Below are positions 1-45,310 of a DNA stretch of 45,310 bases, in pieces (position 1 is the stretch's first letter; the number at the start of each line of letters is the position of its first letter). The notes below the pieces were generated by a model that saw only the letters and a program-made list of their open reading frames with translations, did not search any database and had not been told where the DNA came from. This DNA comes from a virus, in IMG/VR virus record IMGVR_UViG_3300006789_000045, positions 1 through 45,310 of that record. One strand, 5' to 3'. The translations under genes were made by a program, and so were the position numbers.

Positions 1-2
1 AC

Positions 3-1394
3 GGCGGCGAGATCAACGATGGCACCATGGCGACCAATGGCCCTGCTTTGGTTTCAACGGGCGTCGAGATTGAGAGTCTTACTGAGGCTCAGAAAGCTCA
101 GATTCGTTTTGATCCTGATATCTTGGCAAACGAAGATGCCTGGCTGCAACAGATGAGCTGTGTGGTTGCAAAACTTACGCAAACTCAGATGGATGCGATC
201 AATCTAAACCAGCTTCAAGCAATGACCCTGGTAGAGCGTGATTTAACTCCAATTTTTGGTGCTACGTCTGGCACAGGCGCGAATACCGATTTGGTTGTTG
301 TACGACGCTTGACACATCTAGGTTACACTGACTCCACTGGTGGACGAATTGCAAAGGTTAACGGCGTCTCGACCGCTGTGACGAACGATGTAACTAATGC
401 TAACTTTATTTCTTTCTATCTTCGTCATGGTTCAGGTGTCACACCGGACTTCAGCGACACCGATGCGCAGCAAGTTACGCTTATTTTCCCGCGCGCCGAT
501 GCGTTCGCGAACGGCAGCGGCCTAGGTTCTGTTAAGGGCGCTGACCACTGGGCTCTTGAGGAGGCGAGCGGTACTGCCGGCGTCAACTCTGGACAGGCAA
601 GTGATCAAGCCAAGAATCAGATTCCCGAGATTGATATCAAGGTCGACAGCATTGCTGTTACCGCGGTAACGAAAAAGCTCAAGGCCAAATGGTCTCCCGA
701 GCTTGGTCAGGATCTAAATGCGTATCACAACCTAGATGCGGAAGTTGAACTCACCCAGATTCTTTCTGAGCAGATTGCTCTAGAGATTGATCGTGAGATT
801 CTTAATGACCTCGTTCAGGGTTCTAAAGCTGGTACGTATTACTGGTCACGTTCGCCTGGTTTGTTCGTTAATCGTACTACTGGTGCGGAACTTGGTGCTA
901 CGGCAGCTGCTCCGGACTTCACCGGTACGGTAAGCGAATGGTACGAGACTCTTGTCGAGACCGTCAATGACGTTTCTGCTCAGATTCATAGAAAAACTCT
1001 ACGCGGTGGAGCTAACTTCCTGGTGACCTCACCTGAAGTTGCTAACATCCTTGAGTTCACTTCTGGTTTCCGTGCTAGTGTCACGCATGATTCTGACAAG
1101 GGATCTGTTGGTGCTGTTAATGCTGGTTCACTTTCCAAGAAGTGGGACGTTTGGGTTGATCCTTACTTCCCGCGTAACCTCATCCTCATTGGACGGAGAG
1201 GAAGCAGCTTCTTAGAGAGTGGATATGTGTACGCTCCGTACGTGCCGCTACAGGTCACCCCGACGATCTTCGGTACCGAGGACTTCGTGCCCCGTAAGGG
1301 CGTGATGACTCGTTACGCTAAGAAGATGGTTCGACCTGATATGTATGGCCTCGTTGTTGTACGCGGACTTCTTGGTGAGTCTGGCGCAAGCTAG
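3..1394 (+). CDS. 23: Major capsid protein, T4 gp23-like (5' end cut by window edge)
   Basis: Forms the main head lattice. The segment around residues 221-260 (counted from the ATG at 27), with LGQDLNAYHNLDAEVELTQI and then EIDREI, matches the conserved AQDL..HGLDAE.EL.NIL..EI..EINREV block of T4 gp23-type capsid proteins. The frame stays open to the left edge (GGC GGC GAG ATC AAC GAT GGC ACC before the ATG at 27), and no clear Shine-Dalgarno precedes that ATG, so the true start is probably outside the window. The visible 455+ residues compare with 521 in T4 gp23. A strong intrinsic terminator follows the stop, as expected for a highly expressed late gene. The family call is confident; the start is not. 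Confidence 0.87.
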   Translation, partial: GGEINDGTMATNGPALVSTGVEIESLTEAQKAQIRFDPDILANEDAWLQQMSCVVAKLTQTQMDAINLNQLQAMTLVERDLTPIFGATSGTGANTDLVVVRRLTHLGYTDSTGGRIAKVNGVSTAVTNDVTNANFISFYLRHGSGVTPDFSDTDAQQVTLIFPRADAFANGSGLGSVKGADHWALEEASGTAGVNSGQASDQAKNQIPEIDIKVDSIAVTAVTKKLKAKWSPELGQDLNAYHNLDAEVELTQILSEQIALEIDREILNDLVQGSKAGTYYWSRSPGLFVNRTTGAELGATAAAPDFTGTVSEWYETLVETVNDVSAQIHRKTLRGGANFLVTSPEVANILEFTSGFRASVTHDSDKGSVGAVNAGSLSKKWDVWVDPYFPRNLILIGRRGSSFLESGYVYAPYVPLQVTPTIFGTEDFVPRKGVMTRYAKKMVRPDMYGLVVVRGLLGESGAS

Positions 1395-1414
1395 TCACTA
1401 GGTAACTTAGTTTG

Positions 1415-1449
1415 ACCCCGTCTTGAGTTTTCTCTTGACGGGGTTTTTT
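1415..1449 (+). terminator. Intrinsic terminator after the capsid gene
   Basis: ACCCCGTC (1415-1422) pairs perfectly with GACGGGGT (1437-1444) around a 14-nt loop, followed by a run of T. It lies 20 nt past the capsid stop. Confidence 0.92.
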
Positions 1450-1474
1450 ATTTTGGTATTTATGATATCCAAAC

Positions 1475-1483
1475 ACTATTTAT
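1475..1483 (+). promoter_or_regulatory. Candidate late promoter element ACTATTTAT
   Basis: Exact copy of a 9-mer that recurs upstream of structural genes in this window. It sits 56 nt before the ATG at 1531, directly after the capsid terminator, where a new transcript must start. Confidence 0.55.
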
Positions 1484-1530
1484 AAATGATTGATAAGGCA
1501 AGGCGCCTTTTATAAAAGGAGAAAACGAAC

Positions 1531-1947
1531 ATGGCTAAATTAGGAAGATATAGTGCAGATAGAAAGAAGGTAGATGCCTTAACTGCTGCATCAAGTTTAG
1601 AGGTTGCCGATTGTGGCACATTATTTACATTGGGCACGGCCGCCGGTTTTGCAACAGTATTGCCGGCAATTTCGGCCGCTGGCAAAGGCTGGTGGTGTAA
1701 GTTTATAGTTATTGTTAGCCCAACCGGAGGCGCAGGATATACTATTGACTTGAGTGGTTCCGATGCGGTTACAGGCGTAATCACTACCGGCGCCGACGGC
1801 GCCGCCACCGATTCAGCCGGAGCGGCACAAGCAGTATTCGTTAACGACGCTGCGATAATAGGTGATCAACTTGAATGTGTCACTGATGGAGTTAGGTGGT
1901 ATTTCACTGGACACTGCAATGCGGCCACTGGCATTGACATGGAATAA
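1531..1947 (+). CDS. Small putative virion protein (138 aa)
   Basis: I recognise no named family with confidence. The protein is rich in Ala, Gly, Thr and Val, with a basic N-terminus (MAKLGRYSADRKK) and alternating hydrophobic stretches typical of a small beta-rich domain; it has no signal peptide or membrane segment. It has its own late-type promoter element and an AAAGGAG ribosome site, and is bracketed by two intrinsic terminators, so it forms a monocistronic late unit right after the capsid gene. That position and likely high expression suggest a head decoration or other abundant virion protein, which is inference from context. Confidence 0.7.
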   Translation: MAKLGRYSADRKKVDALTAASSLEVADCGTLFTLGTAAGFATVLPAISAAGKGWWCKFIVIVSPTGGAGYTIDLSGSDAVTGVITTGADGAATDSAGAAQAVFVNDAAIIGDQLECVTDGVRWYFTGHCNAATGIDME

Positions 1948-1972
1948 TAACTAGTATCGTCTTATCAACACT

Positions 1973-2006
1973 AAACCCCCTGCTCTTAATGAGTTGGGGG
2001 TTTTTT
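1973..2006 (+). terminator. Intrinsic terminator
   Basis: AAACCCCC (1973-1980) pairs with GGGGGTTT (1996-2003), and an inner CTC/GAG extends the stem, followed by six T. It ends the 138-aa gene unit. Confidence 0.93.
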
Positions 2007-2016
2007 GTATATATAC

Positions 2017-2025
2017 ACTATTTAT
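2017..2025 (+). promoter_or_regulatory. Candidate late promoter element ACTATTTAT
   Basis: Exact 9-mer, 30 nt before the ATG at 2047 and just after the preceding terminator. Confidence 0.55.
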
Positions 2026-2046
2026 TCATAACCAAGGAGACTTAAA

Positions 2047-2385
2047 ATGGGCAAGCGCAAGAGAAGACTTCATAGTCCAAAATATGCTAAAAAGTATGCT
2101 TCTGTAAGAGAAACCTACAACCGCTTAAGGGGTGTTGTGGAGGAGGCTGAAGCTGACGGAGTAATCACAGAGGAAGAAGCCGCGCAAATTGTGAAGGCTA
2201 AAGAAGCAGTTGTCGAAGCTATCGTTGAAACAGCTGTTGAGACAGTTACGGAAGAAGTAGCTGAAATCATCGAGAAAGTCGAAGAGATTGTAAAGCCTGT
2301 GGTAAAGAAAGTTACAAAGAAAAAGACGATCTTCAAGCCCCGCACCACGAAAAGAAAGAAGCCGACCGCAAAGAAAGAAACCTAA
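2047..2385 (+). CDS. Small highly charged protein, helical core with basic ends (112 aa)
   Basis: No family recognised. The first ~30 residues are strongly basic (KRKRRLHSPKYAKKYA). Residues ~30-85 are a Glu/Val/Ala-rich helix with heptad-like spacing, and the last ~30 residues are Lys/Arg/Thr-rich (TTKRKKPTAKKET), resembling a nucleic-acid-binding tail. The layout is compatible with an internal head protein or a DNA-condensing protein packed with the genome, but that is inference. It has its own late promoter element and an AAGGAG ribosome site. Confidence 0.65.
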   Translation: MGKRKRRLHSPKYAKKYASVRETYNRLRGVVEEAEADGVITEEEAAQIVKAKEAVVEAIVETAVETVTEEVAEIIEKVEEIVKPVVKKVTKKKTIFKPRTTKRKKPTAKKET

Positions 2386-2399
2386 TTCATCATCTCCTA

Positions 2400-2408
2400 A
2401 CTAATTAT
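2400..2408 (+). promoter_or_regulatory. Possible late promoter element, one mismatch (ACTAATTAT)
   Basis: Differs from ACTATTTAT by one base and sits 31 nt before the ATG at 2431, the same spacing as the exact copies before 2047, 9171 and 10858. Confidence 0.35.
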
Positions 2409-2430
2409 AGTGGAATAGGAGACTGTATGA

Positions 2431-2943
2431 ATGGCCAGCACAATTACAAGCGCGACAATGAAGGTGACCATAGCTGAGCAGATTAATCTGAACGGCAGTG
2501 AGCAAGGTTCAAAAAATACATTAAGCATTAGTGGTATAAAAAACGTATTTAAGAGAATAGTTACTATTGCAGCAGACGACGATGCAACAGTTTTAGTTTT
2601 TAAATCAACTGTGTCTATAGCCGGGGGAACAGCTGATACTGGCGGTGACGGTGCGCTAGATTTGCAGAATGTAAAATATATTCGCGTAACCAACCTAGAT
2701 GATACAAACTCCGTTGGCCTCTCACTACAGTTAGACTCTGACGAAGACAACAGCGCTGCAAACGAATCTTGCACTATCTTGCTGGAAGCCGGCAGAAGCT
2801 TTATTATGGGCACTCCTGATGAAGGAGTCCACGTCGACGATGATTCAGCTAGCATATTAACAGCATTAACCGATCTAGAGAGTATCATAATTAACCCGGG
2901 ATCCAATGTAGGCACAGTGGAAGTATTCGTGGCTAGTACATAA
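2431..2943 (+). CDS. Putative virion protein, beta-rich (170 aa)
   Basis: No named family recognised. The protein is acidic with many Thr/Ser/Asp residues and regular beta-strand patterns (for example KYIRVTNLDDTNSVGLSLQL), and has no membrane segment or signal peptide. The ribosome site AGGAG lies upstream; an out-of-frame ATG at 2427 opens only a short frame. It belongs to the run between capsid and neck genes and ends 14 nt before the next gene, so a structural role is likely from context only. Confidence 0.65.
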   Translation: MASTITSATMKVTIAEQINLNGSEQGSKNTLSISGIKNVFKRIVTIAADDDATVLVFKSTVSIAGGTADTGGDGALDLQNVKYIRVTNLDDTNSVGLSLQLDSDEDNSAANESCTILLEAGRSFIMGTPDEGVHVDDDSASILTALTDLESIIINPGSNVGTVEVFVAST

Positions 2944-2957
2944 GGAGAGAGCGACAC

Positions 2958-4247
2958 ATGGCAGTACCAACATTATCCCCAGCTTCTGTGACAAGCACTG
3001 TTGTCTTAACGTCCTCGGGAAGCACTGCCACAACAGGCCCCGGATCCGGCAATTCATCGCACTATCCATCTGGTATATACGTTGATCCAGACTCTGACTT
3101 ATATGACGTAAATTTTATCAATGGAGCGTCCGATCAAGTTGCTTACGCCTACAAGAAACTAGGTGGCGATGTGCTTGACATCGAGTTGACGGCTGGAAAC
3201 ATCTACGCCTCGTACGAGGAAGCAGTATTAGAATATTCGTATATCGTCAACGTACATCAGTCAAAAAACATCTTGCACAGCGCCCTCGGCGCCACGACTG
3301 GTACTTTTGACCATGATGGTCAGCGTACAGACGCTCTCAAAGAGAGCCAGGTTGAATTAAAGTATCCTAAATTTAAATTAGGTTACGTTAAAAAAGTCAT
3401 GGATCACTCTATATCAGAAGTAGGCATAGGTGGATCCCAACCAATATATTCCTCTTCAGTGGATTCTGTGCCGAACACGCAAGATTATGATTTGCAGGCC
3501 GCTATTTCTAGCTCGGCAAATGACACAGATTCGCCTTTCTATAATAAAGTTGGCAATAAAAGAGTAACAATCCGACGCGTGTACTTTAAAACTCCGCATG
3601 CAATGTGGAGGTTTTATGGATATTATGGTGGACTAAACGCAGTTGGTAATTTATCAACCTACGGTATGTATGCAGATGATTCATCTTTTGAAATAATTCC
3701 TCCATGGCAAAACAAAGCCCAGGCCATGGCTTATGAAGATGCTATCTATTCTAGAAACTCTCATTATTCTTATGAATTGCGAAATAATAAATTAAGGATC
3801 TTTCCACTTTCAACCGCCGGCGGACCTAAAAAGATTTGGTTTGAATTCTCAATTGATGCTGAACCATGGGATGACCAAGGGGATAGACAAGATGGTCTAG
3901 CCGGTGTCAACAACATGAATACCCTGCCGTTAGCCAATATACCTTATGCAAATATAAACTCTATTGGTAAACAGTGGATACGTAGGTTCGCATTGTCTTT
4001 GGTGAAAGAAACTTTAGGACAGATACGTTCAAAATTCGGTGCGATACCGATTCCTGGCAACAGCGTCACTTTAAATGGGGATAAATTGATCTCTTCTGCT
4101 CGTGAAGAACAAAAATCTCTGAGAGAAGAACTACAAAAAGTACTTGATGAACTGACTTACCAGAAGATAACAGAAATTCAAAAAGCTATTACGGACAATA
4201 CCCTGGAAACTGGGAAGAAACTTCCCATGTATATTTTTGTGGGGTAA
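2958..4247 (+). CDS. Putative neck / head-tail connector protein (gp13 position, 429 aa)
   Basis: The N-terminal third has a Ser/Thr/Gly-rich leader, then a helical stretch (IYASYEEAVLEYSYIVNVHQ, then SKNILHSALGA) of the kind seen in head-tail connector and head-completion proteins of marine myophages. The rest is mixed alpha/beta ending in long helices (residues ~365-425). It lies directly before the gp14-like and gp15-like genes, the slot gp13 holds in T4 order. I do not see a diagnostic gp13 motif, so the call rests on order plus general resemblance. The ribosome site GGAGAG is well placed. Confidence 0.5.
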   Translation: MAVPTLSPASVTSTVVLTSSGSTATTGPGSGNSSHYPSGIYVDPDSDLYDVNFINGASDQVAYAYKKLGGDVLDIELTAGNIYASYEEAVLEYSYIVNVHQSKNILHSALGATTGTFDHDGQRTDALKESQVELKYPKFKLGYVKKVMDHSISEVGIGGSQPIYSSSVDSVPNTQDYDLQAAISSSANDTDSPFYNKVGNKRVTIRRVYFKTPHAMWRFYGYYGGLNAVGNLSTYGMYADDSSFEIIPPWQNKAQAMAYEDAIYSRNSHYSYELRNNKLRIFPLSTAGGPKKIWFEFSIDAEPWDDQGDRQDGLAGVNNMNTLPLANIPYANINSIGKQWIRRFALSLVKETLGQIRSKFGAIPIPGNSVTLNGDKLISSAREEQKSLREELQKVLDELTYQKITEIQKAITDNTLETGKKLPMYIFVG

Positions 4248-4251
4248 ATAG

Positions 4252-4746
4252 ATGTCTCATGAAAACGATAAGTGGTCTCAGCCTTCAACACCTCCCCCTC
4301 CTTTATTTTTAGGAAAGAAGGAGCGCGACCTTGTTAAACAAGTTAATGATGAATTAATAGAAAGAGTAATTGGGCAGACTATCGTGTATTATCCTATTGA
4401 TATAGATCACACAAACTATCATCCTCTTTACAATGAGGCAGTGGTTAAGACGTTTTTGTCACCGGTAAGGGTTTATACCCTGATAGAGTTCCAAGGAGAA
4501 GAAACTGCAACAGATAAATATGGTGTTGACAAGACTGTTAAATTAAATGTACATTTTCATAAGAGGAGATTGACAGAAGATCAAAACTTGTTTGTTCGAG
4601 AAGGTGATTTCATTGCTTACGGTAAAAATTATTATGAAATTGTGAGCCTAAAAGAACCAAAAGAGATGTTTGGTCAAGCCGACCAACGCATAGAAATTGT
4701 AGCACAATGTATTAAATCACGCGAGGGGTATTTTGATGGCAGCTAA
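4252..4746 (+). CDS. Neck protein, T4 gp14-like (164 aa)
   Basis: A helix followed by ERVIGQTIVYYPI and, later, RVYTLIEFQGEE, KYGVDKTVKLNV, HFHKRRL and EGDFIAYGKNYYEIVSL follows the element order of the T4-like neck protein gp14 (VYY.PR, GEGD..TKFG, F...RRW, EGDLIYFP...FEI). It is shorter than T4 gp14 (256 aa). In the virion this protein would help close the filled head and form the collar where the tail docks. It starts 4 nt after the previous gene and overlaps the next, so the three neck/tail-completion genes are translated together. Confidence 0.55.
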   Translation: MSHENDKWSQPSTPPPPLFLGKKERDLVKQVNDELIERVIGQTIVYYPIDIDHTNYHPLYNEAVVKTFLSPVRVYTLIEFQGEETATDKYGVDKTVKLNVHFHKRRLTEDQNLFVREGDFIAYGKNYYEIVSLKEPKEMFGQADQRIEIVAQCIKSREGYFDGS

Positions 4747-5584
4747 AACAAAAAATGAAGAAGAGACATCCCGCGACGTCCCTAGATTTAAATCAGAATT
4801 GGAAGATATTGATTTTGCCTTATATAAGTTTCTAGATGAAACACTGGACATAAGGGCTGGAACAAATAAAGGGTTCAAGAAGGTTCCGGTGATTTGGTCT
4901 GGAGCAGAAAGATCTCATAATATAAAATCTGAAGGAATAGAGAGAGATCTGACCGGCCAGGTTATTTTGCCAGTCATTTCCGTCGAAAGAAAGGCTGTTA
5001 AAAAAAGCCATAAAAGCAGAGTAATTCCATATGCTGCAGTAGATCCAGTAGGAGATCTCAAGGGCGGCTATCTAACTATAAATAAGGTAATACAGCAAGA
5101 TAAAACGAGAGCTTTCGCTAATGCTGATGCATATCGCCGCGCCGGCCAACTCCATTATCCACTGAATAGGTTCAAAAAGAATAAAAAGATAGTTTATGAA
5201 ACAATATCAATTCCCATTCCAATATATGTGGAGATTGATTATGCGATTACTTTGAGAACTGAGTACCAGGAACAAATGAATGATATAATGACACCTTTTA
5301 TAAGAGTCTCCAACGCACATAGAAGGGTGATGATTGAACACAATTCGAATCAATACGAGGCTTTTATCCAAGAGGCATATGCTATGTCAAATAACATTTC
5401 TAGCTATACGACCAACGAACGCAAATACGAAACAACAATTAATATGAATGTTATTGGATATTTAATAGGAGACGGAAAGAACCAGAAACAGCCCCGGGTC
5501 GTCCGTCGCGAGAACCCAGTACAGATAAGGTTTGCCTCAGAGCGTATTATAGTTCAAGATGAGGATGGTGAATTTAGATTTTAA
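4736..5584 (+). CDS. Tail completion / sheath terminator protein, T4 gp15-like (282 aa)
   Basis: The core contains SIPIPIYVEIDYAITLRTEY followed by QEQMNDIMTPF, the beta-strand-plus-helix region typical of tail-terminator proteins that cap the tube and sheath. Length is close to T4 gp15 (272 aa), and the gene lies directly before the sheath gene. A TTG one codon upstream is in frame, but the ATG at 4736 is preferred because GAGGGG (4723-4728) is well spaced from it. It overlaps the previous gene's stop by 11 nt. The family assignment rests on pattern and gene order rather than on a unique motif. Confidence 0.55.
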   Translation: MAAKTKNEEETSRDVPRFKSELEDIDFALYKFLDETLDIRAGTNKGFKKVPVIWSGAERSHNIKSEGIERDLTGQVILPVISVERKAVKKSHKSRVIPYAAVDPVGDLKGGYLTINKVIQQDKTRAFANADAYRRAGQLHYPLNRFKKNKKIVYETISIPIPIYVEIDYAITLRTEYQEQMNDIMTPFIRVSNAHRRVMIEHNSNQYEAFIQEAYAMSNNISSYTTNERKYETTINMNVIGYLIGDGKNQKQPRVVRRENPVQIRFASERIIVQDEDGEFRF

Positions 5585-5605
5585 AGGATTTTGTGATAAG
5601 GCGTG

Positions 5606-5614
5606 ACTATTTAT
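5606..5614 (+). promoter_or_regulatory. Candidate late promoter element ACTATTTAT
   Basis: Exact 9-mer in the 83-nt gap before the sheath gene, 62 nt ahead of its ATG. Confidence 0.55.
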
Positions 5615-5667
5615 TAAAGAAAAAAGTTCATAAAATTTTAGAACTTGCCTAATCGAGGAGCAACAAC

Positions 5668-8600
5668 ATGTCAGTAGATAAATTTAAATTTGTGTCACCC
5701 GGTATTTTCATTGATGAAATTGATGAATCTCATCTACCTTCTTTACCAGAGCGAATGGGTCCTTTGGTTATAGGACGCTTCGAGAAGGGACCGGCCCATC
5801 GTCCCGTAAAGGTTGAATCTTTTCGCGAATTTGTTGCAAAATTTGGTAATCCATCCGCTGGTAATCCCTCTTCCGGTGATATTTGGCGAAGAGGATCACT
5901 GACTGCTCCCACATATGCTGCGTACGCTGTGCAGGCTTGGCTAAGAAATAATTCACCATGTACTGTGTACAGAATTCTTGGCCAAAACCCAGATAATGCC
6001 GACTCCACCGGGAAGGGCCCGGCTGGATGGATAACTGATGCTACGCCCGGGACAACCTTGGCCACAGCCGGCGGAGCATACGGTTTGTTCGTTATGCCGA
6101 ATCCGGATTCGTATGATCCTGGGGCTGGCCTCTATGCCGGAGCACAAGACGCGCTAGACACCAGCGCCGGCGCCGGTAGTGGGTTGGCAGGATCTTCTAC
6201 TGATCATAAAATCGTAATTAACGTTCCGGCGTCCATCGGCGGCGCCGCTGCCGATACTAGTATATTTATCGACATGAACACCACGACGCACGGCGCCGTT
6301 GTAGTCAGCGGATTCACATCCGGCTCTTCCAATCAAATCGGAATCGCAGCCGGCTCGGCGGCCAACGATGATATCACAGACTATCTTATCGCAGCTATTA
6401 ACGGTACTTCTGATGCACGTATTGCATATGCAACAGGTGGTGGAAATGCTGGAATCGGCACTGGCATCGCTGGTATTACAGCGGCCGATGGATCAAATGC
6501 ATATAAAGTAAAAATCACAGCCGACAAGCAAGGCTCTGGAGGTAACAACACTACTCTGGCACTGCCCACTGGTGATATTTCTGTAGTAGCTCAAGCGGCC
6601 CTTACGGGGGGCTCAGGCCCGGCTGTCACAGGTACATTAGCTGCTGTATGGTACTGCCAAGAGGGTGGTGTCGTCCTTACTGGCACAATGCGAGACTCCA
6701 CCGGTCAACACGGCGAAGGAGCAGGAATATTTGTGAAAGGTGCAGCTGGTAACACCACCCCCACCTTCACTGCCAAGGTGAAAAATCTTTCCGGTACCGT
6801 GGTCAAGGAAGCTACCTTTAATTTTGATAGAGATTCTAAGCTCTTTATTAGAAACGTTTTTAATACGGACCCCACAAGAACCAACTCGGAATTAGTAAAT
6901 ACAAGTAACGACTCTAATGCCTTAAAAACTCATTGGCTGGGCGAAACTTTTGAAGCTAACCTTATAGCAGCCGAGAACTCTAAACTTAAAGTAACCGGTT
7001 CGACACCTGCCAATGCTGATGTACTTGGTGTTATTTTGCAGTTAGAAAGCGCCGGCGCCACTTCTAACATAGATTGGCACGATCGTCGTCAGGTTGCTCA
7101 GGCCGCACGAACTGGCTGGTTTATCTCTCAAGACACGCGTGGCGACACATACAGTAACTTTAATCCAGTCACTGATACACAACAGCTCTTTAGAATACAT
7201 GCTTTGGGTGGGTCTGGCGCAACGACTGATCCTGGTTGTGGCGAATCCTCAAACAGAGATTTAAAGATTTCTATTCAAACTATCAAAGCACCAACAGATA
7301 ATTTTAATAATTTTGGTACTTTTTCGTTGGTGGTTAGAGACGCCCACGACACAGACAACAACCCAGTAGTGTTAGAGCGCTTCTCTAATCTCAGCCTTGA
7401 CCCGGGTTCACCTAATTTTATTAAAAGAAGAATTGGGGATATGAGCTACTCTTACAATCGGTCAACTAAACTTGTGACTGAGAATGGTGAATATACCAAT
7501 AAATCAGATTTAATTAGAGTGCAAACTTCCGAGGTGGTCGACCTGGGACAAGCCGCTGGCCAGCTTCCATATGGTGTATACGGGCCTTCGGTACCTCTTA
7601 CATTTGAACTGATAAGCGGCTCCATAACTGCTTCAGCTGAAAACGGATATGTCCTCGGCAGCGGTTCTTTGCCCACTGCGCTTTGTCCTTACGAAAAACA
7701 TGCCGCAGCCGACGTAAGCATGGTATATACCAATAACGTTTTTACAGCTTCATTTGAGTTCCCCACTTCCAGACTGAGAGTCAGTTCATCTGAGGGTGGT
7801 CTTGTCCAGGCTAACAAAGCTTACTATGGATACCAGTCGACTGTGAAAAGCAGCAAGCGTTTTGATTTTTCAAATTATGACCTGTTCAGAGGACAGCCTG
7901 CAGGTCATGACCCGTATGCTGAAACCGCTGGTGAGTCACGATACTCATGGGTATTCACTCTAGACGACGTTGAGAGGAGCACCTCTAATAGCGACCACTC
8001 ACTTTGGGTATCAGGCTCGCGAGCTGGTGGAAACGCCGGAAACTGGAATGTGTCTTCCGGATCACTGACGGGCGCCCTTGACGCCGGCGTAGACAGGTTC
8101 ACATCTCCGATGTTCGGCGGCTTCGACGGGTTCGATGTTACCGAAAGAGACCCGCTTCGCAATACTTATACATCCCCGGACGGTACTTCTGGCACAGAAC
8201 TAAATAACCACGCCTTCTACAGCTTGAAAAAAGCTATTGACGTCACCTCAGATGCTGAGTATGTTGAGTTTGATGTCGCGACAATGCCAGGAATCACCAA
8301 CACAACGCTGAATACTGCGTTGCTGGATTCTTGTGAGTCCCGAGCAGACTCTTTAGCAATTATTGATCTGAAAGGTAACTATGTACCGCCACACGAGCAT
8401 AGTAGTATCTCCACGCATACTGACTATGCAGGTTCTGTTACAGATGTAGTTAACACGTTTAAGGATATGAATGTAAATACAAGCTACGGTTGTACTTTTT
8501 ACCCGTTTGTTAGAATTAGAGACACGATAAACGACTCTGTGCTATATGTGCCACCATCAGTTGTTGCACTAGGTACCTTCTCTAGTTCACAGCGTAAATC

Positions 8601-9126
8601 AGCAGTTTGGTTTGCACCAGCCGGCTTCACTCGCGGCGGCTTAAGTGAAGGCTCTGCGGGCCTTCCGGTCTTAGGAGTAAAGGAGAGAGTAACGTCTACT
8701 AATAGGGACAAACTATACGATGCTAATATCAATCCGATTGCTACTTTCCCCGCCGAAGGCGTTGTTATCTTTGGCCAGAAGACGCTGCAGGTTACTCGCT
8801 CTGCATTAGATAGAATTAATGTCAGGAGACTTCTCATCTATCTCAAGAAAGAGATTTCTAGAATTGCTTCTAGAGTTTTGTTTGACCAAAATGTACAAGC
8901 TACATGGGACAGGTTCACCGGTCAGGTGGTGCCATTCCTCGAAGGTGTACAGGCCGGCCTAGGTTTGACTGACTTCAGAGTTGTACTCGATGACACAACT
9001 ACAACTCCGGACTTGGTTGATAGAAATATTTTATACGCAAAGATTTTCTTGAAGCCTGCTAGATCAATTGAATTTATCGCTCTTGACTTCATTGTCACTA
9101 GAAGTGGTGCTTCTTTTGATGATTAA
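5668..9126 (+). CDS. 18: Tail sheath protein, gp18-like, greatly enlarged (1152 aa)
   Basis: Forms the contractile tail sheath. The N-terminus (VSPGIFIDEID, PLVIGRFEKGPAHRPVKV, then FVAKFGNP) and the C-terminus (GVVIFGQKTLQ, NVRRLLIYLKKEISR, YAKIFLKPARSIEFIALDF) are hallmark ends of contractile sheath proteins. T4 gp18 is 659 aa, so about 490 residues are extra. The additional sequence, mainly between residues ~130 and ~800, is Gly/Ala/Ser/Thr-rich and looks like inserted surface domains. The gene has its own late promoter element and a GAGGAG ribosome site. The family call is very confident. Confidence 0.95.
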   Translation: MSVDKFKFVSPGIFIDEIDESHLPSLPERMGPLVIGRFEKGPAHRPVKVESFREFVAKFGNPSAGNPSSGDIWRRGSLTAPTYAAYAVQAWLRNNSPCTVYRILGQNPDNADSTGKGPAGWITDATPGTTLATAGGAYGLFVMPNPDSYDPGAGLYAGAQDALDTSAGAGSGLAGSSTDHKIVINVPASIGGAAADTSIFIDMNTTTHGAVVVSGFTSGSSNQIGIAAGSAANDDITDYLIAAINGTSDARIAYATGGGNAGIGTGIAGITAADGSNAYKVKITADKQGSGGNNTTLALPTGDISVVAQAALTGGSGPAVTGTLAAVWYCQEGGVVLTGTMRDSTGQHGEGAGIFVKGAAGNTTPTFTAKVKNLSGTVVKEATFNFDRDSKLFIRNVFNTDPTRTNSELVNTSNDSNALKTHWLGETFEANLIAAENSKLKVTGSTPANADVLGVILQLESAGATSNIDWHDRRQVAQAARTGWFISQDTRGDTYSNFNPVTDTQQLFRIHALGGSGATTDPGCGESSNRDLKISIQTIKAPTDNFNNFGTFSLVVRDAHDTDNNPVVLERFSNLSLDPGSPNFIKRRIGDMSYSYNRSTKLVTENGEYTNKSDLIRVQTSEVVDLGQAAGQLPYGVYGPSVPLTFELISGSITASAENGYVLGSGSLPTALCPYEKHAAADVSMVYTNNVFTASFEFPTSRLRVSSSEGGLVQANKAYYGYQSTVKSSKRFDFSNYDLFRGQPAGHDPYAETAGESRYSWVFTLDDVERSTSNSDHSLWVSGSRAGGNAGNWNVSSGSLTGALDAGVDRFTSPMFGGFDGFDVTERDPLRNTYTSPDGTSGTELNNHAFYSLKKAIDVTSDAEYVEFDVATMPGITNTTLNTALLDSCESRADSLAIIDLKGNYVPPHEHSSISTHTDYAGSVTDVVNTFKDMNVNTSYGCTFYPFVRIRDTINDSVLYVPPSVVALGTFSSSQRKSAVWFAPAGFTRGGLSEGSAGLPVLGVKERVTSTNRDKLYDANINPIATFPAEGVVIFGQKTLQVTRSALDRINVRRLLIYLKKEISRIASRVLFDQNVQATWDRFTGQVVPFLEGVQAGLGLTDFRVVLDDTTTTPDLVDRNILYAKIFLKPARSIEFIALDFIVTRSGASFDD

Positions 9127-9138
9127 TTTTAAGCTTAG

Positions 9139-9147
9139 ACTATTTAT
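9139..9147 (+). promoter_or_regulatory. Candidate late promoter element ACTATTTAT
   Basis: Exact 9-mer, 32 nt before the tail tube ATG, in a 44-nt intergenic gap. Confidence 0.55.
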
Positions 9148-9170
9148 AAGAGAATTAGGAGACTAAACAC

Positions 9171-9767
9171 ATGCCATTTTTTTCAGATTCAGGACCAGGA
9201 GGGTTCCAACCTAAGAGAGGTTTTAGGTTTTTAGTTAGTTTTACAGAATTATCTAATTTAACTTTTATGGTAAAGTCCTGCAGCAAGCCTGCGTACGCAG
9301 TGGGATCATCTAAGCACGCAATTCTTAATCACGAATTTAAATTTCCTGGAAGAGTGACTTGGGACGATGTCTCAATTGAATTTGTTGATGCTGTGGATCC
9401 AAACGTTGGTTCGAAATTTTATAATGCCTTATTGAACTCTGGCTATGTTAATCCTATTGACGAAAACAGCCTTCTAACTGGTATAACTAAAGTCCAAGTA
9501 ACAGATACTATAGGTGAAGTTAGAATTAAGCAGCTAGATGGTGGTGGAATTGTCCTCCCCGCGGGAGTAGATCCTGGTGATGGCCCGGGCCTAGTTGATA
9601 GTACTAGAATTATAGAAGAGTGGACATTAAAAAATGCCTGGCTTACAAAAGTTAGCTGGGGTAAGCTAGACTATAATTCGGATACTGATATGCTCAGTAT
9701 ATCAGCTACCATAACATATGATTATGCCACTTATCATTCTACCCCCGGCGGCATTCCTGTACAATAA
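9171..9767 (+). CDS. 19: Tail tube protein, gp19-like (198 aa)
   Basis: Forms the inner tail tube inside the sheath. Early FRFLVSFTELSNLTFMVKSC, the stretch FKFPGRVTWDDVSIEFVD and the late EWTLKNAWLTKVSWG match the T4 gp19 tail tube family (sheet-forming core, then ...W.L.GAWI.... near the end). Length (198 aa) is near T4 gp19 (163 aa), and the position after the sheath gene is canonical. It has its own late promoter element. Confidence 0.92.
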   Translation: MPFFSDSGPGGFQPKRGFRFLVSFTELSNLTFMVKSCSKPAYAVGSSKHAILNHEFKFPGRVTWDDVSIEFVDAVDPNVGSKFYNALLNSGYVNPIDENSLLTGITKVQVTDTIGEVRIKQLDGGGIVLPAGVDPGDGPGLVDSTRIIEEWTLKNAWLTKVSWGKLDYNSDTDMLSISATITYDYATYHSTPGGIPVQ

Positions 9768-9782
9768 TAAGAAGAGGTTTAG

Positions 9783-10628
9783 ATGAGAAATAATCAAAGG
9801 CGAACAACCGCGCCTAGTCGTTCGGGCTCCCCGCCCGCCACCGCCGCAGCTGCAGCATCCGGGGGTCTCACCTATCAAGTTCCTACGGAATTTGTAGAGT
9901 TGCCCTCTAGAGGCAGGTTCTATTTGGAGGGCCACCCTCTTCACAATCAAGAGACTGTTGAAATAAAATTCATGACAGCCAAAGAGGAAGATATTCTATC
10001 CTCAGTTGCTTTAATTAAAAAAGGGTTAGCCGTTGACAGGCTGCTGGAGAACATACTAGTAGAAGATATTGATCCTGGCAGTTTACTGGTTGGCGATCGA
10101 TCTGCTATAATGATAGCAGCTAGGACCTCCGGGTATGGCAGGGTGTATGAGACTGAGATAACATGTCCCACCTGTTCTGCTAAAAACTCTTTCCTTTATG
10201 ACCTTACAAATGCAAAGATAGCCGATCGGTGTTTCGACGAACAATTTATAGCTGATAACGATATCGAAATTAATCCCGAGAGTGGCCTATTCATTGTTGA
10301 ACTCCCCACAACAAAGGTGGCAGTTGGCCTCAGACTCTTAGACGGTTACAGCGAAAAAGAATTCACCCGGGCCAATTCTGACAACGAGGAATCAAAAATC
10401 ACAACACTACTGTCTGCTTTTATTGAAAGTGTTGATGGCATATGTGATAGACAAGAAGTTGAAGCGTTTATTGATAGCATGCCCACAAAAGATTCAAAAT
10501 ATATCAGAAATATTTATACTACATTAATACCCAACATAGAGCTGAAAGATGATTTCACCTGCAGCCAGTGCTTCCAACAGAGGGAAATGGAGGTGCCGCT
10601 TTCTGCGAATTTTTTTTGGCCTGGATGA
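9783..10628 (+). CDS. 26: Baseplate hub assembly protein, gp26-like, zinc-ribbon (281 aa, frame interrupted)
   Basis: Resembles the T4 baseplate protein family that includes gp26. After a low-complexity Ala/Pro/Ser N-terminus comes VPTEFVELPSRGRFYLEGHP and a helical core, with two cysteine pairs, CPTC (mid-protein) and CSQC (near the end), that can bind zinc. The frame stops at 10626-10628 just after eight T (10610-10617). The +1 frame continues with a segment (10636-10791) resembling the C-terminal tail that in T4 gp26 is part of the same protein (IFTFYQINHTL...). The functional product may therefore be a ~335-aa frameshift fusion, or this allele may be truncated by an indel. Confidence 0.75.
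   Translation: MRNNQRRTTAPSRSGSPPATAAAAASGGLTYQVPTEFVELPSRGRFYLEGHPLHNQETVEIKFMTAKEEDILSSVALIKKGLAVDRLLENILVEDIDPGSLLVGDRSAIMIAARTSGYGRVYETEITCPTCSAKNSFLYDLTNAKIADRCFDEQFIADNDIEINPESGLFIVELPTTKVAVGLRLLDGYSEKEFTRANSDNEESKITTLLSAFIESVDGICDRQEVEAFIDSMPTKDSKYIRNIYTTLIPNIELKDDFTCSQCFQQREMEVPLSANFFWPG
10610..10617 (+). other. T8 run: candidate slippage / frameshift site
   Basis: Eight consecutive T near the end of the gp26-like frame (AAT TTT TTT TGG). Net loss of one T in the transcript, or a +1 ribosomal shift, would give ...ANFFGLDETYMESVYEQF, joining the two frames without a gap. A sequencing indel in the homopolymer would look the same. Confidence 0.5.
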
Positions 10629-10635
10629 GACATAC

Positions 10636-10791
10636 ATGGAATCTGTGTATGAACAGTTTTTCATTTTGCAATACCATGGCGTCTGCAGCTTCATAGAAGC
10701 CTATAATTTACCTGTCGGGCTAAGAAAATGGTACTTAGAAAAACTGAAACACCAGTTTGAATTGGAAACGGAAGCCCTAAACAGCAAATAA
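10636..10791 (+). CDS. C-terminal segment of gp26-like protein in the +1 frame (51 aa from the first ATG)
   Basis: Reads MESVYEQFFILQYHGVCSFI and continues with AYNLPVGLRKWYLEKLKHQF. This resembles the end of T4 gp26 (IFTFYQINHTLVKSNYSLN, then IPAERGFVLKLIE) in pattern and length. The open frame extends upstream of this ATG through the T8 run, overlapping the 281-aa gene. Only a weak ribosome-site-like GGATGAG precedes the ATG, so independent translation looks less likely than expression by frameshifting. It may alternatively act as a small separate tail-assembly chaperone. Confidence 0.55.
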   Translation: MESVYEQFFILQYHGVCSFIEAYNLPVGLRKWYLEKLKHQFELETEALNSK

Positions 10792-10826
10792 CAAGCATCC
10801 GAGTCACTCTCAATTTCTGTTTGCTA

Positions 10827-10835
10827 ACTATTTAT
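10827..10835 (+). promoter_or_regulatory. Candidate late promoter element ACTATTTAT
   Basis: Exact 9-mer, 31 nt before the ATG at 10858, in the 66-nt gap after the gp26-like tail. Confidence 0.55.
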
Positions 10836-10857
10836 TAGGCCTAGGAGTATATTATAC

Positions 10858-12972
10858 ATGGCCGATACACCAGAAAAATTAGCAGAAGAAGCAAAGATAC
10901 TAGCGGCTGAGCTTGAAAAGCTTAAGGCCATGGGCGATGAGTTGACTACAGCCCAGCAGCGTCAGTTTGCTTTGTACGCGTCCCACTTAGCTAAGCTTAA
11001 ACAAGCTAGTATGCAGCAACAACAGATTGCCAATAATGCTAAGTTACGCTTAGAACAGATGAAAGAAGAGAGTGTTTATGATCAGCAGAAAGAAGAAAGC
11101 ATTCGAAAGCAGATTGAAACCAACAATTCCCGAGCCGCGGCCTATGAGGTTAATCAAGCACAGATAGATTCTGCTTTACAGAATACAAGAGAAATAACAA
11201 AAAAAGTATTTGAAGAGCGCGCCGCCATGGCGCAAGAGTCTGACGCAACTCGACTTCAACTTTCTCAACAGCAAGAACAAGACTCAGAACATTTGCTCGA
11301 CCTGTATGGTAAGACTGCCCTGGGTGTCACAACCGCAATGAAGGGGACTATTTCTGAAATGGATGCCCCCATGGCTATGATGGCGGCTTCTTTTCCACGA
11401 GCCATGGAAAGCATGATTGCGGAACAAAAAGCTCAGTTTACAAAGGGGGAGAAAGGTCTTAAAAGTATAGGAAAAGAGCTGGGCTTTGTTTCAAAAGAAA
11501 TTGAAAATGTCGCCGTCGGCGCTGCAGACATGCAATGGCTGGAACGTACCTTTGGTCCCGAAGCCAGCAAGAGGATAGCCGATTGGGGTGGCGGCTTTAA
11601 GGGTGTCGGGAGCAATATAGAAGACACTTCTAAAACTCTCAAGACTTTGTTGGATACTTCTATGGCAATACGGCCGTCGTTTGTTGAGGATGACCCTGCC
11701 GCGGCAGCCTTCATAGCCAACCAAGTTACCGGCTATGAAAAGCTTGGCGCAACTAGAGAAAAGCAGGCTGAGTTTATTGATAAAAATGCAAAAGCCCTAG
11801 GCATGTCTCAGGTGGAAGCAGTTAAGCAGATGGCAGTGCTACAAGCATCTGCCGATAGTACCGACATGTCACTCAAAGGCGCCCTGCAGGGTTATAACGA
11901 TAATTTTGGTACCTTTGTTCAATATGGCGAACAATCAATTGAAGTATACAGTAGGATGCAGGCCCAGGCAGTCGCGACTGGGGCAGGCATGAAGGGCCTT
12001 ACAGAGTGGGCTAATCAGATGGACGATTTCAAGGGAGCAACAGAGGTGGCGCAAGGGTTTAATGCTGTGCTTGGAGATAACCTTCTTGATATGGAAAAGC
12101 TCAAGTACGCTGATCATCCTGAAAAAATACGATTGATTCAAGAAGCTTGGCAGAAAAAGGGCGTCGCTTTTGATGCATATGACAGAGAAATGCAGAAAGT
12201 AATTGCCGGTACATTAAAGCTCAATAGCATTGAAGAGGCTGCAAAAATTTTGAGCGAAGAAAACAGCCATGGCTACGAGGTAAGGGCATCGAAAATGGAC
12301 TTGTCTGCTAAATCAACACAAGAGATGACTGAAAGAATCAGGGGCACTATGACTACGACAGAACTTCTGACCAGAAATCAAGATGTGGCACAGGGCGGTA
12401 TGTTCAAGTTCATGAACAGAACACAGGAGTTTGGTGAGAAGGGCGCCCAGGCAATACTCAGCGTCTTCAATCAGGTGTTAGGTGTTGTACAGGATACGGA
12501 AGCTGCAGCAATTGCTACAGTTACAGCATTTGAGATGCTTGTTAAGGGCACCGGCAATATTGCTGAGGCCTTGGGCAAGGGAAATATTAAAGAAGCTGTC
12601 GAAAGTGCCATCCCCTTGGGCCTCACTGCCGGCGTGGGCATCTTTGCTCCGCAGCTAGCTGAGGCAGTCGGCGCCACGCCTAAAGCGAAAACGGCAGAAG
12701 CCTTTCCGGCATCTGAAAGAAGAGGGTTATTAGATCTAGCCACGGAGCGCACAAGAGCCGGTACCGGGGATACAGAGCAAAATCGCCAGATAATGGAATT
12801 GGTTAGCGCTATAAAAGATGGTACCCTACTGCAAGCTGATATCACTACAAACCTAAACTTGGATGGCAAGACAATCGATACTATTACTCAAAAGACTTCT
12901 TCCAAGGCTGCCACAAGAGTCAAAGAAGAAATGAATAGAAAAGCTAGAAACTTACCAACGGCGGGACTATAA
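10858..12972 (+). CDS. Tape-measure-like / baseplate hub protein (704 aa)
   Basis: The first ~150 residues are almost continuous charged, Gln-rich coiled coil (KLKAMGDELTTAQQRQFALY and onward). The middle is helical, and residues ~540-640 contain Ala/Gly/Val-rich hydrophobic stretches (TEAAAIATVTAFEML, AIPLGLTAGVGIFAPQLAEA). Long coiled coil plus a hydrophobic stretch is typical of tape measure proteins, and the position between gp26-like and gp48/54-like genes matches T4 gp29 (590 aa). No family motif is decisive, so this is assigned by architecture and order. The gene starts its own late transcript. Confidence 0.6.
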   Translation: MADTPEKLAEEAKILAAELEKLKAMGDELTTAQQRQFALYASHLAKLKQASMQQQQIANNAKLRLEQMKEESVYDQQKEESIRKQIETNNSRAAAYEVNQAQIDSALQNTREITKKVFEERAAMAQESDATRLQLSQQQEQDSEHLLDLYGKTALGVTTAMKGTISEMDAPMAMMAASFPRAMESMIAEQKAQFTKGEKGLKSIGKELGFVSKEIENVAVGAADMQWLERTFGPEASKRIADWGGGFKGVGSNIEDTSKTLKTLLDTSMAIRPSFVEDDPAAAAFIANQVTGYEKLGATREKQAEFIDKNAKALGMSQVEAVKQMAVLQASADSTDMSLKGALQGYNDNFGTFVQYGEQSIEVYSRMQAQAVATGAGMKGLTEWANQMDDFKGATEVAQGFNAVLGDNLLDMEKLKYADHPEKIRLIQEAWQKKGVAFDAYDREMQKVIAGTLKLNSIEEAAKILSEENSHGYEVRASKMDLSAKSTQEMTERIRGTMTTTELLTRNQDVAQGGMFKFMNRTQEFGEKGAQAILSVFNQVLGVVQDTEAAAIATVTAFEMLVKGTGNIAEALGKGNIKEAVESAIPLGLTAGVGIFAPQLAEAVGATPKAKTAEAFPASERRGLLDLATERTRAGTGDTEQNRQIMELVSAIKDGTLLQADITTNLNLDGKTIDTITQKTSSKAATRVKEEMNRKARNLPTAGL

Positions 12973-12984
12973 GGAACAAGAAGT

Positions 12985-14004
12985 ATGCCTAAATTTTTTC
13001 AAACAGAAATAGGAGCCCACGGCGGAGAGAAGCAAGGTTTTCAAAATGTTAAGTTTAAAAAGCGCGACTTTAATAATAGCAGCGCTGCTAGATCCGGTAC
13101 CATACTAGAAATTATACCAGTTCATATTAAAAACCCTCCGGTTATTCAGTTTCTGGCTTATCTAGGGAGAATCACTGACAGATTTGGTGTTAGCTTCCAG
13201 GCAAGTCAGCCATTTGGCCGGCCAGACCCATATCAAATTTGGAAGGGCAATAGCAGAACCATCCGATTAAGTGTTGACCTACCATCTAGTTCGGTGGCAA
13301 AAGGACTGGATAACTTAAACAATCTAAGCTGGTTTTTGGCCGCTCTTTACCCAACATATCGCAGTAAACTAACAACTACGTCTGTATCCGCGACTCCCAT
13401 GTTCAGAGTTAGATATGGAAATTTAATAAGTTCAATGACCTCAGGCGGTCAAGGTATACTATGTGTGATTAAGGGGGTGTCCGTAACACACGATTTGAAA
13501 CAAGGTGTTATCGGCGCTATCGCCTCCGGGATGAGAATGTCTGGCGGTACAACGGCCGGCCAATTGATTAAAGCAGCCGGTTTCGACAATTACGTAAGAG
13601 ATGGAGAAAAAATATTAATTCCTAAATCTATAAAATTAGGGTTCTCGTTGACTGTTGTTCATGACCACTCTCTAGGTTGGGATCATGATACTGGAAAATG
13701 GAGAGGCGCCAAAGAAGGTGCCGGGTACCCATACAAATTTGGATTGGTGAGGGACACGAAGGATGAACTCAGTCTGGACCCTGTTGGGGATCTTTATGGC
13801 GATACTAGTATACCAGAAGGCGCCGCTCCTCCTTCCCCGGGCAGCCCGGAAGCACAGCAAACGAATGCCTCTCAGACAATAATTAGTGATACTGATGAGG
13901 ACGTAGGCGTCGAGGAGTCGTGGTGGGATACTGCTACTTCTATAGCTAGCAAGGTTTCATTTATAAGCGATGAGCCAATGGACACAGCCGGTACTGGTAT
14001 ATAG
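12985..14004 (+). CDS. Baseplate tail-tube initiator, gp48/gp54-like (339 aa)
   Basis: The middle part (PPVIQFLAYLGRITDRFGVS, then FQASQPFGRPDPYQIWKGNS and RTIRLSVDLP) follows the pattern FLTDF.DSF...W....FGR.DP...Y.NT.RTISL.F shared by tube-initiator proteins such as T4 gp48 and gp54. Length (339 aa) matches gp54 (320) and gp48 (364). These proteins sit on the hub and start tube polymerisation. The C-terminal ~70 residues are acidic and low complexity. It follows the tape-measure-like gene by 12 nt, and a short gap leads to the LysM-like gene. gp48 and gp54 cannot be told apart here. Confidence 0.65.
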   Translation: MPKFFQTEIGAHGGEKQGFQNVKFKKRDFNNSSAARSGTILEIIPVHIKNPPVIQFLAYLGRITDRFGVSFQASQPFGRPDPYQIWKGNSRTIRLSVDLPSSSVAKGLDNLNNLSWFLAALYPTYRSKLTTTSVSATPMFRVRYGNLISSMTSGGQGILCVIKGVSVTHDLKQGVIGAIASGMRMSGGTTAGQLIKAAGFDNYVRDGEKILIPKSIKLGFSLTVVHDHSLGWDHDTGKWRGAKEGAGYPYKFGLVRDTKDELSLDPVGDLYGDTSIPEGAAPPSPGSPEAQQTNASQTIISDTDEDVGVEESWWDTATSIASKVSFISDEPMDTAGTGI

Positions 14005-14022
14005 ACATGGAGACAATACATT

Positions 14023-14358
14023 ATGAGATATAAAAATCAATCAGTTTTTGTCAACGATAACGAACCTTACAAGAAATTTTTGAAAAATCGGGGTATAAAA
14101 TCTGTTAAACAATACGAAACCCCGAAACTACGATATCCCACAGACCTGCAGGCAAGAACAAACTTTTCTACAAAAAAACACATATGGTCAACTGGAGATA
14201 GGTATTTTAAGCTGGCCGAAGAATATTATGGAGACCCTACTATGTGGTGGGCAATAGCTTTTTATAATCAAAAACCAACAGAATTTCATCTAAATTTAGG
14301 AGACGTCTTATTCATACCAATGCCATTAGAATCTTTCTTATATACTATAGGTTATTAA
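14023..14358 (+). CDS. Baseplate wedge protein with LysM-like domain, gp53-like (111 aa)
   Basis: Residues ~50-105 (WSTGDRYFKLAEEYYGDPTM, then WWAIAFYNQKPTEFHLNLGD and VLFIPMP) form a LysM-like motif: GD.. ..LA..YYGD...WW.IA..N.......GD.L.IP. Short LysM-like baseplate proteins, including T4 gp53 (196 aa), join wedges around the hub. This copy is close to a bare LysM domain plus a 45-residue leader. It lies between the tube initiator and the large hub-like gene, and the ATG of the latter begins 1 nt after this stop. Confidence 0.65.
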   Translation: MRYKNQSVFVNDNEPYKKFLKNRGIKSVKQYETPKLRYPTDLQARTNFSTKKHIWSTGDRYFKLAEEYYGDPTMWWAIAFYNQKPTEFHLNLGDVLFIPMPLESFLYTIGY

Positions 14359-14359
14359 T

Positions 14360-17224
14360 ATGTCACAAGATATTACAAGCCCGGGAGGATCCGCGGCGCT
14401 CACTCCAAATAAGTCCACAGCACGAGTCCGCGATCAAAAATCATTAACTAATGATAACAGAACACGTGGTAACATTGAGCAATATATATTAAGTCAAAAC
14501 ATTGAAAAGGCTGCCAATTATTTTAATTCTAGAAGGGAGTTGTTTAATTATCAAACTTTTAGACAGGTCAACGGCGACGGCACCCAGATGGTCAACAAGC
14601 TGAGAGGAATTGAAAACATTGAGGTTTTCAATAAAGTGAAGACCTCGGTTCTCTCGCTTATGATGCCAAAAGTGAGGATTTATAAGGTTAGTCATGAAGA
14701 GGCCGGCTTTGCAGAAGATGGCACACCGGATGAAGGCAAGACACAAAGACTACCCTTTCCTTGCTACAAAGAATTTAAATTTTCTGATAATTTTGGTCAG
14801 GAAACTGCAGCAACTGTACAAGATTATTTGAATTATGAAAGCACGAAGCCTTCTTATCGAAATGTTGGTTTAGAATCCTTCTCTATTATACATGATGGCA
14901 AATCAGAAGGTATTTTAGAGCAGAATATACAGTGTTCTTTGAAACTTACTTTTAAATCCTTGAAAGACCTAACGGCACAACCACCTGGTGAACCACATCC
15001 GGAGAAGGGCGGCCTCAGATACGTCGATCTAATATTATGGCCACCCGCCAGATACGTTAAGGACGCCGAGACGCATAATCCACTGCATTACGAGATAAAA
15101 GCTATGATTGGCTATTCAGCACCCAGCAAGCAGGCTTTAGAGGGGCTGAACCTGACACTGAAAGAGGTTGAAATGCTTAGTCATATCGAAAAACTAAATA
15201 CTATAGTTTCTCTTTCCTTGGTCGATTATAAAATAGGCATAGGTGAACAGGGGCAAGTCACCCTGACAGCTAATTACCGAGGGAGACTAGAAACAATAGT
15301 TGGCACCAACTCAGTTAATATTTTTCAAGATACTATGCGTCTTGGCCACGGCGGCAAGGAGAAGATATCAAAATCGGTCGACCCGAAGAATAATCCAGCA
15401 CACATTTTCAAGATTCAATCCATGATACATGAGTTTTTTAAAGAACTAAACCAAACTCACTGCCGAAATGATAAATGCTCGTCTAGAAAAAAACTCTTGC
15501 AAGTTTTAAAAAGTGATACAATATTTTCATCTATTTATCGCGAAGCCGGAGGTCCTGCGGTAACTGAAAACAGAGGGGTCGTCAAGGTAGTGGGGAATGG
15601 CGAGGATATATTCTTATGGTTTAAACAGGCTATAAATTCTAATAGAATGCTTGCTCTTATCCGTCGCCGTGTCGGCGGATTTAAAAAGGATGTATATAAA
15701 ACATTCGTAGACCAACTAATAACCGGTAATGATGCCCGCGACGAGTTGGACCCAGAAACTAGGCTGTTCTGTATCAACGTGCCAAAAGAGGAAGTTGTTA
15801 AGTATTTAGGCGCCGTCGAGCCTCCACCTGACAACCAACCGATTGCAACTTTAGATGAGCTGACCAAACAAGGAGTCAGCTATAGCGATGCCATGCAACA
15901 AATTATGACTGGTGGCACAACTGCTGTCCCTCGCGGCAGTTCTAAAATTAAAATTGATCGATGCAATAAAGCAATCCAAAAGGACGCCGCGTTACAGGAG
16001 ACCGTCGCGCAAGATATCTCTTCACTAGAGGCTAATCGAGTTGAAGATATAAACAAAGAAAAAAAAGACCCTAGCCGTAAAACAACGCTTAATTTTGATG
16101 GAGAAAATTATAAATTTTATTTTATTTATTTTGGTGACATCATAGAATTGGCATGTAAGAATGCCGGCTTTAAAGCTTTGGATTTAATTAACGAAGAGGA
16201 GGTAGGAGGGGAGGCTTCAACCGCCCCATCATACCCGCCTTTTCCTCCTAATACTTACTACGGATACGGGAAAAAAAGGGGGGATATAAATAAAGAAGCT
16301 GGACGTAATTATGGCCTAGGCCAAACCCGCGTGTTGCTTGGCCCCCTTGAATATACTGATCCTGAAACTGGAGTAATAAAAAATATTAATCTAGCCCAGT
16401 TCCCCATATCCTTTAACTATTTTAGGTCATGGTTTACGAAGCGTATCATTAGGAAAAAGAGTCCTGCGATGTCTCTTGGGGGTTTCCTAATTGAGTGCAT
16501 GAATAAGTTAATTATGCCGGCCTTGGGAGCTGGCATGCCCAGTAGTGTCAAGCCGTCAAGAACCAGATCTGCCATACAGGCCCTCACACTACCGGGCAAG
16601 CAAACCGGTGAAGACCCAGTAGAAATCTGTGGCAGGATTGTAGGAAGGATAGAAGAAACGCTTCCCCTTCACAGAGTATTGAACGTAGATGGTTCAGTAT
16701 TTAGAGAGGCCTATTTGAACAGGCTCATCGCCGGCCAATCATCTGAGACGATGATAAAAACTTCACATGATTATCTTTTGATACGCACAACCACAGCTAA
16801 GGACATGATGGAAAGAACTGGAAACCCTATTGAAGATCTTAAAGACGGAATCTATCATTTCAACATCGGCTCTGACAATGGCTTATTAAAAACCATGGAT
16901 TTTAACAAGGTGTCTATAACGGGCTTGGCAGAGGCCAAATGGAAAATTGCTAGAGATCAAGGTGCTGATCCTCTCGGCCAGTTGATGTTCCCTTTTGACA
17001 CTAATTTAGATTTAATTGGCACTTCTTTATTTGTACCTGGTATGTATTATTATGTTAATCCTAGCATGTTAGGGCTGGGAAATGTTGAAGATGCAAGGTC
17101 AGTGTCATACCAGCTTGGCTTAGGGGGGTATCACATCGTGCAGACCGTGACAAGTACTATTCGAAAAGGAACCTACACGACTAAAATAGAGGGCAAACAA
17201 ACATTCCAAGGAAGACCTAAGTAA
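14360..17224 (+). CDS. Large baseplate hub-like structural protein (954 aa)
   Basis: No single family is certain. The C-terminal ~60 residues (LFVPGMYYYVNPSMLGLGNV, then YQLGLGGYHIVQTVTSTIRK and GTYTTKIEG) have the ending common in baseplate hub proteins of contractile tails (a PG..... LGLGGYY.V..V.H....G.F.T.L.G pattern). The central region is helical and mixed, and there is no membrane segment. Its place after the LysM-like wedge gene supports a hub role analogous to T4 gp27 (391 aa) but much larger, so it may combine several hub functions. It overlaps the next gene by one base (TAATG). Confidence 0.55.
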   Translation: MSQDITSPGGSAALTPNKSTARVRDQKSLTNDNRTRGNIEQYILSQNIEKAANYFNSRRELFNYQTFRQVNGDGTQMVNKLRGIENIEVFNKVKTSVLSLMMPKVRIYKVSHEEAGFAEDGTPDEGKTQRLPFPCYKEFKFSDNFGQETAATVQDYLNYESTKPSYRNVGLESFSIIHDGKSEGILEQNIQCSLKLTFKSLKDLTAQPPGEPHPEKGGLRYVDLILWPPARYVKDAETHNPLHYEIKAMIGYSAPSKQALEGLNLTLKEVEMLSHIEKLNTIVSLSLVDYKIGIGEQGQVTLTANYRGRLETIVGTNSVNIFQDTMRLGHGGKEKISKSVDPKNNPAHIFKIQSMIHEFFKELNQTHCRNDKCSSRKKLLQVLKSDTIFSSIYREAGGPAVTENRGVVKVVGNGEDIFLWFKQAINSNRMLALIRRRVGGFKKDVYKTFVDQLITGNDARDELDPETRLFCINVPKEEVVKYLGAVEPPPDNQPIATLDELTKQGVSYSDAMQQIMTGGTTAVPRGSSKIKIDRCNKAIQKDAALQETVAQDISSLEANRVEDINKEKKDPSRKTTLNFDGENYKFYFIYFGDIIELACKNAGFKALDLINEEEVGGEASTAPSYPPFPPNTYYGYGKKRGDINKEAGRNYGLGQTRVLLGPLEYTDPETGVIKNINLAQFPISFNYFRSWFTKRIIRKKSPAMSLGGFLIECMNKLIMPALGAGMPSSVKPSRTRSAIQALTLPGKQTGEDPVEICGRIVGRIEETLPLHRVLNVDGSVFREAYLNRLIAGQSSETMIKTSHDYLLIRTTTAKDMMERTGNPIEDLKDGIYHFNIGSDNGLLKTMDFNKVSITGLAEAKWKIARDQGADPLGQLMFPFDTNLDLIGTSLFVPGMYYYVNPSMLGLGNVEDARSVSYQLGLGGYHIVQTVTSTIRKGTYTTKIEGKQTFQGRPK

Positions 17225-18549
17225 TGACTAAAAATCTTACCGAATCCATGTTCGAATCAAAACTTAATTTAGGCAACTTTTATCCTAAGTTACCTGGTAT
17301 TAAGAATTTCGATCTTGAAAGAGAACATTTGTTTTATGGTCGGATCGATCCTGATGGTGATGTTGTTTATTTGGAAGACTCAAACTTAAAACAAATTTAT
17401 TCTGGGAAAAAACAGACTCATTTTGCTGCTGATTTTGTTAGTGAGGCGTTCTCTGACTTTCGACAAAACGTAAAGAAGGCTTCAGACAAAAACTTTCTTA
17501 ATAGGAACGGTGTTTTTCCTACTAATCTAAAGGCTTACAAGGCCTGGGACCACCGTGATTTAGAATATAATTATAATCAATACATTAATAAAATTTACGT
17601 TGATTTTGTCAATAATTATCTTGAAAAAGATCGCCGACATGAAAAAATAAAAGACCATAAAACTTTTATTAAAGAGTTTCTTAATTATGCGATTGCAGCT
17701 GCGTACAATTTTCCGATTACAAAAACTGGATTTATTGTGTCAAGACATTGTAGTCCTTTCGTAAGTGGCCTCATGTTTGAGATCGCCGGCCAGAACCATG
17801 GCATCGCTACTAATACCATGGTTATGAAATATGTCAATGATCCAAACTTCTTATTTATTGTCAACGAGGCAAAGAAATTTGGATTTATGGTTGATAAAAA
17901 TGCTCCATGGAGATTAGTTTTTAATCTGGCTTCCGGGTGGACCGGATCCGCTCCTCTCCCAGGCAAAGCAGCTGGTGCACAGAGATTCATGGAAAGATTT
18001 GGTGTCAACTATGAAAATGTATTTAAATTCTACTACAGAAAGGCTTATTTGGCAGAGATGGTGAACATAGCAAATTTGTTTTATTCTCTTTATGATAGTT
18101 TTTATAAACAATATGGCACCTACGAAGTGGCCGCTTATACTAAGTGTACTAAAAATAGAGACTCTTATAATCTTAGGGTTATAAGTACACGCAAGCCTAG
18201 AGATTTTCCGCAGGACATGAGCGGGGAAGAACACTACGAATACTGGTTAAAGATAATTCTTAAATTAAGATTAAAAGAGACGCGCCGTGCACACACACCA
18301 AGTAATTTTCGTTTTTTTGCTGATGAGATGTTGGATAACAAACGCACCCTCGGCGACGCCGCCGCATTAAAATATATTAATGACTTGACAAAAGGGTTTT
18401 TTGTTCCTAACTTTGTACAAAGAGGGACTTTTTGGAATGGCTTTGAAGAACAAGAATATCAGCAAGGCAGAAAAAAAGCGATTGAGTTGGCAATAAATCC
18501 GGATTTGGTTAGGACAGCCCTCATAGGAACCAAGAATATTATAAAATAG
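17224..18549 (+). CDS. Conserved-looking protein of unknown function at the end of the virion block (441 aa)
   Basis: I do not recognise this family. It is a soluble, Lys/Phe/Tyr/Asn-rich, mostly helical protein (for example IYVDFVNNYLEKDRRHEKIK) without signal peptide, membrane segment or cysteine cluster. The section ITKTGFIVSRHCSPFVSGLM looks like a structured core. It is coupled to the hub-like gene (TAATG) and ends 12 nt before the family-A polymerase, so it bridges tail and replication-type genes. A virion protein is the default guess; a role with the polymerase/FtsZ-like pair cannot be excluded. Confidence 0.6.
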   Translation: MTKNLTESMFESKLNLGNFYPKLPGIKNFDLEREHLFYGRIDPDGDVVYLEDSNLKQIYSGKKQTHFAADFVSEAFSDFRQNVKKASDKNFLNRNGVFPTNLKAYKAWDHRDLEYNYNQYINKIYVDFVNNYLEKDRRHEKIKDHKTFIKEFLNYAIAAAYNFPITKTGFIVSRHCSPFVSGLMFEIAGQNHGIATNTMVMKYVNDPNFLFIVNEAKKFGFMVDKNAPWRLVFNLASGWTGSAPLPGKAAGAQRFMERFGVNYENVFKFYYRKAYLAEMVNIANLFYSLYDSFYKQYGTYEVAAYTKCTKNRDSYNLRVISTRKPRDFPQDMSGEEHYEYWLKIILKLRLKETRRAHTPSNFRFFADEMLDNKRTLGDAAALKYINDLTKGFFVPNFVQRGTFWNGFEEQEYQQGRKKAIELAINPDLVRTALIGTKNIIK

Positions 18550-18561
18550 ACGAGTCATGTT

Positions 18562-19740
18562 TTGCTTTTCCAGTTGCTTGATAAAAAAAATGAATGCAAT
18601 TCTCTATACATAGATGGACATTTTAGAGATGATTATAAGCAAGTCGACCTTACTAGCACTTGGGCTCCGACCTTGGCTTTAAGTGACTGCGATTTGGAGT
18701 ATGCCAGCATATGGGCTCACGGAAAGACGTTAAGTGATTGCTGTCCGGATGAACTCAAAGAAGAATGGGGATATATCAACAAGAGAATCGCTGCTTTTGT
18801 AAACTCTTTTAAGAACAGTAAAGTTGACTTAGACGATGTGTGCTTTTATGATCTATTACCAGAAAATTTCTTAAAGCAGTTCTGTGCTTTAAAAAATAAA
18901 ATCAGCGCATGCGTATTCGAACTGGAGACGAAGCCCATGAACCATGATTTTATGGTAGAGCTTATTCTTTTTCTTAAGAAGTTAGAATCGCGCCCCCTGT
19001 TGGTTAACTATAAAAATCTAGACATGACAAACAGCCAAGTTAGAAATATATTTTCAAAAGTTAAGAATTCCCCTAGGTATGTCAGATACAATCCATGGGG
19101 GACTGTCACCGGTAGGCTAACTACCACAAAAAATAGCTTTCCCATCCTGACTTTGAACAAGGAGTTAAGACCGGTGCTGCAGCCAAGAAACGACTGCTTT
19201 GTGGAGCTGGATTTCAATGCTGCTGAACTTAGAGTTCTGTTTTCTCTTCTAGGCCAGGACCAGCCGGATGGGGACATTCATGAATGGATTGCAGCCAACA
19301 TATTTGATAATAAATATACTCGCGACCAGAGCAAGAAGAAAGTTTTTGCGTGGCTCTATAACCCCAAGGCCAAAAACAAAAAATTGAATAATTATCTAAA
19401 TCGCGACGCGCTGTATGATAAATACTATAGTAATGGTATTGTACAGACACCCTTCGCCCGCGACATAGCTGTTGATCAAGATAAAGCTGTGAACTACTTA
19501 ATACAGAGTACAACAAGCGACCTTTTTTTAACTTCAGCTATTGAGGTTGAAAAAGCACTAGAGGGAAAGACCTCTTCGGTAAGTTTTTGTATCCACGATA
19601 GCTTGGTAATTGATTATAGCAAGGAAGACAGAGAGCTACTGCCCAACTTGATGAAACGATTTTCAGATACAAAGCTCGGCTACTTCAAAACAAATCTAAG
19701 TATGGGTAAAAATTTCGGTACGATGAGGAAAATAACATGA
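18562..19740 (+). CDS. Compact family-A DNA polymerase-like protein (392 aa)
   Basis: The C-terminal ~220 residues carry PolA palm and fingers motifs in order: TGRLTTTK at ~184-190; motif A VELDFNAAELRVLFSLL with Asp217; an O-helix-like RDQSKKKVFAWLYNPKA at ~254-270 (compare R...AK...FG..YG); NYLIQSTTSDLF at ~321-332 (compare N.P.QGTAAD); and motif C SFCIHDSLVI with His345-Asp346. Family A enzymes are usually 600-900 aa. Here the N-terminal ~170 residues show no 3'-5' exonuclease motifs. The start is uncertain: TTG at 18562 is the first in-frame start after a stop, while an ATG at 18557 is out of frame. It overlaps the next gene by ATGA. Confidence 0.8.
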   Translation: MLFQLLDKKNECNSLYIDGHFRDDYKQVDLTSTWAPTLALSDCDLEYASIWAHGKTLSDCCPDELKEEWGYINKRIAAFVNSFKNSKVDLDDVCFYDLLPENFLKQFCALKNKISACVFELETKPMNHDFMVELILFLKKLESRPLLVNYKNLDMTNSQVRNIFSKVKNSPRYVRYNPWGTVTGRLTTTKNSFPILTLNKELRPVLQPRNDCFVELDFNAAELRVLFSLLGQDQPDGDIHEWIAANIFDNKYTRDQSKKKVFAWLYNPKAKNKKLNNYLNRDALYDKYYSNGIVQTPFARDIAVDQDKAVNYLIQSTTSDLFLTSAIEVEKALEGKTSSVSFCIHDSLVIDYSKEDRELLPNLMKRFSDTKLGYFKTNLSMGKNFGTMRKIT

Positions 19741-20570
19741 ACATAGTTGGTCTAGGGAACGCCGGCTGCCAGATAGCCAAAACCTTTCAAAATTATGAAC
19801 AATATCAAGTTTTTTGCATTGATGTAGAGGATAAAGGATATCCTACTTTCTTACAGGTAGAACATCAAAATAGTCACGAGGATTATGAAAAAAACTATAA
19901 GAAATTAAAACTATCAAAATGTAAAGGAGAAACAACCTTTATTCTATGCGGTACTGGCAATATAAGCGGCTGTGCACTGAGAGTTTTGCAGCAGATAAAA
20001 GACAGCCCTGTTACTGTGATATATATTAAGTCAGATCTAGCAAATTTAAGCCATGAGCAAAAGCTGAAGGACCGAGCTACGTTTGGCATTTTACAACACT
20101 ATGCTAGGTCAGCATTGCTAAAAGATGTATATATCGTCTCCAATCAACTGGTTGAGAGGGCTATTGATGGTATCTCTATCAAGTCTTATTGGAGTGATAT
20201 TAATAATATAATTTCCAGTACATATCATATGTTAAATGTTTTTGATAATACGGAACCGCTGTTAACGACAGCATCACCGCGGCCTATCACAGCAAGAATA
20301 GCCACACTTGGAGTGGTAAACTACGAAACCAATAAAGAAAATATGTTTTACGATCTACAGTATCCTCGATTAAAAAAATATTTTTATGGTATCAACGAAA
20401 ACTCAATAGAGGAAGATAAAGAGATTCTACACAAAATTCGAGCTTTCGTAAACCAAAAAGCCGAAAAAAATATTGCGGCGAATTTTTCCATATTTTCAAC
20501 TTCCTATGAACACAACTACATTTATTCTACGCATTATGCATCTTTCATACAAGAACAAAAAATAGAATAA
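19737..20570 (+). CDS. Putative FtsZ/tubulin-superfamily GTPase (277 aa)
   Basis: Element order matches FtsZ/tubulin. There is an N-terminal glycine loop IVGLGNAGCQIA (GxGxxG, residues 5-10) and a strand plus signature-like loop TFILCGTGNISG (67-78; compare GGGTGTG). Then come strand VTVIYIKSD, helix SHEQKLKDRATFGILQHYAR, VYIVSNQLVERAIDGISI (131-148; compare FtsZ LITIPNDKLL.....GISLLDAF) and a long H7-like helix. After ~180 there is a smaller domain with ARIATLGVVNYE. The glycine loop is degenerate (C-G-T-G) and a clear T7-loop NxDxxD is not seen, so GTPase activity is unproven. Phage relatives such as PhuZ and TubZ build filaments that position DNA. It is coupled to the family-A polymerase gene. 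Confidence 0.55.
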   Translation: MNIVGLGNAGCQIAKTFQNYEQYQVFCIDVEDKGYPTFLQVEHQNSHEDYEKNYKKLKLSKCKGETTFILCGTGNISGCALRVLQQIKDSPVTVIYIKSDLANLSHEQKLKDRATFGILQHYARSALLKDVYIVSNQLVERAIDGISIKSYWSDINNIISSTYHMLNVFDNTEPLLTTASPRPITARIATLGVVNYETNKENMFYDLQYPRLKKYFYGINENSIEEDKEILHKIRAFVNQKAEKNIAANFSIFSTSYEHNYIYSTHYASFIQEQKIE

Positions 20571-20574
20571 ATTA

Positions 20575-20602
20575 TTTACTTTTATTTTAGAGTTGTTATT
20601 AT
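20575..20602 (+). promoter_or_regulatory. Sigma70-like promoter before gp32 (TTTACT-N16-TATTAT)
   Basis: -35-like TTTACT (20575-20580), 16-nt spacer, -10-like TATTAT (20597-20602). The same 16-nt spacing recurs in five other candidates in this window. The predicted start near 20609 puts the leader hairpin at the 5' end of the mRNA. Confidence 0.6.
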
Positions 20603-20611
20603 GTAATCAGA

Positions 20612-20645
20612 CGGTCGGAAGATTAGCCGACTGTACTATAGCTAA
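20612..20645 (+). promoter_or_regulatory. Leader hairpin / possible pseudoknot of gp32
   Basis: CGGTCGG (20612-20618) pairs with CCGACTG (20627-20633), with one G-T wobble. Loop bases TTAG (20623-20626) can pair with CTAA (20642-20645), making an H-type pseudoknot 21 nt before the ATG. T4 gene 32 mRNA carries a leader pseudoknot where gp32 binds to repress its own translation; similar autoregulation here is inference. Confidence 0.45.
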
Positions 20646-20666
20646 AAGCAAAAAAGGAGAAATACA

Positions 20667-21404
20667 ATGGGTATTGATTTAGCAAAGATGAAGGCAAAGC
20701 GCGACGCCTTGGAAAGTCGCGGCGGTCAGAGCGTTTTTTGGCGCCCGGAAGATGGAGAACAAACAATTCGTATTGTTCCTACTCCTGATGGTGACCCGTT
20801 TAAGGAATATTGGTTCCACTATAATTTGGGTTCAAATCCGGGCTTTTTGAGTCCGAAGAAGAATTTTGGTGAAGATGACCCACTAAATGACTTTGTGCGC
20901 CAGCTATATAAGGATGGTTCGGATGAGTCTATCAAGATGGCCAAGGACCTATCTGCTCGTCAGCGCTTCTTTGCGCCCGTTCTCGTACGCGGCGAAGAAG
21001 AAAAGGGTGTACGACTATGGGGTTTTGGAAAGACTGCCTACAAGGAGCTGTTGAATTTAGTACTTAACCCTGAGTATGGTGATATCACTGACGTTAACGA
21101 GGGTACTGATTTGACCATTAATTATGGTAAGCCCCCTGGCGCGCAGTTCCCTCAGACTACCATTACACCTCGTCGCAAATCGTCGCCCATGACGAAGGAT
21201 GAGGAGAAGACTGCGCTGCTTTTGGATCAGATTCCTAGCTTTGATGATGTCTTTGATCGAAAGAGCCCACAGCAGGTTCAGGTTATGCTAGACGAGCACC
21301 TTCTTAGTGGAGAGGATGCAGAGGGCGTCTCTTCTGAGACGAGCAAGTATAATAATTCAGAGACTTCGGTCGTGGACAAAGCTTTTGCTGAGCTTCTAGG
21401 ATAG
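20667..21404 (+). CDS. 32: Single-stranded DNA-binding protein, gp32-like (245 aa)
   Basis: Coats ssDNA during replication and recombination. The N-terminal basic segment (LAKMKAKRDALES), then GQSVFWRPEDGEQTIRIVPT and later FFAPVLVRGEEEKGVRLWGF followed by GKTAYKELL, match the gp32 OB-fold core (compare F......G...IR.LP and Y...V...... ..G..... ..G..I...I). The acidic tail ends in VVDKAFAELLG, the type of C-terminus used to recruit partner proteins. The Cys-rich zinc site of T4 gp32 is absent, as in several marine relatives. T4 gp32 is 301 aa. It has its own promoter and a structured leader and precedes uvsX. Confidence 0.88.
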   Translation: MGIDLAKMKAKRDALESRGGQSVFWRPEDGEQTIRIVPTPDGDPFKEYWFHYNLGSNPGFLSPKKNFGEDDPLNDFVRQLYKDGSDESIKMAKDLSARQRFFAPVLVRGEEEKGVRLWGFGKTAYKELLNLVLNPEYGDITDVNEGTDLTINYGKPPGAQFPQTTITPRRKSSPMTKDEEKTALLLDQIPSFDDVFDRKSPQQVQVMLDEHLLSGEDAEGVSSETSKYNNSETSVVDKAFAELLG

Positions 21405-21475
21405 AGTTCCTCCACCGCAGGGAGGCATGGGTTTACAGATGCCTCAATTTACAGATTATAATACTAGTTATTATT

Positions 21476-21814
21476 ATGGAAGTTTTTATAATAATAGCCA
21501 TGTCAGTTGGTTTATTTGTTTCAGGAATGTCGTTAGGTGCTTATCTAGAAAATAAAAGGCTTTATTCAGTAAATCTTGTTAGGGAAGTTAACGAGTCTCT
21601 TAAAACCACACAGAATATTCTCTTGCCTTTAGCAGACAAAATAACACATTTCGACGCTCGCCAGAGCCGCTTTTTAAACCACACCCTCGTTGATTATAAC
21701 AATGTAAGAGATCCAGACATAACAATGGAAATACCTATATATGAATCATTGACAGACGAATTAAGTTTAAAAGAGGAACAATGGCAAAGAAAACAAAGAA
21801 ACTGGGAAGATTAA
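21476..21814 (+). CDS. Small membrane-anchored protein (112 aa)
   Basis: Residues ~3-24 (VFIIIAMSVGLFVSGMSLGA) form one N-terminal transmembrane segment, followed by a ~85-residue soluble, partly helical tail with acidic and Gln-rich stretches. No family recognised. No convincing ribosome site precedes the ATG. The 3' end overlaps uvsX by 34 nt, so translation of the two is likely linked. Its place between gp32 and UvsX suggests, but does not show, a role in tethering replication or recombination complexes to the membrane. Confidence 0.6.
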   Translation: MEVFIIIAMSVGLFVSGMSLGAYLENKRLYSVNLVREVNESLKTTQNILLPLADKITHFDARQSRFLNHTLVDYNNVRDPDITMEIPIYESLTDELSLKEEQWQRKQRNWED

Positions 21815-22893
21815 GTATTGGTGAGATGAGAAGCCTCATCAATAAGAAAGCAGGCATGGAAGTCGCTTTTGATCTAACAAAAGACAGTCCGACACAGGTA
21901 AAAGATTGGATTCCAACCGGCTCGCGTTGGCTTGATAGCATTATATGTCAAGGTCAATTAGCCGGGATCCCAGTTGGTAAAATTGTAGAGATCGCCGGCC
22001 TTGAGGGCTCAGGCAAATCTTACATGGCGGCCCAGGTCGCCGCAAATGCCCAAAAGATGGGCATCGATGTGGTATATTTTGATTCCGAATCAGCTATTGA
22101 TCCTCATTTTTTGGCTAGCGCTGGTTGTGATGTCGACAATATTTTATATACGCAACCTCCTAGTGTCGAATATGTCTTAGAGACTATTGAAGAACTGCTA
22201 GGCTCAAATGATAACAGGATGTTGTTCATCTGGGATTCTTTAGCTTTAACACCTTCCGTGAGCGATGTGGAGGGGGATTTTAATCCACAATCTTCCATGG
22301 CTGTTAAACCCAGGATTTTAGCTAAAGGTATGTCCAAACTAACAGTACCCATCGCCGCTTCTAAATCAACTTTTTTGGTCTTGAACCAACTTAAGACAAA
22401 TATCACTAGAAGCCCGTCCGAAGCCATGACTACTCCCTATGTTACACCTGGCGGAAAAGCGATGCATTACGCATATTCACTACGTGTCTGGTTAACGAAG
22501 CGTAAGGCCAAAGCATCTTTTATCGTCGATGATAATGGATATAGAGTTGGTTCTGAAGTGAAAGCAACGCTAAAGAAAAGTCGTTTCGGCACAGAAGGAC
22601 GTCAGTGCACATTTAAAATTCTTTGGGGAGGAGACGTCGGAATTCAAGATGAAGAAAGTTGGCTCGAAGCAGTTAAGGTTTCTGAAAATGTGAAACAGTC
22701 TGGCGCTTGGTACAACCTTGTATACGAAGACGGGACGTCCGAGAAATTTCAAGCAGCCAAATGGAAAGAAAAATTACAAAGTGAAAAATTTAAGAATCGA
22801 GTACTTCAGATAATGGACGAAGAAATCATCATGCGCTTTGATAGAAAAGAAGGCAAAGCAGAAGAATTCTACGACATTGATCAAGAACCATAG
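21781..22893 (+). CDS. uvsX: Recombinase UvsX/RecA-like (370 aa)
   Basis: ATP-dependent strand-exchange protein for recombination, repair and recombination-primed replication. Walker A GLEGSGKS is at 73-80, Walker B MLFIWDS at ~147-153, and the RecA-core stretches VVYFDSESAID and VTPGGKAMHYAYSLRVWL are clear. Length compares with 391 for T4 UvsX. It starts inside the end of the membrane-protein gene, so expression is coupled with gp32-side genes. No UvsY candidate is identified in the window. Confidence 0.93.
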   Translation: MAKKTKKLGRLSIGEMRSLINKKAGMEVAFDLTKDSPTQVKDWIPTGSRWLDSIICQGQLAGIPVGKIVEIAGLEGSGKSYMAAQVAANAQKMGIDVVYFDSESAIDPHFLASAGCDVDNILYTQPPSVEYVLETIEELLGSNDNRMLFIWDSLALTPSVSDVEGDFNPQSSMAVKPRILAKGMSKLTVPIAASKSTFLVLNQLKTNITRSPSEAMTTPYVTPGGKAMHYAYSLRVWLTKRKAKASFIVDDNGYRVGSEVKATLKKSRFGTEGRQCTFKILWGGDVGIQDEESWLEAVKVSENVKQSGAWYNLVYEDGTSEKFQAAKWKEKLQSEKFKNRVLQIMDEEIIMRFDRKEGKAEEFYDIDQEP

Positions 22894-22928
22894 TTTACCT
22901 TTAGAGTTCGGTCTCTACATTAATAGAG

Positions 22929-23369
22929 ATGGAAAGGACATTTAAAAACCACACGCCGTACTTGGGAAAGAATATTAATCCCACCAAGAAGGTTAAAAGA
23001 TATTTTAATCTTGCAAGGAATGTCGCGTTCAACAGTGAATATGGAAAGATACGCCATGGCGCCCTTTTAATTAAGGGCGGTTCAATTATTAACACATGTT
23101 GTAACAAAGATAAGTTTTGTTCTTTTGGTACTAGATTCCGTGATCCCGACAGGGGCCCCGCCACCATACATGCAGAACTTGGTTGTATCTTGGGCATGCC
23201 AAGATCCGTCACTGCACGTGCAGATGTGTATGTCTGTAGAGTGAACAAACAAGGCCAATTCCGGAATAGCAAGCCATGTGCTATGTGTCATGAAGCGCTT
23301 AAGCATGTGGGCATTAAAAGAGTATATTATACTACCGGTGATAACACTATTGAAATGTATAAATTGTAA
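22929..23369 (+). CDS. Cytidine/deoxycytidylate deaminase family protein (146 aa)
   Basis: The zinc-binding deaminase signature is present: HAEL with His81 and proton-shuttling Glu83, and PCAMC with Cys117 and Cys120. In a phage nucleotide-metabolism context the likely reaction is dCMP to dUMP, feeding thymidylate synthesis, and the window also encodes dUTPase and RNR. It is shorter than T4 Cd (193 aa) and lacks the extra N-terminal zinc site. The ribosome site is weak. Another CDA-fold function, such as base editing of RNA, cannot be ruled out from sequence alone. Confidence 0.85.
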   Translation: MERTFKNHTPYLGKNINPTKKVKRYFNLARNVAFNSEYGKIRHGALLIKGGSIINTCCNKDKFCSFGTRFRDPDRGPATIHAELGCILGMPRSVTARADVYVCRVNKQGQFRNSKPCAMCHEALKHVGIKRVYYTTGDNTIEMYKL

Positions 23370-23396
23370 ACTACTTATTATGGTGGAGGCTAATTT

Positions 23397-23741
23397 ATGC
23401 AAAAATTAAAAGATCTAGTAAAAGAATACTTAGACGAGACTCTATGGGAAGCAGAATGCATCCTAAGGTCTGATAGAAGCCAAAATATTACTATTATTAC
23501 TGATAATTTACGTGGTGTGTGTGGTATAACAGTCGTTACAATTATTGGGCCAGCCAAGAAGGTCAGCGACCATGTAGAGAGAACCCTTTTGAAAATAAAG
23601 TTCTTTAGACAATCGGCCACCGTCCAACAACAATTAGAAAAAATGTCTATCGACGCTCGTAAGATTGATGGTGTATTCTCTTTTATACCCACGAACGCGC
23701 GCCAAGTAGTTAGCAGAATATATCGACCCAAAAGGAGATAA
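23397..23741 (+). CDS. Small protein with ferredoxin/ACT-like pattern (114 aa)
   Basis: No named family recognised. Strand-helix-strand patterns ITIITDNLRGVCGITVVTII and KKVSDHVERTLLKIKF suggest a small alpha/beta fold, with a basic C-terminus (RIYRPKRR). It has a good GGTGGAGG ribosome site and ends 1 nt before the RNase H gene, so it is co-translated with a replication nuclease. Function unknown. Confidence 0.65.
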   Translation: MQKLKDLVKEYLDETLWEAECILRSDRSQNITIITDNLRGVCGITVVTIIGPAKKVSDHVERTLLKIKFFRQSATVQQQLEKMSIDARKIDGVFSFIPTNARQVVSRIYRPKRR

Positions 23742-23742
23742 G

Positions 23743-24717
23743 ATGTATGAAGGCAAAAGGATCATAATTATTGATCAGTTGAACCTTTTTTTTCGAAATT
23801 ATATAGTCAACCCTAGTTTATCTATTAACGGGTCTCCCATAGGGGGTCTAAAGGGGTGCTTCCAAAGCATACAAAAAATTTGTAGAGAGTCTAACCCAGA
23901 TATGATTATCATCTGCTGGGACGGCGAAGGTGGTTCGAAGAAGCGCAAGCTAATGAAAAAAGACTACAAGGCCGGCCGCAAACCAATCAGGCTTAATCGT
24001 GCTATTAGAAACATGTCGGAGTCGCAAGAGACAGAAAATAAGTTTTGGCAGCAGGCCAGGTTGATTGAATATTATAACCATGTGCCAATCGTACAATTTA
24101 TGTTCAAGAGTACAGAGGCAGATGACATCATTGCTTATTTAACACAGGTAAAAGAGTTGGAGAAGGCTGAAAAACTTATTATTTCTAGCGACAAGGATTT
24201 CTTTCAGCTTTTAGGTACTAAAACAGTTCAATACCGACCGGTGCAGAAAGAAGTACTCAATCAAAACATAATTCTTGAGAAGTTTGATATACATCCAACT
24301 AATTTTGCCATGGCCCGGGCAATGGAAGGAGACAAATCGGACAACATAGAAGGTATCGAAGGACTAGGTATCAAGACTATTGCTAAAAGATTTCCCTTTT
24401 TGAGGGAAGAAAAGCCGGCTAACTTTTCAGATGTCCTGGGGCACTGTAAGAAGATGTCACAGGAAACTAACGTCAGGGCCTATCAGAAGGTGTTAGATAG
24501 TGAAGACCTTTTAAGGCGCAACTACCATATGATGCAGCTTTATGCTCCTAGTTTGGGCATCGATGCAAAAAAGACCATTCATGAAACTATTAAAAATCCA
24601 GATCTTTCTTTTAACAAGACAGGGTTGATTAAAATGATGATGAAAGACGGATTTGGAGAGATTAATTTCATTGAACTCTTTCAGCATTTTAATAGAATCT
24701 CCATAGACAATCGATAG
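23743..24717 (+). CDS. rnh: RNase H / 5'-3' exonuclease, T4 Rnh-like (324 aa)
   Basis: FEN/5'-nuclease family enzyme that removes RNA primers. N-terminal IIIIDQLNLFFRNY carries Asp11, then EADDIIA (125-131), SSDKDFFQLL (148-157) and the helix-three-turn-helix GDKSDNIEGIEGLGIKTI (196-213); together these give the metal-binding acidic residues and DNA-contact motif of T4 RNase H (305 aa). It sits between the 114-aa protein and the replicative helicase. This nuclease could compensate for the exonuclease missing from the compact family-A polymerase. Confidence 0.92.
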   Translation: MYEGKRIIIIDQLNLFFRNYIVNPSLSINGSPIGGLKGCFQSIQKICRESNPDMIIICWDGEGGSKKRKLMKKDYKAGRKPIRLNRAIRNMSESQETENKFWQQARLIEYYNHVPIVQFMFKSTEADDIIAYLTQVKELEKAEKLIISSDKDFFQLLGTKTVQYRPVQKEVLNQNIILEKFDIHPTNFAMARAMEGDKSDNIEGIEGLGIKTIAKRFPFLREEKPANFSDVLGHCKKMSQETNVRAYQKVLDSEDLLRRNYHMMQLYAPSLGIDAKKTIHETIKNPDLSFNKTGLIKMMMKDGFGEINFIELFQHFNRISIDNR

Positions 24718-24751
24718 ATTGTAACTAAAATATTAATATCGGAGAACAATA

Positions 24752-26149
24752 ATGACTAAAGAACCTGGCTTCTCGAAATATGGGAAGCAGTTTCAAGAAT
24801 CGTTGGCCCAAATGATTCTTGAAGACCGCCCATTCGCAGACCAGCTTGAAGAGGTAATTGATACTCGATTCTTTGAGTTGAGTTACCTTCGCGTATTTGC
24901 GTCAAAAATATACGATTATCGTAGAAAATATGGCGTGCACCCCACCAAGAAGATCCTAGCCCCGATTCTGAGGACGGAGTTAGAAAACCTTAACGAATCC
25001 ATGCAAAAACAGGTAAGAGACTATTTTGCTAGAATTTGTATCAAGAGTGTCGAAGACAGCCAATATATCAAAGAGACAAGTTTAGATTTCTGCAAGAAGC
25101 AAAAACTCAAAGAAGCATTGATGCAGTCTGTAGATTTGATTCAGAACTCTTCGTACGATGAGGTGCGCGAAGTTATTGACACAGCTCTTAAGCTGGGGAC
25201 CGATAATAATTTTGGTCATGATTTCTTGAAAGATTTTGAAGCGCGATACGAGATCAAAGCTAGAAACCCTGTCTCTACGGGCTGGGAGAAGATTGATTCT
25301 ATAATGTCCAAGGGCTTGGGTACCGGCGAACTCGGCGTGGTTATAGCGCCCACGGGAGCTGGTAAGTCGATGGTCCTGGCTCATTTGGGATCTCAAGCAA
25401 TCAAGTTAGGCAAGAACGTTGTGCATTATACTTTAGAACTTTCTGAGATGGTGACAGGACAAAGATACGATAGCTGCATCAGTGGTATACCTTTAAATGC
25501 TCTTTTCCACCAAAAAGATGAAGTATTAGAAACCATTGGAGATATAGAAGGGACTTTAATTATCAAGGAGTACCCCACGAAAACAGCTAGTACCAATACT
25601 ATAAGAGCGCATTTGGAAAAATTAAAAAAAAGAAATCATAAAATCGATATGATTCTAGTAGATTACGCTGATTTACTTAAGCCAGTGACAAATTATAAAG
25701 AGAAGCGTAGTGAACTAGAATCTATTTATGAAAACCTGCGCGCCATCGCTCAGGAATACAAGTGTCCAGTTTGGACTGCATCACAAACGAATCGAACAGG
25801 ATTGAACGCAGAAATAGTAACTATGGAATCCATTTCAGAAGCCTTTAATAAATGTTTTGTGTCAGACTTTATTTGTTCTATCTCTAGGACGATTAGAGAC
25901 AAAACAGCGAACACTGGAAGAATTTTTATTGCAAAAAATAGGAATGGTCCAGATGGTCTGGTGTTTCCTCTTTTTATGGATACCAGCAATGTTAAAATAA
26001 AAGTTTTAGCCAAGGTTGACACTCCAGCAATCTCACCGGTCATGGCGCCTGGTGATTTAGCAGCTGCGCTTAGCGAAAAATATATACAACAGAGAAACGC
26101 AAAAAAATATATGCGAACAGGAGGAATTAACAGTGGAGCTGCAGAATAA
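24752..26149 (+). CDS. 41: Replicative DNA helicase, gp41/DnaB-like (465 aa)
   Basis: Hexameric 5'-3' helicase of the replication fork. The N-terminal ~150 residues form a helical domain; the C-terminal RecA-like motor has Walker A APTGAGKS at 199-206 and Walker B MILVDYADLL at 300-309, followed by ASQTNR, the typical DnaB H3 region, and a basic SRTIRDK loop. Length matches T4 gp41 (475 aa). It overlaps the RNR gene by 17 nt, and the RNR ribosome site AGGAGG lies inside its 3' end. No primase (gp61-like) gene is seen in the window. Confidence 0.92.
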   Translation: MTKEPGFSKYGKQFQESLAQMILEDRPFADQLEEVIDTRFFELSYLRVFASKIYDYRRKYGVHPTKKILAPILRTELENLNESMQKQVRDYFARICIKSVEDSQYIKETSLDFCKKQKLKEALMQSVDLIQNSSYDEVREVIDTALKLGTDNNFGHDFLKDFEARYEIKARNPVSTGWEKIDSIMSKGLGTGELGVVIAPTGAGKSMVLAHLGSQAIKLGKNVVHYTLELSEMVTGQRYDSCISGIPLNALFHQKDEVLETIGDIEGTLIIKEYPTKTASTNTIRAHLEKLKKRNHKIDMILVDYADLLKPVTNYKEKRSELESIYENLRAIAQEYKCPVWTASQTNRTGLNAEIVTMESISEAFNKCFVSDFICSISRTIRDKTANTGRIFIAKNRNGPDGLVFPLFMDTSNVKIKVLAKVDTPAISPVMAPGDLAAALSEKYIQQRNAKKYMRTGGINSGAAE

Positions 26150-27989
26150 AATTTTATCAGATATTACCGTGCACATGAAGTACTCCAGATATATTCCGGG
26201 CCTAGAAAGGAGAGAAACATGGGATGAACTGGTAACAAGAAACAAAAATATGCATCTTAAGAAATATCCCAATTTAAGGGATGAAATAGAAGAGGCATAT
26301 AGTTACGTCTATGAAAAAAAAGTTTTACCATCCATGCGATCCATGCAATTCGGCGGCAAGCCGATTGAAGTGGCACCTAACCGGATATATAACTGTGCTT
26401 ATATGCCTGTCGATCATGTCGCTTCTTTTTCTGAGTGCATGTTTCTCCTTCTCGGCGGCACTGGCGTTGGATTTTCTGTCCAAAGGCATCATGTTGATAA
26501 GCTCCCCGAAATTCAGAAGCCGAATTCAAAGAGAACTCGTAGATTTCTTGTTGGGGATTCGATCGAAGGGTGGTCCGACGCAGTAAAAGTACTGATTCAA
26601 TCTTACTTCAAAGGTGGCTCAAAAATAAAATTTGACTTTTCTGATATCCGTCCGAAGGGCAGCAGACTAGTTACAAGCGGAGGCAAAGCTCCCGGCCCTC
26701 AGCCGTTGAAGGAATGTCTCCTTAAGATTCAGGGTATCCTTGGTGAAAAGGATAATGGAGACAAGCTTGAGCCTATCGAAGTACACGACATTATTTGTTA
26801 TATTGCTGATGCTGTTCTTGCCGGGGGGATTCGCAGGGCTGCTCTTATTTCGCTTTTTTCCGCAGAAGATGAAGAGATGCTTGCCGCAAAGACAGGAAAC
26901 TGGTGGGAAACAAATCCACAGCGAGGAAGAGCCAATAATTCAGTTGTCCTCATGCGACATCTCGTAACTCACGATTTCTTTATGAACATATGGGAGCGAG
27001 TCAAGGAATCTGGTTCTGGAGAGCCAGGGTTTTATTTATCTAACGATAAAGACTGGGGGACAAATCCGTGCTGCGAGATTGCTCTGCGTCCATACCAGTT
27101 TTGCAATTTAACTGAGATAAATACTTCAGATTTATATTCTCAGCAGGATTATGAAGATCGTGCAAGAGTTGCGGCATTTATTGGTACGCTCCAAGCCGGG
27201 TATACCGATTTTCATTATTTACGCGATGTCTGGCGCAGGACTACGGAAAAGGACGCTCTAGTGGGTGTCTCTATGACCGGTATTGCTTCTGGCAGGGTTT
27301 TGGAGCTGGATATGAAAGCTGCAGCGCTGATTGTTAAAAAAGAGAACCGCCGAGTTGCAAAAAAAATTGGTATCAAGCCGGCCGCTAGAACTACGTGTGT
27401 GAAGCCAGCTGGAACCACGTCACTGACCCTAGGAACATCAAGTGGTATACATGCGTGGCATAATAATTATTACATTCGTCGTATGAGAGTTGGTAAGAAC
27501 GAGGCTATCTACACACATCTAGCCATACACCACCCTGAATTGGTCGAAGACGAATATTTTAGACCACATGACACAGCTGTTATTGAGGTACCACAAAGAG
27601 CGCCAGAGTGTGCAATTACTAGAACTGAAAGCGCGCTGCAACTTTTGAAGAGAATCAAAGGTGTGACAGAGCGGTGGATCCGCCCGGGCCACACTCGCGG
27701 CCAGAATACTCATAACGTCTCTGCGACAATCTCTATAAAAGATGCTGAATGGATCGACGTGGGTGAGTGGATGTGGGAAAACCGCGACTACTACAACGGC
27801 CTTTCTGTCTTGCCATATAGCGAACATGCTTATAAGCAGCCTCCCTTTGAGGACTGCTCTCCGGAGAAGTTCCAAGTATTGTTGGAAGCATTGAAAGAAG
27901 TTGATTTAACTAAAGTAATCGAATTCGAAGACGATACCAACCTGAGTGGTGAATTAGCTTGTTCAGGTGGTGCATGTGAAATAATTTGA
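26133..27989 (+). CDS. nrdJ: Class II (B12-dependent) ribonucleotide reductase (618 aa)
   Basis: Monomeric adenosylcobalamin-dependent RNR of the RTPR type. Cys88 in YNCAYMP is the first redox cysteine. NPCCEIALRPYQFCNLTEIN at 311-330 gives the thiyl-radical site, Glu315 and Cys324 (compare NPC.EI.L.....CNL). The tail ELACSGGACEII provides the swinging CxxxxC pair (Cys610, Cys615). It works without a separate radical-generating subunit and needs no oxygen, but needs host B12. The start is GTG at 26133 with AGGAGG 8 nt upstream. The phage glutaredoxin at 42008 may reduce it. Confidence 0.93.
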   Translation: MELQNKILSDITVHMKYSRYIPGLERRETWDELVTRNKNMHLKKYPNLRDEIEEAYSYVYEKKVLPSMRSMQFGGKPIEVAPNRIYNCAYMPVDHVASFSECMFLLLGGTGVGFSVQRHHVDKLPEIQKPNSKRTRRFLVGDSIEGWSDAVKVLIQSYFKGGSKIKFDFSDIRPKGSRLVTSGGKAPGPQPLKECLLKIQGILGEKDNGDKLEPIEVHDIICYIADAVLAGGIRRAALISLFSAEDEEMLAAKTGNWWETNPQRGRANNSVVLMRHLVTHDFFMNIWERVKESGSGEPGFYLSNDKDWGTNPCCEIALRPYQFCNLTEINTSDLYSQQDYEDRARVAAFIGTLQAGYTDFHYLRDVWRRTTEKDALVGVSMTGIASGRVLELDMKAAALIVKKENRRVAKKIGIKPAARTTCVKPAGTTSLTLGTSSGIHAWHNNYYIRRMRVGKNEAIYTHLAIHHPELVEDEYFRPHDTAVIEVPQRAPECAITRTESALQLLKRIKGVTERWIRPGHTRGQNTHNVSATISIKDAEWIDVGEWMWENRDYYNGLSVLPYSEHAYKQPPFEDCSPEKFQVLLEALKEVDLTKVIEFEDDTNLSGELACSGGACEII

Positions 27990-28013
27990 CATCTTATAAA
28001 TTGTTATTATTTT
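27986..28013 (+). promoter_or_regulatory. Sigma70-like promoter (TTGACA-N16-TATTTT)
   Basis: -35 TTGACA (27986-27991) overlaps the RNR stop codon; -10-like TATTTT (28008-28013) follows a 16-nt spacer. It would start a transcript into the 82-aa gene, groES and the lysis-type gene. Confidence 0.5.
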
Positions 28014-28021
28014 ATAAGATG
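27990..28021 (+). repeat. Perfect 11-bp inverted repeat overlapping the promoter
   Basis: CATCTTATAAA (27990-28000) and TTTATAAGATG (28011-28021) with a 10-nt loop. It covers the promoter spacer and -10. It could be an operator for a dimeric repressor or a weak terminator/stabilising hairpin for RNR mRNA; no T tract follows, which argues against a normal terminator. Confidence 0.7.
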
Positions 28022-28054
28022 TAATATAGATCCGTCTAGAATAAGGAGTATAGA

Positions 28055-28303
28055 ATGAGCGATTTGACTACTGAAGAATATGTTGTTGAGTATATTAAGG
28101 CCCTCAAAGCCGTTGAAGATGAGATGGAGCCCTATAAGGAGCACAAAAGAGATCTTCGAAAAAATTATGCTCAAAATGGCTGGCTCTCAAAAGATGAAAT
28201 GAGACAAGCAGTCCGCGCTTACCGTATGCTAGCCAAGGGCGATGATATTAATCAATTTGCTGATTTTTATGATAAACTAAGCAAGAAGGTCTCAGGAGCG
28301 TAG
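28055..28303 (+). CDS. Small helical protein of unknown function (82 aa)
   Basis: No family recognised with confidence. Two helical stretches, YVVEYIKALKAVEDEMEPYK and SKDEMRQAVRAYRMLAKGDD, recall small coiled DNA-binding proteins such as GapR/DUF2312, but the similarity is only in layout. A good AAGGAG ribosome site is present. The stop is followed immediately by the GTG start of groES, whose ribosome site lies inside this gene. Confidence 0.6.
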   Translation: MSDLTTEEYVVEYIKALKAVEDEMEPYKEHKRDLRKNYAQNGWLSKDEMRQAVRAYRMLAKGDDINQFADFYDKLSKKVSGA

Positions 28304-28304
28304 T

Positions 28305-28577
28305 GTGTTATATCCCTTAAATAAATATTTGGTAGTGGAACCGATAGAAGAAACTAAAACTATTTCTGGGGTATTGGTTCCGGAGAGCGTTAATATCGAT
28401 ACCAGCGCTTTTAAACTGGTTAAAATTTTAGAGCCGCATACAGCTTCCCAGCTGACATCTGATATGAAAATTTTGGTACCGACTCACATGATCGAAGAAG
28501 CTACCTTTTCTGGTAAAACATACTATTTAGTAACAGAAAATAATGTAGTAGGATTCTACTCAGAGCAGGAACAATGA
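28305..28577 (+). CDS. groES: GroES-like co-chaperonin (90 aa)
   Basis: Caps a GroEL ring during folding. LYPLNKYLVVEPIEETKTIS followed by GVLVPES matches the start of GroES (PL.DRV.V.......T..GI.LP.S), including a mobile loop with the hydrophobic triplet VLV (compare IVL). Length fits GroES (97 aa) and T4 gp31 (111 aa). The start is GTG at 28305 with CAGGAG inside the previous gene; the end overlaps the next gene by ATGA. The window also encodes a GroEL at 39969, so the phage may form a complete chaperonin, perhaps for capsid folding as in T4. Confidence 0.82.
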   Translation: MLYPLNKYLVVEPIEETKTISGVLVPESVNIDTSAFKLVKILEPHTASQLTSDMKILVPTHMIEEATFSGKTYYLVTENNVVGFYSEQEQ

Positions 28578-29224
28578 AATATCTTTTAGGGCTATTGCTA
28601 GTTTTAAACTACGCACCAAGCGGCCAAGCAGACTCGAAGGGTTTTGTAAAGCCAATACAAAATAAAATTACTGCTGCTGTAACTTATGGTGAGTTGCATG
28701 ACCAGGCTTTGTTTAATTGCCCATGGGCCAAAATGACTGAAGAGAAAGAGAAAATCATCTCTCAACTAATCGAGGTTGAAAAGTCTTTTAATCCTCCCCC
28801 CGAGATGCGTGGGATGCTCCTAGCAGCTGCCTGCATGGAATCGGGCTATAATCCGCGCGCCAAGGGCGATCGAAAATTTAGTAAATCCAAGAAAAAGCCA
28901 ATGGCCATCGGCCTCCTACAACAATGGCCTTTTTACGAGCGAATCTATCCTGGTATTGACAGGACAAACCCGGTACAGGCGGCCACATCCTGGATGAAGC
29001 ATATAGTCAAAAAGATCCCCAAAGTCAAGAGGACTTGCAGGTACAAGACCGAAGCTAAAATTTGGTTGGCGGCATGGGTGACTGGCATCCGCGCTCCGAA
29101 AGCCGGCGGCCGATGTAAAGAAAGGCCACTACATTATCGCCTGTTGAAGAAGTGGCACAAGAACATTAGAAAAGATAGAAAAACAGCAGCAGACTGTGCA
29201 GGTCAAGATGGATGCGGCTGCTGA
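28574..29224 (+). CDS. Exported lytic transglycosylase-like muralytic enzyme (216 aa)
   Basis: An N-terminal signal-like segment (MKYLLGLLLVLNYAPSGQA) is followed by an SLT/lysozyme-type core: LAAACMESGYNPRAKGD with catalytic Glu89 (compare ESGWNP.A.G), then PMAIGLLQQWPFY and later QAATSWMKHIVKKI and WLAAWVTG. The C-terminus is basic and Cys-containing. It cleaves peptidoglycan glycan strands and is the best endolysin candidate in the window; a signal peptide would allow export without a classical holin. It overlaps groES by ATGA and the next frame by about 17-29 nt. Confidence 0.75.
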   Translation: MKYLLGLLLVLNYAPSGQADSKGFVKPIQNKITAAVTYGELHDQALFNCPWAKMTEEKEKIISQLIEVEKSFNPPPEMRGMLLAAACMESGYNPRAKGDRKFSKSKKKPMAIGLLQQWPFYERIYPGIDRTNPVQAATSWMKHIVKKIPKVKRTCRYKTEAKIWLAAWVTGIRAPKAGGRCKERPLHYRLLKKWHKNIRKDRKTAADCAGQDGCGC

Positions 29225-29849
29225 TTATGAGTGGGGAGCTGTTGTTATCGGTGCTGATCTGGATGCTGTTAGATTCGCTCGCGACAACAAGTACTTTCTA
29301 ATTAAGAATCGGCCACCTCATCATCACTCATACGAGGATGCCGAGCAAGAATGGGCTGAAAAGATTTATCAGCTCTATGAGATGGCTCTTGTGCCATTTA
29401 CAGATAAGTCGAACAATATAAGAATATTCCCAGAAGAAAAAATTCTTAAGGTTTTCACGGATCGTAACATATACACAGTAAGATACGATAAATTACATCT
29501 ATATGACGATGAAAACGTTGAAGGTCTTTCGCTAGATCGAGAGTTAATTTATTATCGCGTTGTCGACTGGTTCGACTGCCAAGGCCTTTATGACTTGGAC
29601 TTCGACGAGATAACCACAGATGACAACTTTGTTAATATTATTAAGCTTTTTAAGACCCGGCGTATCGATGGTAACCAGAGGTACCTTGACCTGTTATGCG
29701 AGTCATTTTTAACCGATAATCAGTTAAAAAACCTTGACTATAGCGATACAATGGCTAGGTTTAAGATTGTAGATTTGCTTAAGAAGTATGGGATTAAGAA
29801 GGCTAAAATGTCCCTGTGGAAAAGAGATATATATCCGGTGTATAAATGA
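29208..29849 (+). CDS. Unknown protein paired with nucleotidyltransferase-like gene (213 aa)
   Basis: No family assigned. The N-terminus (WGAVVIGADLDAVRFARDNK) looks like a beta-alpha nucleotide-binding start, followed by a His cluster (PPHHHSYEDAEQEW) and an acidic, aromatic-rich body. ATG 29208 is chosen; an in-frame GTG at 29196 is possible. The gene overlaps the lytic enzyme at its start and the nucleotidyltransferase-like gene by ATGA, so it is tightly co-expressed with the latter and the two may act in one pathway. Confidence 0.6.
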   Translation: MDAAADYEWGAVVIGADLDAVRFARDNKYFLIKNRPPHHHSYEDAEQEWAEKIYQLYEMALVPFTDKSNNIRIFPEEKILKVFTDRNIYTVRYDKLHLYDDENVEGLSLDRELIYYRVVDWFDCQGLYDLDFDEITTDDNFVNIIKLFKTRRIDGNQRYLDLLCESFLTDNQLKNLDYSDTMARFKIVDLLKKYGIKKAKMSLWKRDIYPVYK

Positions 29850-30700
29850 AAAAGCACCTCGCAGGAATCATCCCCGTATCGGGCATTAAGTCTGATTTTA
29901 ATATGCCATGGCATGCAAGTCTTATGCCAATTGGGCCAAACTATCTTGCAGTTGAACGTTCAGTGCTTGAGTGCGCATATGCTGGTTGCAATACAATATG
30001 GATCGTATGTAACGATGATGTTACGCCGTTGATCAGATATCAAGTTGGTGAGATGATTCAAGACCCTGTATATAACTACAGGCACTTTGAACACAACAAG
30101 AAAGAATTCAAGCGACCAATAAGAATATACTACGTGCCAATCAAGGTAAGAGATATAAACAAAAGAGATAATTTGGCATGGTCTGCGATACATGGCGCAA
30201 AAACCGCCAATAAAATTTTACGAAAAATAAGTCTTCACTTAGCGCCAGACAAGTTTTGGATATCTTGGCCATATGGGTATGTAGATCCACGCACCATACG
30301 AGAATCTAGGAAAGAACTAACCAATGGGCATGTTATGTTTGCCTATGAGGGCAAGACAGTTAAAGACAACTTGTATTTGGGATTGACGCTTGACATACAG
30401 CAGATAGAGCAACTGATAGTCGAATCTAAGACTAGATCAAATGGTATGTGGGTCGACCCAGCAACGAGAGAGGAAAGGCATTCACCTGAAAAGAGATTTT
30501 CGTATAGAAATTTTACTTTACAAGAAGTATTCGAAATGCTAGAATGTTCTAGTTACGGTAGAGTTAGTGTTGATGATTATCATAGTTTAGATAACTGGCT
30601 TGGATACTGTGACTTTATATCGCGCAATTCTTCCATTAAAAGACCAAAAATACTTAATGCCACAGAATGGAGTGGGATCGGTATAGACGAGGAGGCTTAA
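29846..30700 (+). CDS. Nucleotidyltransferase-like (GT-A fold) protein (284 aa)
   Basis: The N-terminus AGIIPVSGIKSDFNMPWHAS, then LMPIGPNYLAVERSVLECAY and AGCNTIWIVCND, follows the course of sugar-nucleotidyltransferases (AGI.PA.G...R......K.L.P........L......AG...I.IV). The nucleotide-loop GxGTR and the PK lysine are not recognisable, so it is either divergent or has a different donor. A later WISWPYGYVDPRTI segment may hold the acceptor-side Asp. It is coupled with the preceding unknown gene by ATGA. Roles in glycan, tRNA or DNA modification are all possible. Confidence 0.55.
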   Translation: MKKHLAGIIPVSGIKSDFNMPWHASLMPIGPNYLAVERSVLECAYAGCNTIWIVCNDDVTPLIRYQVGEMIQDPVYNYRHFEHNKKEFKRPIRIYYVPIKVRDINKRDNLAWSAIHGAKTANKILRKISLHLAPDKFWISWPYGYVDPRTIRESRKELTNGHVMFAYEGKTVKDNLYLGLTLDIQQIEQLIVESKTRSNGMWVDPATREERHSPEKRFSYRNFTLQEVFEMLECSSYGRVSVDDYHSLDNWLGYCDFISRNSSIKRPKILNATEWSGIGIDEEA

Positions 30701-30701
30701 G

Positions 30702-30902
30702 ATGTTTAAACACTTAAAAGAAAAAAAGACAACTTATTTGCAACATTTCATATTTGCGATGAGAGTAAGCTTAAGATTAACATTTGCATCGACAGCCTTT
30801 TTCATACACGCTTTCGTTCCTTTTATTAAAATACCATATAATATGAATTTAGAATCCATGGCGCTTTACCTGTTTGAGAGAAATAATGAACTTGAAGATT
30901 GA
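30702..30902 (+). CDS. Small membrane protein, DUF6356-like (66 aa)
   Basis: MFKHLKEKKTTYLQHFIFAM followed by the hydrophobic segment LTFASTAFFIHAFVPF resembles the short phage/bacterial DUF6356-type proteins (sY..H...A......L..A...L.IHA..P). There is one probable membrane segment at ~26-44. It has a strong GAGGAGG ribosome site. Function unknown. Confidence 0.6.
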   Translation: MFKHLKEKKTTYLQHFIFAMRVSLRLTFASTAFFIHAFVPFIKIPYNMNLESMALYLFERNNELED

Positions 30903-30948
30903 CTCTGACTGCAGCATGATTATATTGTTTCTGTAACGAGAGGTAAAA

Positions 30949-33900
30949 TTGGAAAGAATTGAATCTAAAATCCCATTTGTTGGGTTGCACGCTCACAGCG
31001 TCGCAGGATCCGTATTCGACGGATTCGGATATCCGCAAGATCATATGGATTTTGCTTACGAGAACGGCATGAACGCGCTAGCGCTTACCGACCATGGTAA
31101 TATGAACGGTATGTCACATCAAGTGCTCCACGCCGAGAAGATGAGGGCACAAGGCAAAAACTTTAAGCCCATCTTCGGCGTCGAAGCATATTTTATACCC
31201 TCTATTAAAGAATGGAAAGAGGAATATGAAAAGGTCAAGCTAGACAAGAAACAAGCTAGAAAAATTATTAATGATACGGATAAGGTTGAAATTGAAGATG
31301 AGGCCTCTTCGAAGAGCAAATCTAAAAGTAAGATTAATTCGTATGGGCACTTGGTATTGTTAGCTAAGAACCAGGTTGGTCTTAACAACATATTTAAGAT
31401 TGTATCCGACTCACATCAGGGTGACAACTTCTATCGGAAACCACGTCTGGATTATGACCTACTTAAAAAGTATGGAGAGGGGATTATTGCGTCTTCTGCT
31501 TGCATTGGCGGTGTATACGCTCAGAATTATTGGGATAATCGAGAAAGTGGCCCCGAAGCTATTTTAGGATCCATGCGCACAACAACACAACGCATGATCG
31601 ATTGTTTGGGGGACCGCTGGTATGGAGAGCTGCAGTGGAACAACATACCTGAGCAACATGAATTAAATAAGTATGTTATCCAAATGCACGAAGAATTTGG
31701 CATTGATCTCATATCAACAGCAGATAGTCATTATCCGAGCCCCGATGCTTGGAAGGATCGTGAGCTTTATAAAAGGCTTGGATGGCTAGGCGGCAAAAAC
31801 AAGCCGGGCTATATGAAAGAAGAGTTGCCAGCAAGTGTTGAAGAAATTGGGTACGAACTTTACCCCAAAAATGGCGATCAGATGTGGGAGTCATACAAGA
31901 AATACGCAGAAAAATGTGGTGTAGAATATGATGACGCTATAATTTTCGATAGTTTAACAGCAACACACTGGATTGCTCATGAGCTTATCGAAGATTTTAT
32001 GCCAGATGCCACTGTTCGTTTGCCGGGATTTCTGGTACCAGAAGGCGCCTGTGCTAAAGAAACCTTAGTTGGGGAGGCCGTCAACGGTCTTCGTAGGGTG
32101 TCCTTGCAAGATAACAAAGAATACGTTGACAGATTAAAGCACGAATTGACTGTTATTAATGAAAGGGGGTTTAGCAAATACTTTCTTACCATGAAGGCAA
32201 TTGCCGATACCGCTAATAAACATATGCTCTCCGGCCCCGGACGCGGGTCTGCTGCCGGCTCGCTTGTAGCGTATGTACTTGGTATTACCCAGGTTGATCC
32301 AATCAAGTATGGATTGCTTTTTAGTAGGTTTTTGAGATCAGACACAGCTGATTATCCGGATATTGATTATGACGTCAGCGATGCTTTTGGATTAAAAGAA
32401 ATATTAGCTGCAGAGTGGGGAGAAACCACAGTTGTACCAATTTCAAACTTTAATACGCTGCAGCTTCGTTCGCTCATTAAGGACATCGGCAAATTCTATG
32501 ATGTGCCATGGCTAGAAGTTAACACAGTGACAAGTAAAATGGTTAGAGAAGCAATGCCAAAAGCCAAACAAGACCATGATATTAAATCAGGTGTTTACGT
32601 ACCAACTTTTGAAGAAGTTATGAAGTACTCTGAGTCATTGATCAGCTTTTTGCAAAAATATCCGCACATTAAGACCCACGTGGAGGCACTGGTGGGGCAG
32701 ATCCGTTCGACTAGTCGCCATGCTGGTGGTGTTGTAATTGGGGAAGACTTAGATAGACATATGCCACTGATTTGTTCTAAGGGCGTAATACAAACACCAT
32801 GGTCTGAAGGACAAAACGTACGCCACTTAGAACCGCTTGGATATATTAAGTTTGATTTGTTGGGTCTTTCAACTCTTGAAATGATCCAAAGTGCTGTCGG
32901 CCATGTGCTCAAAAGACACCACGGAATTGATAATCCGACTTTTGCTAATATTAAGGACTATTACGACAGTACGCTGCATCCGGATGTACTGGATTTAAAT
33001 GATAAAAAGGTATATAGAAATATCTTTCAGAAAGGCAAGTTCGCTGGCATTTTTCAGTTCACTAATTCCGGCGCCCAACGTTTGAGTATAAATTCCAAAC
33101 CTAATGATATTATTGATATTTCTGCTATCACCTCAATTTATCGGCCCGGGCCACTTGGAGCCGGCGTCGATAAAGCATATATCAAGGCTAAGAAGAACAA
33201 GAGCGCCAATTATCTTATTGATGCTGTTGAAGAAGTAACCAAGGAAACATATGGTTTTCTTATTTTCCAGGAGCAAATTGCTTTGTTGGCCCACAAACTA
33301 GGAGAAAATATCTCTCTGGAGGAAGGCAACAAATTACGCAAGCTTCTAACCAAAAAGGGCACAGGTAAGGGTTTAGAAGAGAAAGAAGTAATTAAAGAAA
33401 AATTTGTTAGAGGGTGCCTCAATAAATCGATACCAGCTGATACAGCCAAAAGCCTTTGGCAAAATTTTGAATATTTCTCAGGCTATGGTTTTAATAAATC
33501 GCATGCAGTATCTTATTCTATTTTATCTTACCAGTGCGCTTGGCTATTCAATTATTACCCTGAGTGCTGGATGGCTGCTTTCTTAGACAAGGAGCCTGAA
33601 TCACGTAAAGAGGCTGCTATTAGCTTGGCTCAGAAATTTGGCTTTGAGATTGAAAACATCAATATTAATACTTCGACCAGACAATGGGAGATCAGTGATG
33701 ATGGTAGGACCCTTATTCAACCTTTTAGCTCAATTAAGGGCTTGGGTGACAAAGCAGTCGACCAAATTATGCAAAACAGGCCATTTGAAAAGATCGAAGA
33801 TATCCTCTTTAACGAGGAAATTATCCATGCCAAGTTGAACAAGAAAGCCCTGGATGTGTTGTGCCGCTCCGGCGCGCTAGACTGCATCGTTGATGATCGA

Positions 33901-34377
33901 TTTAATGGGTGCAAACATTTTTGGATGGCGTGTATACAAGACAAGCCAAAAAACCAAAAGAAGCTAGATGAGAATATTGAAATTTATTCGCCGGAAGAAG
34001 ACTTCACCCCCGAGGAAAAGATTGAGTATATTTCTGATTTAACTGGTATGTTTCCTTTCGATCTGGTCTTGACACAAGAAATTAGAGATTCTATTGGAAG
34101 AAATTGTGTTCCAGCTCTAGGCAACTGGGATAAGGATCTGGGTGTTGCTTGGTTTATACCAAGAGAAGTCATCCCCAAGAAAACCAAAAATGATAAACCA
34201 TACTGGATTCTTAAGGTGATAGATAGCACCTCAACGATGACCACAATTAGGTGCTGGGGGATTAAAGAATACGACCAAATTCATTTGAACCGACCTTATG
34301 CAGCCAAGCTGGACCACAACAAAGACTGGGGCTTTAGTACTCGCTCAGTTAGGCACACATTTAAATTACTAGGATAA
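30949..34377 (+). CDS. dnaE: DNA polymerase III alpha subunit, DnaE (family C, 1142 aa)
   Basis: Full-length bacterial-type replicative polymerase. The PHP domain begins at once (FVGLHAHSVAGSVFDG with His14/His16, then LALTDHGNMNG). The palm has GPGRGSAAGSLVAYVLGI (429-446), YPDIDYD with catalytic Asp471 and Asp473, and GYIKFDLLGLSTL with the third Asp at 636 (compare E. coli 401, 403, 555). Further on are SIYRPGPLGAG, YGFLIFQEQI and GYGFNKSHAVSYSILSYQCA. An OB-like C-terminus follows. E. coli DnaE is 1160 aa. The start is TTG at 30949 with GAGAGG 5 nt upstream; any later ATG would remove the PHP histidines. No clamp or clamp loader is in the window. Confidence 0.95.
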   Translation: MERIESKIPFVGLHAHSVAGSVFDGFGYPQDHMDFAYENGMNALALTDHGNMNGMSHQVLHAEKMRAQGKNFKPIFGVEAYFIPSIKEWKEEYEKVKLDKKQARKIINDTDKVEIEDEASSKSKSKSKINSYGHLVLLAKNQVGLNNIFKIVSDSHQGDNFYRKPRLDYDLLKKYGEGIIASSACIGGVYAQNYWDNRESGPEAILGSMRTTTQRMIDCLGDRWYGELQWNNIPEQHELNKYVIQMHEEFGIDLISTADSHYPSPDAWKDRELYKRLGWLGGKNKPGYMKEELPASVEEIGYELYPKNGDQMWESYKKYAEKCGVEYDDAIIFDSLTATHWIAHELIEDFMPDATVRLPGFLVPEGACAKETLVGEAVNGLRRVSLQDNKEYVDRLKHELTVINERGFSKYFLTMKAIADTANKHMLSGPGRGSAAGSLVAYVLGITQVDPIKYGLLFSRFLRSDTADYPDIDYDVSDAFGLKEILAAEWGETTVVPISNFNTLQLRSLIKDIGKFYDVPWLEVNTVTSKMVREAMPKAKQDHDIKSGVYVPTFEEVMKYSESLISFLQKYPHIKTHVEALVGQIRSTSRHAGGVVIGEDLDRHMPLICSKGVIQTPWSEGQNVRHLEPLGYIKFDLLGLSTLEMIQSAVGHVLKRHHGIDNPTFANIKDYYDSTLHPDVLDLNDKKVYRNIFQKGKFAGIFQFTNSGAQRLSINSKPNDIIDISAITSIYRPGPLGAGVDKAYIKAKKNKSANYLIDAVEEVTKETYGFLIFQEQIALLAHKLGENISLEEGNKLRKLLTKKGTGKGLEEKEVIKEKFVRGCLNKSIPADTAKSLWQNFEYFSGYGFNKSHAVSYSILSYQCAWLFNYYPECWMAAFLDKEPESRKEAAISLAQKFGFEIENININTSTRQWEISDDGRTLIQPFSSIKGLGDKAVDQIMQNRPFEKIEDILFNEEIIHAKLNKKALDVLCRSGALDCIVDDRFNGCKHFWMACIQDKPKNQKKLDENIEIYSPEEDFTPEEKIEYISDLTGMFPFDLVLTQEIRDSIGRNCVPALGNWDKDLGVAWFIPREVIPKKTKNDKPYWILKVIDSTSTMTTIRCWGIKEYDQIHLNRPYAAKLDHNKDWGFSTRSVRHTFKLLG

Positions 34378-34380
34378 AGC

Positions 34381-34692
34381 ATGGGAAGTTTAAAAAGAAA
34401 GATGCTTCGCAACAAAACGAAGCGTATTAAAAAGGATATTGAAAAACAAATGAAGCGCCAGCTTATGATGTTTGATAAGTTAGAGGACGAGTGCGCTGCA
34501 TGTGAGAAACCATATGACAAGAACTCCAAAGAACACGTAACAACTTGGAACGTTGTTGTGAGAGAGAAAGAAGAAGTTGTAAGATTATATTGCCCAGAGT
34601 GTTGGGACAAAGCTAATAAATTAATTAAGGAGATACAAGATGATCTTAGAGTACGAGATAAGACCGGGAACGACCTCCCCGTCGAGGGCTAA
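34381..34692 (+). CDS. Small zinc-ribbon-like protein (103 aa)
   Basis: A strongly basic N-terminal helix (KRKMLRNKTKRIKKDIEKQM) precedes two cysteine pairs, CAAC (~38-41) and CPEC (~71-74), separated by ~30 residues; this fits a zinc ribbon. A nucleic-acid or protein-contact role is likely by fold type only. It starts 4 nt after dnaE and its 3' end overlaps the dUTPase gene by 53 nt, whose ribosome site lies inside it. Confidence 0.65.
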   Translation: MGSLKRKMLRNKTKRIKKDIEKQMKRQLMMFDKLEDECAACEKPYDKNSKEHVTTWNVVVREKEEVVRLYCPECWDKANKLIKEIQDDLRVRDKTGNDLPVEG

Positions 34693-35140
34693 CCCTAGCG
34701 ACGCCGGCCTAGATGTTTATTATTGCCCAGTTGACCCCAACGTGAAAGCTGTGAAAATTAAGCCTGGTGGAAATACGATGTTGGCCACCGGCTTGAGTTT
34801 TGGTGTTCCACATGGCTATATGTTACAGGTTTGTAACCGCTCTAGTATGGGTGCAAAGAAATCTTTAATAGTCGGCGCGCACATCATTGATAGTGGATAC
34901 GACGGCGAAGTCTTTATTGATTTGCACAATATTGGGCAGGAACAGCAGATAGTTTGTGCCGGCGATAAGATTGCGCAATTGATTTTGGTACCGGTAATAC
35001 ACTTTAGAGCCAGACAGACCAATCATAAATTGTACAGAGAGCCTATTGCGATCTCTCGCCGCGGCGACGCTGCACTAGGAAGTACAGATACAGGAGAGCC
35101 AAATCACGTGCTAAACGATATGCCCGTTGGAGGATTCTAA
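34640..35140 (+). CDS. dut: dUTPase (166 aa)
   Basis: Hydrolyses dUTP to dUMP and PPi, keeping uracil out of DNA. The trimeric dUTPase motifs appear in order: SDAGLDVY; NRSSMGAKKSLIVG; AHIIDSGYDGEVFIDLHN; a GDKIAQLILVPV motif; and a C-terminal RGDAALGSTDTG (P-loop-like motif 5). Motif 1 has ANPSDAGLD and the catalytic Asp lies in the SGYDGE region. It begins 53 nt before the end of the zinc-ribbon gene and overlaps the DUF3310 gene start by 1 nt. Confidence 0.94.
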   Translation: MILEYEIRPGTTSPSRANPSDAGLDVYYCPVDPNVKAVKIKPGGNTMLATGLSFGVPHGYMLQVCNRSSMGAKKSLIVGAHIIDSGYDGEVFIDLHNIGQEQQIVCAGDKIAQLILVPVIHFRARQTNHKLYREPIAISRRGDAALGSTDTGEPNHVLNDMPVGGF

Positions 35141-35409
35141 TGAAAATAAATAAGGAAGAATGGCTGAAGGCGTCTTATGAATACCCCTTCAAAGGTAAAG
35201 AAGCTAGTGATACACCTCGCGCTGTTGAACACGCGGCTCACTACAACAAGGGAAATATCGAAACAATAGACGTGATAGAAGATTGGGGTTTGAATTTTCA
35301 TTGTGGAAATGCCGTTAAGTATATTGCTAGGCATATGCATAAAGGAGAAGCTAAGCAAGATATAAGAAAAGCCATCTGGTATCTTAAGAGATATTTGGAG
35401 AAGTTATAA
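35140..35409 (+). CDS. DUF3310 protein (89 aa)
   Basis: HYNKGNIETIDVIEDWGLNF, then HCGNAVKYIARHMHKGEAKQ and DIRKAIWYLKRYL, is the DUF3310 signature (HY...I..IDVIE..GL.F..GN..KYI.R...K....DL.KA.WYL.R). This small family is common in phage nucleotide-metabolism regions and has been loosely called nucleotide kinase-like; its reaction is not established. It lies between dUTPase and the IMPDH/GMPR-like gene with one-base overlaps on both sides. Confidence 0.88.
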   Translation: MKINKEEWLKASYEYPFKGKEASDTPRAVEHAAHYNKGNIETIDVIEDWGLNFHCGNAVKYIARHMHKGEAKQDIRKAIWYLKRYLEKL

Positions 35410-36431
35410 TGAGAAAAGCTTATTCTTTTGATGATGTTTTGTTAACGCCACAATATAGCACAATTGAAAGTCGCAGTCATATTGACATAGGAAATAATTT
35501 AGATTCGTGTACACGGCTAGAACTACCTGTTATGTCAAGTCCGATGGACACTGTGACTGAAGCGAACATGGCCACTGTCATGAGTCAGCTTGGCGGTTTG
35601 GGGGTTATTCATAGATATAACTCGATCGAGGAACAGGTGAAGCTTGTTCGTACACTCAGCACGTCGCTTACAACGCCTATCGCTGCAGCAATCGGTGTAA
35701 CTGGCGATTATGAAGAAAGAGCATGTGCCCTCTACGATGCTGGGGCTAGAATTGTCTGTATTGATGTGGCTCATGGTCACCATTCTTTAGTGAAAAATGC
35801 TTTGTCTGTCATTCGTGAAGTTATGCATGATAAGGTGCACGTAATGGCTGGCAACGTCGCCACCCTTGAGGCCTTTGATGCACTGGCCTCCTGGGGAGCA
35901 GATTCAATTCGCGTAGGCATTGGTGGCGGCTCTATATGCTCGACTAGGCTAGTTACGGGCCATGGCATACCAACTTTTCAGAGCATTTTAGATTGCGCGC
36001 GTACTAGTTATGATACTAAAATCATTGCTGATGGTGGTATCAAAACGACTGGCGATATGGTGAAGGCGTACGCAGCCGGCGCCGACTTCGTGATGATTGG
36101 ATCAATGTTAGCAGGGACAAGTGAAACTCCAGGTGAGGTATTCTCTGGCAATTCAGGTAAAAAATACAAAGTCTACAGGGGCATGGCCTCGTCAGCAGCC
36201 CAAAAAGACTGGAGGGGCAAATCCTCTGCTCCAGAAGGGGTTTCAACTACCATTCCGTTTAGGGGCAGTGTTGAAGACATCCTTCAAAATATTGCTGGTG
36301 GCATTCGCAGTGGCCTGTCTTATTCAGGTGTATACAGCCTGGAAGAGCTTCGAAGCAAGGCATCTTTCTCATTACAAACAGGAGCAGGACAAGTAGAGAG
36401 TAACACTCATATTCTTTGGAGGGGCAAATGA
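35409..36431 (+). CDS. IMP dehydrogenase / GMP reductase family enzyme (340 aa)
   Basis: TIM-barrel purine nucleotide oxidoreductase. [19 protein letters not shown] is the family start. [17 protein letters not shown] (171-187) holds catalytic Cys178, followed by [20 protein letters not shown] and [13 protein letters not shown]. The flap [10 protein letters not shown] and the end [17 protein letters not shown] are present. The CBS pair of standard IMPDH is absent, and the length matches GMP reductase (~346 aa). Either IMP to XMP or GMP to IMP is possible, and the sequence alone does not decide. It is coupled to DUF3310 (TAATG) and overlaps the next gene by 4 nt. Confidence 0.88.
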
Positions 36432-36766
36432 GAGACCCTACAATTCCTGATGCTGATAATAGAAAGAAGATTATGTTTTACGATAGCGCAGATCGCCAGG
36501 CCAGGTTGAGAGTTCGCTGCGATTTTGATGGTATATCACAATCCCAATTTTTTAGAATGATGGTTACTGGCTATATAAAAAATGATGAATTGTTGCACGC
36601 ATTTCTAGATAAATGTAAAGAAGAATATAAGATCCAGGGTCAACAAAAAAGAAGTAAAATCAATAAGTTTCATTCTAAAAGCGAGGAGGTAGTTAAGAAG
36701 TTTTCTCTGGAAGGGGATGAGATAGAGGATATATTTGACATATTAGAAATGGAGACGGGCCTATGA
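36428..36766 (+). CDS. Ribbon-helix-helix-like putative regulator (112 aa)
   Basis: RQARLRVRCDFDGISQSQFF followed by RMMVTGYI reads as one beta-strand plus two helices, the layout of RHH DNA-binding proteins. The remainder is a charged helical tail (KSKINKF...EEVVKKF). ATG 36428 is chosen because GGAGGGG (36418-36424) fits it; an upstream in-frame TTG at 36416 would place the ribosome site inside the gene. It overlaps the stops on both sides by 4 nt. It may regulate phage transcription together with the next gene; this is inference. Confidence 0.6.
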   Translation: MRDPTIPDADNRKKIMFYDSADRQARLRVRCDFDGISQSQFFRMMVTGYIKNDELLHAFLDKCKEEYKIQGQQKRSKINKFHSKSEEVVKKFSLEGDEIEDIFDILEMETGL

Positions 36767-37002
36767 AAAAATGTTTATTAACATGTAAAGAAATGAAAGT
36801 CAGCTGCCCAATTAAAGAATGTAAATACTGGATTGATTATGAAGAAGACTCGAACTGTACACTTGATGCTGTTGGCAAGCATGGTTTTATGACATTGCGC
36901 GAGTGTGCTGATCGTTTAGGCATCAGCTACGTCAGAGTCAAACAATTACAGGATGGTGCATTGAAAAAAATAGGTCTTTTATTAAAAGATAGAGCTATTT
37001 AA
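36763..37002 (+). CDS. Cys-rich small protein with sigma-70 region 4-like HTH (79 aa)
   Basis: Residues ~43-75 (MTLRECADRLGISYVRVKQL then QDGALKKIGLLL) match sigma70 region 4, the -35-recognition helix-turn-helix (TL.E.A..LG.SR.RV.QIE..AL.KLR). The N-terminal half has five cysteines in ~33 residues (KCLLTCKEMKVSCPIKECKY ... NC), probably a metal site. It lacks region 2, so it cannot be a full sigma factor; T4's late sigma gp55 is 185 aa. It could be an appropriator, anti-sigma or DNA-binding coactivator. It overlaps the RHH-like gene by ATGA, suggesting a regulatory pair. Confidence 0.7.
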   Translation: MKKCLLTCKEMKVSCPIKECKYWIDYEEDSNCTLDAVGKHGFMTLRECADRLGISYVRVKQLQDGALKKIGLLLKDRAI

Positions 37003-37037
37003 TTTGTATCAAGAGGTACTTTTAAGGAGAGACCACG

Positions 37038-37727
37038 ATGAAAAAGCAGCTTTTAAACGAAAGACAAATCCGCAAAATGATGAAAATAGCCAATATCACT
37101 CCCCTGGCCAATAGTTTTATCAGCAAATTGAATGAGAACGATCTGGTAGAAGGTGAAGACGATCCCCAGCCAGGCGACGAGATGGTTGAGGAGCTGTCCT
37201 TAGAAGAAGAGTCTCTTGATGACACCGGAATGGAAGAAATGAGCGAAGAAGAGGAGATGATGGAAGAACTCTTTGAGAGCTTTATGTTCGAGCAGGATGA
37301 AGAAGACCCGTTAGCCGGCGCCGAAGGCGGAGAAGAAGACCTGGGAGCCATGGGCGGAGAAGAAGGTGAAGAAGAAGTGGGCGGAGAAGAAGAACCTCTT
37401 GCTAGCGCCATGACAGCCCTTAAAGCTTTAAAGTTAGGTCTCGAAGAGCTTGATCCAGAGGCGGCAGCAAAAATTGAAATTGATACTGAGTCTGAAGAGG
37501 GCGGAGAAGAAGAGATGGGCGGAGAAGAAGAGATGGGAGCCATGGGCGGTGAAGAAGCCATGGGCGGAGAAGAAGAGATGGGCGGAGAAGAAGGTGAAGA
37601 AGAGATGCCGGCCCTGCAGGAGTCTCGAAGACGGCGCGCCCAAAAAAGCCAAAAACAAGTTATTTCAGAAGTTTCCCGTCGGGTCGCAGGCCGGCTTCTT
37701 CGCTTGCAGAGAAGAAAACAGAGATAA
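37038..37727 (+). CDS. Highly acidic low-complexity protein, possible prohead core/scaffold (229 aa)
   Basis: A basic N-terminal stretch (MKKQLLNERQIRKMMKIANI) is followed by ~150 residues of Glu/Gly/Met repeats (MGGEEE, GEEEMGAMGGEE) and ends in a very basic tail (SRRRRAQKSQKQ ... RRVAGRLLRLQRRKQR). Acidic prohead-core proteins of T4 (gp67, gp68) have similar composition, and a ClpP-like protease gene follows after a terminator. A scaffold role is inference; a DNA mimic or internal head protein is also possible. It has a GGAG ribosome site, and an imperfect late-type element (GCTATTTAA at 36994) lies upstream. Confidence 0.6.
   Translation: MKKQLLNERQIRKMMKIANITPLANSFISKLNENDLVEGEDDPQPGDEMVEELSLEEESLDDTGMEEMSEEEEMMEELFESFMFEQDEEDPLAGAEGGEEDLGAMGGEEGEEEVGGEEEPLASAMTALKALKLGLEELDPEAAAKIEIDTESEEGGEEEMGGEEEMGAMGGEEAMGGEEEMGGEEGEEEMPALQESRRRRAQKSQKQVISEVSRRVAGRLLRLQRRKQR
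37318..37605 (+). repeat. Tandem-like repeats of GGCGGAGAAGAAGAG within the acidic gene
   Basis: Units close to ATGGGCGGAGAAGAAGAG recur, densest at ~37500-37600, encoding (M)GGEEE repeats. They are in-frame multiples of 3 and allow length change by slippage or recombination. Confidence 0.85.
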
Positions 37728-37752
37728 AAGTATTAATGAGTCTAAATTAGTT

Positions 37753-37781
37753 AAAGCAGGTCAGTTGGCCTGCTTTTTTTT
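37753..37781 (+). terminator. Intrinsic terminator
   Basis: AAAGCAGG (37753-37760) pairs with CCTGCTTT (37769-37776), loop of 8 nt, then a T run to about 37781. It separates the acidic gene from clpP. Confidence 0.92.
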
Positions 37782-37805
37782 ATATTAACGCTAAAGGAGT
37801 AGCAA

Positions 37806-38465
37806 ATGAGTTGGAACGCAAATTTTTCAGACAAAGAAGAAGAGCAAGAAAAAAAAGAAGAACCGGCAGATCTTCTGTCCGTGTTCAATATGCAAGACAA
37901 ACCTGAGTTACGCATAACTGGTATTTACGGTAACATCGAAGAGGAAAAGTGTTCCGAAGCTATTTACGGCCTCCGCGCCCTACACTTGTCTGGTTGCAAC
38001 GAAGTTTTATCCAACCCGGATGACCCAGAGTCAGACATATTATGCAGCTACGAACCGATAGATTTTTATATTTCAACTTTCGGCGGCTTGGCGACTGAAA
38101 TGTTTGCTGTCTATGATACTATTCGCAGCTTGAGGGGCATGTCTCCTATCCACACCTACGGCCTGGGAAAGGTAATGTCAGCCGGCGTCCTTCTGTTAGC
38201 TTCCGGCACTAAGGGTGAACGGAGAATCGGCAAGCATTGTAGAGTTATGATCCATGGCGTCGTAGCTGGTACACACGGACACATAGCCGATGTTGAGAAT
38301 GAATTTGCTGAAACAAAGTTTACTCAGAAGATGTACATTAAAGCCTTATCCGAGGAGACGAACATGGCAGAGAAACAAATTAAAAAAATGGTTGATCGCA
38401 AAACAAATGTTTACATTGATGCTGAAGAAGCGGTAAAATTGGGAATTGCTGATATAGTTGTCTAA
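37806..38465 (+). CDS. ClpP-like serine protease (219 aa)
   Basis: A catalytic triad in ClpP order is visible: Ser125 in GKVMSAGVLLLASG (compare GQAASMGA.LL..G), His150 in RVMIHGVVAGTHG, and Asp197 in MVDRKTNVYIDAEEA (compare DRD.F..A.EA). The N-terminal ~30 residues are acidic and coiled (KEEEQEKKEEPADL), unlike host ClpP. No Clp ATPase is seen in the window, so it would use a host ATPase or act alone. Its position after the acidic, scaffold-like gene makes it a candidate head-maturation protease in place of T4 gp21; host-protein turnover is the alternative. Confidence 0.85.
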   Translation: MSWNANFSDKEEEQEKKEEPADLLSVFNMQDKPELRITGIYGNIEEEKCSEAIYGLRALHLSGCNEVLSNPDDPESDILCSYEPIDFYISTFGGLATEMFAVYDTIRSLRGMSPIHTYGLGKVMSAGVLLLASGTKGERRIGKHCRVMIHGVVAGTHGHIADVENEFAETKFTQKMYIKALSEETNMAEKQIKKMVDRKTNVYIDAEEAVKLGIADIVV

Positions 38466-38483
38466 TTATTAAGAGGTATATTT

Positions 38484-39914
38484 ATGAATAAGGACGAACT
38501 AAAATACATTGCAGAAAACTATTTTCAACAAGATTTTAATTTAAATCTTCTCTTTGAAATGGTTGGAAAAGAACAAAGCGAGGTTAAAACCAACCCTCTC
38601 TTGACGGAAGAAGAAGGAGGAAGATTTAGTCTTACCATCGACCTGCCTTCTCTGACACCTTCGGAAGCTTGGGGCGATCCGGACTCTCAAGACAGGGACC
38701 AAATATTGAAGATCTTTTCTGTCGTCCGCGGCGGCCGTGATATAAAAGCCAAAATTGATGATATTAATAAATTTCTTGACCCCAAGGCCGCGGCAAGAAA
38801 GAGATCTCCGGGAGTCATTATTAATATGATGATGGTTGTCGAAGCCCTACAGGCAACGTTAAACGACTTTAACGAGTCAGCTGCCGGCTTTGTATTCGAG
38901 GGCTTCATGGCGGCCTTGACAGGAGGCAAACAGATAGCTGGTAAAGTTGGAGGGACTCTGCCAATTGAGGATTTTGTAGCCTTCTCAGACTACGGCGGCG
39001 GTATCCCGGTTAGTTTGAAACTACTGACCCTAGAGGGCATCACCAAGGGCAGTTATACAAATTTGGTAGATTATCTTGTGGTACGCGGTGAGCCGGCAAT
39101 TAAATATTTGATTGCTTTTAAATATACACCGGGCGGTAATGTTGATCAGCTGCAATTTTGGGAGTTTGAAATCAACAGATCAAACTTTATAAGATTTATT
39201 AGCGGCGTCGGCGGAGGCTCCGACCTCCTAGGCTACAGGTATGCCCAACGCGATCAGAATTTAGCAGGTGCCATGGCCGCTTTTGCTGCAGACGGCTCCA
39301 AAGAGAACCAAGTGCGTGTTGCGGAGCTGATACAAAAAACACCTGGTTATAAAAGAGGTCTGATTCCTGCTTTCTTACAAGCCGGCGGCCTAACCCCTGA
39401 AGAGGCCGAGATGGCCATGGAGCCAGAAGATTTAGAAGCCCTAGAAAAAAAGAAAGAGAAGAAGGCAGCTGTGCTCTTACGTAAAAAAGAAAAGGGGGAG
39501 GAAGATATTGAGGCCTGGCAAGCTGCAGAGGAAGATTCACCGATACAGGAGAGTTTCCATAGCAGAGAGAAGAAGATGATGAAGGAATCAGTTCTCACCG
39601 AGGCGTATGGAGAAGCTAGTCAGTGGAAGGCCAGCTGGCCTCAATTGAAAAGATTGGATCAGGAAATTAACCTAAATACCTATGGCGCTATTGATTTATC
39701 CCAGGAAAGGATTGATGAATTAGCTGAGATATATAGCGAAAAGCTCAAGGGCGATGTTATGACACTTCTTACTGAAGCTAAGAATTTGGCTGACAATATT
39801 GGTGCCTACTACCGAGAAAAGAGAAGAAGCAAGGCGACTGCAGCTGCAGATACCGCCATACAAAGCAGCGAAAAAATCTCTAATGTTTTGGAAAAAGATC
39901 CAAGATATACTTAA
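38484..39914 (+). CDS. Unknown protein, possible nuclease-like core (476 aa)
   Basis: I do not recognise a named family. The central part (AAGFVFEGFMAALTGGKQIA, then LPIEDFVAFSD and GIPVSLKLLTLEGITKGSYT) has the E ... D ... xxK spacing of PD-(D/E)XK nucleases, but the residue before xK is Ser (VSLK), so a catalytic site is doubtful. The C-terminal ~170 residues are Glu/Lys/Ala-rich coiled coil. It follows clpP by 18 nt and is the last gene before the groEL promoter. Alternatives are a head protein processed by the protease or an inactive nuclease-fold structural protein. Confidence 0.5.
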   Translation: MNKDELKYIAENYFQQDFNLNLLFEMVGKEQSEVKTNPLLTEEEGGRFSLTIDLPSLTPSEAWGDPDSQDRDQILKIFSVVRGGRDIKAKIDDINKFLDPKAAARKRSPGVIINMMMVVEALQATLNDFNESAAGFVFEGFMAALTGGKQIAGKVGGTLPIEDFVAFSDYGGGIPVSLKLLTLEGITKGSYTNLVDYLVVRGEPAIKYLIAFKYTPGGNVDQLQFWEFEINRSNFIRFISGVGGGSDLLGYRYAQRDQNLAGAMAAFAADGSKENQVRVAELIQKTPGYKRGLIPAFLQAGGLTPEEAEMAMEPEDLEALEKKKEKKAAVLLRKKEKGEEDIEAWQAAEEDSPIQESFHSREKKMMKESVLTEAYGEASQWKASWPQLKRLDQEINLNTYGAIDLSQERIDELAEIYSEKLKGDVMTLLTEAKNLADNIGAYYREKRRSKATAAADTAIQSSEKISNVLEKDPRYT

Positions 39915-39922
39915 ATAATACA

Positions 39923-39950
39923 TTGACTTAATTTATAATGTAATTACTGT
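39923..39950 (+). promoter_or_regulatory. Sigma70-like promoter before groEL (TTGACT-N16-TACTGT)
   Basis: TTGACT (39923-39928), 16-nt spacer, TACTGT (39945-39950). The same hexamer and spacer as the Hsp20 promoter. Confidence 0.6.
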
Positions 39951-39968
39951 ATATTCAGAGAGGTATAT

Positions 39969-41549
39969 ATGCAGAAAGTTTATGCTGAAGGTCTAGAACT
40001 ACAGCGAAAAGTAATGTCCGGGGTTAACAAGTTGGCCGACTATGTTGCCGCTACCTTGGGCCCAAAAGGTAGAAATGTGATTCTACACAAAAAAGAAGCC
40101 AATCCAATTATCACAAAGGACGGAGTTACGGTAGCTAATTTTGTAGATCTATCAGATCCCTTTGAACAGGCCGGCGCACAGATATTAAAGCAGGTCGCAG
40201 CTCAGACGAATTCTATGGCTGGAGATGGTACCACCACTTCCACTGTTTTGGCTAGAGACATACTCAGAAATAGCCAAAAATATTTGATTGCTGGTTGCTC
40301 TCCCGTTGAGGTCAAGAAGGGGATGGACAAAGCGGTTAAAGAGGTCACTGATATGGTCAGAGATATGGCAAAGCCAGTTGACTCGATGCAAGACATAGAA
40401 TACGTTGCAACTGTCTCAGCTAATGGAGATGCCTCTATCGGAAGTCTGATATCATCAGCTGTTGACAAGGCTGGTCATGATGGGTCAATATTAATTGAGA
40501 ATGGCAAGTCTGTTGATACGAGTTTGGATTTAGTGGAGGGTTTTCGTTTTAATTCTGGCTATTTTGCTCAGGCGTTTGTAAATGATCAACGTAGAAATTC
40601 TATAGTTTACGAGGACGCTATTATACTGGTGACCGACTATAAGGTTGAACATGTTAAGACAATATTGCCTGTTTTGGAATTAGCTGCCCGAGAAGCGAAG
40701 CCATTAATAATAGTTGCTGAGCAAGCAGAGGGCCAGGCCCTAGCAGCATTGATAATGAACACAGTCCGCGGCAGCATGAAAGTCGCTGCTGTTAAGGCCC
40801 CCGGGTACGGCGCGGAGAGACACAGCAACATGAAAGACTTGTGTTTGGCTACTGGTGCTAATTTTATTAGTAGAGCTTCCGGCCGGAAGCTTGAAGAAGT
40901 CAAGCTAGTTGATTTTGGCGTATGCAAGAGAATTGAAGTATTGAAAAACTCTACAACCATCATGGGAGGCCAAGCAGACTGGGAGGCGATTGATAAAAAA
41001 ATTGAGTCACTCAAGAGTGAGATCAAACAAACTGACAGTGTTGAAGAGTGCCGCAAACTTCAGATGAGAATCACTCGCCTGTCCAGCGGCGTTGCTGTCA
41101 TAAAGGTCGGTGGGTTGACTGAGATTGAGATGACTGAAAAGAAGCACAGAATCGAAGATGCCTTAGAAGCAGTAAAGGCCGCACAAGAGGGCGGTATCGT
41201 ACCTGGAGGCGGCACTGCCCTGTTACGCTGTCGCGACTTCGCAATTCAAGCCGAGAACGAAGATCAAAGAATAGGCGCAGATATTATTCGTAAATCTCTG
41301 GAGTCGCCCATACGTCAGATGTCAACCAACGCTGGCAAAAGCGGAGACCTAATTATCAACAACATCGAAGCTCTTCTTTATGATGATTACGGTTGGGATT
41401 TTAAAACCGACGAGCGCGTTGATATGATAGCTGCAGGGGTAGTCGACCCAGCTAAGGTAGCAATCATAGCTATTCAAAATGCCGTTTCGGTATCATCGAC
41501 ACTTCTTACAACCAGCAACGCCATAGTGGAGACTAGCAATGAAAGTTAA
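39969..41549 (+). CDS. groEL: Chaperonin GroEL (526 aa)
   Basis: ATP-driven folding chamber. Residues KLADYVAATLGPKGRNVILH, ITKDGVTVA, AGDGTTTSTVLAR (GDGTTT 85-90, ATPase Asp86), AAVKAPGYGAERHSNMKDLC, IVPGGGTALLRC and VVDPAKV are the GroEL core motifs in order. Length is slightly under E. coli GroEL (548 aa), and the C-terminus ends in ETSNES without the GGM repeat tail. The sequence is divergent from ordinary bacterial GroEL, consistent with a phage lineage. It has its own promoter and pairs functionally with the phage GroES at 28305. It overlaps the next gene by 11 nt. Confidence 0.95.
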   Translation: MQKVYAEGLELQRKVMSGVNKLADYVAATLGPKGRNVILHKKEANPIITKDGVTVANFVDLSDPFEQAGAQILKQVAAQTNSMAGDGTTTSTVLARDILRNSQKYLIAGCSPVEVKKGMDKAVKEVTDMVRDMAKPVDSMQDIEYVATVSANGDASIGSLISSAVDKAGHDGSILIENGKSVDTSLDLVEGFRFNSGYFAQAFVNDQRRNSIVYEDAIILVTDYKVEHVKTILPVLELAAREAKPLIIVAEQAEGQALAALIMNTVRGSMKVAAVKAPGYGAERHSNMKDLCLATGANFISRASGRKLEEVKLVDFGVCKRIEVLKNSTTIMGGQADWEAIDKKIESLKSEIKQTDSVEECRKLQMRITRLSSGVAVIKVGGLTEIEMTEKKHRIEDALEAVKAAQEGGIVPGGGTALLRCRDFAIQAENEDQRIGADIIRKSLESPIRQMSTNAGKSGDLIINNIEALLYDDYGWDFKTDERVDMIAAGVVDPAKVAIIAIQNAVSVSSTLLTTSNAIVETSNES

Positions 41550-41826
41550 AATAACCAGAACAATTGATATAGAAGACGTTCCGGAGCAGGTAAATCAGAT
41601 TGTTTCCGAGTGTCGTCGTATCTTACATGAAGCTTCAAACATGCTGAGGACCAAAATGTATGATGTACCAGGCATGATTGATGGGTTCAACAAGACCTCT
41701 GAATTACTCAACATGGTGGAGATAAAATTGCAAGACGCATCAAATATATCGATAGGATGGAACCAGGTTTTCAATCCTCATGAGGAGGAGACGTTGCCAC
41801 AAGAAGAAAGCAATGAAGAAATTTGA
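41539..41826 (+). CDS. Small protein coupled to groEL (95 aa)
   Basis: No family recognised. Starts with beta-type KVKITRTIDIEDVPEQVNQI, then two helices, ending in an acidic tail (HEEETLPQEESNEEI). It starts within the last codons of groEL, so it should be co-translated with it; a chaperonin-related role is possible but unsupported. Its own end overlaps the following small gene by 14 nt. Confidence 0.65.
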   Translation: MKVKITRTIDIEDVPEQVNQIVSECRRILHEASNMLRTKMYDVPGMIDGFNKTSELLNMVEIKLQDASNISIGWNQVFNPHEEETLPQEESNEEI

Positions 41827-42004
41827 AGTTGGAGACTTGGTTTACGTGCCGTCGGAAGTTGTTATATATAGCGAGTCACTAACACACAAGTTGAAAGAGC
41901 CAATCAACCTTCTTATAACAGGGGAAAAAGAAGGTTGTTATGAGGTATTTTACGAAAACAAGAAGTGGTTAGTTAATAGAAGCAGTGTCTATAAGGTGGG
42001 GTGA
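41813..42004 (+). CDS. Small beta-barrel-like protein (63 aa)
   Basis: MKKFEVGDLVYVPSEVVIYS ... GCYEVFYENKKWLVNRSSVY has the strand pattern of an SH3-like barrel; family unknown. ATG 41813 is preferred over the in-frame ATG at 41780, which would add an unlikely MRRRRCHKKKA leader read from the previous gene in another frame. It ends 3 nt before the glutaredoxin gene. Confidence 0.55.
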   Translation: MKKFEVGDLVYVPSEVVIYSESLTHKLKEPINLLITGEKEGCYEVFYENKKWLVNRSSVYKVG

Positions 42005-42007
42005 AAA

Positions 42008-42250
42008 ATGAGATATATATTATTTGTTAAGGACGAATGTCCCTTCTGTGTGAAGGCTGTTGAACTGTTGCAGCAGGAAGAAAAGCCTTATAACCTGGTC
42101 CAATTTGACGAAGGTCAGAGAGAGACTTTAAAAGAAATAAAAGAGGCTCACAACTGGTCGACCGTACCCATGGTTTTCTTTCGCAACGGCCAAGACATAA
42201 GGTTTATTGGTGGCTACACAGATTTACAGCAGTGGTTGGAAAGTGTCTGA
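42008..42250 (+). CDS. Glutaredoxin (80 aa)
   Basis: Thiol-disulfide carrier. DECPFCVKAVELL has the CPFC dithiol site, WSTVPMVFFRNG the cis-Pro TVP motif, and FIGGYTDLQQWL the GG(Y/H)xDL glutathione-contact motif. Size is typical (T4 NrdC is 87 aa). A likely partner is the class II RNR at 26133, whose C-terminal cysteines need re-reduction. It overlaps the next gene by 8 nt. Confidence 0.93.
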   Translation: MRYILFVKDECPFCVKAVELLQQEEKPYNLVQFDEGQRETLKEIKEAHNWSTVPMVFFRNGQDIRFIGGYTDLQQWLESV

Positions 42251-42617
42251 AGAAAGTCCACCCAGCCAAGTTTATACTCTGCCACAAGGCTACGTTAATG
42301 AAATATTAGATGAGTGCAACCTGCAAATATCAATTGCGTCTGGTTTCCTCAAGGAGATACTGGACACCGAGCACTCTTCTCACAACAAAGAGGTGGTTTT
42401 ACCAATAATCTCAGAGCTTATGTGGGTCAACTACTCTATAAAGCATAAATTAAATGTGGAAATTTCAACGCCGGCATATGCTAAAAACGAGATAACACAA
42501 GAGGACGATCATATTTTTACAGAGCGTTCAATTACGGATTTGCAGAATCTTCTAATAACAAGATATATGGCGGTTGATGATTTAAATCGCTTTTCGTGTA
42601 GTATCGGCTTACATTAA
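42243..42617 (+). CDS. Small helical protein of unknown function (124 aa)
   Basis: No family recognised. Helical and acidic (YVNEILDECNLQISIASGFL ... ITDLQNLLITRYMAV). GTG 42243 is chosen because it overlaps the glutaredoxin stop; a longer frame beginning at 42207 would lie mostly inside glutaredoxin. It ends just before the small membrane-protein gene. Confidence 0.55.
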   Translation: MSEESPPSQVYTLPQGYVNEILDECNLQISIASGFLKEILDTEHSSHNKEVVLPIISELMWVNYSIKHKLNVEISTPAYAKNEITQEDDHIFTERSITDLQNLLITRYMAVDDLNRFSCSIGLH

Positions 42618-42619
42618 TA

Positions 42620-42955
42620 ATGTCGACTGGAATTATATTTTTTATAATTGGAAACATACTTGCATGGTTCCAGTACAACTCTCAATTTGTCTGGCCATGG
42701 TGGAAAGATAAGCCTCTCTTATCTAGCCTATTGTTTTCCATACCGGTAGGGCTGTGTTTCTGGTATGCTATACGCAATATTGTGCTGAATACTGATCAAC
42801 TGTGGTCTTCAAAGCTAATAGGCTTTGGGGTGTCAAATATAATTTTTGGTTTGCTGACTTATATCTTCCTAAAAGAAAGCGTCTTCGAGCCCAAGATTAT
42901 GGTTTGCCTATTTCTTTCTTGTATAATCATAGCCATTCAGGTTTTTTGGAAATAG
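42620..42955 (+). CDS. Small multi-pass membrane protein (111 aa)
   Basis: Four hydrophobic segments (~4-19, ~35-55, ~67-85, ~92-110; for example IIFFIIGNILAWF, LLSSLLFSIPVGLCFWYAI, MVCLFLSCIIIAIQVFW) give a compact four-helix membrane protein, similar in outline to half of a small drug/metabolite transporter. The segment GFGVSNIIFGLLTYIFLKES resembles DMT-type helices. No catalytic site is visible. Candidate roles are transport or a holin-like function; neither is shown. Confidence 0.6.
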   Translation: MSTGIIFFIIGNILAWFQYNSQFVWPWWKDKPLLSSLLFSIPVGLCFWYAIRNIVLNTDQLWSSKLIGFGVSNIIFGLLTYIFLKESVFEPKIMVCLFLSCIIIAIQVFWK

Positions 42956-42968
42956 TTTATTTTTTTTC

Positions 42969-42996
42969 TTGACTATCTTTACAGGGTGTTTACTCT
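42969..42996 (+). promoter_or_regulatory. Sigma70-like promoter before Hsp20 (TTGACT-N16-TACTCT)
   Basis: TTGACT (42969-42974), 16-nt spacer, TACTCT (42991-42996); nearly identical to the groEL promoter, suggesting the two chaperone genes are expressed together. Confidence 0.6.
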
Positions 42997-43062
42997 TTTA
43001 AAAGCTGGTGTTTTGCTGGTAAGGAAACAACGGCTTAACTTGCTTAATAAGGAGAAAATATT

Positions 43063-43491
43063 ATGACTACACTTACTGCTTACAGACCGAGCCTTCTTGG
43101 CCATGGCGTGTTCAACGAGATCTTCGATTCAATGTTGGATTTTCCGCAATTGATGCAGAGGACAACACAGGGCTACCCTGTCGCTGATATTTATAGAGAA
43201 GATGGAGGAGATACTGTAATGGAATTTGCCCTGGCGGGATTTTCTAAGGAGGATCTTTCTATTGAGATCAAATCAGAAAAGAAAAGCATTACGGTCAGTG
43301 CGAATAATGATAACCTCGATATACGTGAACGTAACCGTCGTGTTGCTCGCCGAAGTTTTTCCAAGACCTACGTAAACTACGATAATAATTTGGATCTCGA
43401 AGCCGTACGCGCCGAGTTCGAAAACGGGCTACTCAGATTGGTTATCCCGACACGAGCCGAAGCCAAGCCCCTTCGCGTAGAAATTAAGTAA
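43063..43491 (+). CDS. hsp20: Small heat shock protein Hsp20 (142 aa)
   Basis: Alpha-crystallin-type holdase that keeps unfolded proteins soluble. PVADIYREDGGDTVMEFALA and GFSKEDLSIEIKSEKKSITV begin the domain; RRSFSKTYVNYDNNLDLEAV, then RAEFENGLLRLVIPTR, carry the family's (F)S...LP..V....A...NG.L.I.IP pattern. The usual I/V-x-I/V tail motif is represented by LRVEIK. Length matches IbpA (137 aa). Hsp20 genes are common in marine T4-like phages. Confidence 0.93.
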   Translation: MTTLTAYRPSLLGHGVFNEIFDSMLDFPQLMQRTTQGYPVADIYREDGGDTVMEFALAGFSKEDLSIEIKSEKKSITVSANNDNLDIRERNRRVARRSFSKTYVNYDNNLDLEAVRAEFENGLLRLVIPTRAEAKPLRVEIK

Positions 43492-43513
43492 ATTAATTTT
43501 TAAATTCTTTGAG

Positions 43514-43541
43514 TTTGCTCCCCTGTGATTATAGTTATATA
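43514..43541 (+). promoter_or_regulatory. Sigma70-like promoter before peptide deformylase (TTTGCT-N16-TATATA)
   Basis: TTTGCT (43514-43519), 16-nt spacer, TATATA (43536-43541), predicted start near 43548. It lies inside the inverted repeat 43517-43565. Confidence 0.5.
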
Positions 43542-43565
43542 AGACAGCATATGATCACGGGGAGC
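43517..43565 (+). promoter_or_regulatory. RBS-sequestering hairpin before peptide deformylase
   Basis: GCTCCCC-T-GTGAT (43517-43529) pairs with ATCAC-GGGGAGC (43554-43565), 12 bp with one bulged T and a 24-nt loop. The right arm contains GGGGAG, the ribosome site of the GTG at 43574. A transcript from the internal promoter would lack the left arm. Confidence 0.6.
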
Positions 43566-43573
43566 CCAAAAGG

Positions 43574-44026
43574 GTGGCATACGTATACGTAACGGATATA
43601 AGGAAGCTAGCGAAAGTTTGTGAGCCATGCGTATCCAAATTGGATGGTATACAAATAGGCAATAAGCTTATTGAGATACTTGCTCAAGAGCCCGACGCCA
43701 TCGGCCTAGCCGCAAATCAAGTAGGGATCGACGCAGCAGTATGTGTTATAAAAGCTGCAAAGCCGCTTATTCTCATAAACCCTAGGATAGTTGGCAAGTT
43801 CGGAAAAAGTTTCTTTCAAGAGGGTTGTCTTTCCTTCAAGGGTGACTATGTTTTAACTGAAAGATGGACCGATATCGTTGTTACGAACGACAATCACACT
43901 AACCAATTATTTTTTTCTTTTGAGAAGAACGCTTTGGAGTGTGTTTGTGTACAACACGAAATTGATCATCTAAATGGAACCACGATGTTTGATCGTGCTG
44001 TAGACAAGGAGTTATTTGATGTCTAG
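43574..44026 (+). CDS. def: Peptide deformylase (150 aa)
   Basis: Removes the N-formyl group from new proteins. All three PDF motifs are present: GLAANQVG at 44-51, EGCLS at 83-87, and QHEIDHLNG with metal-binding His128/His132 and catalytic Glu129. Similar in length to bacterial PDFs (~165 aa) and without a C-terminal extension, as in marine phage PDFs. The start is GTG at 43574, with GGGGAG in the right arm of a hairpin. It overlaps the next gene by 8 nt. Confidence 0.95.
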   Translation: MAYVYVTDIRKLAKVCEPCVSKLDGIQIGNKLIEILAQEPDAIGLAANQVGIDAAVCVIKAAKPLILINPRIVGKFGKSFFQEGCLSFKGDYVLTERWTDIVVTNDNHTNQLFFSFEKNALECVCVQHEIDHLNGTTMFDRAVDKELFDV

Positions 44027-44204
44027 ATTTTATGGTAGCACTAGTGTACTTCCCACTAACAAAAAGAAGACCAGCCAAGGCGCCGGAAGTTATACAAAAA
44101 AGTCTCACTCCGGTGGCGAAGCTTTTCACAATGGTCAACGCACCGGGTCACCACCGGGCGCTAGTCACCGTCGCCGCAAGCCATCCAGGGGCCAAGGCAG
44201 TTGA
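44019..44204 (+). CDS. Small basic Gly/Ser/Lys-rich protein (61 aa)
   Basis: MSRFYGSTSVLPTNKKKTSQ ... RRRKPSRGQGS: low complexity, no hydrophobic core, with an Arg/Lys-rich RGQG end, probably disordered and nucleic-acid binding. ATG 44019 with AAGGAG (44006-44011) is preferred over the adjacent TTG at 44016. I recall short phage proteins with similar basic RGQG-type tails, but no function is known. It overlaps the def stop and, by 4 nt, the TTG of the next gene. Confidence 0.6.
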   Translation: MSRFYGSTSVLPTNKKKTSQGAGSYTKKSHSGGEAFHNGQRTGSPPGASHRRRKPSRGQGS

Positions 44205-44353
44205 CCGATGGACCCCAGCCTATCTGGCAAGAGCTAGCTATTCCCTCCGCGGAGGAGAGAAGGCTTTACGAGGAGTGGGTGAGACAACGAGAAGAAGAGG
44301 AAAAACAACGTGAGCAAAGAGAAAATGAGCGCGTAATAGTTATCGATATATAG
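44201..44353 (+). CDS. Short charged coiled protein with TTG start (50 aa)
   Basis: Translates as MTDGPQPIWQELAIPSAEER followed by RLYEEWVRQREEEEKQREQR and a hydrophobic end VIVIDI. The TTG at 44201 overlaps the previous TGA (TTGA), and AAGG lies just upstream. The coiled, Glu/Arg-rich helix and clean operon spacing argue that it is real despite its size. Function unknown. Confidence 0.6.
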   Translation: MTDGPQPIWQELAIPSAEERRLYEEWVRQREEEEKQREQRENERVIVIDI

Positions 44354-44364
44354 GAGAAATAACT

Positions 44365-44547
44365 ATGAGAGTATACGTCCCTGACAAGAAGGAGCACGTA
44401 ATTAATGAAGTTCTTCAAGAGCTTTACATGTTGAAGAAGGCTATCGACTATGGATCTGGTACTCCCGATAGTAGAATTGGTATGATCGATCGTATCAGAG
44501 ACAAATTAAAGACTCTTCTCTCGAAAGAGAAGGCAGGTGAGATGTGA
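44365..44547 (+). CDS. Short helical protein (60 aa)
   Basis: MRVYVPDKKEHVINEVLQEL ... SRIGMIDRIRDKLKTLLSKE: two amphipathic helices, no family recognised. GGAG lies upstream. It overlaps the next small gene's GTG start by 4 nt (GTGA). Confidence 0.6.
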   Translation: MRVYVPDKKEHVINEVLQELYMLKKAIDYGSGTPDSRIGMIDRIRDKLKTLLSKEKAGEM

Positions 44548-44702
44548 AAGCGTTAATTATCCTGGCGATAATCGCTGTTTTGTCAGCGCCATATTGTATA
44601 GATAATAGTGTAACTGTGGGCCAAATAGCCAAAGATGTCAAGAAGACTACCGGAAGAGTTGTCGACAGCATCCAAGAAGAGGCCTCTGATTATTCCAAAT
44701 AA
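44544..44702 (+). CDS. Short exported-type protein with GTG start (52 aa)
   Basis: The N-terminus MKALIILAIIAVLSAPYC is a signal-peptide- or membrane-anchor-like segment, followed by a ~34-residue polar tail (VGQIAKDVKKTTGRVVDSIQ). AGGTGAG upstream and GTGA overlap with the preceding stop support translation. Likely envelope-located; a role in lysis or superinfection exclusion is possible but unshown. Confidence 0.55.
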   Translation: MKALIILAIIAVLSAPYCIDNSVTVGQIAKDVKKTTGRVVDSIQEEASDYSK

Positions 44703-44706
44703 TTTA

Positions 44707-44734
44707 TTTACTATTTTTTTATAGTGAGTATATT
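44707..44734 (+). promoter_or_regulatory. Sigma70-like promoter (TTTACT-N16-TATATT)
   Basis: TTTACT (44707-44712), 16-nt spacer, TATATT (44729-44734), just upstream of the lipoprotein-like gene. Confidence 0.5.
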
Positions 44735-44766
44735 TATAATTCATAATTTTTTAAAAGGAGATGATT

Positions 44767-44982
44767 ATGAAGGTTCTATTTGCAATGATTTTGCTAATGA
44801 TTGTAGCTGCTTATGGCTGCGCTACTGATGATTCACCTGTTCTGGAGCAAACCACTAGCGATGTTGTGGAGATTGGTGACATCACAGTTGAGGATGTTGA
44901 AGAGTTGTTAACTCCCGATGTGGAAGTTTCTCTTGACGATGCCGATACTGCTTCTACAGTAGAAGAGGACGTAGAAAACTAA
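44767..44982 (+). CDS. Small acidic lipoprotein-like protein (71 aa)
   Basis: MKVLFAMILLMIVAAYGC gives a short signal peptide ending at a cysteine in a lipobox-like context (A-Y-G-C), followed by a strongly acidic tail (VEIGDITVEDVEELLTPDVE). ATG 44767 fits AAGGAG (44755-44760); an upstream in-frame ATG at 44761 would abut the ribosome site. Probably anchored in the cell envelope; function unknown. Confidence 0.6.
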   Translation: MKVLFAMILLMIVAAYGCATDDSPVLEQTTSDVVEIGDITVEDVEELLTPDVEVSLDDADTASTVEEDVEN

Positions 44983-45001
44983 ACTAAAACTTACGTTTTG
45001 T

Positions 45002-45018
45002 GCGCTTCGGCGCTTTTT
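45002..45018 (+). terminator. Weak terminator-like hairpin before tRNA-Leu
   Basis: GCGC-TTCG-GCGC (45002-45013), a UUCG tetraloop, followed by five T (45014-45018), ending exactly at the tRNA 5' end. It may terminate the lipoprotein transcript or guide tRNA processing. Confidence 0.45.
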
Positions 45019-45106
45019 GGCCCTGTGGTGGAATTGGCATACACATCAGACTTAAAATCTGACGCCTATACTGGGCTTGCGGGTTCGAGTCCCGCCGGGG
45101 CTACCA
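45019..45106 (+). tRNA. tRNA-Leu (anticodon UAA)
   Basis: Class II tRNA with all arms: acceptor GGCCCTG/CGGGGCT (two G-U pairs), D-stem GTGG/CAC, anticodon stem TCAGA/TCTGA with loop CTTAAAA (anticodon TAA), a long variable arm (CGCCTATACTGGGCT), T-stem GCGGG/CCCGC with TTCGAGT loop. Discriminator A and CCA (45104-45106) are encoded. It reads UUA, which suits an AT-leaning phage. Confidence 0.93.
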
Positions 45107-45130
45107 GGATACTACATAAGGAGTAGAATT

Positions 45131-45229
45131 ATGAACAACATGCATCATTTAGAAAGCGATAAGTTCTTTACAAGGATTATGATTGGCTTGACCATTGGTA
45201 CTGTAATTTTTGTGCTATTTGGACTATAA
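45131..45229 (+). CDS. Tiny membrane protein between the tRNAs (32 aa)
   Basis: A 12-residue polar N-terminus (MNNMHHLESDKF) then one hydrophobic segment (IMIGLTIGTVIFVLFGL). AAGGAG lies 7 nt upstream of the ATG. The ribosome site and clear membrane segment support it despite its size. Function unknown. Confidence 0.5.
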   Translation: MNNMHHLESDKFFTRIMIGLTIGTVIFVLFGL

Positions 45230-45232
45230 TTT

Positions 45233-45307
45233 GCTGGCGTAGCTCAATGGCAGAGTGTCACGTTGCCAACGTGAATGTTGTCAGTTCGAATCTGACCGCC
45301 AGCTCCA
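45233..45307 (+). tRNA. tRNA-Gly (anticodon GCC)
   Basis: Acceptor GCTGGCG/CGCCAGC is perfect; anticodon stem TCACG/CGTGA with loop TTGCCAA (anticodon GCC); T-stem GTCAG/CTGAC with TTCGAAT loop. Discriminator T followed by CCA (45305-45307). The D-arm begins AGCTCAATGG. It reads GGC/GGU. Confidence 0.93.
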
Positions 45308-45310
45308 TCT

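Follow-up and report, generated by a model that had tools for sequence, protein, structure and literature searches.

A divPolA1-type family A DNA polymerase opens a conserved replication gene block in phages with a DnaE-type regular polymerase

Divergent family A DNA polymerases of the divPolA1 type were described by Yutin et al. (2024, Virol J 21:200, PMC11348598) in 14 phages with an additional, regular DNA polymerase (PolA, PolB or PolC). The published proteins keep the palm residues, have an inactivated exonuclease of which a remnant fold is left, and have a truncated thumb; replication genes are found downstream, the regular DNA polymerase lies near chaperonin (GroEL/GroES) genes, and the genomes measure about 155–190 kb (PMC11348598). 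In the literature searched, the name divPolA1 is used only in this paper and its preprint. Our comparison includes the copy of Flavobacterium phage immuto 3-5A (MW353176), the reference phage of that paper, and leaves aside those of GOV_bin_630 and LR796625. Gene 1 of immuto 3-5A encodes a PolA of 441 residues and is followed by two small genes and by those for SSB, RecA, 5′-3′ exonuclease, DnaB and RNR. The opposite end of the record holds sheath, tail completion, hub and tape measure genes and then unknown genes sized like those of the DNA studied here.

This DNA, below called the window, is a virus record of 45,310 bases, given as one strand. It is probably a fragment of a larger genome; the largest records among its relatives reach 147–204 kb. 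Its sole PolA gene has the start codon TTG, encodes 392 residues and lies in the following surroundings, where a relative counts as eligible if its locus extends far enough for the gene in question to be seen:

17224..18549, + strand: conserved gene of 441 residues directly 5′ of the polymerase (76/77 eligible relatives)
18562..19740, + strand: divPolA1-type family A DNA polymerase (open reading frame, Pfam, PHROG, alignment, model, tree)
19737..20570, + strand: conserved gene of 277 residues with a 4-nt overlap with the polymerase stop codon (79/79 eligible relatives)
20667..21404, + strand: gp32-like single-strand DNA-binding protein, SSB (Pfam/PHROG, context)
21781..22893, + strand: RecA-like recombinase (sequence; match to the immuto RecA/RadA gene, 2e-8)
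23743..24717, + strand: 5′-3′ exonuclease (PF02739), corresponding to the nuclease half of Pol I (Pfam, PHROG, immuto match)
24752..26149, + strand: DnaB-type replicative helicase (Pfam, PHROG, immuto match)

The polymerase matches PF00476 (DNA_pol_A) in hmmscan with an E-value of 4.3e-16 and 59.3 bits, above the gathering cut-off of 34.3, and phrog_17 (DNA polymerase) with 1.8e-22. A single-sequence search returned 2 relatives, a first alignment 15, and an alignment of 13 sequences at least 584, all on viral contigs. A profile search of the GTDB species genomes found no relatives, so there is no sign of a host-derived copy, and INPHARED gave at most weak matches to the PolA core (about 23–26% identity), mostly in actinophages. 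Complete copies measure 389–401 residues with a conserved start position and share 40–62% identity with the window polymerase among 83 aligned sequences; 93 more were then added, giving 176 in total. A chance reading frame is ruled out by the conserved length, start position and catalytic residues, and a fragment of a larger Pol I by the conserved length and residues. Each of 20 records holds exactly one PolA gene.

The conserved positions fall in four segments of the gene, all recognised in the alignment:

19108..19116, + strand: invariant T-G-R motif, residues 183–185; R185 is presumably Klenow R668
19210..19233, + strand: motif A, DFNAAELR, residues 217–224, with the metal-binding D217 and the steric-gate-type E222, both invariant
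19321..19359, + strand: motif B (O-helix), R254..K258..F262..Y266
19594..19602, + strand: motif C, H345-D346-S347, HDS where Pol I has HDE

Residues R185, D217, E222, R254, K258, Y266, Q315, H345 and D346 are invariant in all 176 aligned sequences, and position 262 is a phenylalanine in 172 of them. Motif A of the window reads LDFNAAELR in context and the O-helix R254-DQS-K258-KKV-F262-AWL-Y266; 151 of the 176 sequences have HDS as motif C, and the remainder HDA or HDN. The first seven residues we take to correspond to R668, D705, E710, R754, K758, Y766 and Q849 of the Klenow fragment, and H345, D346 and F262 to H881, D882 and F762, using the established Klenow numbering, assigned through motif alignment and a Taq alignment. 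Klenow E710 excludes rNTPs, and the presence of E222 and F262 would argue for the use of dNTPs by the window polymerase. In the immuto-type divPolA1 (L097, positions 1–1326, and relatives L098–L177) the motif A glutamate is replaced by histidine, the O-helix arginine by tyrosine and the motif C histidine by tyrosine; its substrate use may differ from that of the marine branch, to which the window belongs.

An AlphaFold2 model of the polymerase, built with 83 sequences, has a pLDDT of 93.1 and a pTM of 0.91. Comparison by Foldseek and VIA-align gave the large fragment of Bst Pol I as the best structural match (Z 24.7 over 371 residues, rmsd 4.4 Å, 16% identity), with model residues 1–389 superposing on Bst chain 316–876. 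The N-terminal part is best described separately:

18562..18939, + strand: N-terminal part, residues 1–126, with no recognisable relative alone and no exonuclease site

Modelled alone, residues 1–126 reach a pLDDT of 90.2 and give no notable match to Pfam, to PDB profiles or by fold. This part may be what is left of an exonuclease domain together with a shortened thumb, as in the published divPolA1; the full model aligns from Bst residue 316, but residues 1–126 alone match nothing. Among residues 1–175 of the 176 sequences D7 is the only invariant acid; an acidic residue in more than 90% of the sequences is otherwise seen at positions 92 and 97 alone. Hence a four-acid DEDD 3′-5′ exonuclease site cannot form in this part. 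Judged from its sequence, the divPolA1 in the window is without a working 3′-5′ exonuclease and non-proofreading. These results bear out a sequence-only reading of this DNA, which had described a minimal family A polymerase of about 390 residues with motifs A, B and C and no 3′-5′ exonuclease: the comparison with Pol I that it had proposed returned a PolA palm fold, and the loss of motif A or C acids in close homologues, which would have spoken against it, was seen in none (D217 and D346 in 176/176).

The closest known system is divPolA1, here compared through the copy of immuto 3-5A. Scored against immuto gene 1, the window polymerase reaches 63.9 bits, compared with 27.7 bits against the regular PolA of the same phage, and a profile–profile comparison with the immuto divPolA1 covers residues 97–386 with an E-value of 9e-18. 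In a maximum-likelihood tree with E. coli Pol I, T7 gp5, two actinophage PolAs and the immuto regular PolA as outgroups, the marine and immuto divPolA1 branches are joined with a support of 99.7/100; the long branches and few outgroups carry some risk of attraction, and synteny provides independent support. Tail genes of the two phages match (sheath 2e-61, hub 5e-29, tube 9e-6, and a 101/111-residue gene 2e-6), as do the replication genes (SSB 8e-48, RecA 2e-8, 5′-nuclease 3e-47, DnaB 3e-82). For the unknown genes immediately on either side of the polymerase, pairwise comparison gave no detectable match between window and immuto. Because it is closer to immuto gene 1 than to the regular PolA, groups with it in the tree and shares its gene order, we file the window polymerase as a divPolA1, in a branch with DnaE as the regular polymerase. 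The second polymerase of the sequence-only reading is thus of an already published type (PMC11348598).

The polymerase sits 3′ of tail/baseplate-type genes on the same strand and is the first gene of a conserved block consisting of PolA, the 277-residue gene, SSB, RecA, 5′-3′ exonuclease and DnaB. The sequence-only reading had placed it at the end of the virion genes and apart from replication; the first part holds, but the gene is not detached from the replication genes, since it opens their block. Among eligible relatives the upstream neighbours are a 111-residue tail gene (67/67), a 954-residue gene (68/68) and the 441-residue gene listed above, and the downstream ones, after the 277-residue gene, are SSB (72/72), RecA (57/57), the 5′-nuclease (45/46) and DnaB (37/43). 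To counter the bias of loci anchored on PolA, the SSB and 277-residue genes were also used as search anchors, and PolA was found upstream of SSB in 38/38 and of the 277-residue gene in 49/49 eligible loci, two sets that overlap in some contigs and are not fully independent. This indicates that divPolA1 is a core gene in this phage group. The 441-residue upstream protein has no Pfam, PHROG or PDB match. The 277-residue protein starts with a glycine-rich segment, VGLGNAGCQIA, and matches TrkA_N (Rossmann-like) weakly in 7/37 cases (best 6.8e-6), and a profile search of the PDB returned no match. An FtsZ/tubulin-like identity, considered because of the glycine-rich start, was dropped in view of these profile results. 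It is possible that this protein is a partner of the polymerase.

Further downstream the window encodes the presumed main replicase and six host-like genes:

28305..28577: GroES-like (Pfam Cpn10)
30949..34377, + strand: DnaE-type DNA polymerase III alpha, presumed main replicase (PHP, palm, finger, HHH)
35409..36431: IMP dehydrogenase/GMP reductase-like (translation)
37806..38465: ClpP-like (translation)
39969..41549: GroEL-like (translation)
43063..43491: small heat-shock protein-like (translation)
43574..44026: peptide deformylase-like (translation)

The DnaE is complete, belongs to family C and is unrelated to the window PolA, and the two chaperonin genes, GroEL-like by sequence in the case of the second, share its neighbourhood. 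The pairing of two unrelated polymerase families had been called unusual, and Yutin et al. (2024, PMC11348598) indeed report such pairs in 2 of 1,514 genus-level phage subtrees. DnaE is present in 26 and the 5′-nuclease in 29 of 34 large relative records; by position, the large records missing either gene stop shortly downstream of PolA. The PHP domain of the DnaE keeps HAH and DHGN-type motifs. This phage DnaE may carry its own proofreading activity, in which case divPolA1 would be the only polymerase lacking it. No family B polymerase was found in 19 records and no DNA ligase in 21; a DnaG-like primase, encoded elsewhere, turned up in 4 of 19 records, and many of the remaining records are short.

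Our preferred reading, to which we give an even chance, is that divPolA1 fills short gaps together with the phage 5′-3′ exonuclease. In this mechanism divPolA1 would be an active, DNA-specific, distributive and non-proofreading polymerase consisting of palm, fingers and a short N-terminal part, and DnaE rather than divPolA1 would be the main replicase. The exonuclease would open gaps at lagging-strand RNA primers and at recombination or repair intermediates, and divPolA1 would fill them, with the DNA covered by phage SSB. The polymerase and the 5′-nuclease, which are one protein in bacterial Pol I, are here encoded by two genes of a single conserved block. The computed results that point to gap filling are the family assignment, the intact active site with its Pol I residues invariant in 176 sequences, the Pol I fold, the absent exonuclease site, the fixed SSB/RecA/5′-nuclease/DnaB block, the single PolA per record, and the occurrence of DnaE and 5′-nuclease in most large records; from these we infer the catalytic activity, the gap filling and the cooperation with nuclease and SSB. 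Gap repair, one of the roles initially suggested for this gene, is in our judgement a sensible one.

The same block occurs with a regular PolA in immuto and with regular polymerases of types A, B or C in the published set (PMC11348598), so the step served by divPolA1 should be independent of the type of replicase. Replicase-independent synthesis after a 5′-nuclease is most likely lagging-strand primer replacement or the filling of recombination or repair patches. As several relatives have a DnaG-like primase, divPolA1 would not be needed as a primase. As no ligase was found in the 21 records, a full phage-encoded Okazaki pathway is absent and a host ligase would have to seal the product. Since immuto keeps divPolA1 despite its full-length PolA, replacing Pol I can be only part of the explanation. 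Tentatively, divPolA1 could be the primer-replacement polymerase of a split phage "Pol I" that is fixed in a large clade while the A, B or C replicase is swapped, and the 277-residue neighbour could be its partner.

A further point against gap filling is that recombination roles would suit the RecA and SSB of the block as well. In a possible, if rather doubtful, alternative divPolA1 is a lesion-bypass or recombination-primed (D-loop) polymerase that works with RecA and SSB in a role like that of Pol theta or Pol nu, and not on the lagging strand. The missing proofreading site and the close, invariant RecA and SSB neighbours would be consistent with it. The structural search also matched Pol theta and Pol nu, but not ahead of Pol I, and no insertions like theirs are evident in the 392 residues. 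The start codon is TTG in 46 of 82 polymerase copies (loci L001–L096 and the window), compared with 3 of 76 for the next gene; as the commonest start, it suggests a deliberately low expression, which would also suit such a role. However, the 5′-nuclease and the helicase are linked to the polymerase just as tightly as RecA and SSB.

It is unlikely that divPolA1 is a main polymerase of the fork, acting for instance on the lagging strand, with DnaE as an accessory. divPolA1 and its block are constant where the regular polymerase varies, and Yutin et al. remark that in this context it is less obvious what the regular polymerases do (PMC11348598). Yet divPolA1 has no proofreading site and a minimal DNA-binding part, and DnaE is full length with a PHP domain.

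An RNA-making or primase-like enzyme is very improbable. The HDS form of motif C, in place of HDE, is that of single-subunit RNA polymerases, but E222 is invariant and F262 nearly so, and several relatives have a DnaG-like primase. An RNA polymerase role was considered by Yutin et al. for divPolA2 (PMC11348598). Least credible is an enzyme of the virion or of packaging that would process the ends of the DNA, a role the sequence-only reading had entertained: the gene does lie 3′ of tail/baseplate genes on the same strand, but at this point two modules meet, as they also do in immuto phages, and the constant linkage to SSB, RecA, nuclease and helicase in the block that the polymerase opens leaves packaging unsupported.

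The set of divPolA1 grows from 14 published genomes (PMC11348598) to include uncultured phage contigs in the many hundreds. What is new is a large branch that carries DnaE, with at least 584 loci, the core status obtained through two other anchors, an active site that is more Pol I-like than in immuto, and an N-terminal part with no recognisable relative alone. Because all Pol I active-site residues are intact, the DnaE-bearing branch is a good choice for expression. It also suits the question of why two unrelated polymerases are kept and which replication step is replicase-independent, and a Pol I-type enzyme of fewer than 400 residues could serve as a tool.

Among known systems, divPolA2 of barbaviruses is likewise a divergent extra PolA without an exonuclease domain, but by its published description it is set apart by a variable gene neighbourhood and an unrelated N-terminal domain (PMC11348598). 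With the Pol I large fragment (Klenow, Bst, Taq) the window protein shares palm and fingers with identical active-site residues, and the full model superposes; it differs in its length, which falls about 190 residues short of that of the Bst large fragment, in having HDS instead of HDE, and in an N-terminal part with a single invariant acid and by itself no recognisable exonuclease domain. T7 gp5, a replicative enzyme that is the only polymerase of its phage and whose exonuclease is active, and other replicative phage PolAs share the family A palm and fingers. However, T7 gp5 falls outside the divPolA1 clade in the tree, and the active 3′-5′ exonuclease of this type is absent in the window protein, which has no four-acid DEDD set. 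The immuto divPolA1 is also an extra divergent PolA beside a regular polymerase, with catalytic aspartates kept and exonuclease lost, in the same order of tail genes followed by SSB, RecA, 5′-nuclease and DnaB. It differs in its length (441 residues against 392), in its regular polymerase (PolA instead of DnaE) and, by alignment, in having H, Y and Y where the marine branch has E222, R254 and H345.

Follow-up and report, generated by a model that had tools for sequence, protein, structure and literature searches.

The 45,310-base IMG/VR virus record IMGVR_UViG_3300006789_000045, which we analysed whole and call the window, encodes a protein of the FtsZ/tubulin superfamily (tub) whose gene is coupled to that of a small family A DNA polymerase (mini-polymerase). 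Tub is a widespread branch of the superfamily that was previously unlabelled, having no Pfam, NCBIfam or PHROG assignment. We read it, at a little under an even chance, as a nucleotide-binding, hydrolysis-poor and non-cytomotive tubulin-fold partner of the mini-polymerase. The initial annotation had proposed the open reading frame and its ATGA coupling to the polymerase gene, and both are real:

18562..19740, + strand: mini-polymerase (family A), 392 aa, TTG start, the constant upstream partner of tub
19737..19740, + strand: ATGA start/stop overlap, the tub ATG with the polymerase TGA, giving translational coupling
19737..20570, + strand: tub, tubulin/FtsZ-fold protein, 277 aa, ATG start

The tub ATG sits over the polymerase TGA in the sequence ...ACATGAAC..., and the same 4-nt overlap is found in 44 of 57 related loci having both genes (near-duplicate contigs counted).

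The fold was assessed by structure prediction and by profile comparison. The AlphaFold2 model of tub, made from a 40-sequence alignment, has a pLDDT of 94.3 and a pTM of 0.92. Its top 50 Foldseek matches in the PDB are FtsZ, TubZ and tubulin (as part of a doublet microtubule) and nothing else, with E values from 7e-12 to 6e-10 and TM scores, normalised by query, of 0.61-0.72; the best viral model matches are FtsZ-like phage proteins. With hhalign, a 62-sequence tub profile aligns to FtsZ over 158 columns (score 41.4, E 8.6e-5) and to PhuZ over 96 columns (score 40.0, E 8.4e-5), and the maxima in 100 column shuffles were 19.8 and 21.1, respectively. The earlier 40-sequence alignment had given E 0.01 to FtsZ, which the more diverse 62-sequence alignment brought to 9e-5. 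Across 11 virus records, an intact PF00091 gene was not found, and sub-threshold weak matches fell on tub itself only. Together, the model, the Foldseek matches and the profiles make the assignment to the FtsZ/tubulin superfamily secure, with two domains and a central helix H7, and the fold claimed in the initial annotation stands, its own proposed check by model and Foldseek having turned out positive.

That tub is instead some other Rossmann-like NAD/FAD-binding protein merely resembling tubulin is very improbable. Its GxGxxG stretch does draw weak Pfam TrkA_N matches, seen in 18 of the 62 members and at best E 9e-4, short of the family cut-off, but Pfam Tubulin is also weakly matched, in 3 of 62, and the full-length fold matches among the PDB top 50 are to tubulin/FtsZ proteins only. 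The Rossmann control profiles, TrkA and 2-hydroxyacid dehydrogenase, aligned to tub over 17-73 columns with E 0.001-0.004, shorter and weaker than the FtsZ alignment.

In the model, a GTPase-like domain (about residues 1-150) is followed by H7 (151-170) and a reduced C-terminal domain (188-268). The motifs had been claimed to appear in FtsZ order, and T1, CGTGNISG, the SNQLVERAIDGISI block (residues 135-148), H7 and the second domain are indeed present in that order, with conservation and shuffle results beyond chance. The main elements are:

19737..19766, + strand: T1 phosphate loop MNIVGLGNAG, aligned to FtsZ GVGGGG
19947..19970, + strand: degenerate T4 'signature' loop CGTGNISG, residues 71-78, aligned by hhalign
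20142..20144, + strand: N136, the T6 base-contact asparagine, equivalent to E. coli FtsZ N165 and kept in 58/62
20202..20204, + strand: N156 in H7, a base-contact position equivalent to the FtsZ N186/D187 region and kept in 59/62
20235..20294, + strand: end of H7 and next loop, NVFDNTEPLLTTASPRPITA, residues 167-186, where FtsZ has T7 NVDFAD plus H8

Within T1, GLGNAG spans residues 5-10, with G5, G7 and G10 conserved in 60, 62 and 59 of 62 sequences. T4 reads G-x-G-x-[IV]-S-G (G72, G74, S77 and G78 in 58, 48, 48 and 49 of 62); it is two residues shorter than FtsZ GMGGGTGTG and does not fit the canonical signature GGGTG[T/S]G, so the earlier guess of a degenerate signature was correct. Because this signature can be missing from divergent superfamily members, its absence lowers the case for a canonical member, not that for the fold. 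Tub does have both the base-contact asparagine expected in T6 and the polar residue expected in H7. Across 62 diverse relatives, G7, Q120, R124 and S125 never vary, and G5, G10, G72, N136 and N156 are nearly invariant; the conserved residues specific to the family are Q120, R124, S125, H164-M165, T255, Y257, Y263 and Q272. Three loci (L006 6001-6852, also L007 and L019) carry an in-frame tandem duplication, LEQIKNNE, in helix H4.

Further elements of FtsZ look different in tub. FtsZ acids D209 and D212 are present in 31/31 of the compared FtsZ set, and the NxDxxD motif has no conserved counterpart in tub: the E173 position holds 22 E and 12 D, and the D170 position 10 D and 8 E (n=62). We rejected the tub 'NVF', which hhalign puts on FtsZ 'NVDF', as a candidate T7, since the model keeps these residues inside H7. 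Substituting these acids in S. aureus FtsZ (D210N, D213N) suppresses its assembly (PMC8936486). The T3 region, judging from the alignment, is replaced relative to FtsZ. DSSP of the model gives no helix from H7 to the next strand, nor between the first two C-terminal strands, so H8 and H9 seem to be missing and the C-terminal domain trimmed. The modelled chain ends at its last strand, leaving no linker, no C-terminal tail and no FtsZ-type C-terminal peptide.

Tub is none of FtsZ, PhuZ and TubZ. It is like FtsZ in fold (TM 0.61-0.72 over the query, top 50), T1 loop, T6 and H7 asparagines and motif order, and unlike it in its shorter signature loop, its missing NxDxxD and C-terminal linker/peptide, its C-terminal domain of about 90 aa, apparently without H8/H9, and in being a polymerase-coupled phage gene. 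Divergent FtsZ paralogues such as FtsZl1 and FtsZl2 (PMC2875224) resemble tub as superfamily members defined largely by context, and some FtsZ paralogues are without motifs important for FtsZ-tubulin function (PMC2875224); these paralogues differ in being cellular, FtsZl1 being linked to membrane remodelling (PMC2875224). The best viral-model match, an uncultured Caudovirales FtsZ-like protein (A0A6J5RW92 in BFVD; E 1.4e-12, TMq 0.75), is 452 aa long and only 14% identical to tub.

Superfamily members generally polymerise, and the initial annotation pointed to PhuZ- or TubZ-like positioning of DNA or capsids. A cytomotive or static filament of this kind would position replicating phage DNA or the replisome, with the polymerase linkage serving to anchor a replication factory. 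The tubulin fold and the kept base-contact asparagines agree with this, our first profile search matched PhuZ better than FtsZ, tub is present on contigs of 94-186 kb, and hydrolysis-dead PhuZ/tubulins can yield static filaments (PMC7950403), a point that also tells against the partner reading. Like tub, the PhuZ of phiKZ-like jumbo phages is phage-encoded and has the tubulin fold, the profile match covering T1-T4 (E 8e-5). However, PhuZ has a C-terminal helix and an acidic tail, the latter present in 11/11 PhuZ compared and required for polymerisation (PMC7950403), and tub has neither; its T7 acids are unconserved, its T4 loop is shortened and its T3 region replaced. phiKZ gp39 has no annotated polymerase adjacent. 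Among partners of the PhuZ nucleus, no multisubunit RNA polymerase was found in 8 possibly incomplete tub records by a search with positive controls, nor any chimallin by one that had no positive control. TubZ, a plasmid/phage partition protein, shares the fold (B. cereus TubZ ranks 4, E 1e-11), but tub is without a C-terminal extension or an adjacent TubR-like gene: its neighbours are the polymerase and a single-strand DNA-binding protein, and no small same-strand ORF adjoins it in the window. With these features and the linkage to a DNA polymerase, a positioning filament appears unlikely, though it is the most serious competitor of the partner reading.

The mini-polymerase itself is recognised by Pfam (PF00476, E 4e-16), and in Foldseek its model (pLDDT 92.6) matches Klenow-type fragments, Pol nu and apPol (the apicoplast Pol) at E 1e-13. 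The invariant residues are D217 (motif A), R254, K258 and Y266 (motif B) and H345-D346 (motif C); motif C is HDS rather than HDE, and the catalytic residues are otherwise kept.

Wherever the flank suffices, tub lies downstream of this polymerase. It does so in 133 of the 135 loci having the polymerase, and the other two end 466 and 9 nt past the polymerase gene. An enlarged set comprised 196 loci with both genes, on the same strand, and 12 viral contigs with tub only; all 12 begin at most 361 nt from tub, so that the polymerase would lie off the contig. These loci were retrieved by either protein, the best 80 per scan by similarity, and the contigs are fragments, so highly divergent polymerases without tub are under-sampled in these counts. 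The linkage persists in loci with insertions of 0.3-2.3 kb between polymerase and tub, and no polymerase-tub gene fusion was found. In two loci, an ORF that by eye is MazG/pyrophosphohydrolase-like lies between the two genes (L042 1190-1520, L054 9665-10010).

The two proteins also appear to diverge together. The highest correlation of pairwise distances is that between polymerase and tub, 0.60-0.67 (partial 0.44-0.49), and the partial correlations are 0.05-0.18 for tub and the single-strand DNA-binding protein and 0.175 for the polymerase and a neighbouring 441-aa gene, all of these genes being neighbours; as pairwise distances are not independent, the signal is suggestive only, and as neighbouring genes share their history, it is not proof of contact between polymerase and tub. 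The linkage suggests that here the tubulin fold is tied to DNA copying, not filament building.

Two cultured phages from outside the clade help to place this linkage. A related polymerase occurs in Flavobacterium phage immuto and Microcystis phage Mel-JY01, in modules of similar order (SSB, UvsX, exonuclease, helicase), but the gene that follows it is not tub; different small proteins, of 151 and 129 aa, are encoded there instead:

NC_055915, 1-2318 (L257): slot protein locus of immuto
PP395634, 50397-52063 (L259): slot protein locus of Mel-JY01

By eye, these slot proteins (P0001, P0003) resemble each other in LVHRKKESNT[LM]YTIN. A slot that is kept behind the polymerase while its occupant differs would fit a polymerase-associated role, and the two phages indicate that not every such polymerase needs tub; theirs is the type of tub-less polymerase that our similarity-based retrieval under-samples.

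The pair had been assigned to the late block, and in fact tub stands at a junction, with baseplate genes on one side and replication genes on the other. Upstream of the pair lie genes for the head, tail and baseplate, among them those for the major head protein, the sheath and the baseplate hub, together with 954-aa and 441-aa proteins without assigned function. Downstream of tub come a gp32-type single-strand DNA-binding protein (SSB), UvsX/RecA, dCMP deaminase and a 5'-3' exonuclease, and further on DnaB helicase, ribonucleotide reductase and a 1142-aa PolIII-type DNA polymerase:

20667..21404, + strand: gp32-type SSB (PF08804 E 1.5e-12, phrog_1192 E 9e-25)
30949-34377: large PolIII-alpha-like DNA polymerase (phrog_405 E 1e-227)

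From this gene list the phage encodes a second, larger DNA polymerase besides the small one coupled to tub. Because the window also encodes the PolIII-type polymerase, a separate 5'-3' exonuclease and an SSB, the mini-polymerase is probably an accessory enzyme. The window further contains a phage-encoded GroEL (39969-41549; phrog_5725, E 2.5e-134) and two tRNA genes (45019-45304).

FtsZ inhibitors of phage origin are known, and with its FtsZ-like fold tub could be a host-takeover decoy, binding the host's FtsZ to prevent division, its place beside the polymerase being a chance of operon history. We consider this improbable: it leaves the constant linkage and the correlated divergence with the polymerase unexplained, and tub adjoins baseplate genes and is not among small early genes.

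The intergenic region between tub and the SSB gene holds an element of its own:

20612..20633, + strand: covarying hairpin with a 7-bp stem and an 8-nt loop, then the conserved TACTATAGC (to 20643)

In 26 loci with this hairpin upstream of the gp32-type SSB gene, 99.5% of cells are paired and 5/7 pairs are changed on both sides; stems slid along the alignment as a control were at most 45% paired. No Rfam match reached the gathering score. By analogy with T4 gene 32 (PMC535899), the hairpin may be a leader for autoregulation, and a pseudoknot of its loop TTAGC with GCTAA is possible in some members. We rejected TACTATAGC as a repeated phage promoter: the window has one exact copy, and others are at chance level.

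Sequence searches of Pfam, NCBIfam, PHROG and the PDB with tub returned nothing meaningful, and 50,697 phage records held no recognisable relative; no cultured-phage or plasmid relative was found. In IMG/VR, relatives rose from 14 to 49 and then to at least 596 confirmed viral places (the 62-sequence alignment), and identity to the window tub runs from 77% to 30% in the alignments. The contigs carrying tub include some of 94-186 kb. The clade is a large group of uncultured, mostly marine bacterial viruses, 'marine' being taken from the general provenance of the contigs and cultured relatives, not from metadata. A copy in a WOR-3 MAG (L060, CP070664.1) was considered as chromosomal or prophage and rejected: it lies in an N-bounded phage block between bacterial genes and is probably a misassembly. 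That block spans the 441-aa gene to UvsX.

How might a tubulin fold serve a polymerase? In the partner reading, tub stands for a new, reduced family of the superfamily, and translational coupling would deliver it in step with the polymerase. Tub probably binds guanine nucleotide, using the glycines retained in T1 and T4 together with N136 and N156. The T7 acids that trigger hydrolysis in the neighbouring subunit are the ones it is without, so tub would serve as a subunit or tether of a stable kind, which may be gated by nucleotide or oligomeric, presumably without dynamic polymerisation. In contact with the small polymerase it could aid processivity, or target the enzyme to SSB-coated DNA in gap filling, a replication step that would run beside the separate 5'-3' exonuclease. 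It is tempting to go further and, a shade more tentatively than for the partner reading itself, to see here a tubulin-superfamily protein that has given up forming filaments and become an obligate subunit or regulator for a minimal DNA polymerase throughout a large clade of uncultured phages. What probability the named readings leave over belongs to roles we have not thought of.

Tub adds a small two-domain form to the tubulin superfamily and ties the fold to a DNA polymerase. The polymerase-plus-tubulin pair is short and lends itself to direct expression and testing. Should the two proteins prove to be physical partners, this would be a clear instance of DNA replication putting a cytoskeletal fold to new use.
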